A stretch of DNA of 64,000 nucleotides from a virus. The notes under the pieces were generated by a model. The model saw only the letters and a list, made by a program, of their open reading frames with translations. It did not search any database and was not told the DNA's origin. Position 1 is the stretch's first letter; every line of letters begins with the position of its first letter. Where the stretch lies: the IMG/VR virus record IMGVR_UViG_3300032829_000002, positions 56,083 to 120,082 of that record; one strand, written 5' to 3'. Shown piece by piece: positions 1 through 64,000 of this stretch. The translations under genes were made by a program, and so were the position numbers.

Positions 1-258
1 ATTCTCCGTGTCTACGAGGAATCCATCTCGCGCGTTCCGGATGCGGACCGTCGCGCGCTCAACTGGACGCACAGCATCAAGATGCTCGGTGAGCTCAACG
101 AGCAGAAAGAGCGTCCGGAGGACAGCCTGCGAGCGCAGCTCGAGGCGATCACTCTTCGCACCGACACGCAGAAGATGCCGTACGTCTTGGCAGTCAGCAA
201 CGGAGAGCATACGGTGGATCTTGCGTCTGTCGTGACGGAGAAAGATCCCCATGAATGA
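1..258 (+). CDS. C-terminal part of an unrecognised phage protein (5' truncated by window)
   Basis: The reading frame is open from the first base and ends at TGA 256-258, giving 85 visible residues that are charged and mostly helical in character. The frame overlaps the next gene, whose ATG is at 251, by 8 bases, which is typical of a coupled phage operon. No family is recognised from this fragment, and the position just before a terminase gene gives only a general head/packaging context. Confidence 0.7.
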   Translation: MLRVYEESISRVPDADRRALNWTHSIKMLGELNEQKERPEDSLRAQLEAITLRTDTQKMPYVLAVSNGEHTVDLASVVTEKDPHE

Positions 259-679
259 ATCCTACGAAGTGCAGGGAAATGACGTCCCGGACGTCATCTC
301 GAAAGAACCGCAGCTCGGCATCGCGCCTCCGAACTTCGTGCGTATCGAGAAGTACTCGAGCTTCGTCGCCGAGGTTGCAATCATCGACGACGACTTCGTG
401 TTCCACTTCTTTCTTCCGAAGAGCGGCGTCGCGGACTACGTCGGCTATTGGGAGGGGTCCTTCCCGGAGTGCCTGGACGAAGTCGCGCGCAACTACTTCA
501 AGGTCAGCTACCCGCGGCTGAAGGCAGCTCACATCAAGGAGCTCGGCATCGACTCTTGGTGGATGCGTGCCTACGGCTTCGCAGGGAACACGCTCAACCC
601 GGAAGGCTTCGTCGAGAAGTTCTACGAGAAGCTTCACGAATCCTTGTCGGATGCCTTGCGCAACCTGAAGCGAACGTAG
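251..679 (+). CDS. Unknown small phage protein upstream of terminase
   Basis: This is a 142-residue soluble protein with an acidic N-terminus and many aromatic residues (including a WWM stretch near residue 98). It shows no membrane segment or known motif. It starts inside the end of the preceding gene and so is probably translationally coupled to it. Its 3' end is crossed by the minus-strand frame at 634-924. The function is unknown. Confidence 0.7.
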   Translation: MNESYEVQGNDVPDVISKEPQLGIAPPNFVRIEKYSSFVAEVAIIDDDFVFHFFLPKSGVADYVGYWEGSFPECLDEVARNYFKVSYPRLKAAHIKELGIDSWWMRAYGFAGNTLNPEGFVEKFYEKLHESLSDALRNLKRT

Positions 680-924
680 GCGCGCTTCAGACTGATGTTT
701 TTGACGCACCACCCAGACTCCTTCGCGTACTCGCGCAGGTAGGTGCGAAGAGCGTCTCGGGCGGGCTTCGGAATGGAATCCGTCAACCCTACCGTGACCC
801 GAAGTTCTTGATCTTCGGTGTCGACAAGAACATCCTGACGAAATCCCCCTCCGGCTCTTCCCAAGGAGCCGAGCACGTTCTGCAAGAGCGTGTACGGGTC
901 GTCAGTCTTCTGCGGAGGAAACAT
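634..924 (-). CDS. Small minus-strand hypothetical protein beside terminase
   Basis: This 96-residue frame fills the only gap between plus-strand genes here. It begins with ATG at 924, one base into the divergent terminase start codon, and its last 46 bases run antisense to the preceding plus gene. The composition is balanced, with a basic C-terminus (motif RAYVRFRLRK). No good Shine-Dalgarno is visible upstream of the ATG, so the call rests on composition and on the otherwise empty gap. No family is recognised. Confidence 0.45.
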   Translation of the reverse strand: MFPPQKTDDPYTLLQNVLGSLGRAGGGFRQDVLVDTEDQELRVTVGLTDSIPKPARDALRTYLREYAKESGWCVKNISLKRAYVRFRLRKASDKDS

Positions 925-2720
925 TGGTTGATGAGACTGTAGAGCAGTCGGAGCCGAGCGTCGACGAGGACCCGCTCGATGACAGCGCCGAGGAGGCTGC
1001 CTTCTTTGCGGAGCCTGTAGTCGTCGAAAACATCTTCGATGGACTCGAGAAGAAGGGGCCTGTCGATCGACGTCTGTCCGTCACGATTTCCCAGTTCACC
1101 GAGGCGGCCTTTCGCATGCCTCGGGAGGATGGTCTTCCCGGCTTCAAGAACTTCTCCTTCGAAGGCCGGCGTCATCTTCGAATGCCGTACGACACGTCGT
1201 CGCGACGCATCCTTCTCTGCACGGGCCGTCAGGTCGAGAAGTCCACTCTTCTTGGCAACCGCGCGATCGCGTACTGCTGCCTGGTCCCCTCTTTCAAGGT
1301 CCTCTACGTCTCCCCGACGTCGACGCAGACCAAGACGTTCTCGACAGATCGTCTGAAGGAGCCGATCGAGACCAGCGACATTCTGCGTGGCTTCACTAAC
1401 CGTGCACTCTCGCAGAACGTCTTCGAGAAGCAGTTCAGCAACTGGTCGAAGATCACGTTGCGCAACGCCTTCCTCAACGCAGACCGCACCCGCGGTATCC
1501 CTGCATGGATGCTACTGCTCGACGAGTTCCAGGACATTCTCTCGGACAACGTTCCTGTCATCGAGCAGTGCACGGGTCACGCACCCAAGCGATGGCGGCA
1601 GTTCGTCTACGCCGGTACTCCGAAGAGTCTCGACAACAACATCGAGTACTACCGCGCGCAGCAGTCGACACAGGGCGAGTGGATGGTTCCGTGCGATCAT
1701 CACGGAGGAGAAGGTGGTCGCTACTGGAACATCCTCGGTGAACGAAACATCGGCAGGACGAGCCTCATCTGCGAGAAGTGCGGAGGCCAGATCTACGCGC
1801 AGCATCCAGATGCGGTCTGGGCGGGGCAGGTCGAGAACGCGCCGTTCGAGAGCTACCGCATTCCGCAGCTCATGGTTCCGTGGAAGCCGTGGGAAGAGAT
1901 TCTTCTCGACTACGAGCGCTATCCTCGTGACAAGTTCTACAACGAGGTTCTCGGGCTCTCGTACGACTCAGGCATGCGACCGCTCACGATGGCGCAGGTG
2001 CAGGCGTGCTGCCGGTCGGACATCACGATGCATCCGGACACTCTCGAGAAGTACAAGGAGAAGGCCGTCGACAATCCAGTCTTCGCCGGTCTCGATTGGG
2101 GTACGGGCGAGAACACGTACACCGTGCTGACACTCGGCACGTACGTAAACATGAAGTTCCGCGTCATCTACATGCATCGTTTCACGGGCGTCGAGCTCGA
2201 TCCGCAGCTCCAGCTTCGTACGCTCGATGAGATCTTGAACGACTTCCGTGTGCTCATCATCGGCGCCGACTACGGTGGCGGCTTCGACCGCAACGACCAC
2301 CTCACCCGCAAGTTTGGTCCGAACCGTCTTGCGAAGTTTCAGTACATGGCGCGTGCCAAGCGCAAGGTCGAGTTCGACGCGAAGTTGCGCCGCTACAAGG
2401 TCTTTCGTACCGAGGTGATGAGCGACATCTTCAACGCGATCAAGCGCAGCAACGTCTTCGAGTTTCCTCGCTGGGAGGAGTTCAAGCAGCCGTTCGCGCA
2501 GGACATGTGCAACATCCACTCGGAGTACAACGAGACGCTCCGAATGATCCAGTACGACCACGGCCCCGACAGGCCGGACGACTCTTTCCACTCCCTGCTC
2601 TACTGCTTCCTCGCCTCGTGCATCAAGTTCCCGCGTCCCGACATCATCGCGCCGCTGCGTGAAGATCAGAACCGCGGGCCGATGATGTCGGTCTACTCTG
2701 GCCCGGTGAATCAGGGCTAG
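924..2720 (+). CDS. terL: Terminase large subunit (DNA-packaging ATPase and nuclease)
   Basis: This is the motor that pumps DNA into the prohead and cuts the concatemer. The protein has 598 residues. The ATPase half has a Walker A at residues 101-108 (GRQVEKST), a Walker B at about 196-201 (MLLLDE) and a coupling motif YAGTPKS near 228. A Cys/His pair region (C256, then CEKC at 282-285) may bind zinc. The nuclease half has the RNase H-like acidic residues D390 (in GLDWGTGE), D448 (in GADYGGG) and D551/D552 (in RPDDSFH). The start is TTG at 924, chosen because GGAGG lies 5-6 bases upstream and no ATG fits. No small terminase is seen in the window. Confidence 0.93.
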   Translation: MVDETVEQSEPSVDEDPLDDSAEEAAFFAEPVVVENIFDGLEKKGPVDRRLSVTISQFTEAAFRMPREDGLPGFKNFSFEGRRHLRMPYDTSSRRILLCTGRQVEKSTLLGNRAIAYCCLVPSFKVLYVSPTSTQTKTFSTDRLKEPIETSDILRGFTNRALSQNVFEKQFSNWSKITLRNAFLNADRTRGIPAWMLLLDEFQDILSDNVPVIEQCTGHAPKRWRQFVYAGTPKSLDNNIEYYRAQQSTQGEWMVPCDHHGGEGGRYWNILGERNIGRTSLICEKCGGQIYAQHPDAVWAGQVENAPFESYRIPQLMVPWKPWEEILLDYERYPRDKFYNEVLGLSYDSGMRPLTMAQVQACCRSDITMHPDTLEKYKEKAVDNPVFAGLDWGTGENTYTVLTLGTYVNMKFRVIYMHRFTGVELDPQLQLRTLDEILNDFRVLIIGADYGGGFDRNDHLTRKFGPNRLAKFQYMARAKRKVEFDAKLRRYKVFRTEVMSDIFNAIKRSNVFEFPRWEEFKQPFAQDMCNIHSEYNETLRMIQYDHGPDRPDDSFHSLLYCFLASCIKFPRPDIIAPLREDQNRGPMMSVYSGPVNQG

Positions 2721-3463
2721 TGCACGGCGGACTTCGGGTCCTTGCTGTCGGCAAGGTGAATCAGGCTGAGCAAGGAGCTGACGAGGTCGCCATCGACGGT
2801 CGGAAAAATCCGGTCTGCTTTTCGCGGCCCCTTGGCTTGTCGGCAGTGCAGGTAGGCGCAGTTCTCCATGAAGCGAGCAGCAGCCGCGAAGTAGTTGTAG
2901 GCGACACGCACTTCGGGCAGCGGGTACTCGGGCGCGTTCCTTCGAATGAGATTCGCGAGCTGCACAAACGGCTCCCAGGGCTCATCCGTCTCGAGGACGT
3001 GGCTCGCCAGGAAAAGGAATCCGGTGTCGATCTCGTAGAAGAAGCGCGCCCACTCCATCACTTCGGAGGCGGTCAAGGCGTCGAAGCGAAGGTGCAAGGA
3101 CTCGTGTACTTTCTCCCACGTCTTCAGAACACGATCTTCGTTCAACGGCGGAGTGTCGTACCGCGTTCCGAAAACGAAGGCGATGTCGTTGAGACGTCGC
3201 TCGAGCCGGCTGATCCCCGCCAGAGCTCGCAGCGCATTTTGGTTGGCGGTGACGACGTTGATCCCACGCGAGAGAACGTGCGCGGCTGCGTTCACGTCGG
3301 AGAGGTAGAAGTACTGCTTGCCACGAACCTGTACGACCTCGAGAACGCCTTGAGAGACCAGGCGGCGAATGATCGCGTTCGAAACCCCGAGGTGCTCGGC
3401 TGCCTCTTTTTTGGTCAGCAGGTCGTCGTCGGTTCGTTGCCTTCCCTTGCTCGAAGAGCCCAT
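2717..3463 (-). CDS. MerR/excisionase-like helix-turn-helix protein
   Basis: This 248-residue protein has an N-terminal DNA-binding HTH of the excisionase/MerR type at about residues 14-60 (TKKEAAEHLGVSNAIIRRLV, then the wing-like VRGKQYFYLSDV). A long helical C-terminal region of unknown function follows. AAGGAA lies 6 bases before the ATG at 3463. It is convergent with the terminase and overlaps its stop by 4 bases. A regulator placed antisense between terminase and head genes could control late transcription, but this is inference. Confidence 0.8.
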   Translation of the reverse strand: MGSSSKGRQRTDDDLLTKKEAAEHLGVSNAIIRRLVSQGVLEVVQVRGKQYFYLSDVNAAAHVLSRGINVVTANQNALRALAGISRLERRLNDIAFVFGTRYDTPPLNEDRVLKTWEKVHESLHLRFDALTASEVMEWARFFYEIDTGFLFLASHVLETDEPWEPFVQLANLIRRNAPEYPLPEVRVAYNYFAAAARFMENCAYLHCRQAKGPRKADRIFPTVDGDLVSSLLSLIHLADSKDPKSAVH

Positions 3464-3498
3464 GCTATTCCTTAGCTATCTCACGACTGGAGTGCCGG

Positions 3499-4806
3499 AT
3501 GCACGACCTTCCGTTTCAGAGCCTCCTTCAACAATCGCACGCTCGTCCGATTTCGGGAGAAGAGCTCGAAGCTTTCGGCAAGAAAGCAGCCGATCTCTAC
3601 ACGCGCGGCGACGGTGACCTGACGCAAGCAGTGGTCGAGACCGTCAAGCACGCGGGGCTTTCTCCGGAGCAAGTTCGTCGCGTCGTCGAGTTCGCCAACA
3701 CGACCGCGTACTTGACCGAGTTCAAGAAAGAAGGCTCGCCCCATCGCGTCATCGAGTTCCAGGGCGGCCCGGCAGATCCGGCCGCGGTCCTTCAGGACCT
3801 GAACGATGGCGGAGGTGGGTCGACTTACGACCGTGGGATGCTCGACTACGCGTCACCTCCGGCGGAGACGAAGGTCGCGTCGGCCGCAGCCGAAGAGGCA
3901 TTCGCTTCGGCACTCTCTCGCCCCGAAGCGGCGATGGTGCAGCACAACCCGTTCGGGGAAGTGATCGAGCTGAAGGACAAGCTTGCGTCGCTCTACGAGC
4001 ACGAGACGTCGGTCCTCAGCGGTCTCGAGGGCATGTACATGGACCTCGCGGAGCAGCTCTACGGGCACGTCAAGCAGGCGGCCATGTCGGGCACGACGCT
4101 CGGGGAGGTGGTTCAGGCGTGGGCGCCGTTCGTCGCTGACCCCCTCTATGTCAAGACGGCATTCGAGATGATCGGACCGCGCCTCGTGCAGGAGGAGGTC
4201 TTCCGCACCCTCATCGACGTCGACGACTCGATCAGCAAGACCGCCAGCGAGCACCGGATGGTCAACGAGCAGCATCCGCTCGTCGTGACGATGACCGAGT
4301 TCTGCGAGACGCTCGACAAGCTCGCGGCGGTCCGCGAGACCCGAGAGCAGACCAAGCTCGCGTTGGACGAGACCGTGAGCTTCTTGCGCAAGGCGACGCC
4401 GGAGCGCGTTTCGGCCTTCTACGACAAGCTGGCGGAGATCGCTGGCGTGAAGGAGGCCGCACCGAAAATGCCGCGTCCTGGCCTGCTTCGAAGTGTGGTT
4501 GACACCTTCGAGGAGGGCGGAAAGCTCGTGGGAAAAGGCGGTAGGGCCGTGGGCGACCTGCTTTTCGGCCCCGGAAGCTCCGCGGCCGAGACCATGGGCA
4601 GAATCGCTGGCGGAGCGGTCACGCATATTCCGCACGCTATCGGTGGACTCGCTGCGGTCCGCGGCGCGCAGCACCTCTCTGCGCTCGGCGCTTCTCCTGT
4701 CGGCCAGACACTGAAGTCGTTCATTCCCGGCACGCCGGAGTATCAGCAAAAGAGCCAAGAGCTCGCGTACCAGTACAGCGGCTACCCCTTCCCCATGGGC
4801 TACTGA
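3499..4806 (+). CDS. Head-module virion protein with Lys-x-Ala repeats (unknown)
   Basis: This is a 435-residue, largely helical protein. Its C-terminal quarter (about residues 335-400) is glycine/alanine-rich and could insert in or lie on a membrane. Short Lys-x-Ala motifs recur (KKAAD, TKVAS, VKTAF, SKTAS, DKLAA, VKEAA), a pattern shared with neighbouring virion proteins but not with the capsid, sheath or tube. GGAG lies 7-8 bases before the ATG. It occupies the position of an internal head or portal-associated protein, but it does not look like a portal. Confidence 0.75.
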   Translation: MHDLPFQSLLQQSHARPISGEELEAFGKKAADLYTRGDGDLTQAVVETVKHAGLSPEQVRRVVEFANTTAYLTEFKKEGSPHRVIEFQGGPADPAAVLQDLNDGGGGSTYDRGMLDYASPPAETKVASAAAEEAFASALSRPEAAMVQHNPFGEVIELKDKLASLYEHETSVLSGLEGMYMDLAEQLYGHVKQAAMSGTTLGEVVQAWAPFVADPLYVKTAFEMIGPRLVQEEVFRTLIDVDDSISKTASEHRMVNEQHPLVVTMTEFCETLDKLAAVRETREQTKLALDETVSFLRKATPERVSAFYDKLAEIAGVKEAAPKMPRPGLLRSVVDTFEEGGKLVGKGGRAVGDLLFGPGSSAAETMGRIAGGAVTHIPHAIGGLAAVRGAQHLSALGASPVGQTLKSFIPGTPEYQQKSQELAYQYSGYPFPMGY

Positions 4807-4812
4807 GGCAAC

Positions 4813-5403
4813 ATGAACCCTCTCGAGAAGTACTTGGCGGAGAAGCACGGGACGAAGACGGCGGCGGGTCCGCTCGATGGTCTTCGTGGATTCGGGCAGC
4901 AGGTCGGTCGAGCGGCCGCAACCGGTGCGGGAACCGCCGTCGCCGGCGCCGCGATCGCAGGTGCTGGCGTCGCCGCTTCGAAGATTTGGGATGCAGTCAC
5001 CAAGGGTCGTGACTTCCGAGCGATGATGGGATCTTCATTCAACGCGGACCTGCACGAGTTCCTGGCGACGCGCCCGAAGGAGTTCAACGAGTCCTTCAGC
5101 TCTCTGCGCACGATCAATCCGGAGTTCACCAAGGACCCGATGATCGCGGGTACGTACATGCGCCGCATGATGATGTTGCGCCCGGACAGCGCTGGTGGCG
5201 CGCTCATCGAAGCGCTGTCGCACCGCAAGGCTCTTCCCGAGTCGGAGATCGGCGAAGCCTTTCTTCACAGCGCCGGCGGCGGCGTGATGGAGGGCACCAA
5301 GGCGCACATGCGGGAGCAGCAGCAAGCTACCCGTCGTCGCCCGGAAGGAGAGCACGGTCGTGGCGGAAGCGAGTACTTCCACGTGCCGTCCGGCCGCGAA
5401 TGA
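4813..5403 (+). CDS. Small head-module virion protein with Ala/Gly membrane-like segment
   Basis: The protein has 196 residues. The N-terminus carries the tag EKYLAEKHGTKTAAG, which resembles the starts of the proteins at 7136 and 24664. An Ala/Gly-rich hydrophobic stretch lies at about residues 34-57, followed by a soluble helical domain and a basic, glutamine-rich tail. GAGG precedes the ATG. The stop overlaps the next gene by 4 bases, so it is coupled to the protease gene. It may be an internal or scaffold-associated head protein; there is no firm family match. Confidence 0.72.
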   Translation: MNPLEKYLAEKHGTKTAAGPLDGLRGFGQQVGRAAATGAGTAVAGAAIAGAGVAASKIWDAVTKGRDFRAMMGSSFNADLHEFLATRPKEFNESFSSLRTINPEFTKDPMIAGTYMRRMMMLRPDSAGGALIEALSHRKALPESEIGEAFLHSAGGGVMEGTKAHMREQQQATRRRPEGEHGRGGSEYFHVPSGRE

Positions 5404-7139
5404 TCAAGACGAGCTTCTTCTCGAGTCATGCGGCGTACGGGCCAGCGGCGATCCCGCTGTTCACGCGTGCCGATGAGTACCTCGAGAAGGTCGCGTCTCC
5501 TGACTTGTTGCCGGAAGTCGTTCGTTACATCCACACGCTTCGTCCACGCAGCGACGCGCAGTACGTTCTGCTGAACGCGATGGGTGCTGGCGAGTTCTGG
5601 GGCTCGAACGTCAACGGCGACTACTTCCCCGAGGCTGCGCTCATCCACGCTCCGGATGACTGGAGCGGCAATCCGCTGCTTGATCGCGAGAAGGCCAAGA
5701 CGTGGGGCTACGGCTACCCGACGTTCTACTTGGCGCACCCGTACGCGCACCATCGGAACAAGGACGCGACGCGCGCCTTCGGAGAAGTCGAGCTCGCTCT
5801 CTGGAACAACCGGATGAAGCGCGTCGAATTGGTCACCCGCGTCGACAAGGACAAGTGCGACCAGTTCGGCGGTACGGGCGTCTGGGACAAACTCAAGGCC
5901 GGACACTTCCCGGACGTTTCGATGGGCTGCAAGGTTCCCTTCGATACGTGTTCGATCTGCCTCGACTGGGAGGCGTACCGAAAGGCGATGGCGACGTTCA
6001 AGAAGGATCGTCATCGTACGCCCGGAGAGGCAATCCTCGAGGTTCACAAGCAGCTCAAGGCGAAGAACGGCAAGGGCATCCGCGGCTTGTCGATCACGCG
6101 CGCCGACTACTGCGAGCACGCGCGCGGCTCGATGAACAAGATCTTGTCCGACGGACGAAAGGTCTTCGTCTACAACGACTACCCGAAGTTCTTCGACATC
6201 AGCTTCGTCTTCATCGGTGCCGACAAGACGGCGAAGGTGATGATGAAGATCGCCGACGGCGAGAGCAAATTGTGGTCGTTGCCCTCAGCGGAAATCGCAG
6301 AGAAGCTCGGGTACGTCGAAGAAGACGAACAAGAAGAAAAGACTGCGAGCGCTTCTGAAGAAGACGCGTTCAAGATGGCCTTCCTCGGGAAAGCCGCGAA
6401 GCTGAAGAAGAGCGAGATCGTGAAAGACACGGTCCCCTCGCAGTTCGCTGGCAAGGCTGTTCCGCTGCTCACTCGTCACGAGCCGGATCTACCCGAGGAG
6501 GTGCTCGATGCGCTTGCGTCGCGTCCGCTTGGTGAAGCGCTCTCTACGACCACTGGGCTCGGTATGGTTCTTCGACCGAAGGAGTTCCAGCGGATCATCC
6601 TCGTTCGCGGAGGTCAAAAAGACGTCGCGGACGATCTCGAGCAACGTGGAGTCGTCTTTCCAAAGAGCGAAGAAACGGACCCCGTTTCCCTTCGTTCCGA
6701 CCTCTTTCACTCCGCGCTCGCGAAGCTGCTTCTCCCGCTTCTTTCCGATCGATCTGCCTTCGGACCTGCCATCGAGAAGCGGGTTTTGGTCATCATTGGG
6801 AAGGGGTCGCCGGTAGCCCGAAAAACAGATTCTTCCCATTCGTCAGATCTGCTGCGTAAGATTGGGAGTGCGTACAACGGCTATCGCCAAGCGATTCTTC
6901 ATCTCGTTCCTGAAGTGCAGGACATGATCGATCGCTCCGGTCTTTCCGACGGTAGTCTCAAGAAACTTGCACAGGCCCACGTGAACGAGCTATTCACATC
7001 CTTGTCGGCTGCCTATCTCAAGAACGCGTTCTTGGACGAGGTCGGCCACTCCAAACAGGCGAACGCCGGCGTGGAGAGGGGACTCCCCTCGAGGAACACG
7101 TGGAACTCACCAACCCTCGATGAAGGAGTCCACTCATGA
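5400..7139 (+). CDS. Probable prohead (capsid maturation) protease
   Basis: This 579-residue protein probably cleaves scaffold and capsid proteins in the prohead. Its N-terminal domain has features of phage maturation serine proteases: an NGDYFP element at residues 72-77, a histidine cluster AHPYAHHRN at 112-120, and a serine in PDVSMGC (S174). H113, H117 or H118 together with S174 would be the candidate catalytic pair. A cysteine set (C177, C184, C187, then YCEH at 237-240) could form a zinc site. The C-terminal part contains KTASASEE and KAAKLKK, possible self-cleavage or tag motifs. It lies just before the candidate scaffold and capsid genes, as expected. The fold assignment is by motif only. 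Confidence 0.65.
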   Translation: MIKTSFFSSHAAYGPAAIPLFTRADEYLEKVASPDLLPEVVRYIHTLRPRSDAQYVLLNAMGAGEFWGSNVNGDYFPEAALIHAPDDWSGNPLLDREKAKTWGYGYPTFYLAHPYAHHRNKDATRAFGEVELALWNNRMKRVELVTRVDKDKCDQFGGTGVWDKLKAGHFPDVSMGCKVPFDTCSICLDWEAYRKAMATFKKDRHRTPGEAILEVHKQLKAKNGKGIRGLSITRADYCEHARGSMNKILSDGRKVFVYNDYPKFFDISFVFIGADKTAKVMMKIADGESKLWSLPSAEIAEKLGYVEEDEQEEKTASASEEDAFKMAFLGKAAKLKKSEIVKDTVPSQFAGKAVPLLTRHEPDLPEEVLDALASRPLGEALSTTTGLGMVLRPKEFQRIILVRGGQKDVADDLEQRGVVFPKSEETDPVSLRSDLFHSALAKLLLPLLSDRSAFGPAIEKRVLVIIGKGSPVARKTDSSHSSDLLRKIGSAYNGYRQAILHLVPEVQDMIDRSGLSDGSLKKLAQAHVNELFTSLSAAYLKNAFLDEVGHSKQANAGVERGLPSRNTWNSPTLDEGVHS

Positions 7140-7939
7140 GTGGGATGCACGAATACCTCGCGCACGCGTACGGCACGACCCAGCCTCAGCAGACCGCTGA
7201 CGCCGAGAAGGTCGCTCAAGCCGAGCTCTTCGCGAAGATGGCCGCCGAGAACGGCATCGACCTGAGCACGCTGAACGACAGCCAGATCACCGAGCTCTGG
7301 AACGCCACGTTCGCCAAGACGGCGGGCGAGGAAGAGAAGAAAGAGCACGGCCACGCGCACAAGGACAAGAAGGCTGCGCAGCACGGCCACAAGCACCACG
7401 GCGAGAAGAAGGCCGAGGCGCAGGCGATGAACGAGTGGCTCCAGACCAAGGAAGCGCAGGCGAAGTTCGCCGAGGCCGACTTCTTCGGTCGTCAGATGGC
7501 GCACGCCTACGTGGCGGAGCTCCGCAAGATCGCCTCCGAAGGCGGCTTCGACTTCCTGGGCTCGAAAGAGGCGGCGATGCCGCCGCAGCTCGCGGCCGCG
7601 CTCGGCAAGAAGGACGGCGGCGGCGAGAAGGAAGAGAAGAAGGACGAGGAGAAGAAGGAAGAGAAGAAGGAGGAGAAGAAAGCCTCCGTGAGCAAGAAGG
7701 CGTCGCCTTCGGCGCTCACCCAAGTCTCTGCCGCCTTCGCCATCGAGAAAGCGGCCTCGGCCGGTTTCGATCGCGACGAGGCGACCGCGCGCGTGTCGGC
7801 GGTCCTCACCCTCGGCTTCAACGAGGACAACAGCAAGGTGGCCGCCGCCACCGAGTTCCCGCAGGCCAAGGAGATCCGCGCTCTCGAGCTCCTCGAGGCG
7901 GCGGGTTACCCCGTGACCTGGGAGCAGCCCAAGGGCTGA
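7136..7939 (+). CDS. His/Lys/Glu-rich candidate scaffold or internal head protein
   Basis: This 267-residue protein sits between protease and capsid genes, the usual place for a scaffold. It starts with the tag MHEYLAHAYGT. Residues 71-88 hold seven histidines alternating with Gly/Ala/Lys, which would bind divalent metal. A near-pure Lys/Glu tract lies around residues 160-184 and is encoded by a polypurine run at about 7624-7682. Several Lys-x-Ala motifs (EKVAQ, AKTAG, EKKAS, EKAAS) are possible protease sites. The ATG overlaps the previous stop (ATGA). Confidence 0.7.
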   Translation: MSGMHEYLAHAYGTTQPQQTADAEKVAQAELFAKMAAENGIDLSTLNDSQITELWNATFAKTAGEEEKKEHGHAHKDKKAAQHGHKHHGEKKAEAQAMNEWLQTKEAQAKFAEADFFGRQMAHAYVAELRKIASEGGFDFLGSKEAAMPPQLAAALGKKDGGGEKEEKKDEEKKEEKKEEKKASVSKKASPSALTQVSAAFAIEKAASAGFDRDEATARVSAVLTLGFNEDNSKVAAATEFPQAKEIRALELLEAAGYPVTWEQPKG

Positions 7940-7952
7940 CAAGGAGAGACCG

Positions 7953-9218
7953 TTGTGGGATGGGAGTGCAGCCATGCGCAAGCAAGCCGAGGGGGAATCC
8001 TCGGGAGGCTCACTCCTGTCCGCAGCGGGATCTTCTCCGCTTCCGCAGCCGCAGATCGTCTCGCGACTTGCGCCGGGGAAGCGGGGGCCAACTGGAATGG
8101 CCCATCGGAACAACTTCACCCGAGTGAACTCGGGCTCGATGCCAGCACCTGATGCTGGCGCAGTCTCTCAGAAGTCGCTACCACCAAAGTACGGGTCAAT
8201 CATGAACGGAACAGGGATGGCATCGAAACCGTCGCTTCAGGACCTGGTCAAGGCAGCGCAGGCTGGCTCCATCTCCCGTGCGCGCATCAGCGAAGAGGCC
8301 CGTCGTCAGGCGGAGAACCTCTCGGGGGAGAAGACCGCGAGCGCACTGGAGCAAGAGATGTCGGTGCCGACGGAGTACGTCGACAAGCTCGCCGGCGCTC
8401 TCGAGTTCCTCGCGAGCGAGTTCCACAAGAGCGCGGCCAGCGCCGCGCCGCCGGCGCACATCACCGAGCACATCCAGGCTCCCGGCAAGGGACCCGGTGC
8501 GCTCGAGGTGTCGCACGCGACCGCATCGACGTCGCTTCCGGACCACAAGGGTCAGGCGCATCAGCAGCCGCCGCACAAGCCGGGCACCGAGAAGGTGCGC
8601 CCGTCGGATCAGGCTGCCAACGCGCTCGAGACGAACGAGCACCACTCGACGCCGGGGCACACCCCGCAGAAGGTGGCCTCGGCAGATCTGCTCGAGAGCA
8701 ACCTCGCGCGCCTCGGCCTGAAGAAGGTCGCCGCGGAGAAGTGCGAGAAGTGCGGCAAGGACAAGACCGCGTGCGAGTGCAAGCCCGAGAAGAAGGCGTC
8801 TGCTCTCCTCGAAGGCAACCTCGCGCGCCTCGGCATCAGCAAGAAGGCCGAGGACGCGATCAACCCGGCGCACATCTCGGCGGGTCCCGCCGTTCCGCCG
8901 GAGACCAGCGCTGCGGGTGAAGCGGGCGGCGCGCCCGCCGGCGGCAAGCCCGGTCCGAACACCGAGCTCGTCGGCTCGAACCAGGCGGCCATCAACTACA
9001 CCAAGGGGCAGGCCAAGTCTGGTCCGAAGAGCGACATGAAGAAGTGGCTCGACGAGCCGGCTCTGTCGTCGCAGACCGACAGCACGCTCCGCGCGGCGTT
9101 CGACAGCACCGCGCAGGCGGGCACCAAGTTCGGCAGTGCGAACGGCGGCGTGAAGGTCGCGGCTGCGCGCGCTCTCCTCGAGACCCTGCTCGACGAGCAG
9201 ACCAACCCGACGGCGTGA
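7953..9218 (+). CDS. Low-complexity head protein with internal repeats and a Cys knuckle
   Basis: This 421-residue, mostly disordered protein is rich in Ala, Pro, Gly and Lys. It contains two copies of a repeat at about residues 242-260 and 282-299, with core NLARLG followed by KKVA or SKKA. Between them lies a compact cysteine motif C264-x2-C267-x6-C274-x-C276 that could bind zinc or iron. The start is TTG at 7953, with AAGGAG 6 bases upstream; the first in-frame ATG (7974) has no ribosome site. It is probably a scaffold or internal head component; the function is not established. Confidence 0.68.
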   Translation: MWDGSAAMRKQAEGESSGGSLLSAAGSSPLPQPQIVSRLAPGKRGPTGMAHRNNFTRVNSGSMPAPDAGAVSQKSLPPKYGSIMNGTGMASKPSLQDLVKAAQAGSISRARISEEARRQAENLSGEKTASALEQEMSVPTEYVDKLAGALEFLASEFHKSAASAAPPAHITEHIQAPGKGPGALEVSHATASTSLPDHKGQAHQQPPHKPGTEKVRPSDQAANALETNEHHSTPGHTPQKVASADLLESNLARLGLKKVAAEKCEKCGKDKTACECKPEKKASALLEGNLARLGISKKAEDAINPAHISAGPAVPPETSAAGEAGGAPAGGKPGPNTELVGSNQAAINYTKGQAKSGPKSDMKKWLDEPALSSQTDSTLRAAFDSTAQAGTKFGSANGGVKVAAARALLETLLDEQTNPTA

Positions 9219-9228
9219 GGAAGGGACC

Positions 9229-9582
9229 ATGGAGAAGATCAGCCACGACAAGGTCGCAGAAGTCCTCAACGACGCTGCCACCGCGCTGCGTTCGGTCACG
9301 GCCGAGCGCGACGAGCTTCGCACGAAGGTCGCTCAGTACGAGCGCCGTGCGGAGGCGGAGAAAGTCGCTCACGAGATGCAGAGCAAGGGCATCAGCAACG
9401 AGCCCTTCGAGCAACTCGTGACGAACCTCGAGAAGATGGCCGAAAGCGGCAAGCTCGGGGAGATCAAGAACGCAGTGAACCTCGTCGGTCCCGACATGGG
9501 ACGGAAGCTCGCTTCGCTCACCAACGACAACCAGTCTCACGTGGGCGGCTCCGACTTGGAGTCGTTCCTCACGGGCGGCTGA
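9229..9582 (+). CDS. Short coiled-coil head-module protein
   Basis: The protein has 117 residues with a coiled-coil N-terminal half (about residues 5-60, heptad-like ELRTKVAQYERR) and an EKVA motif. The C-terminus is helical and ends in a Gly/Asp/Ser tail. AGGGACC precedes the ATG. Its place directly before the decoration and capsid genes fits a small scaffold-core or assembly protein. No family is recognised. Confidence 0.72.
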   Translation: MEKISHDKVAEVLNDAATALRSVTAERDELRTKVAQYERRAEAEKVAHEMQSKGISNEPFEQLVTNLEKMAESGKLGEIKNAVNLVGPDMGRKLASLTNDNQSHVGGSDLESFLTGG

Positions 9583-9617
9583 GTTCGGCTGAACATCGGT
9601 TCTAGGAGGAAATCATC

Positions 9618-10145
9618 ATGTCGACGGTCCAGAGGATCAATTTCGAGCTGGTGACGGACATCCTTCCGCTCCACCGGAGGGATTTCCCGCTCGCCGATCC
9701 GACGTTGGCCGACCCCACGAACGCCACCACGGGGACGGTCGACGGCGAGTGGATGACGCTCAACTCGAGCTACCAGCTCATTCGCGGCGCGAGCATCGCT
9801 GCGGCGGGCAACGGCGCCACTGTGCGCTGCTTCCCGCTGTGGGCGGAGCGCGGTCGTTACGACGTCCAGGCGATGGCAGGCCGCAAGATGCCGGTCATCT
9901 TCCTCGGCGCGTACGAGTTCGACACGCGCATCTACGACGCCTCGCTCGTCGTGGGCTCGGGTGCGGCGATCACCACGGTGCTCCAGCCCGTGAAGGTGTC
10001 GTCGATCCAGCTCGGTTCTCGCTTCTACTGCGGCCTCGTCGGCCACGGTGGCGCGGGAGATTCGGCGCCGATCGTCGGGTACGTCACCCGCCTTCCGGCG
10101 AGCAACGGCAACAAGCTCCGCTTCATCTCCGGGTACCGCTCGTAA
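9618..10145 (+). CDS. Candidate capsid decoration/stabilising protein
   Basis: This 175-residue, beta-rich, glycine-rich soluble protein has no membrane segment and no Lys-x-Ala motif. It is immediately upstream of the major capsid gene, the usual site of head-decoration genes, and has a strong AGGAGG ribosome site suited to a highly expressed virion protein. Short beta stretches (LGSRFYCGLVGH and IVGYVTRL) are consistent with a small beta-barrel. The assignment rests on position and composition. Confidence 0.65.
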   Translation: MSTVQRINFELVTDILPLHRRDFPLADPTLADPTNATTGTVDGEWMTLNSSYQLIRGASIAAAGNGATVRCFPLWAERGRYDVQAMAGRKMPVIFLGAYEFDTRIYDASLVVGSGAAITTVLQPVKVSSIQLGSRFYCGLVGHGGAGDSAPIVGYVTRLPASNGNKLRFISGYRS

Positions 10146-10187
10146 GCGGGACGCCAGAGCGGCAACAAGAAGGAGAAGGAGAAGACC

Positions 10188-11309
10188 ATGAGTGTCCCCG
10201 CACGAGTCCTCAACGACCTGTTCACCCAGAAGCTGGGCACGCAGGAAGGCAAGGAGAAGATCGCAGAGTACGGCGGTTCGTACGTCCGTGATCGTCTCCG
10301 CGAAGTGTCCTACGCGAGGAAAGTTCTTCCTCCCGAGCAGGTCACCCGCGCCGACTGCCAGCGCAGCGTCAACCACGACACCCTCGTCAAGATCGTGGAC
10401 GTCGAGCCGCAGAGCCGCGCGCTCTCGATCTCGTTCCGCGGTCAGCCCACCGCCCGCTTCATCCGCGGTGCGAAGGCCGAGGTCGCCTTCTTCACCATCT
10501 CCTCGGAGATGTTCCAGAAGACGGAGCAGGAGCTTCTCGCCTACGAGATGCCCATCACCAAGATCATCGAGGACAACTCGGTGAAGGACATCCAGGAGAT
10601 CGAGGACCGCGAGTTCACGATCAACATCGAGGCGGCCGTCCAAGCGCTCCAGCAGGAAGCGAACGGCGGCACGATCACCTCGCTGAACTGGTCGAACATC
10701 AACGCGGGCGCCGTCGTCGAGTTCTCCGTCCGCAAGGGCGAGCTCGCGCGCAACGCCGGCAAGAACGACGCGACCGTGCGCCCGATCCAGCGCCCGGACC
10801 TCGTCAACCTCTTCAAGTTGCTCGACGGCAACCGCCTCCGCTCGGAGCGCGTCCTGATGACGGAAGTCGACTGGGACGACCTCCTTCAGTGGACGGTCGA
10901 GGACTTCGGCGATCGCCTCCAGTCGGAGACGGCGGTCGACGGGTACAAGTACAACACGCTGCTCGGCCGCGCGTACATCCGCACGGTCAAGACGGACATC
11001 CTCCGCGCGGGCAACGTGTACTGCTTCACCCGCCCGGAGTTCTTCGGGAAGTTCTACGTCCTGAACAACTCGAAGTTCTACATCGACAAGATCGCCAACA
11101 TGATCACCTTCCAGGCGTGGGAGGACATCGGTATGGGGATCATCAACATCGCGGCGGTGCGCAAACTCGAGCTCTACTCGGCCGACGCGACGTCGAACAA
11201 CGCGGATGGGCTGCTCTCGAGCTTCATCCCGGTCGCCGAGGACGCGCTCGGTGCGGTCAACAACCGCGTCGACACGGGCCTCCAGTTCCCGCAGGTCAAC
11301 CAGTACTGA
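10188..11309 (+). CDS. Major capsid protein (probable HK97 fold)
   Basis: The 373-residue protein has the usual size and layout of an HK97-fold capsid: a helical N-terminal arm, a mixed alpha/beta centre, and a C-terminal region with NVYCFTRPEFFGKF and a conserved-looking MITFQAWEDIGMGI. It follows the protease and scaffold genes, has an AGGAGAAGGAGAAG ribosome site, and is followed at once by a strong terminator. These are all features of the main head protein. No protease tag motif is seen inside. Confidence 0.85.
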   Translation: MSVPARVLNDLFTQKLGTQEGKEKIAEYGGSYVRDRLREVSYARKVLPPEQVTRADCQRSVNHDTLVKIVDVEPQSRALSISFRGQPTARFIRGAKAEVAFFTISSEMFQKTEQELLAYEMPITKIIEDNSVKDIQEIEDREFTINIEAAVQALQQEANGGTITSLNWSNINAGAVVEFSVRKGELARNAGKNDATVRPIQRPDLVNLFKLLDGNRLRSERVLMTEVDWDDLLQWTVEDFGDRLQSETAVDGYKYNTLLGRAYIRTVKTDILRAGNVYCFTRPEFFGKFYVLNNSKFYIDKIANMITFQAWEDIGMGIINIAAVRKLELYSADATSNNADGLLSSFIPVAEDALGAVNNRVDTGLQFPQVNQY

Positions 11310-11350
11310 GCGGGACACCGTCAGGCCACGGCGGTCTGGCGCAACTCACG

Positions 11351-11390
11351 AGGCGTCGGTACCGGCAGGTGCCGGCGCCTTGTGCTTTTT
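11351..11390 (+). terminator. Rho-independent terminator after the capsid gene
   Basis: A 13-bp stem (11351-11363 with 11368-11380, including two G-U pairs) closes a GGCA loop and is followed by TGTGCTTTTT. It lies between the capsid stop and the next gene and probably sets a high capsid mRNA level by ending or attenuating the transcript. Confidence 0.85.
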
Positions 11391-11400
11391 CGGAGAGTCT

Positions 11401-12021
11401 ATGGAGTACTGCCTTCACAGCACGGTCCGCTCGCTCAAGACGCGCACGCTGCGCGCGACGCAGCCGACGCATGTGCGCCGCACGCAGTTCGTTCTCGACA
11501 CCCAGCGCCGCCTCGTACCGGGGCGTCCGACGGTCATCAGCGAGGAAGAGCTGAGTCGCAATCTCGAAACGCTCAAGCAGCTCGAGAGGGACGGTGTTCT
11601 CGAGGTCAAGCTGCCGACGGGAGAACCCGTCGATCTGCTGCACCTGGCGCCGAAGCAGAAGACGCCCGATCCGAAGCTGCACCCCGAACGGCTTCCGGAC
11701 TCGGCGCACAACGACCTTCCCATCGGTCGCACGTTCCGCAAGCTCGATCTGTCCAACGAGCTCGCGGTCGATCCTCTCGCGAGGCCGGAGATCTTGTCGA
11801 AGGAGCCGGTGCCTGCGCCGCTTCCTCCTCCGGTCAAAGAGGGGCACATCGTTCCCGCTCTTCCGCCGAACGCCCCGTACGTTCCGAAGAAGAAAATCGA
11901 GGCGAAGGCTTCGGAGGAGCAGCCGGCGAGTACGAACATGTTCGGCGGTCCTTCTCTCGAGGACTTGGCGGACGTGGACGCAGACGAGGTCGAGTACGTC
12001 GAGAAGAAATCGCGGAGGTGA
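11401..12021 (+). CDS. Unknown virion-associated protein after the capsid gene
   Basis: This 206-residue protein has a basic N-terminal region (about residues 1-40), a proline-rich middle (PLPPPVKEGHIVPALPP) and an acidic C-terminus. The ATG at 11401 follows GGAGAG; the open frame extends further upstream, but that part overlaps the terminator and lacks a ribosome site. It may be a head-completion or linker protein; no family is recognised. Confidence 0.65.
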   Translation: MEYCLHSTVRSLKTRTLRATQPTHVRRTQFVLDTQRRLVPGRPTVISEEELSRNLETLKQLERDGVLEVKLPTGEPVDLLHLAPKQKTPDPKLHPERLPDSAHNDLPIGRTFRKLDLSNELAVDPLARPEILSKEPVPAPLPPPVKEGHIVPALPPNAPYVPKKKIEAKASEEQPASTNMFGGPSLEDLADVDADEVEYVEKKSRR

Positions 12022-12024
12022 CGC

Positions 12025-12525
12025 GTGTCGCTCGAGGGCATTCCTGGGGTCACTCAAACGATGAGGAACTTCGTACAGGACGTGCGCCTGTACATGCGGG
12101 ACCTCCCTGAGTTGAACCGCATCGTGCGTGGAGAGGAGTCGAGCGATCGGCAGATCGCTTGGTCGATTCTCGATGCCCTCTCCGACTTCAACGGCACGCC
12201 GCACTTCACCTCGATGTCCCTCGAGGAGATGCTCATGCGCAACCAGCACGCCCTTCTGCGCCGCATGACGGTCATCTCGCTCATCGAGTCGGTCGCTCTT
12301 CTTCAGATCCGCAACCACATCAACTACTCGACCGGCGGCATCAACGTGGGCGTCAACGACAAGGCCCCGTTGCTGCTATCCTGGCTCCAGTACTACAAGT
12401 CGTACACCGATCAGCTCAAGCAACGCGTGAAGGTCGCTCTCAACATCGAGGGCATCTTGGGTCCGTCGAACAGCGGCGTGCACTCGGAGCTCTGGGCCGT
12501 CAACGCCACCTACGCAGCCTACTGA
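12025..12525 (+). CDS. Head/neck structural protein (unknown family)
   Basis: This is a 166-residue, mostly helical protein with a clear globular pattern. The start is GTG at 12025 with GGAGG 7 bases upstream, three bases after the preceding stop. It lies between capsid and large virion genes, where connector or completion proteins usually sit. No recognised motif. Confidence 0.72.
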   Translation: MSLEGIPGVTQTMRNFVQDVRLYMRDLPELNRIVRGEESSDRQIAWSILDALSDFNGTPHFTSMSLEEMLMRNQHALLRRMTVISLIESVALLQIRNHINYSTGGINVGVNDKAPLLLSWLQYYKSYTDQLKQRVKVALNIEGILGPSNSGVHSELWAVNATYAAY

Positions 12526-12532
12526 GGACACC

Positions 12533-13033
12533 ATGGCGATTTGGAAGGTCAACAAGTTCCGCGAGCTCGACGAGCTCAACATGTTCCTGAACGGCGCCGT
12601 TGTCGGCGGCGACGTCTCGTACTTCGCGCAGACGATCGCTCAGGGTGGCGGCGGTCAGCGCGACATCCCTCCGCTCGTCGGGCTGACCTTCAAGACGAAG
12701 GCGCCTGGCCCCGCAGGCACGTGCACCTTCATCGCGGGTGCGAACCCAGGCGGCAAGCTCCTCTTCAAGGAGATCAAGTCGCAGATCGAGGGAGCGATCG
12801 CGGGCGTCAAGGTCCGCCAGTTCGAAGGCCACTTGGTCATCGTCGAGTCCTCGCCGGCGAACGGCATCACCATCGACAAGACGGGAACGGCCAACGCGGT
12901 TCTCGGCTTCGACACCGGCAACGACACGATCGGCAAGGTCTACGGCACACCGTATGGCACGCCGACGCCGCCGTACTTCGGCTTCGCGTACTCGGTCAAC
13001 GACAACATGCACGTCGTCTACACCTTCGAGTGA
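12533..13033 (+). CDS. Virion protein with sheath-like beta module
   Basis: The 166-residue protein carries a module (about residues 80-135) of the type 'strand, helix, strand, loop, LGF': IEGAIAGVKV, then HLVIVESS, then AVLGFDTGNDT. The same arrangement appears in the sheath at 20069 and in the protein at 61273. Glycine-rich loops and beta strands dominate. GAGG precedes the ATG. It is probably a neck or tail-completion component; that is inference from the shared module and position. Confidence 0.7.
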   Translation: MAIWKVNKFRELDELNMFLNGAVVGGDVSYFAQTIAQGGGGQRDIPPLVGLTFKTKAPGPAGTCTFIAGANPGGKLLFKEIKSQIEGAIAGVKVRQFEGHLVIVESSPANGITIDKTGTANAVLGFDTGNDTIGKVYGTPYGTPTPPYFGFAYSVNDNMHVVYTFE

Positions 13034-13040
13034 GGAGTCC

Positions 13041-15575
13041 ATGTCGTTCGAACGCAACATCGTCGGAGACCTCCCGCTCGCAGCGGCGAGTGCCTTCTTT
13101 CTGAAGCTGAAGACGGCTGCTCAGGCTCCTCTCGATCCCCCGGACGAGACCGGCGGCCTCGAGGGGCAGTTCGAAGCGCCTGTCGAGCAGGTTCTTCCTC
13201 TGCTCGTGCAGATGGTCGAGAACGAGTTCAAGACCATGTACGCGTACAAGACGTACGCGCAGTCGCTCCGCGACTTGTCGCACTTCGCGATCGCAGAAGA
13301 GTTCGAAGATCACTCCGAGGACGAGATCGAGCACGCCGACTGGCTGCTTCGTCGTCTCGCTGTTCTCGGTGGTCCTTCGCAGCTCAACGACATCCCGGCG
13401 CCGCCGCCGGCGACCGATCCGTCGGCGATCATCAACACGATGATCCGCATGGAGCAGGAAGGCATCGCCAAGTGGCGCGTGCTGCACTCGATGCTCGGAG
13501 AGAACCCGGCGAAGTACAAGGTCGAGGAGTACCTCACCAAAGAGCAAGAGCACCTCGACGAGCTCTGGCAGATGCTTCCGAACACTCCGTCGATGTCGAT
13601 GCAACCGATGGCGGCGGCGCAACCTCCTGCGGCCCCGCAGCCGCAGCAGCGCACTCCAGCGACCAACAATCCGGACGCAAGCGGCACGATGCCGCCGGCG
13701 ATCGAGAAGAAGGAAGCCATGGCGAAGTTCGCCGAGCACGTGCGCGTGATGCGCAAGCGCGGCTCGGGCAACTTCGATCAGCACGGCGACGCGACCGCGA
13801 TGATGGAGGACTTCCTCAAGAACGCGAGCGCCAAGATGGCGGTTTCGCACACGTGGGTGAAGGATCGAGTTGCTCGTGCCATCAATCGCGGAGCCAAAGA
13901 AAGTCGTGTGCGCGACTTCCAGAACGCGATGGGACGTGTCGTGGCCAAGCATCGTGGCCCTACGGGACCCGTTGCGCAGAAGGCGGATGCAGCAAAGCGA
14001 ACTGCTGAAGAGGTGCTGGGGCTGAAGCGCGTTCGTGCTGCTACCGAGAAGAAAGCGGGCATCGGCGGCGGCTATGACTGGCGCCCGATGTCGGCGATTC
14101 CCGGAACGGCGGGAGACACAGGCCGTGTCGAGCAACCCGTTCAGCAGCTCCAGGTCCAGCTTCCGGCCATCGGCAGCTACACGGGCAAGGAGACGACCAA
14201 GGCGGACCTCAGCTCGCCCGCTCCTCGTCGTGGTGGCGGAGGCGGTGGTGGAGGCGGGGACGACATGGGGCTGGGCGGCCTCGACTTCGGAAAAGAGGGA
14301 TCGATTCCGCTCTGGAAGAAGCTCGCCAAGGCCGACGCCGTCTCGAGGGGCCACGAGCGCGCGGATGCGGGGCTCGCGGCGCGCGCGCGGCAGACGGAGG
14401 GAATGCGCGGTGAGCTCTACGGCGACGTGATCGGCCGCATTCTCGGCGCGACCGGTGGCTTCTACGCGGGCAAGCCGGGTGGTTCTTTGCCGTCGATCGC
14501 AGCGGCTGCACTCGGGCAGCACTTGGGCGGCAAGGCGGGCAAGACCGTCGGACGTGAGGTCGACACGCGCCGCACCAAGAAGAAGCTCGGCGGCATCAAG
14601 CAGGCGTTCGAGGACACGATGAATCTGCTCGGGCAAGAGCAGATGCTTCAGCAGCAGCAGGGCGCCAACGAAGCGGCCTTCTACATGGAGCGCTCGCGCG
14701 CGCTCGCCGAGCAGCAGAAGCAGATGGAGCAGGCGCTCCAGGCGGCGCAGCAGGAGAAGGAGCAGCAGGCGCAGCAGCTTGCGGAGCTCCAGAACGCGGT
14801 GCAGCAGCAGACGCAGATGTCGAACGATGCGACGACGCGCGCGTTGATGCAGACGGTGCAGGCGAACAACTCGGCGCTTCAGAGCCGTCAGCTCGCGAAC
14901 GACACGACGGCGGCGCTTCAGAAGTTGAAGCAGACGCTGCGGGAGATCGCTGGTGATGACAGCGGTTCGAACACCGGCGGTATGGGGTCTGGTGGTGAGC
15001 CGGCGACCAGCCTTCAGCAGCAGGGTCCGGCGGCGCAGGCACCGAGCGCGGGCAACACTCCGTCGGCAGCGCCCCCCGAAGGTGGAACGACGACTCCGGG
15101 TCCGACCGAAAGCCCAGACTCGGGCGCGAGTGGTCAACCGGGACGCACGGTCGGGCAGCAAGATCAGAACCGCCCGCAGACGGGTGACCAGTTCAAGAGC
15201 GCGAGCGTGAAGGACCTCGCCAAGGGCGCGCTTCACGGAGCGAAGCAGATGCTCACGTCTAAGGCTCCGTACGCGCTTGGTGGCGCGGCACTGATGGGAG
15301 GTCTTCAGGCGGCCAACATCCACGGCGGCTCGGAGAAGCTTCGTCAGGAGGTCGCGGCGGACGAGAAGACGCCTGCGGGATCGTTCGGTGAAGCGATGAT
15401 GCAGGCGCAGCGCAAAGCGCGGCTTGGTCTGGCGGAGGCTGGGGAGAAGTTCCCTGGTGCTTCTACGGCGATGGCAGCTCTCGGCGGTGCAAGCATGGGT
15501 GCGAGTCTCGGTCCCGCGCTGGTGGGCCGACTTCAGCGCGCGCCCGGTGACATCAAGACTCTGATGGGAGGTTGA
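13041..15575 (+). CDS. Large virion protein with N-terminal ferritin-like diiron domain
   Basis: The protein has 844 residues. Residues 50-180 form a four-helix pattern that matches bacterioferritin/ferritin-like proteins, with every metal ligand in register: E62 (with Y69) in helix A, E95 and H98 (EIEHAD) in helix B, E138 in helix C, and E168 with H171 (EQEHLDEL) in helix D. A Pro/Gln linker, a basic helical region, a nine-glycine run, a glycine-zipper segment (about 465-520), a long Gln-rich coiled coil (about 535-640), a Pro/Ser/Gly linker and two Ala/Gly hydrophobic segments near the C-terminus follow. The ATG at 13041 has GAGGAG upstream. It is probably an internal or ejected virion protein. 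The ferritin-like call is strong by motif; its activity is inference. Confidence 0.8.
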   Translation: MSFERNIVGDLPLAAASAFFLKLKTAAQAPLDPPDETGGLEGQFEAPVEQVLPLLVQMVENEFKTMYAYKTYAQSLRDLSHFAIAEEFEDHSEDEIEHADWLLRRLAVLGGPSQLNDIPAPPPATDPSAIINTMIRMEQEGIAKWRVLHSMLGENPAKYKVEEYLTKEQEHLDELWQMLPNTPSMSMQPMAAAQPPAAPQPQQRTPATNNPDASGTMPPAIEKKEAMAKFAEHVRVMRKRGSGNFDQHGDATAMMEDFLKNASAKMAVSHTWVKDRVARAINRGAKESRVRDFQNAMGRVVAKHRGPTGPVAQKADAAKRTAEEVLGLKRVRAATEKKAGIGGGYDWRPMSAIPGTAGDTGRVEQPVQQLQVQLPAIGSYTGKETTKADLSSPAPRRGGGGGGGGGDDMGLGGLDFGKEGSIPLWKKLAKADAVSRGHERADAGLAARARQTEGMRGELYGDVIGRILGATGGFYAGKPGGSLPSIAAAALGQHLGGKAGKTVGREVDTRRTKKKLGGIKQAFEDTMNLLGQEQMLQQQQGANEAAFYMERSRALAEQQKQMEQALQAAQQEKEQQAQQLAELQNAVQQQTQMSNDATTRALMQTVQANNSALQSRQLANDTTAALQKLKQTLREIAGDDSGSNTGGMGSGGEPATSLQQQGPAAQAPSAGNTPSAAPPEGGTTTPGPTESPDSGASGQPGRTVGQQDQNRPQTGDQFKSASVKDLAKGALHGAKQMLTSKAPYALGGAALMGGLQAANIHGGSEKLRQEVAADEKTPAGSFGEAMMQAQRKARLGLAEAGEKFPGASTAMAALGGASMGASLGPALVGRLQRAPGDIKTLMGG

Positions 15576-15577
15576 CC

Positions 15578-16885
15578 GTGCTCGACCATTTTCTTCTCGC
15601 GGCTCACCGCATGTCGAAGGCCGAGCAAGAGAAGCGCGCCTTCATCGAGGACTTGAAGAAGCTCCCGCGCCACGAGCTCGAGGCTCTCGCCAACGGCGAG
15701 AAGCTCGCGTTCAACGAGTGCGCTCCTGTCGACGGCAAGGTCGCTTGCTGGCTCGATCGTTTCAAGGGAACGCCTCTCTTCGAACAGGCCGTCGCGCTCG
15801 AGCAGCAAGAGCTCCAGCTCGACGCGCAGCGCATCCAGCACCGACTTCAGCAGCCGTCGATGGACAGCTTGTACACGCAGGAAGATCAGGTGCGTCTCCA
15901 GAAGCGGCTGCTCGAGCTCCAGCTCGCGCAGATCGAGGAGGAGGCGGCGCACACCGCCGCGGCAGCGGCTGCGCAGCCGAACACGCCGCCGGCCCCCGAG
16001 CTGACCGGCTCCCAAGGCGCCGGCGCTGTCGGCGCGGAGGAGCTCGACAACACCGAGGCGGTGCACAACCGCCCGGTCGGGTCTCCGGGATTGAAGCTGA
16101 GCTCGGCTTCCCTCGAGGACGCCAAAGAGCGCATGCGCAAGACGGCGATGGACCCTGCTCTGATGGGCAAACTGCGTGGCGCGGCGCAGGCGACCAAGCA
16201 GACGGCGGTCAAGTTCAAGCCCGGCTCGCTTCCTCGCGCGCGCGACTTGAACGCGGAGGCGACGGCAATCGGGCGCGCGCGGCCGCGCCTCGAGGCGGTC
16301 GCAGACCCCTTCCCGAGCCGCAAGGTGGCGGAGGACCTGGCCAAGAAGCTCGCGCACGCGGATGCGGAGAAGCTGGCCTTCTCGCTGCCTCCAGGCATCG
16401 GCCAGGCGGCGAGCAACGTCTTCTCGAAGCTCGGACCCCAGGGGACCAAGGCGCTGGTCGGCGCGGGTCTCGGAGCCGCCGGCGGCGCGCTCATGGGTGG
16501 GCACGACGATCGCGGCTGGCACCCCGGCGGGATGCTCGCGGGCGCGCTCGGCGGCGCGGCGCTCGGTGGCGTGGCGGGGCATGTAGGCGGCAACGTCGCC
16601 GAGCAGATGGCGCGTGGCGCCCCGCTCCGTAAAGCGCTCGGTGCAGGTGCTGCTCTCAGTGGGCGGCAGGCGATGCGCGCGGCGCGCGCGGCGGAAACCG
16701 AGGTGCGCGGGCTGCGCGCATCGGCAGACCTGGCTGATCGAGTGAAGGCTCGAGGCGGCGCGCCCGCGGGGCTTCTCGGGTCAGGTGCACCTCCTGGAAC
16801 GGTTCGTCAGGGGCCGATCTCGGCGGCCTTCCGACAGCCGGAAGGAACGCTAGCGTCGGCAGGAGTCGCAAGCCCAAAAGCCTGA
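15578..16885 (+). CDS. Virion protein with glycine-zipper segment; 0-frame product of a frameshift pair
   Basis: This 435-residue protein begins with a helical domain containing EKRAFIEDLKKL and EKLAF motifs. A coiled coil (about 60-130), an Ala/Pro linker, and a glycine-zipper/hydrophobic segment (about 290-345) that may cross a membrane follow. The start is GTG at 15578, which has GGGAGG 6 bases upstream; the TTG at 15572 has no room for one. The stop is preceded by the slippery heptamer CCCAAAA, and the -1 frame continues open for another 162 codons, so a longer product is likely. Confidence 0.75.
   Translation: MLDHFLLAAHRMSKAEQEKRAFIEDLKKLPRHELEALANGEKLAFNECAPVDGKVACWLDRFKGTPLFEQAVALEQQELQLDAQRIQHRLQQPSMDSLYTQEDQVRLQKRLLELQLAQIEEEAAHTAAAAAAQPNTPPAPELTGSQGAGAVGAEELDNTEAVHNRPVGSPGLKLSSASLEDAKERMRKTAMDPALMGKLRGAAQATKQTAVKFKPGSLPRARDLNAEATAIGRARPRLEAVADPFPSRKVAEDLAKKLAHADAEKLAFSLPPGIGQAASNVFSKLGPQGTKALVGAGLGAAGGALMGGHDDRGWHPGGMLAGALGGAALGGVAGHVGGNVAEQMARGAPLRKALGAGAALSGRQAMRAARAAETEVRGLRASADLADRVKARGGAPAGLLGSGAPPGTVRQGPISAAFRQPEGTLASAGVASPKA
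16873..16879 (+). other. Candidate -1 programmed frameshift site CCCAAAA
   Basis: The 0-frame codons read AGC CCA AAA GCC TGA, so C CCA AAA is an X-XXY-YYZ heptamer one codon before the stop. Slipping by -1 enters the frame that runs to 17367. An SD-like AGGAG sits at 16861-16865, 7 bases upstream. A GC stem (GGGCG at 87-91 of this block, pairing with CGCCC at about 16910-16914) begins 7 bases downstream. Both are known stimulators of bacterial -1 frameshifting. Confidence 0.6.
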
Positions 16886-17367
16886 CGGGCGAGCTCGCTC
16901 CCGCGGGTCCGCCCACCAAAGCCGATTCGGTCGTTCAGCTCTCGCGCGTGCCGCAGTCCGAACAGCACGTCGTCAGCGGGAACGCGTCGCGCACGGGGCA
17001 GTCACCCACCCTGGCGTCAGCAGGAACGAACGCGCCTTCGAGTGTTCCCTCGAGCGTCCGTCCGCCGCAGCTCACCATGCAGTCAGTGCAGGAGCAGAAG
17101 GGCATCTTCAAGTCGCTCCCGGCGCAGTACCAGCAGATGATCGAACAGCACCCGCTGGTCACGCAGGAGGGCTTCGCGCCGCATGCCCTCGCGCAGGGCA
17201 TCCTCGGCGATCAACGCCGCTTTGGTGGATTGGACGAAGCGTTCCGCAACTTCATGATGAACTCGGGCCAGCTCGGCAGCCCCGTGTCCGGACAGCTCAG
17301 CGCGCCTCGTGCTTCTTCGATTCCGCAGGTCACTGCGATGCGTTCGCAGATGGCTACTGGAAGGTAG
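16879..17367 (+). CDS. -1 frame extension of the preceding virion protein
   Basis: This frame encodes 162 residues from the slip point to TAA/TAG-type stop 17365-17367, with a Ser/Pro/Gln-rich start and a helical, Gln-rich core (KSLPAQYQQMIEQH). The first usable start inside it (GTG 16948) has no ribosome site, and the bases between 16886 and 16948 already look coding. Fusion by frameshift to the 435-residue protein, giving about 596 residues, is therefore the best reading. A true or sequencing indel is the alternative. Confidence 0.6.
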   Translation, partial: SLTGELAPAGPPTKADSVVQLSRVPQSEQHVVSGNASRTGQSPTLASAGTNAPSSVPSSVRPPQLTMQSVQEQKGIFKSLPAQYQQMIEQHPLVTQEGFAPHALAQGILGDQRRFGGLDEAFRNFMMNSGQLGSPVSGQLSAPRASSIPQVTAMRSQMATGR

Positions 17368-17369
17368 CG

Positions 17370-18284
17370 ATGCCCGTCTCGATCACCATCAACGACTTCC
17401 TGGTTCGGTCGCTCGACAACGCGCTGAATCAGGTGTCGTGGTCGATCGGAGACACGTCGGAAGATGTCCTCGACTACACCTTCCAGCTTCTTCGTTCCGA
17501 GTCACCGAGCGGGCCGTTCGACAAGCTGACCGAGCCCTTCAGCGATCGATTCTTCTTCATCGACAACGCCATCTACGTCGGCGACCGATGGCGGATGCTG
17601 CACTACCAGCTTCTCGTCACGCACGTTCCGAGTGGCGATACGAAGACGTTCGGTCCTGTCACGCTCGAGCCCACTCCCGACTTGATTGCTCTCGAGCTCC
17701 GACGGCACATCCAGCTTCTCTTCCACGAGTACGCAGGTCGCCGCTGCTGGGTTCTTCCTGCACGCACGTTCGGACAGCGATGCGACTGCTGGAGTCCGAC
17801 GTTGAAGAAGCGCACCCGATCGCGCTGCGTGCGCTGCTACGACACGGGGTTCGTTCGCGGGTACCTCTCTCCGATCGAGGTGTGGATGCAGGTCGACCCC
17901 TCCGCGAAGAGCGAGCAGACGTCGAACGTCGGGCCGCAGCAGCAGTCGAATACGACTGCCCGCTTGGGGTACTACCCGCCGCTCAAGCCGCGTGACTTGA
18001 TCATCGAGTCCGAGAACCGCCGCTGGCACGTCGTTTCTGTTTCTTCGACCGAACACCTGCGTGCGACGGTGCATCAGGAAGTGCAGCTTCACGAAGTGCC
18101 TCCGCGTGACATCGAGTTCGAGATTCCTCTCAAGCTCGACGAGGCACTTCAGGACATCTACTTCGAGCCGCCGCGCAACTACACGATGCCGATGAACCTC
18201 GAGAACTTCTTGAAAGAGGAGATCCCCAACATCTTCTCGCTCTACAGAAACAGCATCCCGAATCCCGGAGACTTCGGGCAATGA
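17370..18284 (+). CDS. Neck/tail virion protein with FN3-like start and zinc-ribbon
   Basis: The 304-residue protein has an N-terminal beta domain resembling a fibronectin type III repeat (residues about 15-75, with NQVSWSI and YTFQLLRSE). A four-cysteine cluster near 132-155 (CDCWSP and RCVRCYDTGF) probably binds zinc. The C-terminal domain is beta-rich. AAGG lies before the ATG and the stop overlaps the next ATG (ATGA). Position between head and sheath genes suggests a connector or tail-terminator role; no firm family match. Confidence 0.72.
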   Translation: MPVSITINDFLVRSLDNALNQVSWSIGDTSEDVLDYTFQLLRSESPSGPFDKLTEPFSDRFFFIDNAIYVGDRWRMLHYQLLVTHVPSGDTKTFGPVTLEPTPDLIALELRRHIQLLFHEYAGRRCWVLPARTFGQRCDCWSPTLKKRTRSRCVRCYDTGFVRGYLSPIEVWMQVDPSAKSEQTSNVGPQQQSNTTARLGYYPPLKPRDLIIESENRRWHVVSVSSTEHLRATVHQEVQLHEVPPRDIEFEIPLKLDEALQDIYFEPPRNYTMPMNLENFLKEEIPNIFSLYRNSIPNPGDFGQ

Positions 18285-18661
18285 GCCTTCCGTTCCTGTT
18301 CGAGTACCTGCCCGAGGTCGCTCCCGAACCCGTGAAGCTCGCGGAGGAGATGCCGTCTGCCGGCGTTCCTCTTACGAAGGACACGATGCTCGCAGGGCTA
18401 CTTGGAGCAGGAACGATCGCTGCGGGAACTGGCCTTGGGTACGGAGCTGGTAAGCTATTGGGGTACGGTGCAGATCTCGCGAGTCAGCGGCTGTTCGGGC
18501 ACCCGGTTCCAACCGAGTACCTTCCACCCGCTCTCGGCGTTCTCGGAGGTCTGGCAGGTGCAGTGCAGTCCGCCAAGGTGATGAAGAAGTACAAGGAGCT
18601 CTTGCGCCATGCCTACGAAGAATCCCAGAGTCGAGCCGCACGGGGAGCTGCCGGAGAGTAG
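18281..18661 (+). CDS. Small membrane-active virion protein
   Basis: The 126-residue protein has two Gly/Ala-rich hydrophobic segments (about residues 35-62 and 82-97) and a basic tail. An N-terminal VKLAEE element recalls the Lys-x-Ala motif of other virion proteins in this phage. It is coupled to the previous gene (4-base overlap), and its end overlaps the next gene by 53 bases. It may be a small ejected or head-associated membrane protein. Confidence 0.68.
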   Translation: MSLPFLFEYLPEVAPEPVKLAEEMPSAGVPLTKDTMLAGLLGAGTIAAGTGLGYGAGKLLGYGADLASQRLFGHPVPTEYLPPALGVLGGLAGAVQSAKVMKKYKELLRHAYEESQSRAARGAAGE

Positions 18662-19562
18662 CTTCAAGTACAACCCGCTCCAGCACGTGCGCTTCTTGTA
18701 CGTGTCGTTCGTACAGGGACTCTTCTACTCCGCCCCTCGCGGGCAGTACCACTGGGAGTCGGACGACCAATCGACCGAGCTCTTCATCTCCGCCGAGTCG
18801 CCGATCAAGGTCGAGACGCTCAACATGCGCCCGTGCATCACCTTCACGCGCGCGCCGATCGGATTCCATCACCTCGGCTTCGACGACATGGACCAGTACG
18901 ACTTCGCCACGGGTCGGAAGATCAAGTCGTTGCTGATTCCAGGCACGATGGTCATCAACTGCTGCTCGCGCAGCGACCTCGAGAGCGAGCATCTTGCGTG
19001 GGTGACGGCGGAGCACATCTGGCTTCTTCGAGACCTGCTGATGAAGCAGGGCTTCTACGACGTCGGACGCAACATCCAAGTGGGCTCGCCGAGCGCCGCA
19101 GGAGCGATCATCGAGGGAGATGGTGCTGACGAGTGGTTCTGCACATCAGTGACGTCGCCGTACCAGTTCTATCGAACGAGCGCGCGTACGCCGCTCGCAA
19201 CGGGCATCATCCAGAACGTGCAGCTTGCTCTTTCGATGATGCAGCCGTGCCCGATTCGTCCTGGGATGGCGCCGTCGATTGGTGCCGGCGGCAATCCGCC
19301 GTTCCTCGAGGTGACGACGCGTCCTGGGCCGTTTGCGCCGGGAGCGCCCGATCCGAACGCGCTTCCGATGGCGGCGCATCCCCTCAACCCGGCGCAGCAG
19401 GTGGTCATCCGCCGCGCGCGCACGGGTCCGTACGGACTTCGTCCTCCGGGTATCGGCAACAAGACCTTTCTCAATCTTCAGGGGGCGGTCCTTCCCATAT
19501 CCGGCACCGACGTGAAAGAATGTGATTCAACCCCGGTCGCAACGACCACGGTGAAGGTCTGA
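18609..19562 (+). CDS. Neck/tail-region structural protein (unknown)
   Basis: This 317-residue soluble protein has a beta-rich N-terminal domain followed by a helical central region (HLAWVTAEHIWLLRDLLMKQ) and a Pro/Gly/Ala-rich C-terminus. It starts 53 bases inside the preceding gene. It sits just before the HNH gene and the sheath gene, the usual place for tail-terminator or neck proteins. The function is inferred from order only. Confidence 0.72.
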   Translation: MPTKNPRVEPHGELPESSFKYNPLQHVRFLYVSFVQGLFYSAPRGQYHWESDDQSTELFISAESPIKVETLNMRPCITFTRAPIGFHHLGFDDMDQYDFATGRKIKSLLIPGTMVINCCSRSDLESEHLAWVTAEHIWLLRDLLMKQGFYDVGRNIQVGSPSAAGAIIEGDGADEWFCTSVTSPYQFYRTSARTPLATGIIQNVQLALSMMQPCPIRPGMAPSIGAGGNPPFLEVTTRPGPFAPGAPDPNALPMAAHPLNPAQQVVIRRARTGPYGLRPPGIGNKTFLNLQGAVLPISGTDVKECDSTPVATTTVKV

Positions 19563-20066
19563 ATGGACTCCACGACTCTTTGCGTAAAAGGCTGCGGAAA
19601 GCCGACGGCAACGTCTGGTCGACGCTGCTTTGTATGCCTGGAGAAGCAGCGCAGGGACAACCGACGCTACTACGCCAAGCGTGTGGCGCGAGGGCAGTGT
19701 CCATCGTGTCGAAAGTCCGCAGAGGTCGGCATTTTCTGCTTCAAGCACTGGCTCAAGAATGTGGGAGTTCCCCATGGGCTGGGGAATGGGAAGGGCATCG
19801 CTCTTCTTCAGCGCTTGTGGGAGGAGCAGAAAGGGCAGTGCGCCATTACCGGAGAGACTTTGATCCCCGGTGCTACTGCCAGCATCGATCACATCATTCC
19901 GAAGTCTCGCGGGGGCGCGAGCGTAAATGGGAACCTCCAGTGGGTTCTTCTACAAGTCAACCGCATCAAGTGGGACATGACCAACGAGGAGTTCGTCGAG
20001 ACTTGTAGAAAAGTCGTTCGAGCAGCCGATCGTAGGTCCAACGAACAGATGGCAAGGAGCAACTGA
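19563..20066 (+). CDS. Free-standing HNH endonuclease
   Basis: The 167-residue protein is a DNA-cutting homing-type enzyme. The HNH core is CAIT at 93-96, IDHIIPKSRGG at 108-118 (D109-H110), then N124 in GNLQ and N133 in VNRIK. The N-terminal half has three cysteine pairs (C7/C11, C22/C25, C46/C49) likely to bind zinc and aid DNA contact. It is inserted between a neck gene and the sheath gene in the same direction, a common place for such selfish genes. The usual third zinc-pair cysteines of the core are incomplete. Confidence 0.88.
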   Translation: MDSTTLCVKGCGKPTATSGRRCFVCLEKQRRDNRRYYAKRVARGQCPSCRKSAEVGIFCFKHWLKNVGVPHGLGNGKGIALLQRLWEEQKGQCAITGETLIPGATASIDHIIPKSRGGASVNGNLQWVLLQVNRIKWDMTNEEFVETCRKVVRAADRRSNEQMARSN

Positions 20067-20068
20067 CT

Positions 20069-22918
20069 ATGGCGGCAGAACTTCCGAAGCCCGGCGTCGA
20101 GGTGATCCAGCAGTTCCGGACCACCTCCCCGACGGTCGTCACCCCCACCCTCGTTCCGTGCATCGTCGGCGCCTGCAAGCAGATCGTCGATGCCGTGAGC
20201 ACCAGCGCAGCCGGCGCGCAAGCCGTGAACACGGGAGCACTCGTCAGCCTCCCCGCGGTCTTCACCGCGATCGCGGCGGGCGGCGGACCGCCGGTCGTCT
20301 ACACTCTCAACGGCAACCTGCTCTTCTCGGTGAACGGCCAAGTCGATGTCACCGTCACCTTCGCGAGCGGAACCTACACGCCCGCGACGGTCGTGCAGAT
20401 GATCAACGCGGCGCTCGCGGCCGTCGGCGAGTCGGATGCATACGCCGAGCTCGTTGGCACTGCGCAGTGGCGCCTGCGTACGACGGGAACGGGCGACAGC
20501 CAGTTCCTCACGATCGACGGCGCCTCGACGGCAGGTGTGCTCACCGCCTTCGGCTTCCTGTCGGGTGGTGAGACGCGCTTCGGCGCGGGCAGCTACGCCG
20601 GCTGGCAGGTGCGCATTCCGACGACGGCGTTTCCGGACCCGCGCGGGAACATGTCGCAGCTCTCCATCGATCCGGCGACGGTCCGCGCGTTCCTCGGAAC
20701 GGGTGCGACCAACACGCTCCTCGAGGCACTGCGCACGTCGTCCGTGCTCCGCAAGGGCGGCGCGGTCGCTGCGATCGACGACGGCAACGGCAACAACACG
20801 ACCCCGTTCGTGGAGATGTCGGGTGAGGACTTCACCTCCGTGTCGACGCCTGCGACAGTAGCGACGGTGACGGGCGCGGGTGGTCCCACCTTCGCTTCGC
20901 TCGACGGCAAGACGCTCATCATCTCGGATGGGCGCGCGCCGAAGACGGTCACCTTCAACAATCCGGGAAGCGCGGCCGCAGTGGCGGCGCAGATTCAGGC
21001 AGCGTTCAACCCGCTCGACGGGTTGACGTGCACGCTCAGCGGCAGCGATCTCGTGCTCACCTGCACGCGCCTGCGCGAGGACGGTCTCACGACCGCGCTC
21101 GGCGAGGATTCGGAGATCGTGATCTACGGCGGCTCGGCGGTCTACCCGACCAACCTGCTCGACTCCGGCCTCACGCCGACCGTCAAGATCGCTCGCTACG
21201 TCGGCTCGCCGATGGCGGCGAAGGCGGGCGACGAGCTCTGGGTCGATGGTGTCTACATCGGCCTCATCAGCCAAGTGGCTCCGGGTTCGCACAATGCGCG
21301 CTTGAAGCTCAACACCGAGGTGCTGACGACCTTCACGGGTACGCACTTCTACGTCGTCGCCAAGAACCTTCAGCCGATGCCTACGATGACTGGCCGTCCC
21401 GCGCCGAACCTCATCGTCGACACCTCGGGCAACGCGTTGCTCAAGCTCGGCATCCTGCGCGACACGACCGGCAAGATCGTCGAGGCAGCCACGGCCTCTT
21501 CGCTTCTTCCGGGGCGCGCGCCGATGTACGTCGCGTACCACGCGCTTCGCCTCGACGTCACGCAGAAGGCCGCCAATCCGGGATTGCTGCGCGTCAACGA
21601 CACCATCCAGCTCGGCAACCTGCTCGACCCGGTGTCCCCCGACAACCCGCTCGCGCTCGGCATGTACTTCGCGCTGCTCAATGGTCCGGGCATCCAGGTG
21701 ACCGGCCTTGGAGTCGACGCGGTCGCTGCGAACGAGCCGTACGGTACTGTCGACGCCTTCACGCGCGCGGCGACGTACCTCGAAGCGTTCGAGGTCTACG
21801 GCCTCGTTCCGCTCACGCACGAGAGCTCGGTCGCCGAGGTCTTCAAGACCCACGTCGACACGATGAGCGCGCCGGCGAACAAGGGAGAGCGCATCTGCTT
21901 GTTCAACCCGGACAAGCCGACGCACAAGGTCCACACGCTCGTCGCCAGCGGCGTCAACGGCAACAGCGTGGGCAACACGGGCCTCACGTTCGACACGGGT
22001 GTGTCGAACCTCGCCGCGCTCCTGCTCGCGCAGGGCATCGACCCGACCGGCGCGATTCCGGTCTCGGCGGGTCTCTTCTTGAACATCGCGGCGGACACGA
22101 ACAACTACAACATCTCCGCGATCTCCGGCTCGGTCGTCACCGTCAACGAGACGTTCTCGCCGCAGCAGAACTCGGACGGCTTCTACGCGACGACGTCGAT
22201 GTCGACGCCGCTCATCGAAGAGCCGTTCGCGATCCGCATCCGCGGCGCGGCGCTCACGCTCACCGACGGCTCGCCCGACAAGGATGGCATCGCCGACACG
22301 TACGCTGCGCTCGCGCAGACGTACCTCGATCGCCGCTTCTGGCAGATCGTGCCGGACAAGTGCAAGGCCGTGCTCAACGGCATCGAGCAGCTCATCGAGG
22401 GCTTCTTCATGGCGGCGGCGATCGCCGGCATGATCGGCCAGCAGCCGCCGCAGCAGTCGTTCACCAACTTCCCGATGACCGGCTTCACCGGCGTCGTGGG
22501 GTCGAACGACTTCTTCAGCGAGAGCCAGATGAACCGCATGGCGGCTGGCGGAAACTACATCGTCATTCAAGAGGTCGACGGCGCGCCGCTCACCTCGCGC
22601 ATGGCGCTGACCACCGACATGAGCTCGATCGAGACCCGCACGGACTCGATCACGAAGATCGTCGACTTCTGCGCCAAGTTCTACCGCCGTGGCCTGAAGA
22701 ACTTCATCGGGCGGTTCAACATCACGCAGGGCTTCCTCGACTCGCTCGGCCACGTGCTCGAGGGTCTGTCGAGCTTCCTCAAGGAAGCGGGCGTCCTCAT
22801 CGGGGCGAAGATCAACAACATCGTGCAGGACGACACGGCACCGGACACGGTGCTCGTGGACATCACGCTCGATGTTCCGTACCCCTGCAACTACATTCGT
22901 TTGACGCTCACCATCTGA
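20069..22918 (+). CDS. Tail sheath protein
   Basis: This is the contractile sheath subunit. The protein has 949 residues, longer than the T4 sheath (about 660). It begins with the conserved PGVEVIQQF strand that links subunits. Two inserted copies of a beta module follow (about 90-180 and 270-370), then a long middle domain. The C-terminal domain has the sheath-type ending with FYRRGLKNFIGRFN, helix, and beta strand VLVDITLDVPYPCNYIRLTL. AAGGAG precedes the ATG. The tube gene follows directly, as in other myoviruses. Confidence 0.88.
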   Translation: MAAELPKPGVEVIQQFRTTSPTVVTPTLVPCIVGACKQIVDAVSTSAAGAQAVNTGALVSLPAVFTAIAAGGGPPVVYTLNGNLLFSVNGQVDVTVTFASGTYTPATVVQMINAALAAVGESDAYAELVGTAQWRLRTTGTGDSQFLTIDGASTAGVLTAFGFLSGGETRFGAGSYAGWQVRIPTTAFPDPRGNMSQLSIDPATVRAFLGTGATNTLLEALRTSSVLRKGGAVAAIDDGNGNNTTPFVEMSGEDFTSVSTPATVATVTGAGGPTFASLDGKTLIISDGRAPKTVTFNNPGSAAAVAAQIQAAFNPLDGLTCTLSGSDLVLTCTRLREDGLTTALGEDSEIVIYGGSAVYPTNLLDSGLTPTVKIARYVGSPMAAKAGDELWVDGVYIGLISQVAPGSHNARLKLNTEVLTTFTGTHFYVVAKNLQPMPTMTGRPAPNLIVDTSGNALLKLGILRDTTGKIVEAATASSLLPGRAPMYVAYHALRLDVTQKAANPGLLRVNDTIQLGNLLDPVSPDNPLALGMYFALLNGPGIQVTGLGVDAVAANEPYGTVDAFTRAATYLEAFEVYGLVPLTHESSVAEVFKTHVDTMSAPANKGERICLFNPDKPTHKVHTLVASGVNGNSVGNTGLTFDTGVSNLAALLLAQGIDPTGAIPVSAGLFLNIAADTNNYNISAISGSVVTVNETFSPQQNSDGFYATTSMSTPLIEEPFAIRIRGAALTLTDGSPDKDGIADTYAALAQTYLDRRFWQIVPDKCKAVLNGIEQLIEGFFMAAAIAGMIGQQPPQQSFTNFPMTGFTGVVGSNDFFSESQMNRMAAGGNYIVIQEVDGAPLTSRMALTTDMSSIETRTDSITKIVDFCAKFYRRGLKNFIGRFNITQGFLDSLGHVLEGLSSFLKEAGVLIGAKINNIVQDDTAPDTVLVDITLDVPYPCNYIRLTLTI

Positions 22919-22946
22919 GCCGGTGACAAGGTGAAGGAGTAAGTCG

Positions 22947-23702
22947 ATGGCAGGCAACTTCAGCGATTGGTCGCCGTACAGCAACTACGTCCAGGCGGGA
23001 CTGGTTGATGGTCGCTACGCGACGGCCGGCTTCACGATGCTCGCGGCGGGTCCGCCCCGTCTCGCGAACATCGGCGGTGCAGCGGGCCTGGCACTCGCCG
23101 TCTCCGGCAACGGACAGGCGGCGAACCAGGTCGTTCTGCCGGTGGGCATCGTGCAGAACTTCAACCTCTCGCACACCCGCAACTTCAGCCGCATCTTCGA
23201 GATCGGCTCGGAGCGGTCGTACTTCATCGCGGGGCGCACCGTCGGGCAGATCGGCCTCGGCCGCATCTACTACCACGGCGTGTCGCTTCTGCGCATCCTG
23301 TACGCCTACTACCAGGACCTCGTTCCTCCGACGATCGTTCCGGCGCTCTTTCCGAACGCGGGCGCTGCGACGATGTCGAACCCGCACGACGTCGTCATCC
23401 CGCCGGGATACGAGAACATCTTCATCAACCTGGCCTCGGATCTGTTCGCGCAGCCGATCGGCCTGTTGATGTACATCCGCGACATCAACCTCGCGACGCT
23501 CGGCGCGGCCTTCTTCGAGGCGTGCTACATCCCGAACCACGTCTGGGCGACCGACTCGCAGGGCGTGCTCATCCAAGAGAACGTCGCGGTCCAATTCGAG
23601 CGCGCGGTGCCCGTGTCGGTGGCGGCGCTCACGCTCATCAGCACGACCACGTCGTCGAACGCCGGCGGCGCGAACATGACCTTCCCCGGCTTGCCGGGCT
23701 GA
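22947..23702 (+). CDS. Tail tube protein
   Basis: The 251-residue protein has the beta-barrel tube pattern: VGIVQNFNLSHTRNFSRIFE, then EIGSERSYFIAGR, then a strand GLGRIYYHGVSLLR. It would stack as rings inside the sheath. It lies directly after the sheath gene with AAGGAG upstream. It has no Lys-x-Ala tag and no signal. Size and order match large myovirus tube proteins. Confidence 0.85.
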   Translation: MAGNFSDWSPYSNYVQAGLVDGRYATAGFTMLAAGPPRLANIGGAAGLALAVSGNGQAANQVVLPVGIVQNFNLSHTRNFSRIFEIGSERSYFIAGRTVGQIGLGRIYYHGVSLLRILYAYYQDLVPPTIVPALFPNAGAATMSNPHDVVIPPGYENIFINLASDLFAQPIGLLMYIRDINLATLGAAFFEACYIPNHVWATDSQGVLIQENVAVQFERAVPVSVAALTLISTTTSSNAGGANMTFPGLPG

Positions 23703-23714
23703 TAGGAGAACAAG

Positions 23715-24098
23715 ATGGGGACGCCGTTCTCCTTCCAGGGCTCGCTCAGCTTTCCGCCGGACGCCAGCGTCCCGCCGGAGCTCGTGGGCGTTGTCTTCTC
23801 CGCGCAGTACGACCAGTTCAACTGGTCGGTGATGAAGCTGACGGGGGCGGGCACCAAGGTCGTCCCCTTCGGCAACATCGGAGCGCCGGGAGTCAAAGCG
23901 GCACTCATCAAGGTGGACCCCGACCCCCTGGCGGCTCCCGTGAGCCTTCAGTGGAACGGCGGGGGCGCGCCAGGGCAGCAAGAAGTGGCGCCGGGTGGTT
24001 TCCTGATGCTGGGCTCCGCCAACCCCGTCTCGGGGCTGACGTCGCTCAGCATCGTGTACACCACGGCCGTCACGGTCCGTGTACTCCTGCTAGGCTGA
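23715..24098 (+). CDS. Small beta-rich tail protein
   Basis: The 127-residue protein is rich in Pro, Gly and Val with many predicted strands and no membrane segment. AGGAG lies upstream of the ATG. It follows the tube gene and may be a small tail-tube-associated or decoration protein. No family is recognised. Confidence 0.7.
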   Translation: MGTPFSFQGSLSFPPDASVPPELVGVVFSAQYDQFNWSVMKLTGAGTKVVPFGNIGAPGVKAALIKVDPDPLAAPVSLQWNGGGAPGQQEVAPGGFLMLGSANPVSGLTSLSIVYTTAVTVRVLLLG

Positions 24099-24134
24099 TC
24101 ATGGACACTCCCATCTTTTCCTGGAGGCTCTCTC

Positions 24135-24422
24135 GTGGACGTCAACACCGCTCTGATCACCATGGCGATCTCCGCGGTCACCGGCATCGGGGCAGCCGCT
24201 CTATTCCTCTGGAGAACCGCGGGTGCCTGGCACACGTTCAAGCAGAAGACCACGGATGACATTCACGAGTTGCGCAGAGACTGCGACGACCTCGAGGAAG
24301 ATCTGAACAAGCACGACAGGGAGTTGAAGGACTTCATCGCTGACCAAAGCAGACAATGGCGGGACATCAGTAGGTCGCTTGGTGTGATCGAGGGAACTCA
24401 AAACCGGAGAAGCAAACCATGA
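24135..24422 (+). CDS. Membrane-anchored coiled-coil protein
   Basis: The 95-residue protein has one N-terminal membrane segment (about residues 7-27), then a basic turn and a charged coiled coil (DDIHELRRDCDDLEEDLNK). GTG at 24135 is the start, with TGGAGG about 9 bases upstream. The layout resembles small phage inner-membrane proteins such as some holin or antiholin types, but the location among tail genes makes this uncertain. The stop overlaps the next ATG. Confidence 0.68.
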   Translation: MDVNTALITMAISAVTGIGAAALFLWRTAGAWHTFKQKTTDDIHELRRDCDDLEEDLNKHDRELKDFIADQSRQWRDISRSLGVIEGTQNRRSKP

Positions 24423-24667
24423 CTCAGCCCAAAACGTCCAGCGCGCCGCCCGCAGCGACGGAGGTTCCCTCGAGGCCGCCTCGTCGTCGCATCTCTGGTT
24501 CGTTGATGCTCTCCCCCGAGGTCATCGAGATGAAGAGGGAGCAAGAAGAGGCGAAGAGACGTGCGGCGCGCCTCGCGGCGTTGGTTGCCCCCTCTCCCGA
24601 TCTCTCCCCCGAACTCGTTCCCGATCCCTTCCCGAGCTACGCAGTGACCGCTACCGAAAAGAAATGA
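24419..24667 (+). CDS. Small proline-rich basic/helical protein
   Basis: The 82-residue protein has a Pro/Ser/Arg-rich start, a charged helix (EVIEMKREQEEAKRRAARLA) and a Pro-rich end. ATGA junctions join it to the genes on both sides, so it is translated as part of the operon. The function is unknown; a small chaperone or linker is possible. Confidence 0.62.
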   Translation: MTQPKTSSAPPAATEVPSRPPRRRISGSLMLSPEVIEMKREQEEAKRRAARLAALVAPSPDLSPELVPDPFPSYAVTATEKK

Positions 24668-25458
24668 CCCGTCCGAACGAAGAGCTGATGCGCCACTACG
24701 GCACCGATGTCGACTTCCAAGAGAAGGAAGCCGGGATCTCGCCGTTCGCGCAGCGTTTGCTCTTCGCGATGCTCGCCATGCGTATGGCGCAGCACGTCGG
24801 TGGTGAGATGAGCGAGCAGAGGCAGCAGGCGATCGCCATGAACGATGCCTTCCGCGCTTTGCAGCTTCAGCAGATGGCCTCCACGATCGGTAATGCGCAG
24901 CATGCGCAAGCGCCAGTGTTCGCACCGCCGGGTGCGGACCTCGGGTACCTGCCGTACCCAGTGCCGATCGGGATGGACGCGGGTATGGTCCGCGTAGCCT
25001 CCGCTCTCGGTGCGGAGCTGGCGCAGATGGAGAAAGAGGCAGGAATCATGAGCGGGATGGCGGGACTTCTTTCGAAGTCTCCCAACCTGGCGAAGCCCTT
25101 TCAGCAGGTTGGGCACGCGTTGCAGGCTCCCGTGCGCGCAGCGCAAGCCGCGGCCGCGTCTCCGATGGGACAGAAGATCGTTGGTGGTCTTCAGAAGGCA
25201 CGCGACGTTGCTGCGCCCGTTGCTCAGAAGGCCGTTGCTGGAGCTAAGACTGTTGGTCGTGGCGCTCTCGCTGGTGGTCTCGTAGGTGCGGGTCTTCTTG
25301 GCGGCACCGCCTACCTGGCCTCGAAGCCGGTGCTCGGCTACCTCTCCCGCGAGCAGGGTCCAGCGGACTGGGGCGAGACCACCTACGGCGCTCCGCAACT
25401 CGCGCACGGCATCAACCAGTATGGGCAGCCCCAACTCGGGACGCCTTTCATTCGATAA
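24664..25458 (+). CDS. Tail-region virion protein with N-terminal tag and membrane-like segment
   Basis: The 264-residue protein begins with NEELMRHYGTDV and EKEAG, resembling the tags of the head proteins at 4813 and 7136. It has Gln/Ala-rich helices, a second EKEAG motif, and an Ala/Gly hydrophobic stretch (about residues 195-220). It is coupled to the gene before it. The shared tag suggests that it is carried in the virion; the role is unknown. Confidence 0.66.
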   Translation: MTRPNEELMRHYGTDVDFQEKEAGISPFAQRLLFAMLAMRMAQHVGGEMSEQRQQAIAMNDAFRALQLQQMASTIGNAQHAQAPVFAPPGADLGYLPYPVPIGMDAGMVRVASALGAELAQMEKEAGIMSGMAGLLSKSPNLAKPFQQVGHALQAPVRAAQAAAASPMGQKIVGGLQKARDVAAPVAQKAVAGAKTVGRGALAGGLVGAGLLGGTAYLASKPVLGYLSREQGPADWGETTYGAPQLAHGINQYGQPQLGTPFIR

Positions 25459-25470
25459 GGAGAAGAAGAC

Positions 25471-26172
25471 ATGAGCCTCGGTTCGGGACTGTTCACGAAG
25501 CCCACGGCGGGAAAGCCGCATATCGTCAAGAATCGTCTGGACGGAGTCGGCGGCGAAGTCGGCAAGCTCCGTGCAGATCTCGCCAAGGAGCTCGCTCCGT
25601 TGGCTGCGATTGCAGTCGAGGAGTGGTCTGCACCGCCGGCGGCAGCGACCAACCTCATCAAGACGAGCATCGCGACCGTCGCATCCGCGGTGACCTACAA
25701 GGGCACCGACCTCAACGGAAGCGTCGGCGCGGCGAAGTTCGCACCGCGTCCGATCTCCTGCGCACTCGGTGCGGGCGCGCACTACGCGGGCTCGGCCACG
25801 ATCCAGGGCTACGATGCCCAGGGCGTCTACATCACCGACACGATCGCGCTCGCGGGCAATGGCGGCACGACGCAGCACACGGCGAAGTACTTCGCGCAGG
25901 TGCTCGCGATCGTTCTGCCGGCGCAGCTCGACACGAGCGGCACGCTCGCGTTCGGTCTCTACGGAAACAACATCGGCCTCTCGCGGACGCCGAAGGCGCG
26001 CACGACCGCCCTTTTCCTGCTCCACGAGTTCGAAGACGGAGCGGTGGCAGGCACCGCAGGAGCTCTCATTGCTGCGGGGTCGGCGGCTCCGTACGGCGCG
26101 TACACGCCGCACGACGCACCGAACGGCACGCACAACTACGCGATCTACTACGAGTTCGACGCGACGGTCTAG
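25471..26172 (+). CDS. Beta-rich virion protein
   Basis: The 233-residue protein has a helical N-terminal part (KLRADLAKELAPL) and a long beta-rich domain with Ala, Gly and Thr, similar in style to decoration or tail surface proteins. AAGGAGAAGAAG precedes the ATG. It is the last plus gene before the minus-strand accessory block and overlaps the convergent phosphatase gene by 4 bases. No terminator is visible. Confidence 0.7.
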   Translation: MSLGSGLFTKPTAGKPHIVKNRLDGVGGEVGKLRADLAKELAPLAAIAVEEWSAPPAAATNLIKTSIATVASAVTYKGTDLNGSVGAAKFAPRPISCALGAGAHYAGSATIQGYDAQGVYITDTIALAGNGGTTQHTAKYFAQVLAIVLPAQLDTSGTLAFGLYGNNIGLSRTPKARTTALFLLHEFEDGAVAGTAGALIAAGSAAPYGAYTPHDAPNGTHNYAIYYEFDATV

Positions 26173-26651
26173 CGCGTCTTCTCGGGCGGGTGCTGCATCG
26201 CCGCATACGTGGTGAGCAGAAGCCGCTTGAAGTGAGGGTTGCTCATCGCGAGCGGCCCTCGAGCAGCCCGGATCAGGTGAACAGCTTGGTCCGGGCTCAT
26301 CTTTTTGAGCAGCATCAGCGCGAGCGCAGTGATGACGCCTGACCGATTGCGCCCCTGCCAGCAGGTGACGAGGACGGTCTTGCCGCGACGCACTTGTCGC
26401 GCAGTCCACATCGCGGCATTGATCGCGCGTTCTTTGTCTCCCGGCGGCATGCCCTTGAAGTCGTCGTCCATCGGCGCGTGCAGCACGGCGATGTCTGGGA
26501 AGCTCTGCGCTCCCGGTTGGAACTCTTTGGCGGCGAGCACAAGAGAGTCGATCCCGTGCTTGTAGAGTCCGGGGCCGATCGGCGGGTGCCCTCCCATCCA
26601 GATCGCTTCGGTGATGGGGCTTGCGTGTTCTTTGAGGTGCATCACGTCCAC
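26169..26651 (-). CDS. Dual-specificity/tyrosine protein phosphatase-like enzyme
   Basis: The 160-residue protein has the cysteine-phosphatase signature C-x5-R: C97 to R103 in VTCWQGRNRSG, followed by the usual helix. D62-D64 (APMDDDF) supplies a general-acid candidate. It would remove phosphate from protein Ser/Thr/Tyr or from a small phosphorylated substrate in the host cytoplasm. It is the last gene of a minus-strand block and its start overlaps the preceding gene's end by 10 bases. The substrate cannot be told from sequence. Confidence 0.85.
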   Translation of the reverse strand: MDVMHLKEHASPITEAIWMGGHPPIGPGLYKHGIDSLVLAAKEFQPGAQSFPDIAVLHAPMDDDFKGMPPGDKERAINAAMWTARQVRRGKTVLVTCWQGRNRSGVITALALMLLKKMSPDQAVHLIRAARGPLAMSNPHFKRLLLTTYAAMQHPPEKTR

Positions 26652-27139
26652 CAGAAAGAGTCGACGACAGGACCTTCGACAGGCTCCGCGATGATCGCAG
26701 AGCCAGCCGGTGGTTGCACCGCACGAGGTTGAGTAGCAGGAGGAGTCTTCGCCGCCGGCGTTGCGGAGAAGAACTCCATGGTCGCGCGGTTGATGAGGTC
26801 TTTCTCTTCGGGCGTGAAGTCGGAGAACCGCGCCGAGTTGTTGTAGAGCGCACGTAGGAGTGAGAGCGCCTGCTCATCGTATCGATCGGGGCTCTCAGCA
26901 GCGCTTTGAAGAATGGGTTCCGGACGTCCGGAAAGCAGCTCCTCGAAGACGCCACGAGAGATCTTCTGAGCAGGTGCGAGCTGCATCAGCGCATCTTGCC
27001 GAGCGAGCTCCTGAAACGTCGGGAACTTCGGAAACGCGATGGGCTCAGGGAGCGCCTTTCGGAGCTCGTCTTGAGGGGAGGGGAGGGCGCCCTGCGGGTC
27101 CCAGGCCCCGATGCTTCCGCTGTTGTTGCTGTTGCTCAT
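26642..27139 (-). CDS. Unknown proline-rich minus-strand protein
   Basis: This 165-residue protein has an Asn/Ser/Gly-rich start, a helical core (about residues 40-120) and an Ala/Pro-rich tail. It lies between the nucleotidase and phosphatase genes in the same direction. Its first roughly 95 bases overlap another possible frame (27045-27341). No motif is recognised. Confidence 0.62.
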   Translation of the reverse strand: MSNSNNSGSIGAWDPQGALPSPQDELRKALPEPIAFPKFPTFQELARQDALMQLAPAQKISRGVFEELLSGRPEPILQSAAESPDRYDEQALSLLRALYNNSARFSDFTPEEKDLINRATMEFFSATPAAKTPPATQPRAVQPPAGSAIIAEPVEGPVVDSFWWT

Positions 27140-27341
27140 CGTTGAGCACCTCGAGGAATGCAGCGTCCAAAGACGATGCGTGGGCTAGAAAAAAGAGACG
27201 GACCACGGCGACGATCGCCTTCTCTCTCGAGATGGGACGTCGCCTTTTGCGAAGGTCGTTCTTGCGCAGAACCGCGACCAGCCTGTTGAGCTGCTGGAGC
27301 GTGTCGGAGTCGAAGTTCAGCCAGAACGCGCGTTCGTGCAT
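27045..27341 (-). CDS. Possible small basic DNA-binding protein overlapping its neighbour
   Basis: The frame gives 98 residues from ATG 27341: a helical, basic N-terminal domain (TLQQLNRLVAVLRKND, then RRRPISREKAIVAVVRLFFL) that resembles a ribbon-helix-helix or similar small regulator, followed by a Gln-run and a Pro/Arg tail that lies inside the next gene in another frame. There is no clear ribosome site. It is in frame with the 5' half of the upstream nucleotidase gene and may be read as one frame with it if that gene's frameshift is real. Confidence 0.45.
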   Translation of the reverse strand: MHERAFWLNFDSDTLQQLNRLVAVLRKNDLRKRRRPISREKAIVAVVRLFFLAHASSLDAAFLEVLNDEQQQQQRKHRGLGPAGRPPLPSRRAPKGAP

Positions 27342-27356
27342 AGCAGGAAGTATAGC

Positions 27357-27389
27357 GAGAGCGGCGGCCGTTGTGCAGCCGCCGCTCTC
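27357..27389. terminator. Strong hairpin after the nucleotidase gene
   Basis: A perfect 12-bp GC-rich stem (27357-27368 with 27378-27389) lies just past the minus-strand stop at 27395. The T-rich side (TTCTTCT) is on the plus strand. On the minus strand the tail is weak, so it may end transcripts in either direction or act as a processing hairpin. Confidence 0.5.
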
Positions 27390-27394
27390 TTCTT

Positions 27395-27974
27395 CTACTT
27401 GATTCGCAAGATCTCGTGAAGCTCCGGCCACGACGAGATGCGTCGCAGGTCCTTTCCATCCCGCTTGTTGTGCGGAGTGTCCCAGAGAAAGGCTGCACCA
27501 CTCGTGTGGTGGTCGAGCCAGTCGATGACGTGCGTGTGCCTTGTCATCGACGAAGACGTCGCCTTGGACGATGTGCTTCGATTGCGTGTGGACGACTCGG
27601 CTGGACGGAATGCCGAAGTTCTTCGCGAGCCAGAGGTCGCGTTCGTGCGCCCACGTCTCGCTGCCGATGAGCGGTGAGGTGACGATGAATAGCTCGACAC
27701 CTGCATCGAGGAGCTTCTGCACTCCTTCTTTCGCTCCTGCATAGACAGGCAGGTTCAAGCAGAACCCTGGTCTGCGCGCAACCACTCCCGCGAACTCACG
27801 GATGCCTGGTCCGTACTCGTCGAGTTGCCTGAAGATCTCCCAGTTCGGAAAGTCTTCTGGGCGCAGGTCGACGAGCTCGTTCTCTCGCAGCTCGTTGAGA
27901 ATGCCGCCGACAAAGTCGGCCAAGATGCCATCACAGTCCAGCAGCAGCCGAAGCTTTCGTTTCTTCGCAGCCAT
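27395..27974 (-). CDS. HAD-family 5'-nucleotidase-like protein with a one-base frameshift
   Basis: The protein starts at ATG 27974 and has the HAD nucleophile motif LLLDCDGILADF (D13, D15), the second motif IVTSPLIGS, and the acidic motif GDVFVDDKA. This is the pattern of deoxyribonucleotidases that remove the 5'-phosphate from dNMPs. After DDKA the frame is lost. The +1 frame continues with HVIDWLDHHTSGAAFLWDTP and ends at 27395, as expected for the family, so one base was gained or lost near 27528-27541. About 192 residues would result if repaired. It could be a real inactivated gene or a sequencing error. Confidence 0.75.
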
Positions 27975-28380
27975 GGAGCCTCCTCACGTTTTGAATCTTG
28001 GCGAGCCGGTGGTTGGTCTTCTGAACTTCTGTTTCTTGCAGCACGCGAAGTCCGAAGTCCCCGCGCTGGGCACGCGCGAACATCTCCTCCATCGTGATCA
28101 CTTCTACGGGAACGAGCCCGCCGAGAACGACGTCGAGCATATGCGCCACGGTCGTGGCCAGAGCTCCGACTCCAGCGATCTCCGCTCCCGCCTCCCGCTG
28201 CTTTTCGACGAGCGCTTTGGCGCTGTTCACTGCCTTGCAGATTCCCTCGAGGATGACGTTCGGCAGCAACCGCGGGTCTGGCCGGAGTGGCTGAATGCGG
28301 AAGGAGCCGGGTAGAAGATCCGGCTGGATGAGAAAAAGCCAGGCTGCTGTACCCCTCTTCTTCTTGCGTCGATGGTTCAT
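27931..28380 (-). CDS. Unknown minus-strand protein, first gene of the accessory block
   Basis: The 149-residue protein has a very basic start (NHRRKKKRG), a helical middle (ILEGICKAVNSAKALVEKQR) and a hydrophobic helix near residues 75-95. ATG 28380 has AAGGAGG 5 bases upstream, and an ATAAGAG element lies at 28415-28421. The longer open frame upstream has no ribosome site. It overlaps the nucleotidase start by 44 bases. No family recognised. Confidence 0.65.
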   Translation of the reverse strand: MNHRRKKKRGTAAWLFLIQPDLLPGSFRIQPLRPDPRLLPNVILEGICKAVNSAKALVEKQREAGAEIAGVGALATTVAHMLDVVLGGLVPVEVITMEEMFARAQRGDFGLRVLQETEVQKTNHRLAKIQNVRRLHGCEETKASAAAGL

Positions 28381-28414
28381 GTTGCCTCCTTGTGGAGCGC
28401 AGAGCACTCCGGGA

Positions 28415-28421
28415 CTCTTAT
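28415..28421 (-). promoter_or_regulatory. ATAAGAG promoter-like element
   Basis: Read on the minus strand the sequence is GGAATAAGAGTCCC, about 35 bases before the gene at 28380. It matches the ATAAGA element found before the cassette genes at 43-47 kb and before the sigma factor gene. A short hairpin (GGAG.GC/GCGCTCC) lies between it and the ribosome site. Confidence 0.5.
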
Positions 28422-28506
28422 TCCAGGTGTGCCTTGTTCTTGCGCGCAAGTTCGCCTCGACTGCTGGCACAAGAAACGCGAAGATATTGCTACAGTGGAG
28501 GAGCAC

Positions 28507-28890
28507 ATGCGGCACTGGGTCTACAACATCCGGGGGTCCGACCCCGATCCCATCAACCATCGGGGCATGAAGAGCTGGTTCTACTTCTACCGATGGCGGA
28601 TGGAGGAAGAAGTCTGGCTTCCCGTGCAGGAACTCGACGTCCTCGACCTGATGCCCGCGCAAGACGACGTCGTTTGGTTGGTCATGGACGGCCGGATTCT
28701 TGGGTCGTCCCCCATCCTGCGCGTGGAGGAGAGCTTTCCATCTGGTCGCTACGAGCTTTGGTACGACGCGAGGAACGTGCGAGAGCTCAAGGTTCCCAAG
28801 CCTCTTCCTTCTTACCTCTCAGGCCCTCTGCGCACCCTCTTCTCTCCAGCCGATCCGTCTGAGTGGGAGGCTCTTCTGCATGCGCCATGA
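28507..28890 (+). CDS. Unknown small protein, divergent from the accessory block
   Basis: The 127-residue protein is rich in Trp, Tyr and acidic residues (WFYFYRWRMEEEVWLPVQEL) and looks like a compact beta-sandwich or binding domain. ATG 28507 has GGAGGAG just upstream. It opens the plus-strand run that leads into the lysis genes, which suggests a lysis or virion-assembly role, but no motif confirms that. Confidence 0.68.
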   Translation: MRHWVYNIRGSDPDPINHRGMKSWFYFYRWRMEEEVWLPVQELDVLDLMPAQDDVVWLVMDGRILGSSPILRVEESFPSGRYELWYDARNVRELKVPKPLPSYLSGPLRTLFSPADPSEWEALLHAP

Positions 28891-29098
28891 CGCTCGACAC
28901 GCGCACCGCGATGGAACTGCCCGAGGACTTTTCCTGGGCACTTTCTACGGATTCGGTATCGGAATCGGCGGTACCGTTCCTGCGATCTTCGTAGCGCCAG
29001 AGAGCTCGAGCACGCGCCACGTGCTGCTCGTTCTGCTCGTCTTTCAAATCATCGCGCTGGTCGTGGTCCAGTGCGTTCACCTCTTCTCGGAGAAGTAG
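28880..29098 (+). CDS. Holin candidate (two membrane segments)
   Basis: The 72-residue protein has a short basic N-terminus and two hydrophobic segments (about residues 15-38 and 46-67), ending in a short charged tail. Size, topology and position immediately before the endolysin gene are those of a class II-type holin that makes inner-membrane lesions at lysis. GGGAGG lies 9 bases before the ATG at 28880. The assignment is by position and topology only. Confidence 0.62.
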   Translation: MRHDARHAHRDGTARGLFLGTFYGFGIGIGGTVPAIFVAPESSSTRHVLLVLLVFQIIALVVVQCVHLFSEK

Positions 29099-29100
29099 CC

Positions 29101-29829
29101 ATGAGCATCAAGGTTTCCGATCGACTGACCCCGGTGACGCCCCTTCAGTTTCTTCAAGGACTGGCGCAGAGCTGGGTCAACCTCTTCACGCTTCCTGCCA
29201 CGAAAGAGCAGCTCCTCGTGCTGATGGCGCAGTCCGCCCTCGAGACAGGACGATGGCGGTACATCCACACGTACAACTTCGGCAACTCCAAGAGCACCGA
29301 CGGCGACGGAAGGGACTACTGCTACTTCGCGTGCTGGGAAGTCTTCTCGAACGCGGTGGCCGCTGCGTACGTCGCAGCGTCCAAGCCCGGCGCCGAAGCG
29401 CGCATCACCGAGACGCACTCGGATGGCACGTCGACTGTCTGGTTCTACCCGGAGCACCCTGCTTGCCGCTTCCGCGCGTTCCAGGTGCTCAACGCCGATG
29501 GCACCATCGACGAATGGTCGAGCCTCGTACTGGGTATGACGGACTATCTCGGGATGCTGCGCAAGCGATTCAATCAATGCTGGAGCGCGGTGCTCTCCGG
29601 CGATCCCGTCAACTTCGTCAAGGCCCTCAAGGCGCAGGGGTACTTCACCGCCCCTTTGCAAGGGTACATCGACAACGAGGTCGCGCTCTTCAAGGAGTTC
29701 GGACACCTCAACGTCGACTACAACGCGCTCCCCGTGATTCCGGACGACAAGCGTAAGCTCATCACCGACTTCAGCGCGGTGGTCGCTCAGGAGTACCTCG
29801 CGGACATCCAGGAGCTCGAACAGACGTAA
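29101..29829 (+). CDS. Endolysin (lysozyme-like/glycosidase)
   Basis: The 242-residue protein degrades peptidoglycan at lysis. It has the lysozyme-superfamily pattern ALETGRW (catalytic E48) followed by YNFGNSK at 58-64, and the conserved FRAFQVLNADG region. No signal peptide is seen, so export would depend on the holin just upstream. ATG 29101 has GGAGAAG upstream. The C-terminal helical part (about 190-242) is extra and could bind the wall. Confidence 0.82.
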   Translation: MSIKVSDRLTPVTPLQFLQGLAQSWVNLFTLPATKEQLLVLMAQSALETGRWRYIHTYNFGNSKSTDGDGRDYCYFACWEVFSNAVAAAYVAASKPGAEARITETHSDGTSTVWFYPEHPACRFRAFQVLNADGTIDEWSSLVLGMTDYLGMLRKRFNQCWSAVLSGDPVNFVKALKAQGYFTAPLQGYIDNEVALFKEFGHLNVDYNALPVIPDDKRKLITDFSAVVAQEYLADIQELEQT

Positions 29830-29995
29830 CGGCGTCAGGGTGCGACCTTCTTCAAAAGAAGAGCATCAAGACGGTAGACAAGAACGAGAAGATGCTTTAC
29901 ATCCGGAAGAGCGCCTGAACCGGGGACAAGAAGAAGACCGCGGCATGTCAGGCCGCGGCAATGGCTGCTGTCAGCAGATAGGAGTTTTCGCGTCC

Positions 29996-30337
29996 ATGAA
30001 CTCTCACGAAAGGATTGTCCTCAAGTCGCTACCGTTCGCGGAAGGAGATCGACGTTGGGCGGGCACCGTCGAAGTCGTGCACCGTACGACAACCTTCGAG
30101 GACGGTTCCAAGCGGGAGTTCATCGATCTTCAGCTCCACATCGGGGAGCGCTTCTTCGGCATCCCTACGAGAAAGATCGAAGAGCTGGTCTCCGCCATTC
30201 GCGCGGGTGCGGAGATGGCTGAAGAGGAGGTTCGAAAGCTTCCTCCTCCGCCGCGCAACGAGTCACGGCCTCACGATCGTGGTGATCGTGGGGACCGAGG
30301 ACGTCGTCGCAACGACGACGGCTATCGCAGAAAGTGA
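29996..30337 (+). CDS. Small protein with charged disordered tail
   Basis: The 113-residue protein has a beta-rich domain (about residues 5-75) and an Arg/Asp/Gly-rich tail (repeats of DRGDRG). ATG 29996 has GGAG about 12 bases upstream. The 166 bases between the endolysin stop and this ATG hold a GC-rich 7-bp hairpin (29938-29958) without a T tract and no convincing gene. The tail resembles RNA/DNA-binding tails, but no family is known. Confidence 0.66.
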   Translation: MNSHERIVLKSLPFAEGDRRWAGTVEVVHRTTTFEDGSKREFIDLQLHIGERFFGIPTRKIEELVSAIRAGAEMAEEEVRKLPPPPRNESRPHDRGDRGDRGRRRNDDGYRRK

Positions 30338-30347
30338 AGGAAAGAAC

Positions 30348-30536
30348 ATGAGCTACGAGATGGTCACCCTGGACGTGTACAAGAAGAAGCTGAAGAGCGG
30401 CGCGTACGTCAGCCTCACCGGCGCCAAGCGCGCGCTCGGTCGCGTCCAGAAGATGAGCGCGGCGGACAAGGCGGCGGCGGTCAAGGCGGCCGAGCGTCAC
30501 TTCGGCGCGAGCAAGAAGCCCGGCAAGAAGGGCTGA
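30348..30536 (+). CDS. Small lysine-rich protein, paralogous to the next gene's N-terminus
   Basis: The 62-residue protein has a short helical domain (YKKKLKSGAY, GAKRALGR, KAAERHFG) and a basic Lys/Gly tail. The following gene begins with the same arrangement (FLERLSAGKY, ARKALGR, MFVARYF), so the two are tandem relatives. AAGGAAAGAAC precedes the ATG. A nucleic-acid-binding role is plausible from the charge. Confidence 0.7.
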   Translation: MSYEMVTLDVYKKKLKSGAYVSLTGAKRALGRVQKMSAADKAAAVKAAERHFGASKKPGKKG

Positions 30537-30540
30537 TCCC

Positions 30541-31335
30541 ATGCCGACCAGCCCTGTTACCCCTCAGAAGTTCCTCGAGCGCCTGTCCGCTGGGAAGTAC
30601 AACACCGAGGCCAACGCAAGAAAGGCACTCGGACGCGCGGGTACTCGCTGGAACAAGGAAACGCAGGACCGAGCATACATGTTCGTTGCCAGGTACTTCC
30701 GCAAGGGGTCTGAGGCGCTGCCCGAGGCATTCTGGCCCGGTGTGGAGCACTCTCAGGTTGCTGCGTCGGGTGGGAAGAAGGGTAAGAAGTCGAAGAAGAA
30801 GAGCGGCGCGGCGGGTGACCCCACTTCGCCGCCTTCCTCTTGGGCGGTGTCCTCGCTTGCAGAAGAGGTGGACACAGAGCTCCGCACGGCGTACGCCGAG
30901 GAGCTCTTTGGTCCTGACGGGAAGGCGACGGTCGAGTACTTGCACTCGGTCGTCTCCTTGCACAAGAACGTGATCGAGTGCTTCGACAAAGCGAAGAATG
31001 TCGATGAGAACGTCGATACGAGTGAGGTGCAGGGCGTCATCAACAGCCTCAGTCAAGTGGCTGCGCTGGTGACGCAAGAAGCCCAGCGCGGAATGGGCGT
31101 CATGCTCAAGCACCTTCCGTCGACGCGTACGCCGGTCAACAACGGCGTCATCGTTCAGGCACTCGTCGTCTCCGAGGAGCCGGTCGAACAGACCTCTCCA
31201 GAGGCAGCGTCAGCTCCCGCAACGAACATCCCTTCTGCCTTCCAGATGGTCACTCCGGCGGAGGAGGTGTCGGAGCGTGAGCGCGCTTCCTTCGCGCGGG
31301 CACGTCCGCCCTTCATGAAGCCGGTCGATCGCTAG
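30541..31335 (+). CDS. Two-domain protein with lysine-rich linker (paralogue of preceding gene)
   Basis: The 264-residue protein has an N-terminal domain (1-60) like the whole preceding protein, then a run of lysines and glycines (GGKKGKKSKKKSG), then a helical C-terminal domain and a Pro/Glu tail. The histone-like linker suggests DNA or RNA contact. It starts 4 bases after the previous stop. It is convergent with the minus gene ending at 31313 and overlaps it by 23 bases. Confidence 0.7.
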   Translation: MPTSPVTPQKFLERLSAGKYNTEANARKALGRAGTRWNKETQDRAYMFVARYFRKGSEALPEAFWPGVEHSQVAASGGKKGKKSKKKSGAAGDPTSPPSSWAVSSLAEEVDTELRTAYAEELFGPDGKATVEYLHSVVSLHKNVIECFDKAKNVDENVDTSEVQGVINSLSQVAALVTQEAQRGMGVMLKHLPSTRTPVNNGVIVQALVVSEEPVEQTSPEAASAPATNIPSAFQMVTPAEEVSERERASFARARPPFMKPVDR

Positions 31336-31756
31336 TGCTCCAGAGCAGGCCCGTTGTCTCGACGTTGTCGGTGACGACGGGTCTGCTCAGCACTTCCAGG
31401 TCGCCGTGCCTCTCTTTTTTTAGCCTCCAGGTTCGGGTGCCCATCGGGGATTCGTACAGCACCTTGAGGCCCTCGACGTGGCGGTCGATCAGCAGAAGTG
31501 CGAACGCCTGCGTCTTCGATACGAGCTGCGAGAGCAGGTCGTCCCACGCTTCTCGGTTATTCGGAAGTTGCAGGAAGACGCGGTCGTTGATCGGAACCCC
31601 GCGGTCGTCGGTGACTTCGCTGCCGACCCACGTCATGGCGAAAGCGAGCTCGACGCCCGTGTGCGTTGTGCGCCGCAACTGATCGACGAGAAGGTCGCAT
31701 ACACGAAGAAGCTCTTCGTTGATGGCCTGATCGCTGAGGTCGATAGTTCTACGCAT
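31313..31756 (-). CDS. Unknown minus-strand protein
   Basis: The 147-residue protein has helices in its first half (NEELLRVCDLLVDQLRR) and beta strands in the second. The start at ATG 31756 is preferred to the in-frame ATG at 31792 because the latter lies inside the divergent gene at 31777. The ribosome site is weak. It is a single minus gene within a plus operon, like the accessory insertions elsewhere. No motif recognised. Confidence 0.6.
   Translation of the reverse strand: MRRTIDLSDQAINEELLRVCDLLVDQLRRTTHTGVELAFAMTWVGSEVTDDRGVPINDRVFLQLPNNREAWDDLLSQLVSKTQAFALLLIDRHVEGLKVLYESPMGTRTWRLKKERHGDLEVLSRPVVTDNVETTGLLWSTSDRPAS
31343..31388. repeat. Inverted repeat between convergent genes
   Basis: A 12-bp stem (31343-31354 with 31377-31388, one G-U pair) spans the 3' end of the minus gene just after the plus stop. 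There is no T tract on either side, so this may be a transcript barrier or RNA stabiliser rather than a classic terminator. Confidence 0.45.
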
Positions 31757-31776
31757 CGGTGTAGAATGTCCTGAAG

Positions 31777-32076
31777 ATGAATCCGGTCGCAAGAGAATTG
31801 AGGCCGCTGCTTTCCTCCCTCGAGGGATGGATACCGACCATTCGCCGGTCGACCTACTCCGACAACGTGACCGTGTCCCTTGTCGACGAGGGCATTCAAG
31901 TCGTGGTGAGCTGGAGCTACAAGGGCGGGGGCGAGTGGCGACACCTCTTTACCAACGAGGAGCTGCTGGGACATACTTCGACGCTGCGCCCGCCCAGCAC
32001 GTGGATGGGACATCGACGAATGTGCGGCCTCTCTCGACAGATCATCTACAGCGTTCTTTCGCAGCGCGGGGCCTAG
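31777..32076 (+). CDS. Unknown small protein
   Basis: The 99-residue protein is mixed alpha/beta with a run of beta strands (VTVSLVDEGIQVVVSWSYKGG). The ATG at 31777 is divergent from the minus gene and only 20 bases from its start; a TAGAAT sequence in the gap could be a -10 element. No family is recognised. Confidence 0.6.
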   Translation: MNPVARELRPLLSSLEGWIPTIRRSTYSDNVTVSLVDEGIQVVVSWSYKGGGEWRHLFTNEELLGHTSTLRPPSTWMGHRRMCGLSRQIIYSVLSQRGA

Positions 32077-32085
32077 GAGAAGAAC

Positions 32086-32478
32086 ATGGCGGACGTCCCC
32101 TCGAACTTCACGTTGACCATCGAGCAGTACCAGGCGCTGGTCGCTCTCGCGCGCGCAGGCACGACATCCGACGACCAGCGACGACAGCTCGAGCAGTTCT
32201 TGGTCGAGATCGAGAAGACCAACGGGGTGACGCGCTACTTGCTCTGGGTGCAGTGGCAGGAGCTCGAGCAAGCATTGCCCCCCACGGCCAAGTTCCCTGA
32301 AGTCTGGCCTCCCGAGCTTCGTCAGCTCATTCAGCAAATCAACCGTCCGATCTCCCTCTCTGACGTGAACGCAGTTCTCGCGGCGAGCGCGAAGAAGCCG
32401 ACCAACGTCTTGGTCACTCCCGATCCTGCCGCGGTGGTCGGTTGGACGCCCCTCGCTTTGTACTTTCCGGGTGGGTGA
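32086..32478 (+). CDS. Unknown helical protein
   Basis: The 130-residue, mostly helical protein is acidic and Gln/Leu-rich (DDQRRQLEQFLVEIEKTNG) with a Trp-rich region (LLWVQWQEL). AGGAG precedes the ATG; the stop overlaps the next ATG by one base. It is probably part of the small-gene operon that precedes the chaperone. No family recognised. Confidence 0.66.
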   Translation: MADVPSNFTLTIEQYQALVALARAGTTSDDQRRQLEQFLVEIEKTNGVTRYLLWVQWQELEQALPPTAKFPEVWPPELRQLIQQINRPISLSDVNAVLAASAKKPTNVLVTPDPAAVVGWTPLALYFPGG

Positions 32479-32837
32479 TGAAGAAGTTCCTTGCGGTCGA
32501 CGGCGCGTTGCTCGTGACACCCGAGATGCCCGTGATCAACACCCTTTACGAGCTGGCGTTGAAGTACGACGTCCAGACGCAGCTCGTGAAGAAGGAGTCC
32601 GGGCTCTCGTTGGTTGTCGGGGAGGACACGCTGGGCGTCGGAGAAGAAGGCAACTTCTGCGAGTTCTTGGCCTCTATCGGACGCGCGGTTCCGGGCAAGG
32701 TCGTAGGCGAGCTCGAAGTGTGGTGGCCCATGGCACTGGAGTCCGGCCCTCAGTGGTGGACGCTGAACGAAGCCGGGCAGCTCTTCGTCACCGAGAGCGA
32801 GATCGTGCGCGGCGAGCCTGCGTTGTACGGAGGCTGA
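32478..32837 (+). CDS. Unknown small beta-rich protein
   Basis: The 119-residue protein is mainly beta strands with acidic loops (GLSLVVGEDTLGVGEEG) and a WWPM element. The ATG at 32478 overlaps the previous TGA, and the next start is 1 base past its stop. No domain is recognised. Confidence 0.64.
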   Translation: MKKFLAVDGALLVTPEMPVINTLYELALKYDVQTQLVKKESGLSLVVGEDTLGVGEEGNFCEFLASIGRAVPGKVVGELEVWWPMALESGPQWWTLNEAGQLFVTESEIVRGEPALYGG

Positions 32838-32838
32838 C

Positions 32839-33072
32839 GTGGCGCTCTGCACCGTGGGAATCGAAACGAAGACCGGAGGCCGCTACTCGTTTCCGGACAT
32901 GGAGCGCAGCGAGGTCTTCAAGGTTCTCGGTCCGCAGCTTCTCCGCGCCAACGACATGGTGCTAGTGAATGTGAGTGGCGCGTGCCTGACGTTGCCTACC
33001 CGTATCATTCGCATCATCGCTATCGACGACGAGGTCACATGGAGAGCAACGCAGGAAGACTCGACCCCCTAG
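32839..33072 (+). CDS. Unknown small protein
   Basis: The 77-residue beta-strand-rich protein has a GTG start at 32839 with GGAGGC a few bases upstream. It overlaps the next gene's start by 34 bases. No motif is recognised; the compact size and position suggest a virion-assembly accessory protein. Confidence 0.6.
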   Translation: MALCTVGIETKTGGRYSFPDMERSEVFKVLGPQLLRANDMVLVNVSGACLTLPTRIIRIIAIDDEVTWRATQEDSTP

Positions 33073-33374
33073 CCCCGCTGCCTTGCATGAACTGCAAGAC
33101 GCCGGTGAAGCACGACGCAGCGAAGCTCTTTCAAGGAGTCTTCGTTTGCGGCGGTTGCCACGAGATTGCAACGCGTGCCTTCACGCGTCTCGAGCGAGAG
33201 CTGAAGATGATGCTCACGCTCGCGAGCGAAACGATCCGGTTGGCGTTGATCGAAGGACGTCTTCAGCTCGGACCTGCCGAGAGTGGAGACATTCCGAAGT
33301 CCGAGTTGATGCGCTCCCTCATCGAGCTCGCAGAGAAGCGTCAGAAGAAAGACGTCAAGGAGGTGCCCCCGTGA
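33039..33374 (+). CDS. Zinc-ribbon protein
   Basis: The 111-residue protein has a four-cysteine zinc ribbon (CMNC near residue 15, CGGC near 35) and a long helical C-terminal part (LERELKMMLTLASETIRL). ATG 33039 is preferred over the longer frame because of the GAGG upstream and the absence of a ribosome site before the longer start. It is translationally coupled to the next gene. It belongs to a set of small zinc-ribbon proteins between 33 and 44 kb. Confidence 0.68.
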   Translation: MESNAGRLDPLAPLPCMNCKTPVKHDAAKLFQGVFVCGGCHEIATRAFTRLERELKMMLTLASETIRLALIEGRLQLGPAESGDIPKSELMRSLIELAEKRQKKDVKEVPP

Positions 33375-33625
33375 AAGTTGCCAAGAACCCGATCTTCGCG
33401 CAGTTCGAAGCGCGCTGCACGTTCGAGGACTGTAAGGGTCGCATCATCTTCGACGAAGCACACTCGGCCGGTCTGAAGATCGGCGACAAGCTTCAGTTCC
33501 AGTCCAGCAACCCCGTGTACGGAAGGTGTCCCCTATGCAAGAGGCACATGATGCAGATCACGAAGGCGCCCGAGTCGCCGAAGCCCAAGCCGCCCGTCGG
33601 CTTCACCAAAATCCCGACCGAGTGA
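33371..33625 (+). CDS. Zinc-finger protein
   Basis: The 84-residue protein has C-x4-C (CTFEDC) and CPLC, spaced as a ribbon, and a Pro/Lys-rich tail. The start is GTG 33371, with AAGGAGG about 6 bases upstream and a GTGA overlap with the preceding stop. Its role is unknown; a nucleic acid or protein contact in assembly is plausible. Confidence 0.66.
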   Translation: MKVAKNPIFAQFEARCTFEDCKGRIIFDEAHSAGLKIGDKLQFQSSNPVYGRCPLCKRHMMQITKAPESPKPKPPVGFTKIPTE

Positions 33626-34017
33626 TTCGAGCTCGTCTCGAGGGGTGGGAGGCGGATGTCGGCTGCGCTGTGGGTCTCGACGTTCAGCCAGTCGTGACTT
33701 CGACGCCGCACGGGGACATCAAGTGGGTTCGGATCTACATTCCGAAGCTGCGCCTGTACAACAGCGCGCACATGTACCTGATTCAGGGCATGCCGATCAC
33801 TCAGCTCTTGATGTCGATGTCCCTCGAGGACAACTACGACCTGAAGATTCCGGGGCCGCTTCTCTACGTCGGCGGATTCCCTTCCGAGATGTGGGAAGTG
33901 CCCTTCTGCTACCGGGGCTTGACCGTCGGGCGTGCGCTGGAAGCGCCGGAGAAGCTTACCACCTCCGAGCTCCTTCTCGCGCTCTTCAACGACGAGATGG
34001 CACGTCGAAAGAAGTGA
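33622..34017 (+). CDS. Unknown alpha/beta protein ending the operon
   Basis: The 131-residue protein mixes strands and helices (DIKWVRIYIPKLRLYN; TSELLLALFNDEMARR). GTG 33622 overlaps the previous stop (GTGA) without its own ribosome site, so translation is coupled. A strong terminator follows at once. No family is recognised. Confidence 0.62.
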   Translation: MIRARLEGWEADVGCAVGLDVQPVVTSTPHGDIKWVRIYIPKLRLYNSAHMYLIQGMPITQLLMSMSLEDNYDLKIPGPLLYVGGFPSEMWEVPFCYRGLTVGRALEAPEKLTTSELLLALFNDEMARRKK

Positions 34018-34020
34018 TCG

Positions 34021-34050
34021 AAGAGACGACTTGACGTCGTCTCTTTTTCT
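34021..34050 (+). terminator. Rho-independent terminator
   Basis: A perfect 10-bp stem (34021-34030 with 34036-34045) with a five-base loop is followed by TTTTCT. It separates the small-gene run from the chaperone operon that begins at 34093. Confidence 0.85.
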
Positions 34051-34092
34051 GTCCATCCTGCACACACGTTGTACACACGCTTCTGAGGTTCC

Positions 34093-35301
34093 ATGTCCAA
34101 CAAGAATGAGACCAAGCTTCCTCACGTCGACCCGCGCGTCACTGACCCGCGCGCGGCCGCGTATCAGCGCGGTGCGACGCAACGCCGGCAGCCGCAAGAG
34201 CTGCCGAAGTACAACGAGCCACCGGCGGGCGGCCCCACACCGCCGATTCCGCTTCTCGATTCGCAGCACATCGAGGGCCAGACCATGGCGCAGCAAGCGG
34301 CCGCGCAACGCCGCGCCATGCATGCGCCGCAGCAGGGGCAAGCAAGTATCTTCGAGCCTGCTGCGCCGCCGATCGGGCATCCCGAGCAGATGCCCCCGCC
34401 GCCGCCGCCGCCTCGCGCGGCCCCTGCCAACGGGCCTCTCAGCATCCAGCCTGCGGACCTGCTTCCGATGGAGGCCACGCAGGACCCCGCGTTTCAGCAG
34501 GGCTACGGATCGATGTACGCATCCGCTCAGCCCGAGCTCGCGCGCAAGTACGGCGTCATGCGCGGCAACCAGCGCATTCCTCCGCAGATGCTGGTCAAGC
34601 AGGCGCCCGGCGCTCCTCCCAAGGGCCTCAGCCCCGAGACCGTCGAGGGCCTGAAGACCTTCGAGGAGCTCCAGAAGAAGGCAGGTCAGGTCGCTGCCGA
34701 CAATGGGGACAAGGAGGCGGAGGAGGCATCCAAAGCGAGTGTCGCTGGCGAAGCCGCCAAGGCGGGCAGTGGCCTGAGCTCGAAGACCGAGATCGACACG
34801 ATGATGAGCGCGCTCGACATGGACGCGCTGCACGAGCGGATGGTTCGCAACCTGATTCAGAACGACGAGCAGCGTTCGATCATCGAGGAGCGTCTCAGGC
34901 CGCTCGATCTGAGTGAGCTCATCACGCACGGGATGATCTCGCAGATCGTGCCGATTCAGCCGGGCGTCTTCGAGCCGGAGTTCCAGTCGGTGTCCGCGGA
35001 AGACGACCTTGCGATCAAGCGCCTCATCATCGAGGAGGCGAACTCGCTCAAGGTCGATGACCGCTACCTGCTCGACAAGTTCGCTCTGATGGGCATCACC
35101 TGCGCGCTGCGCGCGGTCAATCGCTTGCCGCTCCCGGATCATCGAGACGAGAAAGGATTCAACGACGAGAAGTTCTGGAAGAAGTTCGCCAAGATTCTGC
35201 GCTTCCCGCTGCCGATGATCGCCAGCTTGGGCGCCAACTACTTCTGGTTCGACGTGCGCGTTCGCAAGCTGTTCGTCGCGGAGCGCGTAAAAAATGGCTA
35301 G
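34093..35301 (+). CDS. Tail assembly chaperone (0-frame product)
   Basis: The 402-residue protein has a long Pro/Gln/Ala-rich N-terminal half and a helical C-terminal domain (from about residue 245; SELITHGMISQIV; FWKKFAKILRF). The last codons read GTA AAA AAT GGC TAG, where a slippery A AAA AAT allows a -1 shift into a frame that stays open to 35717. Such G/GT-type frameshift pairs mark tail assembly chaperones upstream of tape measure genes. The tape measure here is 11 kb downstream, further than usual, so the chaperone role is likely but not certain. Confidence 0.62.
   Translation: MSNKNETKLPHVDPRVTDPRAAAYQRGATQRRQPQELPKYNEPPAGGPTPPIPLLDSQHIEGQTMAQQAAAQRRAMHAPQQGQASIFEPAAPPIGHPEQMPPPPPPPRAAPANGPLSIQPADLLPMEATQDPAFQQGYGSMYASAQPELARKYGVMRGNQRIPPQMLVKQAPGAPPKGLSPETVEGLKTFEELQKKAGQVAADNGDKEAEEASKASVAGEAAKAGSGLSSKTEIDTMMSALDMDALHERMVRNLIQNDEQRSIIEERLRPLDLSELITHGMISQIVPIQPGVFEPEFQSVSAEDDLAIKRLIIEEANSLKVDDRYLLDKFALMGITCALRAVNRLPLPDHRDEKGFNDEKFWKKFAKILRFPLPMIASLGANYFWFDVRVRKLFVAERVKNG
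35289..35295 (+). other. Candidate -1 programmed frameshift site AAAAAAT
   Basis: Six A residues (35289-35294) and a T form A AAA AAT in the reading frame, two codons before the TAG at 35299-35301. A -1 slip gives AAA AAA TGG CTA and continues coding. GGAG at 35280-35283 is an SD-like element 5 bases upstream. No strong downstream stem is seen. Confidence 0.62.
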
Positions 35302-35717
35302 AGACTCCTGAAGGCTGGGCACGGGCGAACCTGCTGTTGTTGACGCTTCGCTCGATGCCCAAGCATGGGTCGATTCAGGAGTCGGTTCTCAGCCTAGTGA
35401 TCTTGAAGAAAGAAGAGATCGAGGCTGCGAAGACCCGAGCGTTGCTGCAAGGCATGCTCAAGCAAGACGCTGGCCCCGAGGCGTGGGCAGACTTCTTCAA
35501 GCTCGCTTTCCCCTGGGTGCAGGTTGCCAAGAAGCGAGACGAAGCCGAAGTCATCAAGAGGCTCCAAGAGGAGATCAAACGAGGGCCTCTTCAGATCACT
35601 GCGCAGCACGACAACAAGTTCCGAAGTCGTCTCAAGACCAAGGTCGTTCAGCGGCAGGCCAACACGGAGTTGGCCAGTCGCCTGTCCTCGAAACTCAAAC
35701 CGGCTGTTCCACGATGA
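35295..35717 (+). CDS. -1 frame extension of tail assembly chaperone
   Basis: This frame adds about 140 residues: KKWLETPEGW-type start, then a helical, basic region (VLSLVILKKEEIEAAKT). It has no ribosome site of its own (the first starts are TTGs in the gap), and the bases from 35295 already code in this frame. The fusion of about 541 residues would be the minor product made during tail assembly. Confidence 0.62.
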   Translation, partial: WLETPEGWARANLLLLTLRSMPKHGSIQESVLSLVILKKEEIEAAKTRALLQGMLKQDAGPEAWADFFKLAFPWVQVAKKRDEAEVIKRLQEEIKRGPLQITAQHDNKFRSRLKTKVVQRQANTELASRLSSKLKPAVPR

Positions 35718-36115
35718 ACAAAACTGCACAAGCTGCCTTCTGCCCCGAGTGCGCGAGCCCCCTCGTCGACTTCTCCGAGTTGTCCGACGAGGGCGCGCGT
35801 TGCAACGCGTGCGGCTGGAGCGGTCGCAAGTCCGAGCTCCTTTCTTCTCAGTTCATGCACGAGGAAGGTGGCCCTGGCGAAGTCTACGGTCACTTCGTCT
35901 CCGACCTGCGGTTGCTCATGTCCAAGACGATCGCCACCCCCTTCGCGCACTTCCTGTTGAAGTGGGGGTTCTTGCCTTCGGAGAACCAGAAGGAGCAGAT
36001 GACGATTCTGGCGCGCTACCTCACCGTGGTAGCCCGCGCCATCGTGCGCGCTGTCCTCGAGGAGCGCGCCAGCATCGAAAAGGAGCGCGCTCGCGATGGA
36101 AAGCAATCAGCCTAA
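35714..36115 (+). CDS. Zinc-ribbon protein with helical C-terminus
   Basis: The 133-residue protein has a clear N-terminal ribbon (CPEC at residues 10-13, CNAC about 33-36) and helices after it (TILARYLTVVARAIVRAVLE). The ATG overlaps the previous TGA. A role in tail assembly or a tail-associated protein is suggested by its place after the chaperone. No family recognised. Confidence 0.68.
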   Translation: MNKTAQAAFCPECASPLVDFSELSDEGARCNACGWSGRKSELLSSQFMHEEGGPGEVYGHFVSDLRLLMSKTIATPFAHFLLKWGFLPSENQKEQMTILARYLTVVARAIVRAVLEERASIEKERARDGKQSA

Positions 36116-36401
36116 GCCCGTACCTGGAACGGGAATGCTCGAGCAGCGCGAGACGGCGGAGGAGGGATCGGGGCTGTACTGCTTCATGGACCAGCTTCGT
36201 CTCTGTGGTCCGGCGTGCATGGCCTACTTGAACCCTGCGCCCCAGAACGACCCCGAGCTTCGTGGTCAGCAGTGGGCGCACTGCCACCTGCTCGTGAACG
36301 TGCATCGCGGTGGCAAGCACCTGGTCATCCTGACCAGCATGGCGCACCGCGCCCTCAATCAGCAGCCGGGAGCCAACATCCCGCCGCCTCAACCGAGGTA
36401 G
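36096..36401 (+). CDS. Unknown small protein
   Basis: The 101-residue protein has a Pro/Glu-rich start, a beta-strand core (HCHLLVNVHRGGKHLVILT) and a Pro-rich end. It begins 20 bases inside the previous gene and has GGAG upstream. Some cysteines (CFMD, CGPAC) might bind metal but do not form a ribbon. Function unknown. Confidence 0.64.
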   Translation: MESNQPKPVPGTGMLEQRETAEEGSGLYCFMDQLRLCGPACMAYLNPAPQNDPELRGQQWAHCHLLVNVHRGGKHLVILTSMAHRALNQQPGANIPPPQPR

Positions 36402-36403
36402 CC

Positions 36404-36943
36404 ATGCAAGTAGAACTTGTCTCTCTTCAGCAAAAGCTCGACCTGAACAGCGGGGAGATGCAGAACTCCATCTCGCTGCGCTTGCCGAACGGCAAGATGA
36501 TCGAGCTTCCGATCGACAACAACGAGTCGCTGGAGGTCATTCGAGCAACGCGCTGGGAAGCTCCTCGCCAAGAAGAGATGCCGGAGCCTTCCTACGCGGC
36601 GCCCGCGCCGGAGCCCGAAGAAGTCGAAGAGCCCTCGCCGATCGGGTACGTGTCTCCTGCTCCTACATCAGGCATGCCTACCGGCATGCCTCGTCCGAGT
36701 TACGGAAACGAAGAAGCGCGCTCCTTCGCCGGCGACGATGACGCGGAAGCTGCCGCTGTGTTCGGCGGACCCGTCGTCAGTGGAACGCTCGGTCCTCCTC
36801 CTCAGCCCCAAGTCTCTTCTCGCGGTCGTCAGGTGTCGATGAACGAGTTCGGGTACCCCATCGTGCCGCGTGCGGGAATGGACCCTGGAGAGGTGACCGG
36901 CAGTGGTTCCGAAGCGGACGAAGACGGAGTCTCCTCGATATGA
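36404..36943 (+). CDS. Unknown protein with short beta domain and disordered tail
   Basis: The 179-residue protein has a compact beta domain in the first 50 residues, then a Pro/Glu/Gly/Ser-rich tail that is probably disordered and ends in an acidic stretch. AGG/TAGCC precedes the ATG. The tail could carry an assembly or binding peptide. No match is recognised. Confidence 0.63.
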   Translation: MQVELVSLQQKLDLNSGEMQNSISLRLPNGKMIELPIDNNESLEVIRATRWEAPRQEEMPEPSYAAPAPEPEEVEEPSPIGYVSPAPTSGMPTGMPRPSYGNEEARSFAGDDDAEAAAVFGGPVVSGTLGPPPQPQVSSRGRQVSMNEFGYPIVPRAGMDPGEVTGSGSEADEDGVSSI

Positions 36944-37422
36944 TCGTCGTCGTCTGCTCGAACGCATCTTGCGGCGCCGCCTTCCGAGTCATGGGAGACC
37001 CGGTCGAGGTCAACCACCTCGTCGGAGCTTCTAGCTCGTTCTGGCCCAACAGGTACACGTGCCCGTCCTGTGAAGCGGCGGCCACCGGCGTGCTCGAAAG
37101 CGACATCGACGTTCGTACGTTGCCGTCGTTGCGAGACTTGGAAGCCCAGGAGCTCTTCCAGGCGCTCAACGGGATGGGTCTTCCAGAGGAGCAGGACTGC
37201 ACGATCGAGAGCGTGACCAAGGTCCTGCTCGATCAGCGCATCGTGAAGGTCATCGGGCATTCGATCGAGGGGACTCGTCGGTATTGCCTCGAGCACGTGG
37301 AGTTCGATGACGGTCGCCGTCTCTACTTCGCAGCGGGCAGCCACGGCGCTACCGCCTACCGCCTAACGCTTCCGATCAAGCACACCGAGAAGGTGCTCGA
37401 GGAGTTCGATGAGCCTGCCTGA
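36940..37422 (+). CDS. Zinc-binding protein of unknown role
   Basis: The 160-residue protein begins with a Cys cluster (CSNASC near residue 6, CPSC near 42) followed by an alpha/beta region with a beta C-terminus (YCLEHVEFDDGRRLYFAAG). It is coupled to the previous gene through an ATGA. It lies in the zinc-ribbon-rich stretch. Function unknown. Confidence 0.67.
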   Translation: MIVVVCSNASCGAAFRVMGDPVEVNHLVGASSSFWPNRYTCPSCEAAATGVLESDIDVRTLPSLRDLEAQELFQALNGMGLPEEQDCTIESVTKVLLDQRIVKVIGHSIEGTRRYCLEHVEFDDGRRLYFAAGSHGATAYRLTLPIKHTEKVLEEFDEPA

Positions 37423-38095
37423 GATGGTCATCCGTTACCGCCACGACGAGGGCGACACCTGCACGGGGGAGATCTTGCTTCGCTGGGAGGACGGGTCCTT
37501 TCCTGCACAGCAACTTCATGCGATCGATCGCATCGGGTTCAACCGCATGATGGGAACGGTCAGCGAGGAGTTGAACAAGCACAAGGTCAGCAAGTTGATC
37601 ATGGAGCGAACCGATCGCGGCGGTTTGAAGCCGTTCGTCTTCGACAATCCGACCGTCGAGCTTCTTCGCTCAGACCCGGTATCGGTCATCCGCTTGATGA
37701 ACATCCCCCCGATCCACATCGATCTGCGCAAGGAGAAGCCGGCGCCGCTTACGCCCATCTTCGTGGCGGGGCACGACGCGCTTGCGAACGGATTCGGAGA
37801 CGAGGTCTACGCTCGAGTGCGCGGAACGGGTGGCACAGCGGAGCTCGAGTGCCCGTGCTGCGGTTTGTGGAGCACCGTCGACACCGAGTTTGTCTTCAAC
37901 TGCAAGAAGAAGTGCAAGTTGACGATGCCCGTTCGCTTCACGGAGAAGTGGGCCGTCGTCAAAGTCGAGGACCTCCTCGGGCTCAAGCTCGATCGCTACT
38001 ACCTGCCGCGCGAATGGAACAAGTCGCATGGTTGGATCACCCGCGCCGACCTCGAGGCGCTGTTCGAACAATGGAAGAAGGAGAAGATGTCATGA
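37409..38095 (+). CDS. Protein with internal four-cysteine zinc site
   Basis: The 228-residue protein has beta strands in the first third, a central segment, and a compact zinc site (CPCC near 147 and CKKKC near 168). The C-terminal helix follows. It starts 14 bases inside the previous gene. No known family; a structural or assembly role in the tail module is possible. Confidence 0.66.
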   Translation: MSLPEMVIRYRHDEGDTCTGEILLRWEDGSFPAQQLHAIDRIGFNRMMGTVSEELNKHKVSKLIMERTDRGGLKPFVFDNPTVELLRSDPVSVIRLMNIPPIHIDLRKEKPAPLTPIFVAGHDALANGFGDEVYARVRGTGGTAELECPCCGLWSTVDTEFVFNCKKKCKLTMPVRFTEKWAVVKVEDLLGLKLDRYYLPREWNKSHGWITRADLEALFEQWKKEKMS

Positions 38096-38454
38096 TGCAA
38101 GGTCCCAACCACCCTCGAATGCGCGGTGTCGGTCAGGCCCCCACGCCGGCTGATGGACGCGGCTCTCCGCGCACGGTGGCGAACGTCGTTCCGATGGAGC
38201 AGTACGCCGTGCAGTACTTCGACGAGAACGGCACGCCGCGTGTCAACGTTCTGGTCAAAGTCGGCGACCAGTTCTACTTCCCGCCGAACGGCATCGATTG
38301 GGCGGCCTCGCTCAAGCCCGCGGCGGAGTGGGTGAAGAAGGGCGTGCTCGCGAAGATCGGCAACGGGCAGTCGGTCGACCCGCTTCCGAAGAGCGATGCG
38401 GTCGACGTGATGGCGGGAGAGGAAGACGATGCCGACGATTCGTCCGCTCAATGA
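38092..38454 (+). CDS. Unknown small acidic-tail protein
   Basis: The 120-residue protein has a beta-rich core (YAVQYFDENGTPRVNVLV; KVGDQFYFPPNGIDW), a helix and a strongly acidic tail (EEDDADDSSAQ). ATG 38092 overlaps the previous TGA; a second in-frame ATG follows at 38095. The end overlaps the GroES-like gene by 26 bases, so the two are translated together. No family known. Confidence 0.66.
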   Translation: MMQGPNHPRMRGVGQAPTPADGRGSPRTVANVVPMEQYAVQYFDENGTPRVNVLVKVGDQFYFPPNGIDWAASLKPAAEWVKKGVLAKIGNGQSVDPLPKSDAVDVMAGEEDDADDSSAQ

Positions 38455-38764
38455 CTGGGTGCTCGTTCGGTGCGAGCCGATTCCCGAGATGATAGGGAGC
38501 ATCATCGTGCCGAACGGGACGCGCGTGCGTGCCGGTGAGGTCCTCGCTGTTGGGCCTGGTCGAGTCTACCGCGACAAGAACGTGCGCACTCCTCCCGACG
38601 TTCAGGTCGGAGAGCGCGTGGCGTTCTTCCGCGAGACGCTCGAGACGCAGCAGGGCAAGACCGTCGCTGGGATTCTCCAAGATCTCGGAGACGACCTCGG
38701 GCTCATTCGCGCCACCGACGTTCTCTTCGTCATCCCTCCGGGGATGGAGGTCGATGTTCGATGA
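38429..38764 (+). CDS. GroES/gp31-like co-chaperonin
   Basis: The 111-residue protein matches small chaperonin lids: IRPLNDWVLVR at 4-14, GSIIVPNG at 23-30, GEVLAVGPGR at 36-45, and VGERVAFF near 60-67. Such proteins cap host GroEL and help fold phage capsid proteins, as T4 gp31 does. The mobile loop residues that bind GroEL are not the standard bacterial ones. It has a GC-rich coupling with the preceding gene (26-base overlap). The role with the major capsid is inferred from T4. Confidence 0.85.
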   Translation: MPTIRPLNDWVLVRCEPIPEMIGSIIVPNGTRVRAGEVLAVGPGRVYRDKNVRTPPDVQVGERVAFFRETLETQQGKTVAGILQDLGDDLGLIRATDVLFVIPPGMEVDVR

Positions 38765-39018
38765 GGCTCGTCGTTTCCCCCGAGACGGGGGTGGTGGAGC
38801 TGAACTACACGTGGTTGCCGACGTGGATCGGTATCAACACCCCGCTCAAGAACGAGCTCGAGAAGGCGCTTGCGGACAAGCTCGTCGGCAAACCACTTAC
38901 CGAAGAAGTCCTCGATGAGGCACACGACCTGGTCGTGGACTTCTTTGCTCAGCGCTTCCCTTCCATGAAAGGGTTGCGTGACTACCTCGACTCTCTCAAG
39001 TTCGTGACAATCGAATGA
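38761..39018 (+). CDS. Unknown small helical protein
   Basis: The 85-residue, mostly helical, acidic protein follows the co-chaperonin with a 4-base overlap and precedes a small regulator. It has no recognised motif. Co-translation with the co-chaperonin might mean a related folding or assembly role, but nothing in the sequence shows it. Confidence 0.64.
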   Translation: MRLVVSPETGVVELNYTWLPTWIGINTPLKNELEKALADKLVGKPLTEEVLDEAHDLVVDFFAQRFPSMKGLRDYLDSLKFVTIE

Positions 39019-39185
39019 AGAACGGCCGCATCCATATGCGTATCGACCAGAAGCTGCTCGAGCGAGCCAAGAAGCTCGTTCGCCGACGCGGCATCACGCT
39101 CACGCAGTTCGTGGAGGCGGCCTTTCGTTCTGCGCTCGAGCAGGAAGAGTCGGAGAAGAAACCGTTCGAAGCGGAGCAGATCTGA
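39015..39185 (+). CDS. Ribbon-helix-helix (Arc/MetJ-type) DNA-binding protein
   Basis: The 56-residue protein has a beta strand followed by two helices: RIHMRIDQKLLERAKKL, then ITLTQFVEAAFRSALEQE. This is the usual Arc-like dimeric repressor fold. ATG 39015 overlaps the preceding stop by 4 bases; the stop TGA shares its last base with the next ATG at 39185. It may repress a phage promoter, possibly within this operon. Confidence 0.75.
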   Translation: MKNGRIHMRIDQKLLERAKKLVRRRGITLTQFVEAAFRSALEQEESEKKPFEAEQI

Positions 39186-39733
39186 TGAGCGAGTTCCAAG
39201 AGCAGTCCGACACGATCGAGGTCCCGCGGGGTACCGGCATCGACGGTTTCGTCGCGGTCATCCGCGGTCTTCTGAAGTTGCCGCGTGTGCAGTACATCAA
39301 CATCGATGGCAACGGGCGTGTTCGCTATGCTCGCGTGGTTCGAAAAGGGGAGGCGGTTCGCCCGGCGGATCTCGACTTCAGCAGCCTCTACCCCTCGACG
39401 ATCATTCGCAACGCTCAGCTCAAGGAGCTCCCCGAAGAGCGGGTTGCTGCGTTCGCGATCGCCAAGATGTTTCAGGCAGCGTCGTACGAGAAGCTGTACC
39501 CCATCTCCTTCGTCACCAATCCGAAGACCACGCTTTGGCAGTGGCACGACGACACGACGGGAATCAACATCGCGCATTCGGAGGACAGCCTCTACGGCGT
39601 TCCACTCTTGTTCGACGAGAACATTCCGGCGTACGTTCTGGTGCTCTGCACGGGGTACATGCCAGGCAGCCCGATGTCCGAGACCCGCAAGAGCTTCAAG
39701 ATCACCATGCCGCAGTACGGCCAGGGAGGCTGA
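39185..39733 (+). CDS. Unknown protein after the RHH gene
   Basis: The 182-residue protein has an alpha/beta N-terminal part and a beta-rich C-terminus. The segment DLDFSSLYPSTI looks like a family-B DNA polymerase motif but lacks all other polymerase parts, so no enzyme role is proposed. It shares a base with the RHH stop (TGATG). No family is recognised. Confidence 0.62.
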   Translation: MSEFQEQSDTIEVPRGTGIDGFVAVIRGLLKLPRVQYINIDGNGRVRYARVVRKGEAVRPADLDFSSLYPSTIIRNAQLKELPEERVAAFAIAKMFQAASYEKLYPISFVTNPKTTLWQWHDDTTGINIAHSEDSLYGVPLLFDENIPAYVLVLCTGYMPGSPMSETRKSFKITMPQYGQGG

Positions 39734-39734
39734 C

Positions 39735-40256
39735 ATGCACGAGCTCACCCGTGTCATCATTCGCTCGGGGTTGGTCGCGCCCGAGTTCTTGGCGCAGTTC
39801 CGCAAGTGGGGGTTGATCACTCCCGACGAGCCCCCGGTGCCGATCTCCGACAAGACGCAGCTCATTGCCGCGCTCGATCGTGCTCTTCAAGAGGAAGAGC
39901 TGGTGATCGTTCGTGAGACCGACCTCGATGCGCTGAATCGCTATCTGGCGCACATGCACCCGAGCAAGCTGCACGTCGTCATGCCCGACGGTACGACAGG
40001 AGACTTCGACGTTACCTACGGCAAGCTCGAGACGGGTGAGTACATCTTCCCGTGGCACTTCGAGAGCGTCGAGGACGTGCTCGCGAACGGCGAGACGTAC
40101 CTGCTCGAGGACTCGACGAGCAACGTGAAGATCTACTTCTCGTCCGTCCGTGAGCTCTTCTTCGGCGACCACAAGGCATTCGTCGTCTGCACTCCTTCTC
40201 CTCAAGAGGTTTCCCATGGACAGCACGAACCCGCTGCTGACGCTCCTGCGCAGTAA
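39735..40256 (+). CDS. Unknown alpha/beta protein
   Basis: The 173-residue protein has helices in the first half and beta strands in the second (KLHVVMPDGTTGDFDV; TYLLEDSTSNVKIYF). ATG 39735 follows GGGAGG. Its last 41 bases overlap the next gene. No domain recognised. Confidence 0.64.
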   Translation: MHELTRVIIRSGLVAPEFLAQFRKWGLITPDEPPVPISDKTQLIAALDRALQEEELVIVRETDLDALNRYLAHMHPSKLHVVMPDGTTGDFDVTYGKLETGEYIFPWHFESVEDVLANGETYLLEDSTSNVKIYFSSVRELFFGDHKAFVVCTPSPQEVSHGQHEPAADAPAQ

Positions 40257-40668
40257 GTTCGGCTACGAAGCGCGCGACGTCACGTCGGGCAAGAAGCAGC
40301 TTCGTGTACTCGGTCGACTTCCCAACGAACGCATGGGCGATTGGCTGATCGGCATGCACTTCGCGCACCAAGCGCTGCAACGGCAGCCGGGATGGTCGGT
40401 CGACTTCAGCAAGTTCTACTTCCCGCGCAACGGGAAGATCGTCTATGCCTGGAGGCTCATCTTCCAGAGTGTGGACGATCAGCCGATCTCCGCTCATCTT
40501 CAAGACATCATGAACTCGTTCTCTTCTGCTCCGCAGAGCTCCCGTGGGGAAGTCATGGAGATTCCCCTGATGGGGGCTGGGCGCAGTCGAAGCGCTGCCG
40601 GTGGAAGAGGGGCGTACACCATCGGTGGTGCGAATCCGTTCATCCCCGGTCCCTCGAGGCGCGTGTAG
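40216..40668 (+). CDS. Unknown protein with Gly/Arg-rich tail
   Basis: The 150-residue protein has a globular N-terminal part (about residues 1-95, WLIGMHFAHQALQRQPGW) and a glycine/serine/arginine-rich tail (AGRSRSAAGGRG). AAGAGG is 6-7 bases before the ATG. Function unknown. Confidence 0.64.
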   Translation: MDSTNPLLTLLRSKFGYEARDVTSGKKQLRVLGRLPNERMGDWLIGMHFAHQALQRQPGWSVDFSKFYFPRNGKIVYAWRLIFQSVDDQPISAHLQDIMNSFSSAPQSSRGEVMEIPLMGAGRSRSAAGGRGAYTIGGANPFIPGPSRRV

Positions 40669-40677
40669 GAAGGCACC

Positions 40678-41328
40678 ATGTCAACGTCCGAGACGAAGTG
40701 GGTCGAGCCGCAGATCGCTCCTACGGAGTTCACCAAGGAGGAGCAGGAAGCGATCGAGCTCAAGAAGAAGGCGCTCGATGAGCTTCTGAAGCACCGGAAG
40801 CACGCCAAGTACAAGATCGAGCTCTTCTTCGGCAAGGCGCGTTCGCTCACCAAGCCGACTCCGGGCATCATCTCCTTCTGGGAGAGCGGTTCGAAGCTGC
40901 ACGGCGGCGGCGACGCGAAGATCTACATCTGCCCTGGCAAGCAGCTCGGCATCAACAACTGCTCCGCGATCATTCCCGAAGCGGCGAACATCAACGCGCT
41001 GCACTTCTGCTCGGCGTGCAAGCGCTCATGGAAGGGCAAGGAGGTGATCGGAGAAGTCGTCGCCAACTTGACCATGCGTGGGTGGGCAGAAGCATTGCTG
41101 TACTACTACACGCACTTGGACCACAATGCGGACATCTACCTGAAGCACGCCTACGAAGACATCCGCACCGTCGCGATGCTCGAGCAGGCGAAGCAGAAAG
41201 GTGGAGAGTACCTCAACCGCGTTCGTCGCAAGCGTGCCCTTCACATCTATCCGCTCAACCGCATCATCACGGACACATCGGCAGGGGCCGACTTGCTCAG
41301 GCGCTTCTACGCGTTCTTGACCGCATGA
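40678..41328 (+). CDS. Zinc-binding helical protein
   Basis: The 216-residue protein has a charged helical start, a four-cysteine region (CPGKQLGINNC and CSAC), and a long helical C-terminal domain with many Tyr/Leu residues. AAGG lies upstream of the ATG. It overlaps the next gene by 4 bases. It may be a tail or assembly protein; no family recognised. Confidence 0.67.
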   Translation: MSTSETKWVEPQIAPTEFTKEEQEAIELKKKALDELLKHRKHAKYKIELFFGKARSLTKPTPGIISFWESGSKLHGGGDAKIYICPGKQLGINNCSAIIPEAANINALHFCSACKRSWKGKEVIGEVVANLTMRGWAEALLYYYTHLDHNADIYLKHAYEDIRTVAMLEQAKQKGGEYLNRVRRKRALHIYPLNRIITDTSAGADLLRRFYAFLTA

Positions 41329-41690
41329 GACACGACAAGTACGTCCGCATTCTGCACCGCCGCGCGGGCCTCCGCGAGCTTCAACGACTTCTGTCCGAGA
41401 GGTACCTCGTGGTCGATGGGCGCGCGAAGCAGCAGATCCTCTGCGAGGAGGCGCCTTACCAAGATCGGTTCCTCTCGCAGGACGCTCTCTCCGAAATCAT
41501 GGGGATGCTATCCGCCCTCGAGGCCGAAGAAGACAAGCGACTGCTGCGCTTCGAGCTTCGAGAGAGGGACGAAGCTCAACTTCCAGACAGTCTGAAGGAG
41601 AAAGAAGATGGCAGAGAAGAGACGACGGCACGGCCGTCCCGGCGCGGACGGCGTGGTGGGTCCGACCCCTCACCTGCGCCTGCGTCTTAG
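41325..41690 (+). CDS. Unknown basic-tailed helical protein
   Basis: The 121-residue protein has a helical domain and an Arg/Gly/Ser-rich tail. ATG 41325 makes an ATGA overlap. The last 83 bases are read in another frame by the next gene, so these C-termini are jointly constrained. No match. Confidence 0.62.
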   Translation: MRHDKYVRILHRRAGLRELQRLLSERYLVVDGRAKQQILCEEAPYQDRFLSQDALSEIMGMLSALEAEEDKRLLRFELRERDEAQLPDSLKEKEDGREETTARPSRRGRRGGSDPSPAPAS

Positions 41691-42009
41691 CCAGTTCGAG
41701 CAGCGCCTCGAGGCGTTGCAAGACGTCGTCGGCAACAACACCGACGTCTTCGCGGCTGGATTCGACGCGGCCGACCGCCGTATCTACACCCTGATGCGCG
41801 TCGTCAGCGACGTGGCAACGGGGCGATCGCTTTACTTGGTCTCCGACGGAGTCGACGAACGAATCGACTACATGCAGTACTTCGCGGAGTACGAGGCCAT
41901 TCAGGCCCTCATCGTGCTGGCGAAAGTGCACGGTCCGGCTGTTCAAGTCGAGGAGTCCGAGGCAGACTACGAAGAGTCAGCGGTCATCTTCGGAGGAGCC
42001 TCAACATGA
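41608..42009 (+). CDS. Unknown helical protein
   Basis: The 133-residue protein has a basic start, a long helical region (RLRLSQFEQRLEALQDVVGN) and an acidic C-terminus. AAGGAGAAAGAAG precedes the ATG. The extensive overlap with the previous gene is well supported by composition of both frames. No family recognised. Confidence 0.65.
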   Translation: MAEKRRRHGRPGADGVVGPTPHLRLRLSQFEQRLEALQDVVGNNTDVFAAGFDAADRRIYTLMRVVSDVATGRSLYLVSDGVDERIDYMQYFAEYEAIQALIVLAKVHGPAVQVEESEADYEESAVIFGGAST

Positions 42010-42215
42010 AGCCTATTCAGCGAACCGACAGCCTCGATCACGTCAAGGTGTTGCCCAACGGAACGAAGGTCGTCTACGAGAGTGCGGCGGGAGGCATGCG
42101 GAAGATCTGCTGCCCGAAGTGCGGTGCTGCGAACGCGGTTCCGTCGGCGACAGCGAAGGGCCAGCAGGTGCTCCGCTGCAACTGCGGCGCGCAGTTCACG
42201 TCGACTCGGATGTGA
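42006..42215 (+). CDS. Small zinc-ribbon protein
   Basis: The 69-residue protein is mostly a four-cysteine ribbon (CPKC near residue 37, CNC near 60). It starts by ATGA coupling and overlaps the convergent acetyltransferase end by 20 bases. It is one of several small zinc-ribbon proteins in this stretch. Confidence 0.68.
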   Translation: MKPIQRTDSLDHVKVLPNGTKVVYESAAGGMRKICCPKCGAANAVPSATAKGQQVLRCNCGAQFTSTRM

Positions 42216-42603
42216 GCGGTCGAAGCATCAGGAGTCCATCCGTCTGCGGCAGCATACCGATCACTCGGAACCCGAGCTTGTCGTACAGACCGCGAGCTCG
42301 GGTGTTATCCCTTCGGACCGTGAGCATGACGGGTATGTACGCGTGCTTCAGCACCTCTTCCAGCATGCTCTGTCCGACGCCTCGTCCTTGAAAGTCCGGG
42401 TGCACCCCCACGCGAAGTAGATCGATGATCTCCGGACCGAATCGTACGAGGCAGTACCCGATGGCAGGTCTTCTCCAGATGAACGCCCTGCTGGTGCCGA
42501 GCTCCTCGTAGAGTGAGTGCTCGTTGAGGCAGTTGTCTGGGAACAACAACGTCTCGAGCTCGGCGAGCCGCTCGATGTCTTTCTTGTTGGCGTAGTGGAG
42601 CAT
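42196..42603 (-). CDS. GNAT-family N-acetyltransferase
   Basis: The 135-residue protein has the acetyl-CoA binding motif A (VGVHPDFQGRGVGQSMLEEV, with the QGRGVG loop), strands before it and the terminal YDKLGF region. It would transfer an acetyl group from acetyl-CoA to an amine; the substrate is unknown. ATG 42603 is only 10 bases from the divergent gene start at 42613. Its ribosome site is weak. It stands alone on the minus strand in a plus region, like the other accessory genes. Confidence 0.8.
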   Translation of the reverse strand: MLHYANKKDIERLAELETLLFPDNCLNEHSLYEELGTSRAFIWRRPAIGYCLVRFGPEIIDLLRVGVHPDFQGRGVGQSMLEEVLKHAYIPVMLTVRRDNTRARGLYDKLGFRVIGMLPQTDGLLMLRPLTSEST

Positions 42604-42612
42604 GGAGGCGTG

Positions 42613-42828
42613 ATGATTTCCGTTCAAGCAGACAACCTGCACGATGGCAAGGCACTCGAGAAAGAAGTCGATGCAGATCTCGATGCCTTCAACGCATGGT
42701 TTCAGGAGCACCTGAAGGATGGCCCTCTCGACAACCTCGAGCGAGCGGCGATCAAGACCTACCTTTGGTGGAAGACCCATGACGGGGCTAAAAAAGAGGC
42801 ACCCGAAGGTGCCTCTTCTCCCGCCTAG
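42613..42828 (+). CDS. Unknown small acidic protein
   Basis: The 71-residue, helical, acidic protein has GGAGG just upstream of ATG 42613. Its 3' end contains the hairpin that terminates the convergent minus-strand gene, and it overlaps that gene's stop by 4 bases. No family is recognised. Confidence 0.62.
   Translation: MISVQADNLHDGKALEKEVDADLDAFNAWFQEHLKDGPLDNLERAAIKTYLWWKTHDGAKKEAPEGASSPA
42790..42817 (-). terminator. Terminator for the minus-strand gene at 42825
   Basis: A perfect 10-bp stem AAGAGGCACC/GGTGCCTCTT (42794-42803 with 42808-42817) with a UUCG-type loop is followed on the minus strand by TTTTTTAG. It lies in the coding end of the plus gene at 42613. Confidence 0.85.
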
Positions 42829-43145
42829 TTGACGGGCTGGTCCGCGCCGCCGGCGGCGTGCATCGCGACCGAGATGAACGTCATCGTCGTCTCGATCGAG
42901 TTGCGCAGGGCCATCAGCAACTTGAGGTGATCTGCGTACTTCTCCTTGTCGACGCCGTTAGTCAGTCCTGCCTTGCAGATGTCGACGCCGTTATCGATGA
43001 CGTCCAGCGTCCAAGAGAAGTGCAGCATCGCCTGCTCGTAGCGCTGCTGGTGCAAGAAGGAAGACGCTGCGTGGTTGTACTTCGCGACCTTGAGCAGGTT
43101 CCTTGTGAGCTTCTCTTTGCAGACCTTGTCGATTTGAGTGTCCAT
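42825..43145 (-). CDS. Small helical protein, single-gene cassette
   Basis: The 106-residue, helical protein (LKVAKYNHAASSFLHQ; LKLLMALRNSIETTM) has no known motif. It is the first of a group of minus-strand genes with an ATAAGAAGAACAAGGAGG leader. It has its own promoter-like element and terminator, so it forms an independent unit. Confidence 0.72.
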   Translation of the reverse strand: MDTQIDKVCKEKLTRNLLKVAKYNHAASSFLHQQRYEQAMLHFSWTLDVIDNGVDICKAGLTNGVDKEKYADHLKLLMALRNSIETTMTFISVAMHAAGGADQPVN

Positions 43146-43152
43146 GGTAGTG

Positions 43153-43170
43153 CCTCCTTGTTCTTCTTAT
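43153..43170 (-). promoter_or_regulatory. ATAAGAAGAA promoter element and AAGGAGG
   Basis: On the minus strand the sequence reads ATAAGAAGAACAAGGAGG and ends 7 bases before the ATG at 43145. The whole block, including CACTACC before the ATG, is nearly identical to the one at 46847-46864. A -10-like element this close to a ribosome site implies a very short leader. Confidence 0.7.
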
Positions 43171-43228
43171 TCCTCTTTTCAGGGTCCGATTGAAGGGGTA
43201 CAAGAAGGAAAGCTACCGGGAGAAGAAG

Positions 43229-43522
43229 ATGGCACGAAAGTCCGTTGTTGCAATCGAGTGTGGCCGCTGCAATCGCACGGAGTACGTCGAGGAGGCTCCT
43301 GAGAGCGACTACCCCGCGCTCACGATCACTGTACGGGGGCACTCCGTCGCGTCCTACGACGACCTCTGCGCGAACTGCGAGGAGATCGTAACGACCGCGG
43401 TGACCAACTTGACGAAGCCGATGGAGAAGCGCTCCCCCATTCGCAAGAAGAAGGAGGCGGCTTCTGCACCCGCACAGGAGACACCGAACGGCGTTCAGCA
43501 TATGCGCGTGCCACGGGGCTAA
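43229..43522 (+). CDS. Zinc-ribbon protein
   Basis: The 97-residue protein has a four-cysteine ribbon (CGRC about residues 11-14, CANC about 47-50) and a basic Lys/Ala/Pro tail. ATG 43229 follows GGGAGAAGAAG. It is divergent from the cassette at 42825 and convergent with the next minus gene. A shared terminator hairpin follows its stop. Confidence 0.68.
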   Translation: MARKSVVAIECGRCNRTEYVEEAPESDYPALTITVRGHSVASYDDLCANCEEIVTTAVTNLTKPMEKRSPIRKKKEAASAPAQETPNGVQHMRVPRG

Positions 43523-43566
43523 AAAACGAGAGACAGCCGAGTGGGGGGAAGCCCGGCTGTCTCTCG
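43521..43566 (-). terminator. Terminator between convergent genes
   Basis: A perfect 13-bp stem (43527-43539 with 43554-43566) is flanked on the minus-strand exit by TTTTTTAG. It ends the minus gene at 43593 and may also stop the plus gene ending at 43522. Confidence 0.82.
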
Positions 43567-43592
43567 CCGTCACCCGTCAAAGACGGGCAACG

Positions 43593-43784
43593 CTACACGA
43601 CGGAAGGAGGGGCCGTCGCGGTGATCTTCTTGAGTTGGCGCTTGTACGCCTCCACGGCTTGCTTCAACCCGCGGTTTTCCTCTTCGAGTTTGTCGATGCG
43701 ATCGTACAAGTGCGTGAAGCACTCGCTCAGCACGTGGAGTTGGTCGTCAGCTAGGTCCCCGCCGCAGTGTTCGCATTGTCCCAT
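43593..43784 (-). CDS. Small Cys-motif and coiled-coil protein, single-gene cassette
   Basis: The 63-residue protein starts with QCEHCGGDL (a two-cysteine knuckle) and continues as a coiled coil (IDKLEEENRGLKQAVEAY). It has its own ATAAGAAC/AAGGAGG leader and terminator. It could dimerise through the coil; its target is unknown. Confidence 0.7.
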   Translation of the reverse strand: MGQCEHCGGDLADDQLHVLSECFTHLYDRIDKLEEENRGLKQAVEAYKRQLKKITATAPPSVV

Positions 43785-43793
43785 GGTTTGATG

Positions 43794-43811
43794 CCTCCTT
43801 ACTGTTCTTAT
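43794..43811 (-). promoter_or_regulatory. ATAAGAAC promoter element and AAGGAGG
   Basis: On the minus strand the sequence reads ATAAGAACAGTAAGGAGG before the ATG at 43784. Immediately upstream lies an 11-bp imperfect hairpin (43812-43844, arms CCCCTaCTACG), which could be the end of the previous transcript or an operator. Confidence 0.68.
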
Positions 43812-43849
43812 CCCCTACTACGTAGCGTTCTTGCGTAGCAGGGGTAGAG

Positions 43850-43888
43850 AAAAGAACCCCGGCTTGGACTTCCGGCCAGGGTTCTTTT
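43850..43888. terminator. Bidirectional terminator hairpin
   Basis: Arms AAAAGAACCC (43850-43859) and GGGTTCTTTT (43879-43888) enclose an inner GGC/GCC hairpin. T-rich ends occur on both strands. On the minus strand it lies directly after the short frame ending at 43906. Confidence 0.7.
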
Positions 43889-44023
43889 CAGAGGCGTCCC
43901 TACTCCTACGTGGTAAGGAGGCAGTCCATGCAGAGGGCAAGCCCTCGGTTGGTCCACCACACGTAAGAGCAGTCTCTTCCTCCACGATTCTTATCTCGGA
44001 GAATACCTGTATTTTGCACGGAG

Positions 44024-44056
44024 CTAAAAAGAAGGAACCCCGTGGGGTTCCTTCTT
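44024..44056 (-). terminator. Terminator for the gene at 44066
   Basis: A stem AAGAAGGAACCC/GGGTTCCTTCTT (44029-44040 with 44045-44056) has a four-base loop and a T-rich minus-strand exit (CTTTTTAGC). It closes the cassette with start at 44320. Confidence 0.82.
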
Positions 44057-44065
44057 CCGGTACTG

Positions 44066-44320
44066 CTACTCCGTGTCGATCGGGTCGGCCGCGCCACCGA
44101 AGGCGGCGTTGACACCCTTCTGCACGAGCGTCGCGATGCCGACGATCACGAGACCACCGGCGACGGCGCCTGCTGCGTACGAGAACGCGGTGGAGAACTC
44201 GCCGACGTGGGTGCTGAGCGATTCGCTGAATGTCGACGGCTCGAATGCCTTCGCCTGCTCCGACTTGTTCGTGTCGATGGTCTTGTTCGTGTCGATGGTC
44301 TTGTTCGTGTCGATGCTCAT
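44066..44320 (-). CDS. Small protein with TNKTID repeats and a membrane segment
   Basis: The 84-residue protein has an N-terminal triple repeat of (T)IDTNK encoded by an 18-base tandem repeat, then a polar region and one Gly/Ala/Val membrane segment (about residues 48-68). ATG 44320 has AAGGAGG 5 bases upstream and an ATAAGAAG element 40 bases upstream. The same frame also opens at ATG 44461, overlapping the previous gene's stop, giving a possible 131-residue form with a basic extension. Confidence 0.65.
   Translation of the reverse strand: MSIDTNKTIDTNKTIDTNKSEQAKAFEPSTFSESLSTHVGEFSTAFSYAAGAVAGGLVIVGIATLVQKGVNAAFGGAADPIDTE
44264..44317 (+). repeat. 18-base tandem repeat (three copies)
   Basis: The unit cttgttcgtgtcgatggt occurs twice perfectly and a third time with one change. 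It codes on the minus strand for the TNKTID repeats of the cassette protein. The copy number may vary by slippage. Confidence 0.85.
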
Positions 44321-44360
44321 GGTTGCCTCCTTGGTTGAATGGGTAGGTCTCCCATCAATC

Positions 44361-44367
44361 TTCTTAT
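44361..44367 (-). promoter_or_regulatory. TATAAGAAG promoter element
   Basis: Read on the minus strand the site is GGTATAAGAAGATTG; unlike the other copies it lies about 40 bases before the start at 44320, and a GC-rich stretch separates it from the AAGGAGG at 44326-44332. Confidence 0.62.
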
Positions 44368-44457
44368 ACCGTTTCTTGTTGTTGTTTTTCCGGGGGCTGG
44401 GCTCTTTGACCTTCGCGACCTCCCCGAACGGGACGCGTAGGACATCCTTCTCGAGGG

Positions 44458-44799
44458 TCATGCGACCCTCTCGAAGTACTTCTTCGGGTTCATGACGGGC
44501 TCGCCGCAGTGGCTGCAACGAGGCCAGTCCTTGGCGACGCTTGCAAAGCGTGCCTCTGCGCGGAGTCGAGCCTGCGCTCGTTCGTGCTCCGGGAAGGAGC
44601 CTTCGTCTTCGCCGCACATACCCTCCTCCACAGTGGAGTAGAGCCGGACCGGCGGTCTGTACGGAATCACGGGACCGAGGGCTTTGAGATTGCCCCCGGT
44701 CTTACTGGCGCGCCGAGCGTCAGCGGACGTGTGAACAAGATCGAGGGCTGTGCACGCCAGCTTCACGCCAGCGGCGACCCCCAGGAACATGAAGATCAT
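44458..44799 (-). CDS. Small membrane-anchored protein with a Cys pair
   Basis: The 113-residue protein starts with a hydrophobic segment (IFMFLGVAAGVKLACTALDL, residues 2-21), probably a signal-anchor, followed by a basic polar region and CSHC near residue 95. ATG 44799 has AAGGAGG 4 bases upstream and an ATAAGAAC element beyond that. The stop is shared with a possible start (ATGA) at 44461. Unknown function; it may act at the inner membrane. Confidence 0.66.
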   Translation of the reverse strand: MIFMFLGVAAGVKLACTALDLVHTSADARRASKTGGNLKALGPVIPYRPPVRLYSTVEEGMCGEDEGSFPEHERAQARLRAEARFASVAKDWPRCSHCGEPVMNPKKYFERVA

Positions 44800-44803
44800 A
44801 GTG

Positions 44804-44821
44804 CCTCCTTGTTGTTCTTAT
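44804..44821 (-). promoter_or_regulatory. ATAAGAACAAC promoter element and AAGGAGG
   Basis: On the minus strand the sequence reads AATAAGAACAACAAGGAGG, followed by CACTATG. It lies directly after the stop of the upstream coiled-coil gene, with no terminator between them. Confidence 0.68.
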
Positions 44822-44847
44822 TCCCTCCTTTCCTCTGGAATCGTCAG

Positions 44848-45858
44848 CTACTGGATGATCGAGAGCACCGTTGGGATGTCGAGCCCATGCTGGGCAGCGA
44901 CCTCCAGTAGCTTCTTGTATCCGCGAGCGTCTCCACTCTGAACCATCTTGATGGCGCGGCTCCAGTCGAGAAGCAGCTCCTTGGCCAGAGCGATCTGCGT
45001 ATTGCTGCGACTGGCAGTTCGAAGTTGCTCTTCGAGTCGATCGGCTCGAATCTTTGCATCCTGCATTTCCGAAACTGCCGTGTTGAGTTGCTGCTCGAGA
45101 GCGGACACACGGCCCTTCAGGCGTGTGTTCACTGCCCTCATTGCCGGTGAGGAGTCATTGGGGGAGTCGTTGCTCACCCTTTTGGCGGCCTCGAGCTGCC
45201 TCTCGAGGCCATCGGTGTGCTTGCGAAGGTTGGTGAACCCGACTTCAAGCTCCCCGCGGATGCGCGTCTGCTCCGCGAGGCGCTCTTCGAGCGTCTGGTT
45301 CTCTTTCCTCAGCTTCTCGACGTTCGCTGCGTGATTGAGCAGCGCCGTCTCCCGCTCTTTCAGCGTAGCCTCGAGAGTCGTCTTGGCCTCTTGAAGCTTC
45401 TCGGTCTCCATCTCGTAGAGTTCGAGGGTCTCCTTCAGGTCTTGCAGTGACGGCTCCGGAGGCTCTGGGGCTTCTGGAAGGGGTCGAGGAGTGCTCGGCG
45501 GCGCTTGCTGCTTGTTTGGAACAGGTGTCAGGCGCGGCGGGCGTGGGAAGTGAGAGAGGTACTTTCCCCAGTCCCCCTTGTTTGGAAGGCCGACGAAGTA
45601 CTTCCCGGTGTGCTTGGCCAGGTCTTTCGCTGCGTTTCGTTGCCCGGCGCTCATGAGCTCGATCATCGCGACGATGATGTCGGCCCCTTCGACGCTGGTC
45701 GACTTCGACTTGTCGAGGTTGGCGACCTTGACGATGTCGATGCCGTACCTCTCGAACCTCGGCCGGAGACTCTTTTCGAAGAGCTGTCCGGGGAAGTTCG
45801 AGAAGACGACAGCACGCAGGTTGCGTGTGGCACTTGACGGCGGTGTGGTTGTTACCAT
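44848..45858 (-). CDS. Coiled-coil protein with N-terminal Rossmann-like domain
   Basis: The 336-residue protein has an N-terminal alpha/beta domain (about residues 10-100; AVVFSNFPGQLF, GADIIVAMIELM) that resembles small receiver-like or DUF2325-type folds, a Pro-rich hinge, and a long coiled coil (about 135-300). ATG 45858 has GGGAGG 6 bases upstream; the longer frame upstream overlaps the lipoprotein gene. It is probably co-transcribed with the lipoprotein gene. Function unknown; the domain match is tentative. Confidence 0.68.
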   Translation of the reverse strand: MVTTTPPSSATRNLRAVVFSNFPGQLFEKSLRPRFERYGIDIVKVANLDKSKSTSVEGADIIVAMIELMSAGQRNAAKDLAKHTGKYFVGLPNKGDWGKYLSHFPRPPRLTPVPNKQQAPPSTPRPLPEAPEPPEPSLQDLKETLELYEMETEKLQEAKTTLEATLKERETALLNHAANVEKLRKENQTLEERLAEQTRIRGELEVGFTNLRKHTDGLERQLEAAKRVSNDSPNDSSPAMRAVNTRLKGRVSALEQQLNTAVSEMQDAKIRADRLEEQLRTASRSNTQIALAKELLLDWSRAIKMVQSGDARGYKKLLEVAAQHGLDIPTVLSIIQ

Positions 45859-45869
45859 GTCTTCCTCCC

Positions 45870-46499
45870 TCATGGTGTCGAGCAGAGCGCCCACATGTGC
45901 CAAACGAGGTACGGAGACGTGTTGGAGCGCACCTGGCACTCCATGCCTGCCTGCTTGGTCGTATCCGTCGGGTTGATCGGGATGCAGACGACCTCGCCGA
46001 GGTTGGGTGTGCTCATGTTGTAGTAGACGCCGCCAGAGATGAGGACGTCCGAGTTGTTGTTGCAGTAGATGTCACCCTTATCGACTTGCTGGTAGTTCGT
46101 GTTGGCGTTGTTCTGCCAGTTCACGACGTAGAGCTTCGACTTGGAGATCGACGTGCCGGCGGGGCCTTGGGGACCCGCAGGGCCTTGAACGCCTTGGACA
46201 CCTTGAGCTCCCTGGGGACCCGCGGGTCCCGCAGGACCTTGCAATCCAGGATCTCCTTGAGGGCCTTGGGGACCGGTGGCGCCGATGGTGCCAGGATCGC
46301 CCTTTGGTCCTTGCGGGCCGGCAGGACCCGCAGGGCCTTGAGGACCCGTGGGTCCTTGCGGGCCAGGATCGCCGGTGCAGAGCGGCGCGCTCGAAGAGCA
46401 GGCGGGATCGCCGCTGCCCTGCTTGTTGTTCGTCGTGGTGTCCGTACCGCACGCGACCAGGAACAGGCTCGCGATGAGAATCGAAATGTAGATGCGCAT
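45870..46499 (-). CDS. Collagen-like lipoprotein
   Basis: The 209-residue protein has a signal peptide with lipobox LVAC (Cys17 would carry the lipid), a short Thr/Asn/Ser spacer, and 24 uninterrupted Gly-X-Y triplets at residues 43-115 (many GPQ, GPA), then a cysteine-containing beta-rich C-terminal domain. It would form a trimeric rod anchored in a membrane of the infected Gram-negative host, where it may change the surface or block other phages. ATG 46499 has AAGGAGG 7 bases upstream and an ATAAGAAGAA element. It could be host-derived. Confidence 0.85.
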
Positions 46500-46506
46500 G
46501 GAAAGA

Positions 46507-46525
46507 CCTCCTTCGTTCTTCTTAT
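46507..46525 (-). promoter_or_regulatory. ATAAGAAGAA promoter element and AAGGAGG
   Basis: The minus-strand sequence is ATAAGAAGAACGAAGGAGG, before TCTTTCC and the ATG at 46499. It shares the GGC flank of the copy at 46847-46864. Confidence 0.7.
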
Positions 46526-46561
46526 GCCGCCAACGGCTCCGGAATGTGCGCGCGGGCTAAA

Positions 46562-46587
46562 GAGAGCTGAACTCTCAGAGTTCTTAT
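46562..46587 (-). promoter_or_regulatory. Orphan ATAAGAAC element with adjoining hairpin
   Basis: TTCTTAT at 46581-46587 reads as GGGCATAAGAAC on the minus strand. It is followed within 10 bases by a small hairpin (GAGAG/CTCTC, 46562-46577) and TTTAG. No gene lies between. It looks like a cassette that has lost its gene. Confidence 0.5.
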
Positions 46588-46623
46588 GCCCGATTCACCC
46601 TGGAAATTGCGCCCTCTGGGCTA

Positions 46624-46645
46624 AGAAGAAGGGGGTGCCCTTCTT
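46624..46645 (-). terminator. Weak hairpin after the cassette gene at 46654
   Basis: Arms AAGAAGGG (46626-46633) and CCCTTCTT (46638-46645) form a stem just after the minus stop at 46654. The exit sequence has only a short T run, so termination may be partial. Confidence 0.5.
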
Positions 46646-46653
46646 CTACTCGA

Positions 46654-46839
46654 TCAGCGCAGGAACCCCCGTCCGTCGCCCACCATTGCGAGCAGCCGCG
46701 TCTGGGTCTCCCTGCGGCGCTTCGCTTCTTCTTGTTCCTGTACCAGCAGGCAGAACAAGCGCCAGTCTTCGAAGCCGCTGAGCGGGCCGGCGTTGGTGTC
46801 CTCGGGATACAGGTATTTCTTGATGCAGTTCTTGTCCAT
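46654..46839 (-). CDS. Small charged protein, single-gene cassette
   Basis: The 61-residue protein is charged and helical (LLVQEQEEAKRRRETQTRLL) with no known motif. It has the standard ATAAGAAGAACAAGGAGG leader and a terminator-like hairpin. Its promoter sits back to back with the tape measure gene. Confidence 0.68.
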   Translation of the reverse strand: MDKNCIKKYLYPEDTNAGPLSGFEDWRLFCLLVQEQEEAKRRRETQTRLLAMVGDGRGFLR

Positions 46840-46846
46840 GGTAGTG

Positions 46847-46864
46847 CCTCCTTGTTCTTCTTAT
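46847..46864 (-). promoter_or_regulatory. ATAAGAAGAA promoter element and AAGGAGG
   Basis: The minus-strand sequence is ATAAGAAGAACAAGGAGG, followed by CACTACC and the ATG at 46839. It is almost identical to the element before the gene at 43145, although the coding sequences differ, which argues for a conserved regulatory block. Confidence 0.72.
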
Positions 46865-46908
46865 GCCGCCTTCGCGCCCTTTTTTGTGGTTCGTGGTAGC
46901 CTTCGGAC

Positions 46909-49900
46909 ATGCCGCTGAACTCCGCTGAGATTGCTGCCGCTTCTGGGCAGTTTCAGTCGATGTACGCCTCGAACATGCAGTTCTCGGGCATGGTCGGTGG
47001 GATGGGTGGGCCGCCCGTTCAGGCAGAGCGCGTTACGGGCGGGCTGATGAACGCAGCCGCGAGCGTCGGAGCTCCTTTGGCGAGCCTCGGCATCGGAATG
47101 CTCGGGCTCGATCCGATGAGCCTCGGCCTCAAGGCGGGGATGGGTGCCTACATGGGGGGCGCAGGGCTGATGGGAGCCGGCGTTGCGGGTCTTGGTGTTG
47201 CCGCAGGGGTGGCGGTTCCGATGGCAGTCGCCAGCTACGCGGCGAACCAGATGTGGACGGGCGCGCAGCAGCAGCAGGCGTTCAACCAGCAGATGCGCGG
47301 CGCCTTCAACTTCATGACGCCGTACGGGCAGGGCTTCTCGACGGGGCAGCTTGGGGGGATCAACCAGCAGCTCTTCAACATGGCGGGGCAGCAGGGGCCT
47401 GGTGGGGAGATGCTCGGGATTCGAGAGCTCCAAGGGCTCGCGTCGAACATGGGGCGGATGGGAATGGGCGGCGGCGTACGCGACGTCAGCCAGTTCACTC
47501 AGCGCTTCCGCGAGATGGTCGATACACTGAAGGTCGTAGCGAAGGAGATGGGAACCAGCATGCAGGCGGCGCAGGAGTTCGTCGTCGCGATGCGGGGATC
47601 GGGCATCTTCAACTCTGGAGACCAGCGTCGATTGGCCACCGAGATCCGCCAGTTCTCTCAGGCCGGCAACATGGCCACGAGCGAGCTCACCGCGGCGGCG
47701 AACATCGGAGCTCAGGTCTCCCGTGCGATCGGCGGCCGTGGAGCGCAGGGCGCGTTCGCAGGAATCCGCACAGCCGGGATGATCGGAACCGCCATGCAGG
47801 CGGGAGTGCTGTCGGAAGAAGACATCTACAACGCCACGGGGCTCACCGGCGCAGAGGGCCGACAGGCACTCGCGACACGGCAGCTCGAGCAGGCTGGTGG
47901 TTTTCTGCGTTCGGGACGCGGACGGATGTTCTTGGCGTCCGTCGCGGGACAGAATGGGCAGCTCGATCAAGCATCCGTCGAACAGTGGATGTCCGGTGAC
48001 ATGAACATCGGGGCCACGCGCGGCCGCGCTCGTGGGAACTTGTCCTCCATCGGAAAGGCCGGGTTCCTCCGCAACGAAGGCCGCCTTCGCGGTGCAGCTC
48101 TTCAGCAGTTCGGGGGAATGCTCCCGACGATGGCGCTGATGCAGTGGGCTTCGAGCAAGGGCATCGACATCGATCAAATGGACGATCGCTCGATGATGTT
48201 CGCCTCCCGGCAGCTCGGAATGGGGATGGACGAGCTCGAGGACGCCGTGAAGATGGCGAAGGATATGCCCCGGCTGCGGGAGCAGCAGCGGTCATCGGCG
48301 CGCGCAGACGAGTTCCAGCGCAGGCAGGCCACCCTCAGCCGAACGCAGGGCATCGAAGGCGTCAAACGACGATTCGAAGAAGCCAGAGACAAGGTGCAGA
48401 ACAGTCTGCAACGCGCCGGAGCTCAGTTCTACACCGACCTCTCCTCGATGGTGGAGACGTACATCAACAAGCTGACGGGCGTCGCGGTCGAAGAGTACGA
48501 CCAGCAGATCATGGACGCCTACTCGGATGCGATTCGTGGCGCCGGGAGCTCTGGTCTTCAGAAGCAGCTCGGTGGCGGCGCGCGCGCCGGAGTGGGGATC
48601 GCAAGCAAGTACGGAACGGGTACTTCTCCTCTCGCTGGACGGACGTCTGCGCAAGCCGGCGTCAACAACTTCTTCGGACGCAGGGAGGGCGTAGGCCGTG
48701 CAGCCGAAATCGGTCTCACTGGGTTGTTTAGCTCAGGAGCGTCGAAGCTCGCGTTCGGCGACTCGGACATGGATCGAATGCAGGCTGCTGGATACGGCGG
48801 GTTGTTCCGTGGTGTCGGCGGAGCGGACGATCTCCAAAGACGTACGAACATGGCGCAGGGGGCGTACTACGCAACGCAAGCTGCTCTTCGAGATCCTTCT
48901 CTCAAGGACGTGCACGGCAACGCGAAGCTCGATCAATTGACCCAGGTGCTCGCGCAGCGCGCGAACGCTGGTGACAAGGACGCCGCGGCCGCACTGATGA
49001 ACATTCGGTCGGCCAATACGCCGGAGGAGCGGCAGAAGATCGCTCGACAGATGATGGGAGAGAAGGGTCCGCCGAGTACCCTCTCTTCTTTGAGCGGTGG
49101 TTTTGCCACGATGGACGAGAAGAACTTGGCCTATGGGCAGGCGATGGCGATGCCCGCGGCCAAGAGGGGACGTCCCGAATTTGCAGAGGGACTTCTCGGT
49201 ATGCTCGGAGCTCGCAAGATCGACAAGCAGACCGAAGGGATGTCGGTTGTCGACAAGGTTCTCACGGGACTCACCGGGGGCTACTGGAAGACCGTCACCG
49301 ATCGACGTGCGGCAGCAGCCAAGGGCGAGTACTTGAACTCGCAAGAAGGCAAGTCGCTGATCTCCGGCATCTACTCAGGCGACCAGGCGTCTCGAGACAA
49401 GATCGAAGACATGTTGCTGAAAGAAGATCTCCCGCCCGAGCAGCGAGAGGCTTTGAAGCAGATGGCAGCGGCTGCCGACTCCTTCGACCTGTACGAGAAG
49501 GCTCAGAAGGAGAAGCGAGAGCCGACAGAAGAAGAGTGGGCAGCGATCGCCCGCCGACGCGGTATGTCCGTGGACGCCGTGAAGAGCTCTCCGTCGCAGC
49601 TCTCAGCCGTCGCCAAGGGCCAGCAAGAAGAGAAGACGCGTATTCTCGCTCGCGAGATGAGTCGCGGAGCGCAGCAGCAAGCGCGTTCGCTCACGCTCAG
49701 CGGGTACGCGACCACGGACAAGTCTGGAAAATTGGTCTTGTCGGCGGGCACCGAGGCAGCGATCACTTCGGCACTCGGCAAGGACGCTGGGGGCATCATC
49801 AAGGCGATGCAGGGCAAGCTTTCGAGCATCGACCGACAATCCATGGTTGGAGAAACCACGGATTCCGAGCTCCTCAAGGAACTCGCGACAGAGCAAGGCT

Positions 49901-50529
49901 CGTACGAGTCTCAGATTCGTGGCCTGTCCGTCGCTCAGAAGCGGAAGCTGGCATCCGAACTCGAGAAGCAGGGGCAGTTCGATCAAGCTTCGGAGCTCCG
50001 CTCGGATGCAGCAGAGCGCGCGAAGATCGAGGCGAAGCTCAAGAAGGGCGGAAGCGCCTACGCGATCGGAAGCTCCCTAGGAGTGCAGTTCCGAGGTGGA
50101 GACCTGCGGAAGTTCCAGGAGCTCGCCAAGAAGGACCCGTCCTTGGCAGCGAATCAGTTGCTGGCCAAGAGCGGCGTGAACGTCGGCGATCTCTCCGAAG
50201 AGGCGCGCAAGGACATCTCGAGCATGCTCGCCTCCGGAAACGCAGAGGCTATCCAGGACCTTGCGGCGGGCCGCGGCGCTGCCGGACGCGAGGTGCAAGC
50301 AGCTCGACAGAAAGCAGCCAAAGAGAAGACGGAGGCGTCGCAACGAGAACAAGATCCGTTGCTTGCTAAGATCGAGGAGCACCTCGCGCGAATCGCCGGT
50401 ACGATGGGCGATCCCGAGGTCGGTACCGCCATCAAGAGCACCGCTCGTTTCACGCAGCAGGTCGCCAACAACACCGGGAACGATTCGAAAGACACCGAGC
50501 AAGGAACGCAGAAAGCGCCGCAATCATGA
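46909..50529 (+). CDS. Tape measure protein
   Basis: The 1206-residue protein sets tail length. It is rich in Gln, Ala, Gly and Met, with hydrophobic Gly/Ala segments near residues 45-110 that may insert in the host membrane, and long helical regions (about 350-1190) with a Lys/Glu-rich end. By the usual 1.5 angstrom per residue rule it would give a tail of about 180 nm. It has only a weak ribosome site. Its stop overlaps the next gene (ATGA). Confidence 0.82.
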   Translation: MPLNSAEIAAASGQFQSMYASNMQFSGMVGGMGGPPVQAERVTGGLMNAAASVGAPLASLGIGMLGLDPMSLGLKAGMGAYMGGAGLMGAGVAGLGVAAGVAVPMAVASYAANQMWTGAQQQQAFNQQMRGAFNFMTPYGQGFSTGQLGGINQQLFNMAGQQGPGGEMLGIRELQGLASNMGRMGMGGGVRDVSQFTQRFREMVDTLKVVAKEMGTSMQAAQEFVVAMRGSGIFNSGDQRRLATEIRQFSQAGNMATSELTAAANIGAQVSRAIGGRGAQGAFAGIRTAGMIGTAMQAGVLSEEDIYNATGLTGAEGRQALATRQLEQAGGFLRSGRGRMFLASVAGQNGQLDQASVEQWMSGDMNIGATRGRARGNLSSIGKAGFLRNEGRLRGAALQQFGGMLPTMALMQWASSKGIDIDQMDDRSMMFASRQLGMGMDELEDAVKMAKDMPRLREQQRSSARADEFQRRQATLSRTQGIEGVKRRFEEARDKVQNSLQRAGAQFYTDLSSMVETYINKLTGVAVEEYDQQIMDAYSDAIRGAGSSGLQKQLGGGARAGVGIASKYGTGTSPLAGRTSAQAGVNNFFGRREGVGRAAEIGLTGLFSSGASKLAFGDSDMDRMQAAGYGGLFRGVGGADDLQRRTNMAQGAYYATQAALRDPSLKDVHGNAKLDQLTQVLAQRANAGDKDAAAALMNIRSANTPEERQKIARQMMGEKGPPSTLSSLSGGFATMDEKNLAYGQAMAMPAAKRGRPEFAEGLLGMLGARKIDKQTEGMSVVDKVLTGLTGGYWKTVTDRRAAAAKGEYLNSQEGKSLISGIYSGDQASRDKIEDMLLKEDLPPEQREALKQMAAAADSFDLYEKAQKEKREPTEEEWAAIARRRGMSVDAVKSSPSQLSAVAKGQQEEKTRILAREMSRGAQQQARSLTLSGYATTDKSGKLVLSAGTEAAITSALGKDAGGIIKAMQGKLSSIDRQSMVGETTDSELLKELATEQGSYESQIRGLSVAQKRKLASELEKQGQFDQASELRSDAAERAKIEAKLKKGGSAYAIGSSLGVQFRGGDLRKFQELAKKDPSLAANQLLAKSGVNVGDLSEEARKDISSMLASGNAEAIQDLAAGRGAAGREVQAARQKAAKEKTEASQREQDPLLAKIEEHLARIAGTMGDPEVGTAIKSTARFTQQVANNTGNDSKDTEQGTQKAPQS

Positions 50530-50834
50530 CCATTCCGGCCTCCTTCGATCCCTTCGCCTTGATCTCGACGCAGGTCATGCAGACCAAGCTGCCGACGAGC
50601 ATCTTCGTGCAGCCTCCGGGGTGCGGGCCTGGACGAAACGAGACGCCGGTCACCATCAAGATGAACGGCAAGCTCTACACGTTCACGTACCGTGACAAGA
50701 TCGTGCCCGAGGACCCGTTCCTTCTGGCTGTCAAAGCGGCTGCCTTCTCCATCAAGCGCGTGGAGGAGTATCGTGGAGTGCCTCCGCCCCGCTCGGTGCG
50801 CGACTTCCTCATCAAGACCAACCTCGCCGTCTGA
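50526..50834 (+). CDS. Small tail/baseplate protein
   Basis: The 102-residue protein has an N-terminal beta region and a helical C-terminus. It is coupled to the tape measure gene and directly precedes the first large baseplate protein. Such small proteins often act in baseplate assembly. No family is recognised. Confidence 0.66.
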   Translation: MTIPASFDPFALISTQVMQTKLPTSIFVQPPGCGPGRNETPVTIKMNGKLYTFTYRDKIVPEDPFLLAVKAAAFSIKRVEEYRGVPPPRSVRDFLIKTNLAV

Positions 50835-50843
50835 GGACAAGCC

Positions 50844-52970
50844 ATGTCGGTGTTCGTTTCCCTCGAGATCGACGACTTCCAGAGGACGTTCTCCCAGCAA
50901 GTGGCGAACGGCAAGAGCGCGCGCAAGAACGGATCGAATCCCAGCGTTCGACGTCCTACGCGTGGTCTCGAGGTCAAGGACGACACCTACGCGATCATCC
51001 GCGTAGTGCGTGCGGACGGTAGCAACATCCCGCTCTTCGATTCGGGTGCGATGGACGGCACCGGTCAGAACGAGAACTACGCGAACTTCCTTCTTCAGAG
51101 CGTGAGCGAAGCACGCATGGAGAAGCAGCAGATCGTGGAGACGTTCGGCGAGCCCTACATCTTCTTCTTTGGTGAAGCTCCCCGCTTCATCGATGTTCAA
51201 GCGGTGCTGCTCAAGAGCTTCGACTTCAACTGGCGCTCGGAGTGGTGGGAGAACTACGACAAGTACCTGCGCGGGACGAAACTCGTGGAGATGGGAGCGC
51301 GCTGCTACCTCTTCTACGAGGACACGATCATCGAGGGTTACATCCTCAACGCACAGACGCAAGAGTCGGCGGACATGCCGATGATGCTCCAGCTTCAGTT
51401 CCGCATGTTCGTGACGAACTACGCGAACATCTCCTTCATCGGCGATCCGTTCTACCCGATTCGTTCGGGTGCCGTGCCTCCTCCCGGCGTGGCGGACCTG
51501 ACGAGCATGGACGCGTGGGATCAGCTCACACCGAAGTACCCCGATCAGGTCAGCCCCGAGCAGCAAGCACAAGAAGCCTTTCTTCAAGCGCTTCGCTCGA
51601 GCGGACAAGTTCAGCTCGATCAGCAGATTCAAAAGCAGCAGACGCTCAACTCGATTCTCACGAGAGAGCAGCAGATCGCTGCCAACCAAGCGCTCTTCGC
51701 ATCTGGAAGCTTTTTCAGCACTGCGTATCTGACGAGCGTTCTTCAACGCGGCATGACCAGCACTGCGTTCCCGTCGCAGGACATCGAAGGCTTCCTCTTC
51801 AACGTGCAGCAGTTCTTGAACGATGCGCAGACGGCGCTGTCGGGACCGCAGCCTCCTCCGCAGCACGTCAACGCGATTCGTTCGAAGGTCGCCGACAACA
51901 AGGACGAGTACGTCAACGGTGGCTTCGGAGATGTTCTGCCCAACATGGCGTACACCCCAGGCTCGACCGCGCCTGGTGTCGACGATCCAACGCTCACGCC
52001 CGGCGGCCCCGTCAACAGTCCGCCGGCGTCTCCTCTCAACACCGTCAACAACCAGTCGTGCCGCAACGGCGCGATGATGGGGCCGGGCAACTACTACGGC
52101 TTCGGCCTCGTTCCCTACACCCCAGGCTCGTCCTTGCAGTCGTACGGTCCGTACGGACGCCCTCTTGGCGCAGGTGCTGGATTCACGGGCGGTGCAATCG
52201 GTGCGGGTGCCTCCGCTGGCGTGGGGGCGGGGTTCGGTGTCGGCGTGGGTGTCGGTGGTACCGTCGGCATCCCCTTTCAGAACGGCGCAGGCGCTCAGGC
52301 GGTGGCGGGCGCGTACGCAGGCCAGCTCCCGTTCGGAGCACAGTCTGGGCTTGGCGCGGCGCCTAGCGGCGTGGCGGGGCTGATTCTGACCAATCAGGGT
52401 CTCTCTCTTCAAGGCGGCGGGCTCGCGGGTGTGGGCTTCGGTTTCCGAGGCGCCTTCAGCCGCAGCTACGGGTACACCGCCGGCGTGGGCGGGTCGTACG
52501 GCGGCGCGATGGGTGGCTCGTTCGGTCCGGGTGTCGGTGGCGGCTTGGGGGGCTACGGCGCGGCGAGTTACGGCAACCCGGCGTACGCGCAGTACGGCAA
52601 CTCGCTCAACCAGCAGTCGACCTTCAACCCGTACGGGCTGCCGACAGGTTCTCCGTACGGCCTTGGGTACACGGCGCCTGGGCAGCCGAACACGAGCTCG
52701 GTGTACCGCTACACGGCAGGCATCGGACCCGATGGAACTCTTCAGAGCACCCAAGGGTTCGCTCCGATGGGCGTGCCTGCGGGCTCGACCAACTACGGCG
52801 GCTACGGCGCGGTCGCGGGTGCGCAGAGCACCGTGTTCGGCGGCGGAGCGAACATGGCTGCTGTGTCCTCAATGGGGCCTGGCGTGATGGGCGACGGCGT
52901 GTTTGGAATGCAGTCGCTGCCGGGGACTTACGGAGTGCCGTGCCCGAATACACCGCTGTCGCAGATCTGA
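50844..52970 (+). CDS. Large baseplate/hub protein with glycine-rich C-terminal domain
   Basis: The 708-residue protein begins with a beta-rich globular domain (about residues 1-215; FFFGEAPRFIDVQAVLL, NYANISFIGDPFY) of the kind found in tail hub or baseplate proteins, a Gln-rich helical linker (about 230-330), then a Gly/Ala/Tyr/Ser-rich region (about 420-700) with imperfect repeats. Low complexity of this size in a baseplate protein is unusual and may give a flexible or surface role. It has GAGG upstream. Confidence 0.72.
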   Translation: MSVFVSLEIDDFQRTFSQQVANGKSARKNGSNPSVRRPTRGLEVKDDTYAIIRVVRADGSNIPLFDSGAMDGTGQNENYANFLLQSVSEARMEKQQIVETFGEPYIFFFGEAPRFIDVQAVLLKSFDFNWRSEWWENYDKYLRGTKLVEMGARCYLFYEDTIIEGYILNAQTQESADMPMMLQLQFRMFVTNYANISFIGDPFYPIRSGAVPPPGVADLTSMDAWDQLTPKYPDQVSPEQQAQEAFLQALRSSGQVQLDQQIQKQQTLNSILTREQQIAANQALFASGSFFSTAYLTSVLQRGMTSTAFPSQDIEGFLFNVQQFLNDAQTALSGPQPPPQHVNAIRSKVADNKDEYVNGGFGDVLPNMAYTPGSTAPGVDDPTLTPGGPVNSPPASPLNTVNNQSCRNGAMMGPGNYYGFGLVPYTPGSSLQSYGPYGRPLGAGAGFTGGAIGAGASAGVGAGFGVGVGVGGTVGIPFQNGAGAQAVAGAYAGQLPFGAQSGLGAAPSGVAGLILTNQGLSLQGGGLAGVGFGFRGAFSRSYGYTAGVGGSYGGAMGGSFGPGVGGGLGGYGAASYGNPAYAQYGNSLNQQSTFNPYGLPTGSPYGLGYTAPGQPNTSSVYRYTAGIGPDGTLQSTQGFAPMGVPAGSTNYGGYGAVAGAQSTVFGGGANMAAVSSMGPGVMGDGVFGMQSLPGTYGVPCPNTPLSQI

Positions 52971-52976
52971 GGAAGC

Positions 52977-55900
52977 ATGGCAGGTAGAGGTCACAAGCTT
53001 CGCCTTCGACTTTTTCTCGAGGGCATCGAAGTTCCTGTCATCGCCGCGCAGGTGGTTGCCGTTCCGAACGGCCCGATGCAATGCGTGATCCAAGTGCCAC
53101 CGTCTGCGATGGGCACCAAGCTGCTCCCGCGAACGCTCGTGCACTTGTTCTTCTACGACTTCTACGAGCTCGACAGCCCCCTCGTTTCGAACGCCACGCA
53201 GACGAACAACTCGAAGCAAAATCCGACCACGTACGAGCAAGCGCAGTCACGTCGCAACGACCGTACGGGGCAGGACGTCGATCAAGAGAGTGACGACGAG
53301 TTCGCTCGAGATCGGGCGAACGATCGATACAAGTTGCTCTTCTGTGGAGAGATCATCGGGTTTCAGTGGACGAAGAACCAGACGCAGCGCTCCCTCGTTT
53401 TTCAGTGCGTCGACTTGTCGAACTACTGGGACTACGCGTACCAGTTCAGCAACACCGACATCTTCGGGCCAGGCGTCAAGGCTGTCTTCAGCGGTGGTTC
53501 GACGGACTTGCTCACGGACTTTTTGACGTCCCCCGGTGAGGCGATCACCTCGCTGCTTCACCAGAGCTCGATTCAGTACCCGAACCTGCCGGGCCTGCTC
53601 GGTGGTATCGTTCGCATCCTCGAGTCCGTTGGCGGGACGTACTACTACGGCAAGACGGTTCAGGGGCAGAACATCTTCTTCTCGTTGGCCGAGCTTCGTC
53701 TGCACATCTCGCAGATGATCACGGTCTACCCGCAGGACCCGACGGCGTCTCGTCTTCTCAACTCCGACGGGTGGGATGCTCTCTTCGGTCGCGTTCTTGG
53801 AAACCTCGGGGAGCAGGTCAGCATCCGCGACGTGATGAACTCGCTGATGAGCACCGTTTTCCACGAGTCGTACGGGCAGCCGTGCCCTCGCTACGTGCCA
53901 GGAACGGGAGGTTCGACGAACGGTCTCGGACGCAAGAGCATCCGCGTCGTACCTGCACTCTTCCCGCTCTACCAGACGGCGATCGATGGGCAGTCGCAGA
54001 TCACCACGATCAAGACGTCGATCACCGGTACGCAGCCTCAAAGCACGACACCTGGGCAAGAATCGACTCTTCTCAACAAGAACCCCGTCGACTTCCTCTC
54101 GGTGCAGATGGACCGTCTGCGCAAGCTTCTTCAGCAAGCTGCGACGGTGAGCAACCAGAAGAACCTGCCAGCCGCGGTTCCTCTCTTCTCATCGGCAGCG
54201 ACTGCTGTCGGCGTGGCGATCACGAAGCTGAAGAAGAACTGGGCTCCCGGTCGTTCTGGCAAGAACGTCGACGAGATCACGAGCAAGCTCGACGAGGCAT
54301 CGACGGCGCTCGGGAAGGTCGCGGCGCTCGAGACCAACACGGTCAGTCGAGATAAGGCGACGCCCGCTCGTCTCAACAGCCACATCATCCGGCCGGACAT
54401 CTGGTTTGGACCGCCTCCTCGCTGCAATGTTCTGTTCCCCGAGAACTACGACACGATCACCTACTCACGCGTGTTCACGCAGGAGCCGACACGCCTGCTT
54501 CTGAAGACGAACGAAGAGTTTGTTGGCGAGGACGACCTGATGGACTCGTTCTACGTCGCCCCGAAGGTGAAGACGGTCAAAGGGCAGAAGAAGTCCGATC
54601 AGCTTCTCTTCGAGAACGACATCCTCGATCACGAGCTCTTCACGGGCATCCTGCCTGTCTTCGAGAAGATGGGCGAGATGAACATCCTCGCCGTGCGTTC
54701 GGGAACAGTCGACAGCACCTTGGCCAAGGTCAGCCTCGCGCAGCGCTCGACGAACTTCTTGTACTTCAAGTACCGCTTCACCGCGCGCAAGATGAGCATT
54801 CGCGGAAAGTTCAACCCGTGGATCGCCGTGGGGTTCCCCGGACTCATCCTCGACAAGTACGTCGATCTCGAGCACGTCTCGACCGTTCGTACGTTGCTCT
54901 CGCAGTACCAGCAGAAAGTGCCGGAGCTGACCAAGTATCTAGGGTCGCACTACCTCGGTGCGTTCACGCAGGTCACGCACGCAGTCGATCAACGGCAGGG
55001 CGTGACGACCATCGAATGCAGCTACCCTCGGCAACACGACGAGACCACGGAGCTCCTTGGTCCGTCGATGCTTGACGACCAGATGGTGAACAAGCGCACT
55101 GGAGCAGATGCCAACAGGCAGACTCTCGTGGCGGCGCTGACCAAGCCGCCCATCGGCGGCGTCGGTCCGAACTTTGGGATCATCTCTCGTGTCGAAGACG
55201 CAGGTCTTCTTCCGCCGCTGCCTGGTTCCACACCGGACACCGCGCAGAAGCTTCCCGTCTTCCTCGGCGCGAGCATCACTGGAGGCAACCTCGACTCGAG
55301 TGCACCCGTCGACGTTCCTGTCGCAGCGGGCGCGGTGAGCAGCGCGGTTGCCGATTACGTGGGGGACAGCGCGAAGGTCGTCGTCTTCAAGGGGTACCGC
55401 ATCACGGAGCGTGTTCCGCAGTATCGACAGGAGTACGTGAAGATGCCGCCCGAGGAGTACATCCGTCCGGGTTGGTACGCCGACGTCTGGCACCCGCGCA
55501 AGATCGGGGAGATCTACAACTACTACTTCGGCATCGGCTCGATCACCGACCAGACCAACGTCAACCAGCCCGACGGCTCGTCGAAGACGCTCATCAACAT
55601 CGACGATCTCGAGCAGCTTGGCGATGCGGGCAACTCCAAGGGCGGCAACGACCCACGAGCCGACATCTCTGCGTTGCTCACACTGCAAGAAGGAGCTTCG
55701 ATCGAGCAGGCGACGGACTTCTTGGTCTTGACGTACTCGTACATCAAGCAGTCCGGTCTGGACGTCGACGAGTTCGTTCGTTCGTACACCTGGCGGCCGG
55801 TTGCCACGATGCTCGACATGTTCGGAACGTCGGACCTTCAGTTCACCGCGGATGGCACGCAGGTCATCCGCGGCGTCGAGGGGTTCCACTCAAGAGCGTT

Positions 55901-56069
55901 CGGCAACTACGCCGATCTGTTCGGGCTCGTTACGCCCGACATTGAAAGCGTGATCGGGGTCAACCGCACGGCCATCGCGCGGCAACGTCTCGACATCCGC
56001 GGACGGCGTTTTCAGGCCGTCGGCGACTTCGTCAGCGATCTCCAGTTCGCCCGCGCGATCCTGGGCTGA
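52977..56069 (+). CDS. Large baseplate hub-like protein
   Basis: The 1030-residue protein has an N-terminal beta domain, a segment LLFCGEIIGFQWTKNQTQRS typical of hub proteins, and a middle region with beta-barrel-like strands; the C-terminal third is alpha/beta and includes a Tyr/Asn-rich stretch. GAGG is just upstream. It is the largest baseplate gene and probably forms or lines the central hub (gp27-like), but no exact family is assigned. Confidence 0.7.
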   Translation: MAGRGHKLRLRLFLEGIEVPVIAAQVVAVPNGPMQCVIQVPPSAMGTKLLPRTLVHLFFYDFYELDSPLVSNATQTNNSKQNPTTYEQAQSRRNDRTGQDVDQESDDEFARDRANDRYKLLFCGEIIGFQWTKNQTQRSLVFQCVDLSNYWDYAYQFSNTDIFGPGVKAVFSGGSTDLLTDFLTSPGEAITSLLHQSSIQYPNLPGLLGGIVRILESVGGTYYYGKTVQGQNIFFSLAELRLHISQMITVYPQDPTASRLLNSDGWDALFGRVLGNLGEQVSIRDVMNSLMSTVFHESYGQPCPRYVPGTGGSTNGLGRKSIRVVPALFPLYQTAIDGQSQITTIKTSITGTQPQSTTPGQESTLLNKNPVDFLSVQMDRLRKLLQQAATVSNQKNLPAAVPLFSSAATAVGVAITKLKKNWAPGRSGKNVDEITSKLDEASTALGKVAALETNTVSRDKATPARLNSHIIRPDIWFGPPPRCNVLFPENYDTITYSRVFTQEPTRLLLKTNEEFVGEDDLMDSFYVAPKVKTVKGQKKSDQLLFENDILDHELFTGILPVFEKMGEMNILAVRSGTVDSTLAKVSLAQRSTNFLYFKYRFTARKMSIRGKFNPWIAVGFPGLILDKYVDLEHVSTVRTLLSQYQQKVPELTKYLGSHYLGAFTQVTHAVDQRQGVTTIECSYPRQHDETTELLGPSMLDDQMVNKRTGADANRQTLVAALTKPPIGGVGPNFGIISRVEDAGLLPPLPGSTPDTAQKLPVFLGASITGGNLDSSAPVDVPVAAGAVSSAVADYVGDSAKVVVFKGYRITERVPQYRQEYVKMPPEEYIRPGWYADVWHPRKIGEIYNYYFGIGSITDQTNVNQPDGSSKTLINIDDLEQLGDAGNSKGGNDPRADISALLTLQEGASIEQATDFLVLTYSYIKQSGLDVDEFVRSYTWRPVATMLDMFGTSDLQFTADGTQVIRGVEGFHSRAFGNYADLFGLVTPDIESVIGVNRTAIARQRLDIRGRRFQAVGDFVSDLQFARAILG

Positions 56070-56115
56070 AACTTCCGCTTCCTGTCCCCCGGTGGTAGAA
56101 CCGTATGGAGCCCCG

Positions 56116-56517
56116 ATGGACTACGCCGCGGTCATGGAGAGAGCTTTTCTCGACGAACTCGAGAAGATCGCTGCTGCTCGAGAGCAGCTACGTCACGGCA
56201 AGTCGCGTGCGAAGCGGCGCCCGATGCGTGTGTCGACGATGCTCCGCAAGGAGAAGGACGGCACGCTCTACAAGTACACGAAGCAGGCGGATGGCTCGAT
56301 CGGCAACGTGGTGCCGTACTCGAACTCCGACTACCAGTCGGCGACGGGTGCATCTGGCCCGACGGGAACTCCTGCCGCAGCCAAGCCTGGTCCGAACGAC
56401 ATCGTTCCGTCTCGAGAAGACGGACGCGAGGCCATGTCCACCAAGATCCCTGCCTTCGCGCGCTACTCTCTGGCGCCGGCAGCAGTCAACACGCCCGAAG
56501 AACACGGCAACTTCTGA
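56116..56517 (+). CDS. Virion protein with N-terminal FLDELEKIA tag
   Basis: The 133-residue protein starts DYAAVMERAFLDELEKIAAA, one of four successive genes with an F/I-x-DEL-x-K/Q-I/L start. A basic region (KSRAKRRPMRVS) and a polar, probably disordered remainder follow. ATG 56116 has GGAG 5 bases upstream; the GTG at 56092 has none. The tag suggests targeting to the virion; function unknown. Confidence 0.7.
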   Translation: MDYAAVMERAFLDELEKIAAAREQLRHGKSRAKRRPMRVSTMLRKEKDGTLYKYTKQADGSIGNVVPYSNSDYQSATGASGPTGTPAAAKPGPNDIVPSREDGREAMSTKIPAFARYSLAPAAVNTPEEHGNF

Positions 56518-56525
56518 GGTCCATC

Positions 56526-57194
56526 ATGTCCATGCCCATCTCGATGTTCTCCTTCTTCGACGAGCTGAAGCAGATCCAAGCCGGCACCGGCATGGGCAAG
56601 ATTGCCAAGGAGCTCACCGAGGCATCGCGCGAGAAGATCAAGGCGAAGAACTTCGCTCTCACGCCAGCGCAGTCGGCGACGGGGGAGGCAGCCTACCCCA
56701 TCCATGATCGCCGTCATGCAGCCAACGCCCTCTCCCGTGTCGAGCAGCACGGCACGCCGAAGCAGAAGGCCGAGGTCTACAAGGACGTCGCCAAGAAGTA
56801 CCCCGACCTCGCCCGCAAGAGCGACGTGCCGGCTCTTCGCGCAAAGGCAGCTTCGGTTGCAGATAAGGCGAAGAGTGTGGGGCACAAGGCGCTCGAGCAC
56901 GGTGCGCACGCGGTGCATGGGTTCTTGCACAATCGCATGGAGCCGGCGCAGGACATCGCGCATGGCCTTCTTCTCGGCGACTCCAAGAGAGTCGCGCACG
57001 GAGCCGGCGGTGCCGCTTCCGGTGCGCTGTTGTTCGAGGCGGGTCGTCGGGCAGGCAAGAGCAAGGAGAAGGACGGCACGATGGGGATGGCCCCTGCGAG
57101 CGCGTCCGCTCTTCCTGGCATGGTCGGTGGCCCGCCGGGCGGAATGGGCATGAACATGACACCGCCGATGGCGATGCCGGGGAGGATGGGATGA
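56526..57194 (+). CDS. Virion protein with N-terminal FFDELKQI tag and a small helical domain
   Basis: The 222-residue protein starts with SMFSFFDELKQIQAGTG, then a conserved-looking helical module (AAYPIHDRRHAANALSRVEQ, then KAEVYKDVAKKYPDL) found in many phage and bacterial small proteins (DUF6582-like; tentative), a basic helix, and a Gly/Ala/Met-rich end. It is coupled to the next gene by a 4-base overlap. Role unknown. Confidence 0.7.
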   Translation: MSMPISMFSFFDELKQIQAGTGMGKIAKELTEASREKIKAKNFALTPAQSATGEAAYPIHDRRHAANALSRVEQHGTPKQKAEVYKDVAKKYPDLARKSDVPALRAKAASVADKAKSVGHKALEHGAHAVHGFLHNRMEPAQDIAHGLLLGDSKRVAHGAGGAASGALLFEAGRRAGKSKEKDGTMGMAPASASALPGMVGGPPGGMGMNMTPPMAMPGRMG

Positions 57195-57511
57195 ACGCCG
57201 TCGTCTACAAGTCATTCGTCGACGAGCTCATGAAGATCAAGCAGGCGGGAGAGGGCCTGAGCGCTGCCGGCGCGCTCGGCCGAGCTCTCGGTCCCGAAAG
57301 TGCCATCGGTCGTCACTTGGCCGAGCACGGCCACGCCTACGATCTCGGCGGCCTCGGCATCTTGGCCCTTCCGCCGATCGACACGTTGCAGCACCAGGCG
57401 CGCAAAGAGCACCCCGACAAGTGGGAGATGGCGCATGCGGGCTTGGAGCTCGGGGGACTTGGTACCCTTGCGGCGCCGGTCGCCGCGCAGCTTCTGGCCC
57501 ACAAGAAATGA
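57191..57511 (+). CDS. Virion protein with N-terminal FVDELMKI tag
   Basis: The 106-residue protein starts NAVVYKSFVDELMKIKQAGEG and then has Gly/Ala/Leu-rich segments (about residues 48-60 and 82-102) that could touch a membrane. It overlaps both neighbours by 4 bases. The shared tag links it to the three surrounding genes. Function unknown. Confidence 0.68.
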   Translation: MNAVVYKSFVDELMKIKQAGEGLSAAGALGRALGPESAIGRHLAEHGHAYDLGGLGILALPPIDTLQHQARKEHPDKWEMAHAGLELGGLGTLAAPVAAQLLAHKK

Positions 57512-58308
57512 ACCTTCGCGCCACCATCGACGAGCTCGAGAAGCTCGGGGCGATCACCCCGGAGCAGGCGCGCGCGTCCTACGAGCGTGTGCAGCAGCTC
57601 GAGGCAAGCAAGCCCACGATCGGTCAGGCGCTTCGGTATGGAGCGCTTGGTGCGATCGCAGGCCCCGCAGCGAGTGCGATCGGCGACGTCGTGCGTGGGC
57701 AGCTTCCGTTCAAGCCTGTCGAGGTTGGTGGCAAGCCGGTTCGATTCGGGCGCTTGCGATCAGGACTTGGGTCCGCCGCCGCCGGCGCCGTGATGGGCGG
57801 CGTGGCTCCTCTTCTTCGGTACCACATGGACCGTGCGGCGGAGATGGCGACGCTGCGCCAGTTCATGCAGGAGTACGAGCAAGGGCAGGGCAAGACTGCG
57901 GCTCGATTGAAGCTCGAAGGCGACGCTCTCATCGAGGTCGACAAGGACGGCAAGAGCCTGGGCAAAGGCCCTGTTCCGATGAAGGAGAAGGGGAGCGACG
58001 CGTACGTCTCGTATGCTCCTGGAGACTTCGTCACGTCGCAGTTCAGCGGCCCGCTCAGCTACGGACCCTGGATTCTGGCAAGCGGGCTCGCCGGCGACGA
58101 CTCGACTCTCGAGGCACCCGTCGTGCGCAAGAAGCAAGCGGCGTCTCTCATGCCCACGACGCCAGCTTCTCCGAAGACTGGCCTCACGGCTGCTCGCAAG
58201 GTAGGACAGCCCAAGCTGACTGCTCCCGGCGGGCCAAGCATCGCCGACATCGCTAAGCCCCAAGGCTACGGTCTCCCCGCGTCAGGGGCGAAGAAGGGAA
58301 TCATCTAG
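57508..58308 (+). CDS. Virion protein with N-terminal IDELEKL tag
   Basis: The 266-residue protein starts NLRATIDELEKLGAITPEQA, then Gly/Ala-rich hydrophobic stretches (about residues 38-60 and 85-110), a helical region and a Pro/Lys tail. ATG 57508 overlaps the previous stop. The tag and the membrane-like segments recall ejected or internal virion proteins; no family is known. Confidence 0.68.
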   Translation: MNLRATIDELEKLGAITPEQARASYERVQQLEASKPTIGQALRYGALGAIAGPAASAIGDVVRGQLPFKPVEVGGKPVRFGRLRSGLGSAAAGAVMGGVAPLLRYHMDRAAEMATLRQFMQEYEQGQGKTAARLKLEGDALIEVDKDGKSLGKGPVPMKEKGSDAYVSYAPGDFVTSQFSGPLSYGPWILASGLAGDDSTLEAPVVRKKQAASLMPTTPASPKTGLTAARKVGQPKLTAPGGPSIADIAKPQGYGLPASGAKKGII

Positions 58309-58310
58309 CC

Positions 58311-59321
58311 ATGCCCGAGTGGATTCACGAGCGCGCTGAGCATCTGCTCGCCAAGAACCCCGACATGAAGAAGTCGACGGCGTTCGCGGTTGCGACGCAG
58401 CAGTCGCATGCGCTCGGCAAGACCCCGAAGGGGTATGGTACTGCAAAGGGCAAGCAGACGGCGAAGGCCAAGTACGACACGCCGAAGGACGACGTGAAGG
58501 CCGCCAACCCTGGCGGTCTGAAGACGCCCAAGCTGAAGGAGTCTGGGTGGCTTGGAGACGCGGCGGAGAGCGTGAAGCGCGTTCTGACGACGCCCATTCC
58601 CGGCACGCCGGAGATCTTTCCTCGAGCTGCGGTGGAGACCGCCACGAGGGCAGGCAACGTGATGAAGAAAGCGCCCCTTGGGCGGCCGATGGGAGGCAGT
58701 TTCGTGACCAAGAGAGCAAGCGAACGCATGAAGGCCGCCTACGAGAAGATCGCAGGCACTCCTCCGCCGCTCCCGGCGGCTGCTCGAGCAGCAGCCAAAG
58801 CTACTCCGACGATCGCCAAGGCCCTTCCGAAGCCGAAGCTGTACGGCGAGGAAGGCTTTCAGGCGCTCATGGAAGGCGCGCGCGCCGCCAAGAGCAACCC
58901 GTTCGCAGCGATGAAGCTCAGCATGAAGCTCGCTGCCGAGAAGGCGGACATCGAGACCAAGGGTTCGCTCGAGCAGAACGTCGAGACCCCGCAGAAGGGG
59001 ACCGAGCACAGCCAGCAGGGCGCCGGCGAGCAGAAGGGTGTTCCGACCGAGGGGTACCACTGGGGACAGGACCCCTTCAACGGCAAGCCGGGGATCGGCA
59101 ATCGCAAGGACGCGTACGAGGTCTTCACCGACGGCGCCGAGCAGATCAACGTCGCGGACAACCACGACCTGCTGCATCGCATATTCACGAACATGGGGCC
59201 TGCATCCGACGCAGCGAAGGCTACGATCGAGCAGAACTTCTCGGGCGGTCGCCGCGGGCACTACGTGACGCACGCACAGACCTTGCTCGAGAAGGTTCGC
59301 AGCGTCGCTGGCCGCGCGTAG
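58311..59321 (+). CDS. Virion protein with ATQQSHALGKTP-type N-terminus
   Basis: The 336-residue protein starts PEWIHERAEHLLAKNP, then STAFAVATQQSHALGKTPKG, a pattern that I recall as common in uncultivated phage proteins of unknown function. A basic Lys-rich region, EKIAG and other Lys-x-Ala motifs, and a helical C-terminal domain (KDAYEVFTDGAEQI; YVTHAQTLLEKVRS) follow. It is probably a virion component and sits directly before the sigma factor gene. Confidence 0.68.
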   Translation: MPEWIHERAEHLLAKNPDMKKSTAFAVATQQSHALGKTPKGYGTAKGKQTAKAKYDTPKDDVKAANPGGLKTPKLKESGWLGDAAESVKRVLTTPIPGTPEIFPRAAVETATRAGNVMKKAPLGRPMGGSFVTKRASERMKAAYEKIAGTPPPLPAAARAAAKATPTIAKALPKPKLYGEEGFQALMEGARAAKSNPFAAMKLSMKLAAEKADIETKGSLEQNVETPQKGTEHSQQGAGEQKGVPTEGYHWGQDPFNGKPGIGNRKDAYEVFTDGAEQINVADNHDLLHRIFTNMGPASDAAKATIEQNFSGGRRGHYVTHAQTLLEKVRSVAGRA

Positions 59322-59340
59322 CAACAACGGAAGTCGGGAC

Positions 59341-59362
59341 GGGATAAGAGGCCCGAAGGAGG
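59341..59362 (+). promoter_or_regulatory. ATAAGAG promoter element and AAGGAGG before the sigma gene
   Basis: The sequence GGGATAAGAGGCCCGAAGGAGG lies 5 bases before the GTG at 59368. It is the only plus-strand copy found of the element that precedes the minus-strand cassettes, and it has the same spacing to the ribosome site. Confidence 0.68.
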
Positions 59363-59367
59363 TTCTT

Positions 59368-60114
59368 GTGTCCAACCCGATTGACGAGCTGCTCGAAGAG
59401 AAGAAGAAGACGGCAGCAGTTCGCGCAGCTCGAGATCTTGATCTCTGGAGCAAGTGGAATGAGAGCGGGCGCAAGCCTGAGCATCTCGAGCCCTTGCTCG
59501 ACGCATACCAGCCGCTGATCAACAGCAAGGTCCGCGAGTGGACTCCTCCGCTCATCACGCCGAGTGCGATGGAGGCGGAGATCACCGGCCACGTCATCCA
59601 AGCCTTCCAGACGTACAACCCGCAGAGAGGCGCTGCGCTCAACACGCACGTGCAGCACCGCATTCAGAAGGCGAAGCGGTACATGGTCAAGTACCAGAAC
59701 CGCGCGTACATCCCCGAGAGTCCGGCGTACCAGATCGGCAACTTGCAGCGAGCGCACGGTGCGTTGACGGACGACCTTGGGCGAGCACCGACCGCACAGG
59801 AAATCGCCGAGTACGTAGGCATCCCCGTGCGCAAAGTAGTACAGATTCAGAAGTCGATTCGCAAAGACATCCCGAGCTCTGCACTCGAGAGTGACCCGAT
59901 GCCTCGTTTCGGATCGAGAGAGCAAGAAGTTCTGTCCCTTCTTCCGAGCGTGCTCACGCCCGAAGAAAAGCAGGTCTTCGACCTCGTGTACCACCCCGAC
60001 ACGAGTAAGCGGGTGGTTTCGACTTCGGCCATCGCCAAGAAGATCGGTAAGAACGCCTCTCAGGTGAGCCGGCTCAAGTCGAGCATCATAGAGAAGACCA
60101 AGCAGTACCTCTGA
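59368..60114 (+). CDS. Sigma-70-family RNA polymerase sigma factor
   Basis: The 248-residue protein redirects host RNA polymerase to phage promoters. Region 2 lies at about residues 40-110 (HVIQAFQTYNPQRGAALNTH), region 3 at about 125-170, and region 4 with a recognition HTH at about 197-248 (STSAIAKKIGKNASQVSRLK). Region 1 is absent, as in small alternative sigmas. GTG 59368 has AAGGAGG 5 bases upstream. The ATAAGAG element above it suggests autoregulation. A strong terminator follows. Confidence 0.88.
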   Translation: MSNPIDELLEEKKKTAAVRAARDLDLWSKWNESGRKPEHLEPLLDAYQPLINSKVREWTPPLITPSAMEAEITGHVIQAFQTYNPQRGAALNTHVQHRIQKAKRYMVKYQNRAYIPESPAYQIGNLQRAHGALTDDLGRAPTAQEIAEYVGIPVRKVVQIQKSIRKDIPSSALESDPMPRFGSREQEVLSLLPSVLTPEEKQVFDLVYHPDTSKRVVSTSAIAKKIGKNASQVSRLKSSIIEKTKQYL

Positions 60115-60135
60115 GCTGCGTCAGAGGAAGACTTC

Positions 60136-60167
60136 AAGGCTCGGCCTCGGCCGGGCCTTTTTCTTTT
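60136..60167 (+). terminator. Rho-independent terminator after the sigma gene
   Basis: A GC-rich stem (AAGGCTCGG/CCGGGCCTT, one G-U pair, 60136-60159) is followed by TTTTTCTTTT. It ends the long operon that starts at the tape measure gene. Confidence 0.88.
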
Positions 60168-60176
60168 GGAGGGCAG

Positions 60177-60728
60177 ATGCAGCGACGCTATCGAGAAGTT
60201 CCTAAAGAGGAGCGTGTCATTCGAGTCAAATGCGCGCGGGCACAGCACGAGATCTTCGTTTCTGAAAGAGGTCGCGTTCGGTTCTTGAGCCATTCCTGCG
60301 TTTCGCCGCAGGTCCTGTTGCAAGAGGGGTACATGCGTAACTTGGACGAGCGCGGGTGCTACCTCTTTGCAAAGCTGCTTCTTCGAAAGGTCTCGAACGA
60401 TTGGTCATACCACGCCGGAGACTTCGTGAAGGTCAAAGCACGTCGAACATTCGAGCTACGCTCTCTTCACAACGCAGGCATCGACGAGGTCGCCGCCGGA
60501 CTCTTTTTCAATGACGCGTACAAAAGAAGATCGGAGCGGATCAAGGAGCGGGAGTACATCGACGACTATCCGGAGCCCTTTCATCGGATGCCACTGCAAC
60601 GAATCGAACGTATCTACTCATGCATTCGAGCCGAGCAAACGAGGAAACTGCGTCGGGTTCGAGACTCGCTGAAACTCGCGGGGTTCCAGCCGCGCGAATC
60701 ATGGGAGCTTCCTTCGTACCGTCGTTGA
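60177..60728 (+). CDS. Unknown basic protein
   Basis: The 183-residue protein is rich in Arg, Lys, Leu and Tyr with a beta-rich first half and a helical C-terminus (RIERIYSCIRAEQTRKLRRV). It has TGGAGG upstream of the ATG. The basic charge may mean RNA or DNA contact. No family is recognised; it opens a new operon after the terminator. Confidence 0.66.
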   Translation: MQRRYREVPKEERVIRVKCARAQHEIFVSERGRVRFLSHSCVSPQVLLQEGYMRNLDERGCYLFAKLLLRKVSNDWSYHAGDFVKVKARRTFELRSLHNAGIDEVAAGLFFNDAYKRRSERIKEREYIDDYPEPFHRMPLQRIERIYSCIRAEQTRKLRRVRDSLKLAGFQPRESWELPSYRR

Positions 60729-60743
60729 GGTAGACTTCTCGCG

Positions 60744-60956
60744 ATGGCTTCGCAAGCAGAGCGAGATCAACGCCTCGACCAACTCGTACAGCTCACGCAG
60801 CAGTGGTCGCAGCAGCGACAGAAGGAGTTGAACGACCGCGTCACACAACTCACGCGCATGCTACAAGGGCGTGGGCTTGGCCAACTGATCGATGCACAGC
60901 AGCAAGCCGTGACGGCTCTTGCCGTCACCGAGATCGACAACTTTCTCGCAGGGTGA
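60744..60956 (+). CDS. Small helical protein
   Basis: The 70-residue, Gln-rich helical protein (LDQLVQLTQQWSQQRQKEL) has a weak ribosome site. It lies three bases before the next start. It probably forms a coiled coil; role unknown. Confidence 0.62.
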   Translation: MASQAERDQRLDQLVQLTQQWSQQRQKELNDRVTQLTRMLQGRGLGQLIDAQQQAVTALAVTEIDNFLAG

Positions 60957-60959
60957 TTC

Positions 60960-61271
60960 ATGGAAGAGATCAAGCAGAACGGCGTGGCTCCTGTTCCGGA
61001 GAAGGTCGAGACGGCCGCTCCGACGAACGTGCGCACCGTGGGTGCGATGACGGAGATGGAACGTCTTCGCGTGGAGAACGTTTCGCTCCGCGCCGAGAAC
61101 CTCATGCTTCGCAAGGAGCGCATGAAGAAAGACGCCGACGCGATTCAGAGCGAAGAGGAGAAGATCCAGAAAGAGATCTTCGAGCTTCGCGGTCTGGTCG
61201 CCGCGCGCCTCGGCGTGCAGCCGGACAAGGTCCGTTTCCGTCGTGATGGTATGGTCGAGGAGGTGATCTGA
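60960..61271 (+). CDS. Small coiled-coil protein
   Basis: The 103-residue protein has a Pro/Glu-rich start and a long leucine-rich coiled coil (VENVSLRAENLMLRKERM). It is in the same operon as the small helical gene before it, and the two might form a complex. No family is recognised. Confidence 0.65.
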   Translation: MEEIKQNGVAPVPEKVETAAPTNVRTVGAMTEMERLRVENVSLRAENLMLRKERMKKDADAIQSEEEKIQKEIFELRGLVAARLGVQPDKVRFRRDGMVEEVI

Positions 61272-61272
61272 A

Positions 61273-62277
61273 ATGACGACGATCGTAGGTCAGGCCGTTC
61301 AGCTACAGCTTCGGGCCGTTCAGGCGGACTGGGCCGGGCTCTTCGATCGTCTTCAGGTCTGGCGGAGCACCTCGGGTGCCGATGGCCCGTACGTGGAGCT
61401 CACTGCTCCTACGTGGCTCGGTGCTCGAGTGCCCGCCGACGTAGTCGGTGACCCTCCTTCTAGCCCTCCTTCAGGTCCGAGTGCCTTTGTCGTCGGCATG
61501 ACGGCCTCTTTTCTCATCGACGAGACGACGCATATCGACGTCACGTTCACCGGTTCGAATCCGATCACTCGGTCACAAGCGGCCTCGCAGATCGTGGCAC
61601 AGAGCCGTGGGATGCTGACCAGCTTCGTCACGATGGATGGGCGGCTCGTCGTACAGTCCGTCGAGGCTGGCAACAAGGCCATCCTGCGCGTGCTCGCCAC
61701 CGATGCTGCCGCGCTGCTCGGACTTCCGACGACGGACCCCGCTTGGGCGAACTACGGCAAAGACGCTCGCATCGTTCTTCGCCCCGAGCAGGAGCTCTAC
61801 CCCTTCGTCGATTGGCACAGCGGTTCGGGCTACTTCTACAAGACACGCTTCTCGAGTGACATCGACAACACGGTCAGCGACTTCTCGTTGCCGTTCACAC
61901 TCACCACCGGTGGGAGCATCGATCCCTCTTCCCTCGTTCTTGGAACAGTCGACCTCGTCGACGTGCAAGGCCGCGCCGTGCAGAACAGGGAGGTGACCGT
62001 CTACTCCAAGTTCCAGGGTAACGTAATCAACGGACGTGTGATGACGTCGACGGATGCGCGCGTAGTCACGGATGCGGACGGTCATGCAGAGTTCCTGCTG
62101 GTCCGTGGTGCGCAGGTGACCGTGTCCGTTGCAGGAACGCAGCTCGCGAGAGACTTGACCGTTCCGACGGACCCGACGATCACGTCCTTCAATCTGCTCG
62201 ACCCCTCCGTCGGTAGCGACGATGTCTTCGTCGTGCAGGTTCCGAACATCGACTTCGCGGTGAGACGATCACTGTGA
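61273..62277 (+). CDS. Baseplate/adhesion protein with a sheath-like beta module
   Basis: The 334-residue protein has an FN3-like beginning (residues about 10-60), the sheath-type module (about 80-165; SQIVAQSRGMLTSFV, then GRLVVQSVEAGN, then AALLGLPTTD) and beta strands to the end. It probably belongs to the baseplate or tail fibres. Its stop overlaps the next gene by 4 bases. Membership of a known family is not claimed. Confidence 0.7.
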   Translation: MTTIVGQAVQLQLRAVQADWAGLFDRLQVWRSTSGADGPYVELTAPTWLGARVPADVVGDPPSSPPSGPSAFVVGMTASFLIDETTHIDVTFTGSNPITRSQAASQIVAQSRGMLTSFVTMDGRLVVQSVEAGNKAILRVLATDAAALLGLPTTDPAWANYGKDARIVLRPEQELYPFVDWHSGSGYFYKTRFSSDIDNTVSDFSLPFTLTTGGSIDPSSLVLGTVDLVDVQGRAVQNREVTVYSKFQGNVINGRVMTSTDARVVTDADGHAEFLLVRGAQVTVSVAGTQLARDLTVPTDPTITSFNLLDPSVGSDDVFVVQVPNIDFAVRRSL

Positions 62278-62513
62278 GCGACGTCTTCATCTTCTATCCC
62301 AACAGGCAGCCGGACGGGCAGTCCTTCGCCTTTCACCGGCTGGCCCATGTTCCTGGAAAGGACCTCGCGAAGTACCTGCGAGATGTGCGGTTGGTCGGGC
62401 TTCGATCGCGCTCGCGCTGTACGCTTGACGGCAGCTCTGTCGTTCTTCGTCTCAGCTACATCCCCAAGCCTGGCGATCGAATCGTTCTTCGTACTGCGAG
62501 AGGCATGTCATGA
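62274..62513 (+). CDS. Unknown small basic beta protein
   Basis: The 79-residue protein is basic and beta-rich (RCTLDGSSVVLRLSYIPKPG). GTG 62274 overlaps the previous TGA, and its own stop overlaps the next ATG. It may be a baseplate accessory protein. No match. Confidence 0.64.
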   Translation: MSDVFIFYPNRQPDGQSFAFHRLAHVPGKDLAKYLRDVRLVGLRSRSRCTLDGSSVVLRLSYIPKPGDRIVLRTARGMS

Positions 62514-63394
62514 GCGTCGAGTCCGTAGATTTCTACCTTGTGGACAACACACCGTTCGCAGCACCCATCTCGGGCGTCGTGGTCAAGGTCTACAGCCAAG
62601 ACGGCAAGCAGGTCTTCGGACAGCAGACCACGGATGCGAATGGGCTCGCCGCGTTCTTGTTGCCGTCCGACACGACCTTTCAGGTGCGCTTCTACAAGCA
62701 GCAGGTGAACATCAAGAACCCGCAGTTCATCCAGGTGCTCGAGGCGCCTGCGACGAACGCATTCACTGTTGTCGGGGAGCCCTTCCAAGCGCCGACGTCG
62801 ACAGATCCACGCCTCTGCATGTGCTACGGCTTCTTCCGCACCGTCGCCGGAGGACCTGCGCAGAATCTCGACTGCCACATCATCGCGCAGTTCAACCCGT
62901 TGCTGCTCGATGGCGCTGGAGTTCTCACTGAACGCGTGATCGAACGAACGGACGAGCACGGGTACTTGCAGGTTCCCCTCATCCGCAACGGTCAGTACCT
63001 CGTTACGATCCAAGGCTTCGAGGACGTGCAACGCGTCATCTCCGTACCCGACGCACTCAACGCCAATCTGCCCGACCTGCTCTTCCCGGTCGTCGGCGCC
63101 GTGACGTTCGATCCGGTGGGACCCTTCACGATTCAAGTCGGCGTCGACTTCGTGACCACACCGACCGTGGTTGCTACTGACGGAGAGATCCTCGCCGGCG
63201 TCGCAGGAGGGGACGTCCAGTGGTCGACGGACGATCCCACGATCGCAGCCGTCATTCCATCGGCGACAACGCTTACGCTGCGTGGATTCAAGCCAGGTAC
63301 GACGAATCTGCGAGCGGTGCGCTTCAACACGAGCATCGTGCGCTACCCCGATCCTGGGATTCAAGGCGTCCCGCTCGCCATCACCGTCCAATGA
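62510..63394 (+). CDS. Tail adhesion protein with carboxypeptidase-regulatory-like and Ig-like domains
   Basis: The 294-residue protein has two beta modules. The first (about residues 5-85; GVVVKVYSQDGKQVFGQQTT) resembles carboxypeptidase-regulatory/prealbumin-like folds; the C-terminal one (about 215-290; QWSTDDPTIAAVIPSA, LRGFKPGTTNLRA) resembles bacterial Ig-like group 2. Such modules usually sit on tail spikes or fibres and bind the cell surface. It is coupled to both neighbours. Confidence 0.75.
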   Translation: MSVESVDFYLVDNTPFAAPISGVVVKVYSQDGKQVFGQQTTDANGLAAFLLPSDTTFQVRFYKQQVNIKNPQFIQVLEAPATNAFTVVGEPFQAPTSTDPRLCMCYGFFRTVAGGPAQNLDCHIIAQFNPLLLDGAGVLTERVIERTDEHGYLQVPLIRNGQYLVTIQGFEDVQRVISVPDALNANLPDLLFPVVGAVTFDPVGPFTIQVGVDFVTTPTVVATDGEILAGVAGGDVQWSTDDPTIAAVIPSATTLTLRGFKPGTTNLRAVRFNTSIVRYPDPGIQGVPLAITVQ

Positions 63395-63828
63395 ACGATC
63401 GCGTACTGGAAGGAGTGAACTGCCGGGTACTCCTTTTGGAGATCGTCCGGCGGGCGGCTTACGACTGGGTTCTCTACCGCAACAGTCGACGACTCGAGAA
63501 CCGCAAGCTCGCGCACGAGGCGTACACGTGGCTCTTCGTCGAAGCTCCCGGACATCCGCACTGGCAGCAGCGTAAAACCGACGGCTACGAGGCGTTCTCC
63601 TTCATCAGCATCTGCGAAACTCTGGGGCTCGATCTGGAAGAAGTGCGTGCGCGCCTGCGCACGATCACCGCACGAGACATTCAGACGCTTGGGCGCCCTC
63701 CCACGCGCCGGCGGCTGCCTCCTCCGCGCACGGAGTCCGACTATCTCGAGTCCATCAAGGTTGATACGAACGGGCAGCGTGGATTGGCAGCGCTTCTCGA
63801 CGCCGGCGATATCGTCTCGCTCGAGTAG
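63391..63828 (+). CDS. Conserved phage-type helical protein of unknown role
   Basis: The 145-residue protein has the pattern LLEIVRRAAYDWVLYRNSRR, then AYTWLFVEAPGHP and FISICETLGLDLEEVRARLR, seen in many tailed-phage proteins of unknown function. It is helical with a basic C-terminus. ATG 63391 overlaps the previous stop (ATGA). Its function is unknown; operon position suggests a tail or regulatory part. Confidence 0.72.
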   Translation: MNDRVLEGVNCRVLLLEIVRRAAYDWVLYRNSRRLENRKLAHEAYTWLFVEAPGHPHWQQRKTDGYEAFSFISICETLGLDLEEVRARLRTITARDIQTLGRPPTRRRLPPPRTESDYLESIKVDTNGQRGLAALLDAGDIVSLE

Positions 63829-63890
63829 CAACTTGTGCGTACGACAGGGAAAAAGAGCCTCGGGAGCGCTTGCTCCTAAAGGAGGCATCC

Positions 63891-64000
63891 ATGGGTTCGC
63901 ACTACTACGCGTCCGACCTGAAGTTCTTTCTTCCGGTCGACAAGCACGCCGAGGCGCTGGAGCGCTTTCAGAAATGGCGCAAAGAGAAAGACGATGACCG
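63891..64000 (+). CDS. Start of an unrecognised protein (3' truncated by window)
   Basis: ATG 63891 has AAAGGAGG about 5 bases upstream and the frame stays open to the window end (36 codons seen). The N-terminus is SHYYASDLKFFLPVDKHAEA, followed by a basic helix. Nothing more can be said. Confidence 0.65.
   Translation, partial: MGSHYYASDLKFFLPVDKHAEALERFQKWRKEKDDD

Follow-up and report, generated by a model that had tools for sequence, protein, structure and literature searches.

What would a ferritin-type diiron site be doing in a protein encoded among the head and tail genes of a phage? The question is raised by an open reading frame in a 64,000-nucleotide stretch of viral DNA (the window), taken from a virus record of 120,082 bases, in which an earlier note had described a bacterioferritin-like metal site joined to a long structural protein.

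The gene and its place in the virion gene cluster

The reading frame (13041-15575) runs from an ATG at 13041 to a TGA at 15573-15575, as read directly from the sequence, and encodes 844 residues, none of which is cysteine. It belongs to a late gene cluster in which all genes point in one direction and which contains the following features:

924..2720, + strand, terminase large subunit (context; PF05876, E 6.8e-12)
5400..7139, + strand, head-cluster protein, homologue of the Arash gp222 'structural protein' (context; phmmer E 7e-37; annotation)
10188..11309, + strand, major capsid protein (context; phrog_2522, E 1.2e-9; 29% identity to the Arash major capsid protein)
12025..12525, + strand, neck/connector-type protein, homologue of the Arash gp233 'structural protein' (context; phmmer E 2e-13; annotation)
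13032..13037, + strand, ribosome-binding sequence GAGGAG (read directly)
13041..15575, + strand, 844-residue protein with a ferritin-like domain, in the neck/connector cluster (open reading frame with GAGGAG upstream; relatives at the same position in other phage contigs)
17370..18284, + strand, neck/connector-type protein, homologue of the Arash gp234 'structural protein' (context; phmmer E 9e-18; annotation)
20069..22918, + strand, tail sheath (context; phrog_279, E 8.6e-8)

Judging from this gene order, the phage is contractile-tailed and the gene is part of its neck/connector section, lying between two neck/connector homologues (12025-12525 and 17370-18284) and upstream of the tail sheath. 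The homologues of the 12025 and 17370 genes are adjacent to one another in Vibrio phage D69, ahead of a sheath homologue, with the ferritin gene absent between them. Arash and D69 are the nearest isolates; their head-to-tail regions yielded no homologue of the 844-residue protein, and the case for its presence in the virion is therefore made through its neighbours: given the synteny and the annotation of the adjacent genes as structural in Arash, the protein is likely to be a virion component.

Two features of the cluster proteins may be recorded here. K-x-A tripeptides are enriched over shuffled expectation in the head-cluster proteins encoded at 3499-9582 of the window, with 12 observed against 2.4 expected (3499-4806), 14 against 6.0 (7136-7939), and 6 against 1.1 (9229-9582), and are perhaps processing or assembly motifs. 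Several cluster proteins (13041-13121, 4813-5403, 7136-7939, and 24664-25458) have at their start a short helix-like peptide and then K-x-A or E-K-x-A, which could be a shared targeting peptide. As for the host, the contig that carries one relative was binned with a Myxococcota MAG, a hint too weak for host assignment.

A ferritin-like bundle with a putative diiron site

The architecture of the protein was delineated as follows:

13041..13121, + strand, N-terminal peptide, residues 1-27, MxFExxLxxxIPLxEAAxFFxxLKtA (alignment of relatives and domain-less syntenic proteins)
13137..13172, + strand, linker PPDETGGLEGQF, residues 33-44 (alignment)
13182..13574, + strand, ferritin-like four-helix bundle, residues 48-178 (PF00210, E 9.3e-15; AlphaFold2; Foldseek)
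14316..14675, + strand, glycine-zipper part, residues 426-545 (homologous to domain-less relatives, phmmer E down to 4.5e-13)
14661..15110, + strand, Gln/Ala-rich probable coiled coil, residues 541-690 (sequence; weak matches in domain-less relatives)
15246..15572, + strand, C-terminal part with glycine-rich hydrophobic stretches, residues 736-844 (shared by domain-less relatives, phmmer E down to 2e-13)

The N-terminal peptide, in which AlphaFold2 predicts helices at 2-8 and 13-26, is common to relatives lacking the ferritin-like domain and is possibly a targeting or assembly peptide. The linker PPDETGGLEGQF is kept in nearly all members with the ferritin domain, whether or not they carry the metal site, and directly after the bundle come a Pro/Gln-rich linker and some 650 more residues.

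Residues 55-182 matched the PF00210 Ferritin profile at 55.2 bits against a cut-off of 24.5, the sole such match in a six-frame search of the record, and the same profile was detected in 23 of the 27 family members. The top match of a PDB sequence search was the Dps-like protein PA4880 (E 7.8e-7, improving to 4.6e-12 with a profile of the site-bearing relatives), followed by bacterioferritins and ferritins. The four-helix bundle claimed in the earlier note was likewise returned by AlphaFold2, whose model of the residues up to 190, built from 27 natural sequences (mean pLDDT 87.7, pTM 0.74), contains helices at 48-75, 81-110, 127-152, and 157-178, mostly with pLDDT 91-98, together with the long B-C crossover of such bundles. 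The top Foldseek matches were all ferritin-like with a probability of 1.00, albeit at modest E-values (5.6e-5 at best), and included the Dps-like PA4880, thioferritin 2vzb, mini-bacterioferritin 9qq4 (rmsd 2.0), 2qqy (1.9), and bacterioferritin (Bfr) 1bcf (2.7). Neither a PHROGs family nor an INPHARED relative matching the domain was found.

Seven residues of the putative site were located by sequence alignment with bacterioferritin 1sof, where they fall on E18, Y25, E51, H54, E94, E127, and H130, and each is invariant in the 11 complete site-bearing relatives:

13224..13226, + strand, ligand E62 (Bfr E18)
13245..13247, + strand, Y69 (Bfr Y25 position)
13323..13334, + strand, ligand pair E95-x2-H98 (Bfr E51/H54)
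13452..13454, + strand, ligand E138 (Bfr E94)
13542..13553, + strand, ligand pair E168-x2-H171 (Bfr E127/H130)

All seven stand where they had originally been placed, and the alignment bears out what appears to be a complete ferritin-type ligand set, six ligands matched to those of bacterioferritin, in a protein encoded within a phage virion-gene cluster. It had been conceded that the proposal would suffer if no phage homologues shared the ligands; the search returned 11 complete site-bearing sequences. Their bundles display pairwise identities of at least 0.51 (mean 0.62), and all seven site residues fall among the 39 invariant columns out of 182 reference columns, an outcome with a chance of about 1.3e-5 by our own arithmetic. 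A chance resemblance to ferritin was rejected on the combined evidence of profile, fold, and ligand invariance. A functioning metal centre is the best explanation for the invariance of the whole ligand set and the tyrosine in the site-bearing part of the family, where metal binding is considered highly likely.

Which class of ferritin?

The designation "bacterioferritin", under which the domain had been introduced, proved too specific, and this identity was rejected on Met52 and helix E: the haem-ligand Met52 position is occupied by Ile96 in the query and by L, T, or I in the other complete site-bearing relatives, and no helix follows residue 178 in the AlphaFold2 model to 190, the next segment being the Pro/Gln-rich linker. 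The best matches in both sequence and fold are instead Dps-like. In classical Dps, the ferroxidase site lies between subunits. It has its own ligand set, whereas the query carries an intrasubunit Bfr-type set, and classical Dps was likewise rejected. Rubrerythrin, characterised by PF02915 and a rubredoxin FeS4 site, was set aside with a marginal PF02915 match (23.0 bits for the domain alone and 18.4 for the whole protein, cut-off 22.8) and no cysteine. The query does possess the Bfr-type site without helix E by which the DPSL/thioferritin group is recognised; the conserved cysteine pair of thioferritin is absent from its 844 residues, and the curated Dps models NF009990 and NF040955 scored 24.8 and 20.0 bits against cut-offs of 158 and 250.

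Relatives with and without the site

Relatives were gathered by IMG/VR scans in which the domain or the capsid protein served as query, and by one bacterial-genome scan, giving 26 complete distinct domain sequences (query included) plus partial ones at contig ends. All seven residues E62/Y69/E95/H98/E138/E168/H171 are kept in 11 of the 26. In the remaining 15, several site residues have been lost or replaced, always including E62 and H98, with the fold retained as far as sequence and prediction can tell; the metal site is hence absent in the majority of known relatives. The earlier suggestion of a structural relic is accordingly divided by these data: it does not fit the site-bearing lineages, in which the ligands are invariant, and holds in part for the 15 relatives that have the fold with ligands lost or changed.

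The site-less sequences fall into several patterns. Six of them (L108, L114, L103, L104, L110, and L116) display H95-A/T/S98-E138-C168-H171, in which H95, E138, C168, and H171 are invariant (mean identity 61%); this may be a re-tooled single-metal site. Four others (L111, L112, L115, and L117) show S/N62-Y69-E95-E98-E138-A168-H171, with Y69, E95, E98, E138, and H171 invariant in place of the site set, possibly another metal site. A K/R62-A98-D168 pattern is found in two relatives, and L054, L066, and L080 each have their own. Residues outside the site are shared by all complete domains, among them P34, G38, E41, R77, R105, G111, P121, and Q139; the 15 site-less relatives keep these as well as D173. 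For L080, in which no ligand is left, a ferritin bundle was still predicted by AlphaFold2, with an alignment that included site-bearing rows; in this run as in that of the query, site-bearing and site-less rows were mixed, and the two are not independent tests of fold retention. Since the site-less relatives keep the fold and the non-ligand residues, as L080 exemplifies, the bundle would appear to have a second, metal-independent role.

The history of the site differs according to the tree consulted. On the domain's own tree, calculated with the ligand columns left out, the site state needs one or two changes, whereas on the capsid tree it needs six, and the three states of site, no site, and no domain need 12. 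This conflict makes exchange of the gene among related phages its likely and simplest reconciliation, and leaves the number of site losses uncertain; the many independent losses suggested by the capsid tree are not claimed here. Paired loss of ligands gave no signal of use, at most three independent pairs being available among those listed, a number without statistical power. In one relative (L003, 4989-7568), the protein is represented by two open reading frames of 461 and 388 residues, split within the glycine-zipper part, either a real split or an assembly error.

The same protein without the domain

Comparison of 80 capsid-related loci, in many of which the syntenic gene is visible, revealed a domain-less version of the protein in at least 15 phages whose capsid gene is related, including L016, L019, L023, L026, L027, L033, L043, L046, and L057. 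These proteins carry a similar N-terminal peptide, MxFExxLxxxIPLxEAAxFFxxLK, and match residues 426-545 (E down to 4.5e-13) and/or 736-844 (E down to 2e-13) of the query. As the peptide and the body are shared and the domain is absent, the ferritin-like domain is, by these alignments, a module placed between peptide and body in an otherwise conserved protein of the virion gene cluster.

Possible roles of the bundle

The account favoured here, to which somewhat better than even weight is given, is that of a neck or head structural or assembly protein whose bundle serves as a docking module and, in the lineages retaining the site, also as a diiron oxidation centre. The head-tail (neck) cluster of a contractile-tailed phage would here encode a protein with a structural or assembly task, with the bundle inserted between the N-terminal peptide and the glycine-zipper/coiled-coil body in part of the phage family. 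The bundle would act primarily as a folded docking or assembly module, and in the six-ligand lineages, that of the window among them, it would additionally house a ferritin-type diiron centre within one chain. By analogy with Dps-like and mini-bacterioferritin proteins, such a centre may oxidise Fe(II) with O2 or H2O2, and ferroxidase or peroxidase chemistry of this kind is thought probable. The oxidation of Fe(II) could in turn spare virion protein or DNA some Fenton damage while particles are assembled, stored, or entering the cell, although protection as the actual benefit is put forward only tentatively. A broader proposition, in which a virion-borne metal-centre module is diversifying through intact diiron sites, re-tooled sites (H95-E138-C168-H171 or Y69-E95-E98-E138-H171), or none, and thereby brings redox or metal chemistry to the neck or head, is speculative and somewhat unlikely.

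The principal competitor is a purely structural module, in which the bundle mediates oligomerisation or docking and any metal present is a structural staple without catalysis. The loss or change of ligands in 15 of the 26 complete domains with other invariant residues kept, as well as the phages of the family that do without the domain, would suit this proposal, yet 11 relatives with a mean identity of about 62% retain, without exception, all six ligands and the tyrosine matching Bfr Y25, and a staple has no obvious need for the exact ferroxidase set and tyrosine; it is regarded as unlikely. Should the product instead be an accessory enzyme of the infected cell, expressed late and not built into particles, it would resemble the free-standing Dps and manganese catalase genes of gut phages, proposed to act during infection (PMC8008677). 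The fusion of the domain to the glycine-zipper/coiled-coil body in every member that a contig end does not truncate, and a neck-cluster location wherever the position is readable, render this decidedly improbable.

Iron-centred explanations fare worse. Storage, as contemplated in the earlier note, would entail a 12- or 24-mer shell mineralising iron, and the nearest solved structures do include the Dps-like dodecamers PA4880, 2vzb, and 2clb; helix E of the 24-mer ferritins is absent, however, and a Pro/Gln-rich linker with about 650 residues would have to be fitted on every subunit of a closed shell, so that such a cage is very unlikely for a domain placed early in a multidomain chain of 844 residues. 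A "Ferrojan horse" hypothesis, whereby a virion displays iron for uptake through the iron receptors of the host, already exists, and a "ferritin" has been reported in particles of phage Sajous1 (PMC10892097). The authors of that study saw no TonB or FeoB dependence (PMC10892097), and the present gene lies in the neck cluster rather than among tail fibres. Moreover, Sajous1 gp217 (L124 4948-5301) is a 117-residue DUF5856 protein (E 1.3e-28) in which the ferritin ExxH ligand pairs are absent; it was rejected as a precedent for a virion ferritin, and does not carry over to the query. Display of iron is the most improbable of the explanations weighed.

Comparison with known systems

The best matches of the query are the Dps-like proteins with a Bfr-type diiron site, namely PA4880 (8w1d/8w1e), the Sulfolobus DPS-like protein 2clb, and the B. 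fragilis DPSL/thioferritin 2vzb. They have in common with it the intrasubunit E-Y-ExxH-E-ExxH set and the absence of helix E, but are free-standing cage subunits, whereas the query is a multidomain phage protein devoid of cysteine and hence of the thioferritin pair. Bacterioferritin and mini-bacterioferritin (1bcf, 1sof, and 9qq4) have the same six ligands and tyrosine in a four-helix bundle (rmsd 2.0-2.7); unlike them, the query has Ile96 in place of the haem Met52, and it is without the helix E of classical bacterioferritin. The ferritin-like cargo of encapsulins associates with an HK97-fold shell, yet constitutes the content of a cellular compartment and not part of a phage neck-cluster protein. 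Searches of the literature for virion diiron proteins, or for encapsulated ferritin with an HK97 prohead, found nothing, and neither a PHROG, an INPHARED record, nor a paper covering the present family was found.

Among viral proteins, BFVD contains long proteins of uncultured Caudovirales (A0A6J7WIS1, A0A6J7WVS4, and others) that are annotated as Dps or prohead protease and show a ferritin-like fold; like the query, they bear this fold within a long phage protein, in some cases one named as belonging to the head cluster, and their identity to the query is 11-18%. The prohead-protease-annotated A0A6J7WIS1, A0A6J7XDU5, and A0A6J7WPK9 matched the fold with TM 0.56-0.64 on the query. From these models, the proteins so annotated are possibly another head-cluster fusion, and phage proteins fused to the ferritin-like fold probably occur beyond the present family.

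Dps and manganese catalase genes are known from Gratiaviridae and Lactobacillus phages, where they encode separate proteins (PMC8008677, PMC6669764). Like the query, they belong to the ferritin-like superfamily and occur in phages, but they are described as separate enzymes of the infected cell, whereas the domain reported here is part of a neck-cluster protein. Known phage ferritin-like proteins have thus been described as free-standing accessory enzymes. A ferritin-type diiron domain within a neck-cluster protein, with all its ligands in 11 complete relatives and as a ligand-less fold in others, would imply that phage particles can carry oxygen or iron chemistry, or else that the fold of a redox enzyme was recruited as a structural component, and the natural series within one syntenic protein, from site to changed site, no site, and no domain, offers a ready-made set for testing which.

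Follow-up and report, generated by a model that had tools for sequence, protein, structure and literature searches.

An N-terminal tag common to otherwise unrelated proteins of a large phage lineage is probably a capsid-targeting leader

In the 64 kb window (the whole stretch of DNA analyzed here, spanning bases 56083-120082 within a viral record of 120 kb), four consecutive genes encode proteins whose N-termini carry the same short tag, F-x-D-E-L-x-K-I or a near variant of it. Our analysis confirmed that the tag is a real shared N-terminal sequence, larger in extent than first described: one short N-terminal sequence is common to several otherwise unrelated cargo proteins. The tag is probably a capsid-targeting leader, made up of a docking helix and a head-protease site and removed at a K-phi-A tripeptide, with packaging and cleavage being what we infer from the evidence below.

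A second IMG/VR record (184,953 bp) represents the same phage at 99.99% identity, and the two records overlap to form a closed circle of ~184.8 kb, revealing that a complete circular phage contains the window. Genes were called with our own codon-usage script and placed in families by our own reciprocal-best-hit grouping, and ten related phages of 149-209 kb were retrieved in full for comparison. Terminase, portal, and protease genes are common to the window phage and these ten relatives, as is, nearly always, the capsid gene. Outside the window, at 174147-181792 of the circle, four tandem genes for proteins of 577-662 aa with similar N-termini (...WKLTRAMxxAGWR) look like duplicated structural, perhaps fibre-type, genes. 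Within the structural module of the window, gene 66 (13041-15575, 844 aa) has an N-terminal stretch, FKTMYAYKTYAQSLRDLSHFAIAEEFEDHSEDEIEHADWLLRRL, that to the eye looks like a ferritin/rubrerythrin-type helical bundle.

The preliminary description reported four consecutive tagged genes, and all four are present, with motifs starting at residues 11, 10, 9, and 6. These genes, their tags, and the two genes that follow are:

56116..56517, + strand: tagged gene 124, 133 aa, basic body
56146..56172, + strand: tag FLDELEKIA of gene 124, residues 11-19
56526..57194, + strand: tagged gene 125, 222 aa; residues 29-78 match phrog_16160 (unknown function, 6e-7)
56553..56579, + strand: tag FFDELKQIQ of gene 125, residues 10-18
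57191..57511, + strand: tagged gene 126, 106 aa; its three homologues from other phages (41-43% identity) all carry the tag as well
57215..57241, + strand: tag FVDELMKIK of gene 126, residues 9-17
57508..58308, + strand: tagged gene 127, 266 aa, with glycine/alanine-rich segments
57523..57549, + strand: tag TIDELEKLG of gene 127, residues 6-14, a variant with T for F
58311..59321, + strand: gene 128, without a clear tag
59368..60114, + strand: gene 129, sigma-70-like factor with N-terminal extension MSNPIDELLEEKKKTAAV; homologue of Arash virion protein gp10

The four tags take a form like (S/A)-F-x-D-E-L-x-K-I. In the gene 128 family, six of eight members from other phages carry a tag after an N-terminal domain, and one member of the gene 129 sigma-factor family (G019) scores as tagged. 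Scanned in all six frames, the 64 kb window matches [FILVMYWTP]xDELxx[ILVM] only at genes 124-127 on the + strand, with three more matches on the - strand, none of them in the frame of a called gene. The proposed search of the full genome for other tagged proteins recovered a fifth gene (MTRMNESMMQSFADELKKLARV, G000:C1:36649-37626), which lies before the window, immediately 5′ of the portal gene, and encodes SFADELKKLA with its F at residue 12. When residues 1-30 of each called gene were shuffled, a mean of 0.21 motif genes resulted (maximum 3 in 2000 shuffles), compared to six observed in the window phage: genes 124-127, gene 38, and a weaker MSVEDELLML. Also before the window, gene 1 (G000:C1:1549-2049) has the tag-like sequence WLGFLDEFGKIQ C-terminally, at residue 154 of 166, and its homologue in phage G011, gene 124 there, has the tag at its N-terminus. 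Single-sequence searches of IMG/VR for close homologues of genes 125 and 127 returned the same phage only.

A DNA pattern for F-x-D-E-(L/F)-x-K-I-A had 118 matches in IMG/VR, compared to five for a scrambled control with rearranged codons, and many of these matches sit together on large contigs. With a looser pattern, up to nine matches per record occurred in 41 records, compared to one in all 41 for the backward control. Bacterial genomes also have the pattern, but only 2% of bacterial matches are necessarily N-terminal, meaning that a stop lies within 30 codons upstream, compared to 42% of viral matches. A position-specific score identified 119 tag windows, 94 of which place the F in the first 20 residues (expected 8.5%), and the number of N-terminally tagged genes per phage ranged from 5 to 17 (6-17 in the ten relatives, about 90 together). 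The tag sequence is apparently new to the literature. Short tblastn searches of cultured phages, which have low power for 20 residues, gave no match, and a text search of papers for the peptide returned nothing relevant; every tagged phage identified here is uncultured.

Across these proteins the consensus is (A/G/S)-F-x-D-E-L-(E/Q)-K-I-(A/G), and F usually falls at residue 6-13; a small number of tags sit inside the protein or at its C-terminus. The hydrophobic moment of the tag is raised (0.38 compared to 0.26 for random 14-mers), and an AlphaFold model of the gene 126 family, which draws residues 3-19 as a helix, is of low confidence (pLDDT 54) and is given no weight here. Codons of the tag vary synonymously while its residues hold. 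The flank before F is specific to each phage, with N-x-FE(F/Y)G, MIDFSA, and (Q/E)IK(E/Q)AA found in three different phages, and flank likeness is 0.317 among unrelated proteins of one phage compared to 0.148 between phages (reached in 0 of 500 label shuffles). Such a phage-specific flank would be expected of a peptide that is read by one phage-encoded partner, although exchange of gene starts by recombination inside one phage might also contribute.

The bodies behind the tag have little in common. The four window proteins were first described as otherwise dissimilar, and an alignment of 99 tagged proteins that includes them bears this out, in that only AFxDELxKIA is conserved and the bodies are unrelated. 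Cargo bodies are basic, at +0.083 charge per residue compared to -0.011 for untagged neighbours (p 1.6e-30), and four of the five tagged proteins of the window phage follow this trend, gene 126 being the one that is not basic. The cargo is rich in glycine zippers, and its recognizable domains comprise permuted papain-like amidase C92 (three proteins), SNF2 helicase, sigma-70, HNH nuclease, NlpC/P60, 3D, and MazG. Homologues keep the tag, in four of four phages for the gene 126 family and three of three for the C92 family. Sigma factors of the clade (window 59368-60114 and homologues) have variable N-terminal extensions, many of which end in K-phi-A-A or K-E-A, and the Arash homologue is without such an extension; these extensions are possibly a degenerate form of the tag.

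Having described the tag, we turn to the genes in which its end recurs. The tag ends in K-I-A, and tripeptides of this type are also enriched in proteins of the head operon at 3499-11309 of the window, which encodes a protease and the capsid protein:

3499..4806, + strand: head-operon gene 55, rich in K-phi-A
5400..7139, + strand: gene 57, head maturation protease (gp21-like) by the profile match of its family
7136..7939, + strand: head-operon gene 58, core/scaffold candidate, rich in K-phi-A, with a weak internal tag-like YVAELRKIA at residue 125
8217..9218, + strand: head-operon gene 59, core/scaffold candidate, rich in K-phi-A
9229..9582, + strand: head-operon gene 60, core/scaffold candidate, rich in K-phi-A
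10188..11309, + strand: gene 62, major capsid protein, K-I-A at residues 24-26

K-(I/T/V/L/M)-A occurred 372 times compared to 68 expected (5.5-fold) in eight head-operon-type families (genes 36, 50, 55-60), a group assigned to the head by position only, except for the protease, capsid, and portal. In other core families the enrichment was 1.1-fold, and 27 control tripeptides ranged from 0.6 to 1.9. The residue before K is E four times more often than expected in these head-operon-type tripeptides, as it is in the tag. The eight families were grouped after a first per-protein look, so per-family scores give a fairer view of the enrichment: the seven highest (z 8 to 18) all fall within the group, in which gene 56 scores 2.5, and tail, replication, and RNA polymerase families score about 0. 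Ungrouped tripeptide counts over whole proteomes were dominated by repeats in long proteins of several phages. As a positive control, the T4 core proteins gp22, gp67, and gp68 contain (I/L)-x-E 24 times compared to 10.4 expected (2.3-fold), and the known T4 gp21 site was recovered. In nine of ten phages a conserved N-terminal site of the capsid protein reads K-(I/V)-A, and the K-I-A of the window's capsid protein could possibly mark the end of a propeptide.

The candidate protease for these sites is the product of gene 57. Eight of 11 members of its family match the head maturation protease phrog_18299 (best E 5e-8), the window's own protein falling below threshold, and in a structure comparison of the gene 57 model T4 gp21 ranked first (Z 6.2 over 131 residues, a modest score, values below 8 not being decisive), with herpesvirus proteases lower in the list (Z 3.5 and 3.2). 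Foldseek gave no PDB match to the model below E 0.001, and the family profile had no match among PDB sequences. H118 and S174 are invariant in the 11 sequences of the family, suggesting that they are the catalytic histidine and serine.

Virion data come from Salmonella phage Arash (OQ632216), a distant relative that has been cultured and that encodes homologues of the portal, terminase, capsid protein, protease, sigma factor, and RNA polymerase; mass spectrometry identified 116 proteins in its virions (PMC10585845). Homologues of two tagged proteins are among them: the helicase corresponds to gp217 (36% identity over 491 residues; 1148 virion spectra) and the sigma factor to gp10 (467 virion spectra). 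The F-x-DEL-x-K tag is absent from the Arash genome, as it is from Vibrio phage D69. The Arash data thus show that cargo of this type belongs in virions, but a role of the tag in loading does not follow from them. Absence of the tag from relatives had been named as grounds for rejecting the idea; it is seen in these distant phages only, and nearer relatives keep the tag. The Arash capsid protein has K-E-A at the site that matches K-(I/V)-A, and in Arash head genes the strongest enrichment is that of K-E-A and K-Q-A, so the capsid site and the core motif appear to shift together. Before the window, locus L005 (G000:C1:44721-51107) encodes a 2128-aa protein with 32% identity over 1555 residues to Arash gp206, an RNA polymerase beta-type protein that is more abundant than any other in Arash virions; phages of the clade probably encode a multisubunit RNA polymerase of their own and may carry it in the virion.

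The position of the tagged genes bears on where the tag might lead. Adjacent pairs of tagged genes numbered 34 compared to 4.5 expected, and in eight of 11 phages, as in the window, a tagged group lies between a homologue of the tail-type genes 122/123 and a sigma-factor gene, the commonest neighbour of tagged genes; gene 123 itself had no match among cultured phages. Other tagged genes are found next to genes 58-59 within the head operon and adjoining portal and gene 36/37 homologues, and 30 of 97 N-terminally tagged genes are away from any core virion gene. The tag might instead direct proteins to the lumen or hub of the tail or baseplate, from which they would be ejected or act on the cell envelope, and the tail-type neighbours agree with this, as do the NlpC/P60, 3D, and C92 domains of some cargo, which could act on cell walls or membranes. 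However, the head-operon and portal-side tagged genes do not fit a tail destination, and the tag-end motif is enriched in head-operon proteins and not in tail families 69-72, 120, 122, and 123. We know of no processing of tail cargo of this kind, and we consider a tail destination unlikely.

Equally doubtful, in our estimate, is that the tag mediates binding to some other phage protein, such as a virion RNA polymerase or a host-takeover complex, with K-phi-A serving as a docking motif rather than a cut site and packaging being incidental or absent. Internal and C-terminal tags would suit a docking motif, and both the frequency of sigma-factor neighbours and the rank of the RNA polymerase homologue in Arash virions are in keeping with such a partner. 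Yet the RNA polymerase family lacks K-phi-A enrichment (own_47, z -1.5), whereas core, protease, and capsid families have it, and a protease site accounts better for the N-terminal capsid motif and for the T4 positive control. Least probable is descent without common function, in which N-termini were copied by tandem duplication or recombination: clustered genes and the resemblance among tags of one phage would be expected of duplicates, but the leaders alone are alike while bodies are unrelated, homologues in divergent phages keep the tag, and residues hold while codons vary; chance likeness is excluded by the shuffle, scrambled-pattern, backward-pattern, and bacterial-genome controls.

Among the closest known signals is the T4 capsid targeting sequence of IPI, IPII, IPIII, and Alt, a short N-terminal leader cut by gp21, in which hydrophobic targeting residues precede a protease motif (PMC9026906, PMC7411985). 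The tag has a comparable layout, with hydrophobic F and L ahead of K-I-A, the putative protease site. In the T4 IPIII leader, residues 4 and 7 matter for targeting and residues 8 and 10 for processing, and T4 leader fusions bring foreign proteins into heads (PMC9026906). As in T4, the cargo is unrelated and mostly basic, the end motif is enriched in core proteins, and a gp21-like protease is encoded in the head operon. Unlike in T4, the sequence is the unrelated F-x-DEL-x-K-I-A; the T4-type (I/L)-x-E is absent from the leader end, where K-phi-A stands instead; up to 17 genes per phage are tagged; and tags are sometimes internal or C-terminal. Of the two, only the T4 signal has proven packaging.

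The packaging signal of P1 DarB is also N-terminal and lies on virion cargo, and the first 30 residues of DarB suffice to load a reporter (PMC9024508). The P1 Dar proteins yielded no consensus (PMC9024508), whereas here one consensus is common to many proteins. Homology to DarB was considered and rejected: one tagged protein matches a DarB-like PHROG, but a protease-family member matches largely the same PHROGs, so that this looks like one shared, probably pyrophosphatase-like, domain, and the match is not counted as evidence. In SPN3US/phiKZ-type phages, one prohead protease (gp245, A-x-E) processes both ejection proteins and the capsid protein, and a targeting role has been proposed for the propeptides (PMC7411985); the named ones are 111-130 residues long and end at A-x-E, in contrast to the leader of ~15-20 residues with a shared motif found here. 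Arash differs in lacking the F-x-DEL-x-K tag and in the K-E-A and K-Q-A enrichment of its head genes. The best reading is that the leader works like the T4 and P1 signals, although by sequence it is not the T4 signal.

In the mechanism that we favour, a short amphipathic N-terminal helix, formed by phage-specific upstream residues and then F-x-D-E-L, would dock unrelated cargo onto the prohead core. E/Q-K-I-A directly after the helix would be the head-maturation-protease site, and cleavage after K-phi-A would remove the leader there, leaving the mostly small, basic cargo in the head, from which it would probably be ejected into the host with the DNA. Several observations count against a leader: Arash and Vibrio phage D69 lack the tag, and in Arash virions the counterparts of tagged cargo are present untagged; 30 of the 97 N-terminally tagged genes lie away from core virion genes; gene 126 is not basic; and many tag clusters, including that of the window, adjoin tail genes. 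Of what was first proposed, a shared targeting peptide is well supported by its presence at the N-termini of many unrelated proteins, its retention in divergent phages, and its phage-specific form. A prohead destination gains indirect support from the K-phi-A end, the gp21-like protease, the basic cargo, and the Arash virion homologues; the tail destination offered beside it is less likely, even though the window cluster does follow tail genes.

More broadly, the chances seem to us evenly balanced that a large, mostly uncultured phage lineage marks its cargo in general with one modular label, a code that arose independently of the T4 signal. Such a label, usually N-terminal, sometimes internal or C-terminal, and bearing a phage-specific flank, would load ~5-17 proteins per phage, including a helicase, a sigma factor, peptidases, a nuclease, and glycine-zipper proteins, into the head for delivery to the host. 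If true, this would provide a sequence rule for telling which unknown phage proteins are carried in the virion and are the first to reach the host, a rule for which P1 has offered no shared consensus and T4 few known cargo proteins. In large environmental phages, many genes whose function is unknown would become a testable set of delivered proteins, and the tag may serve as a new label with which to load proteins into phage heads. The enrichment of K-phi-A, in turn, proposes a cleavage specificity for an uncharacterised branch of head proteases.
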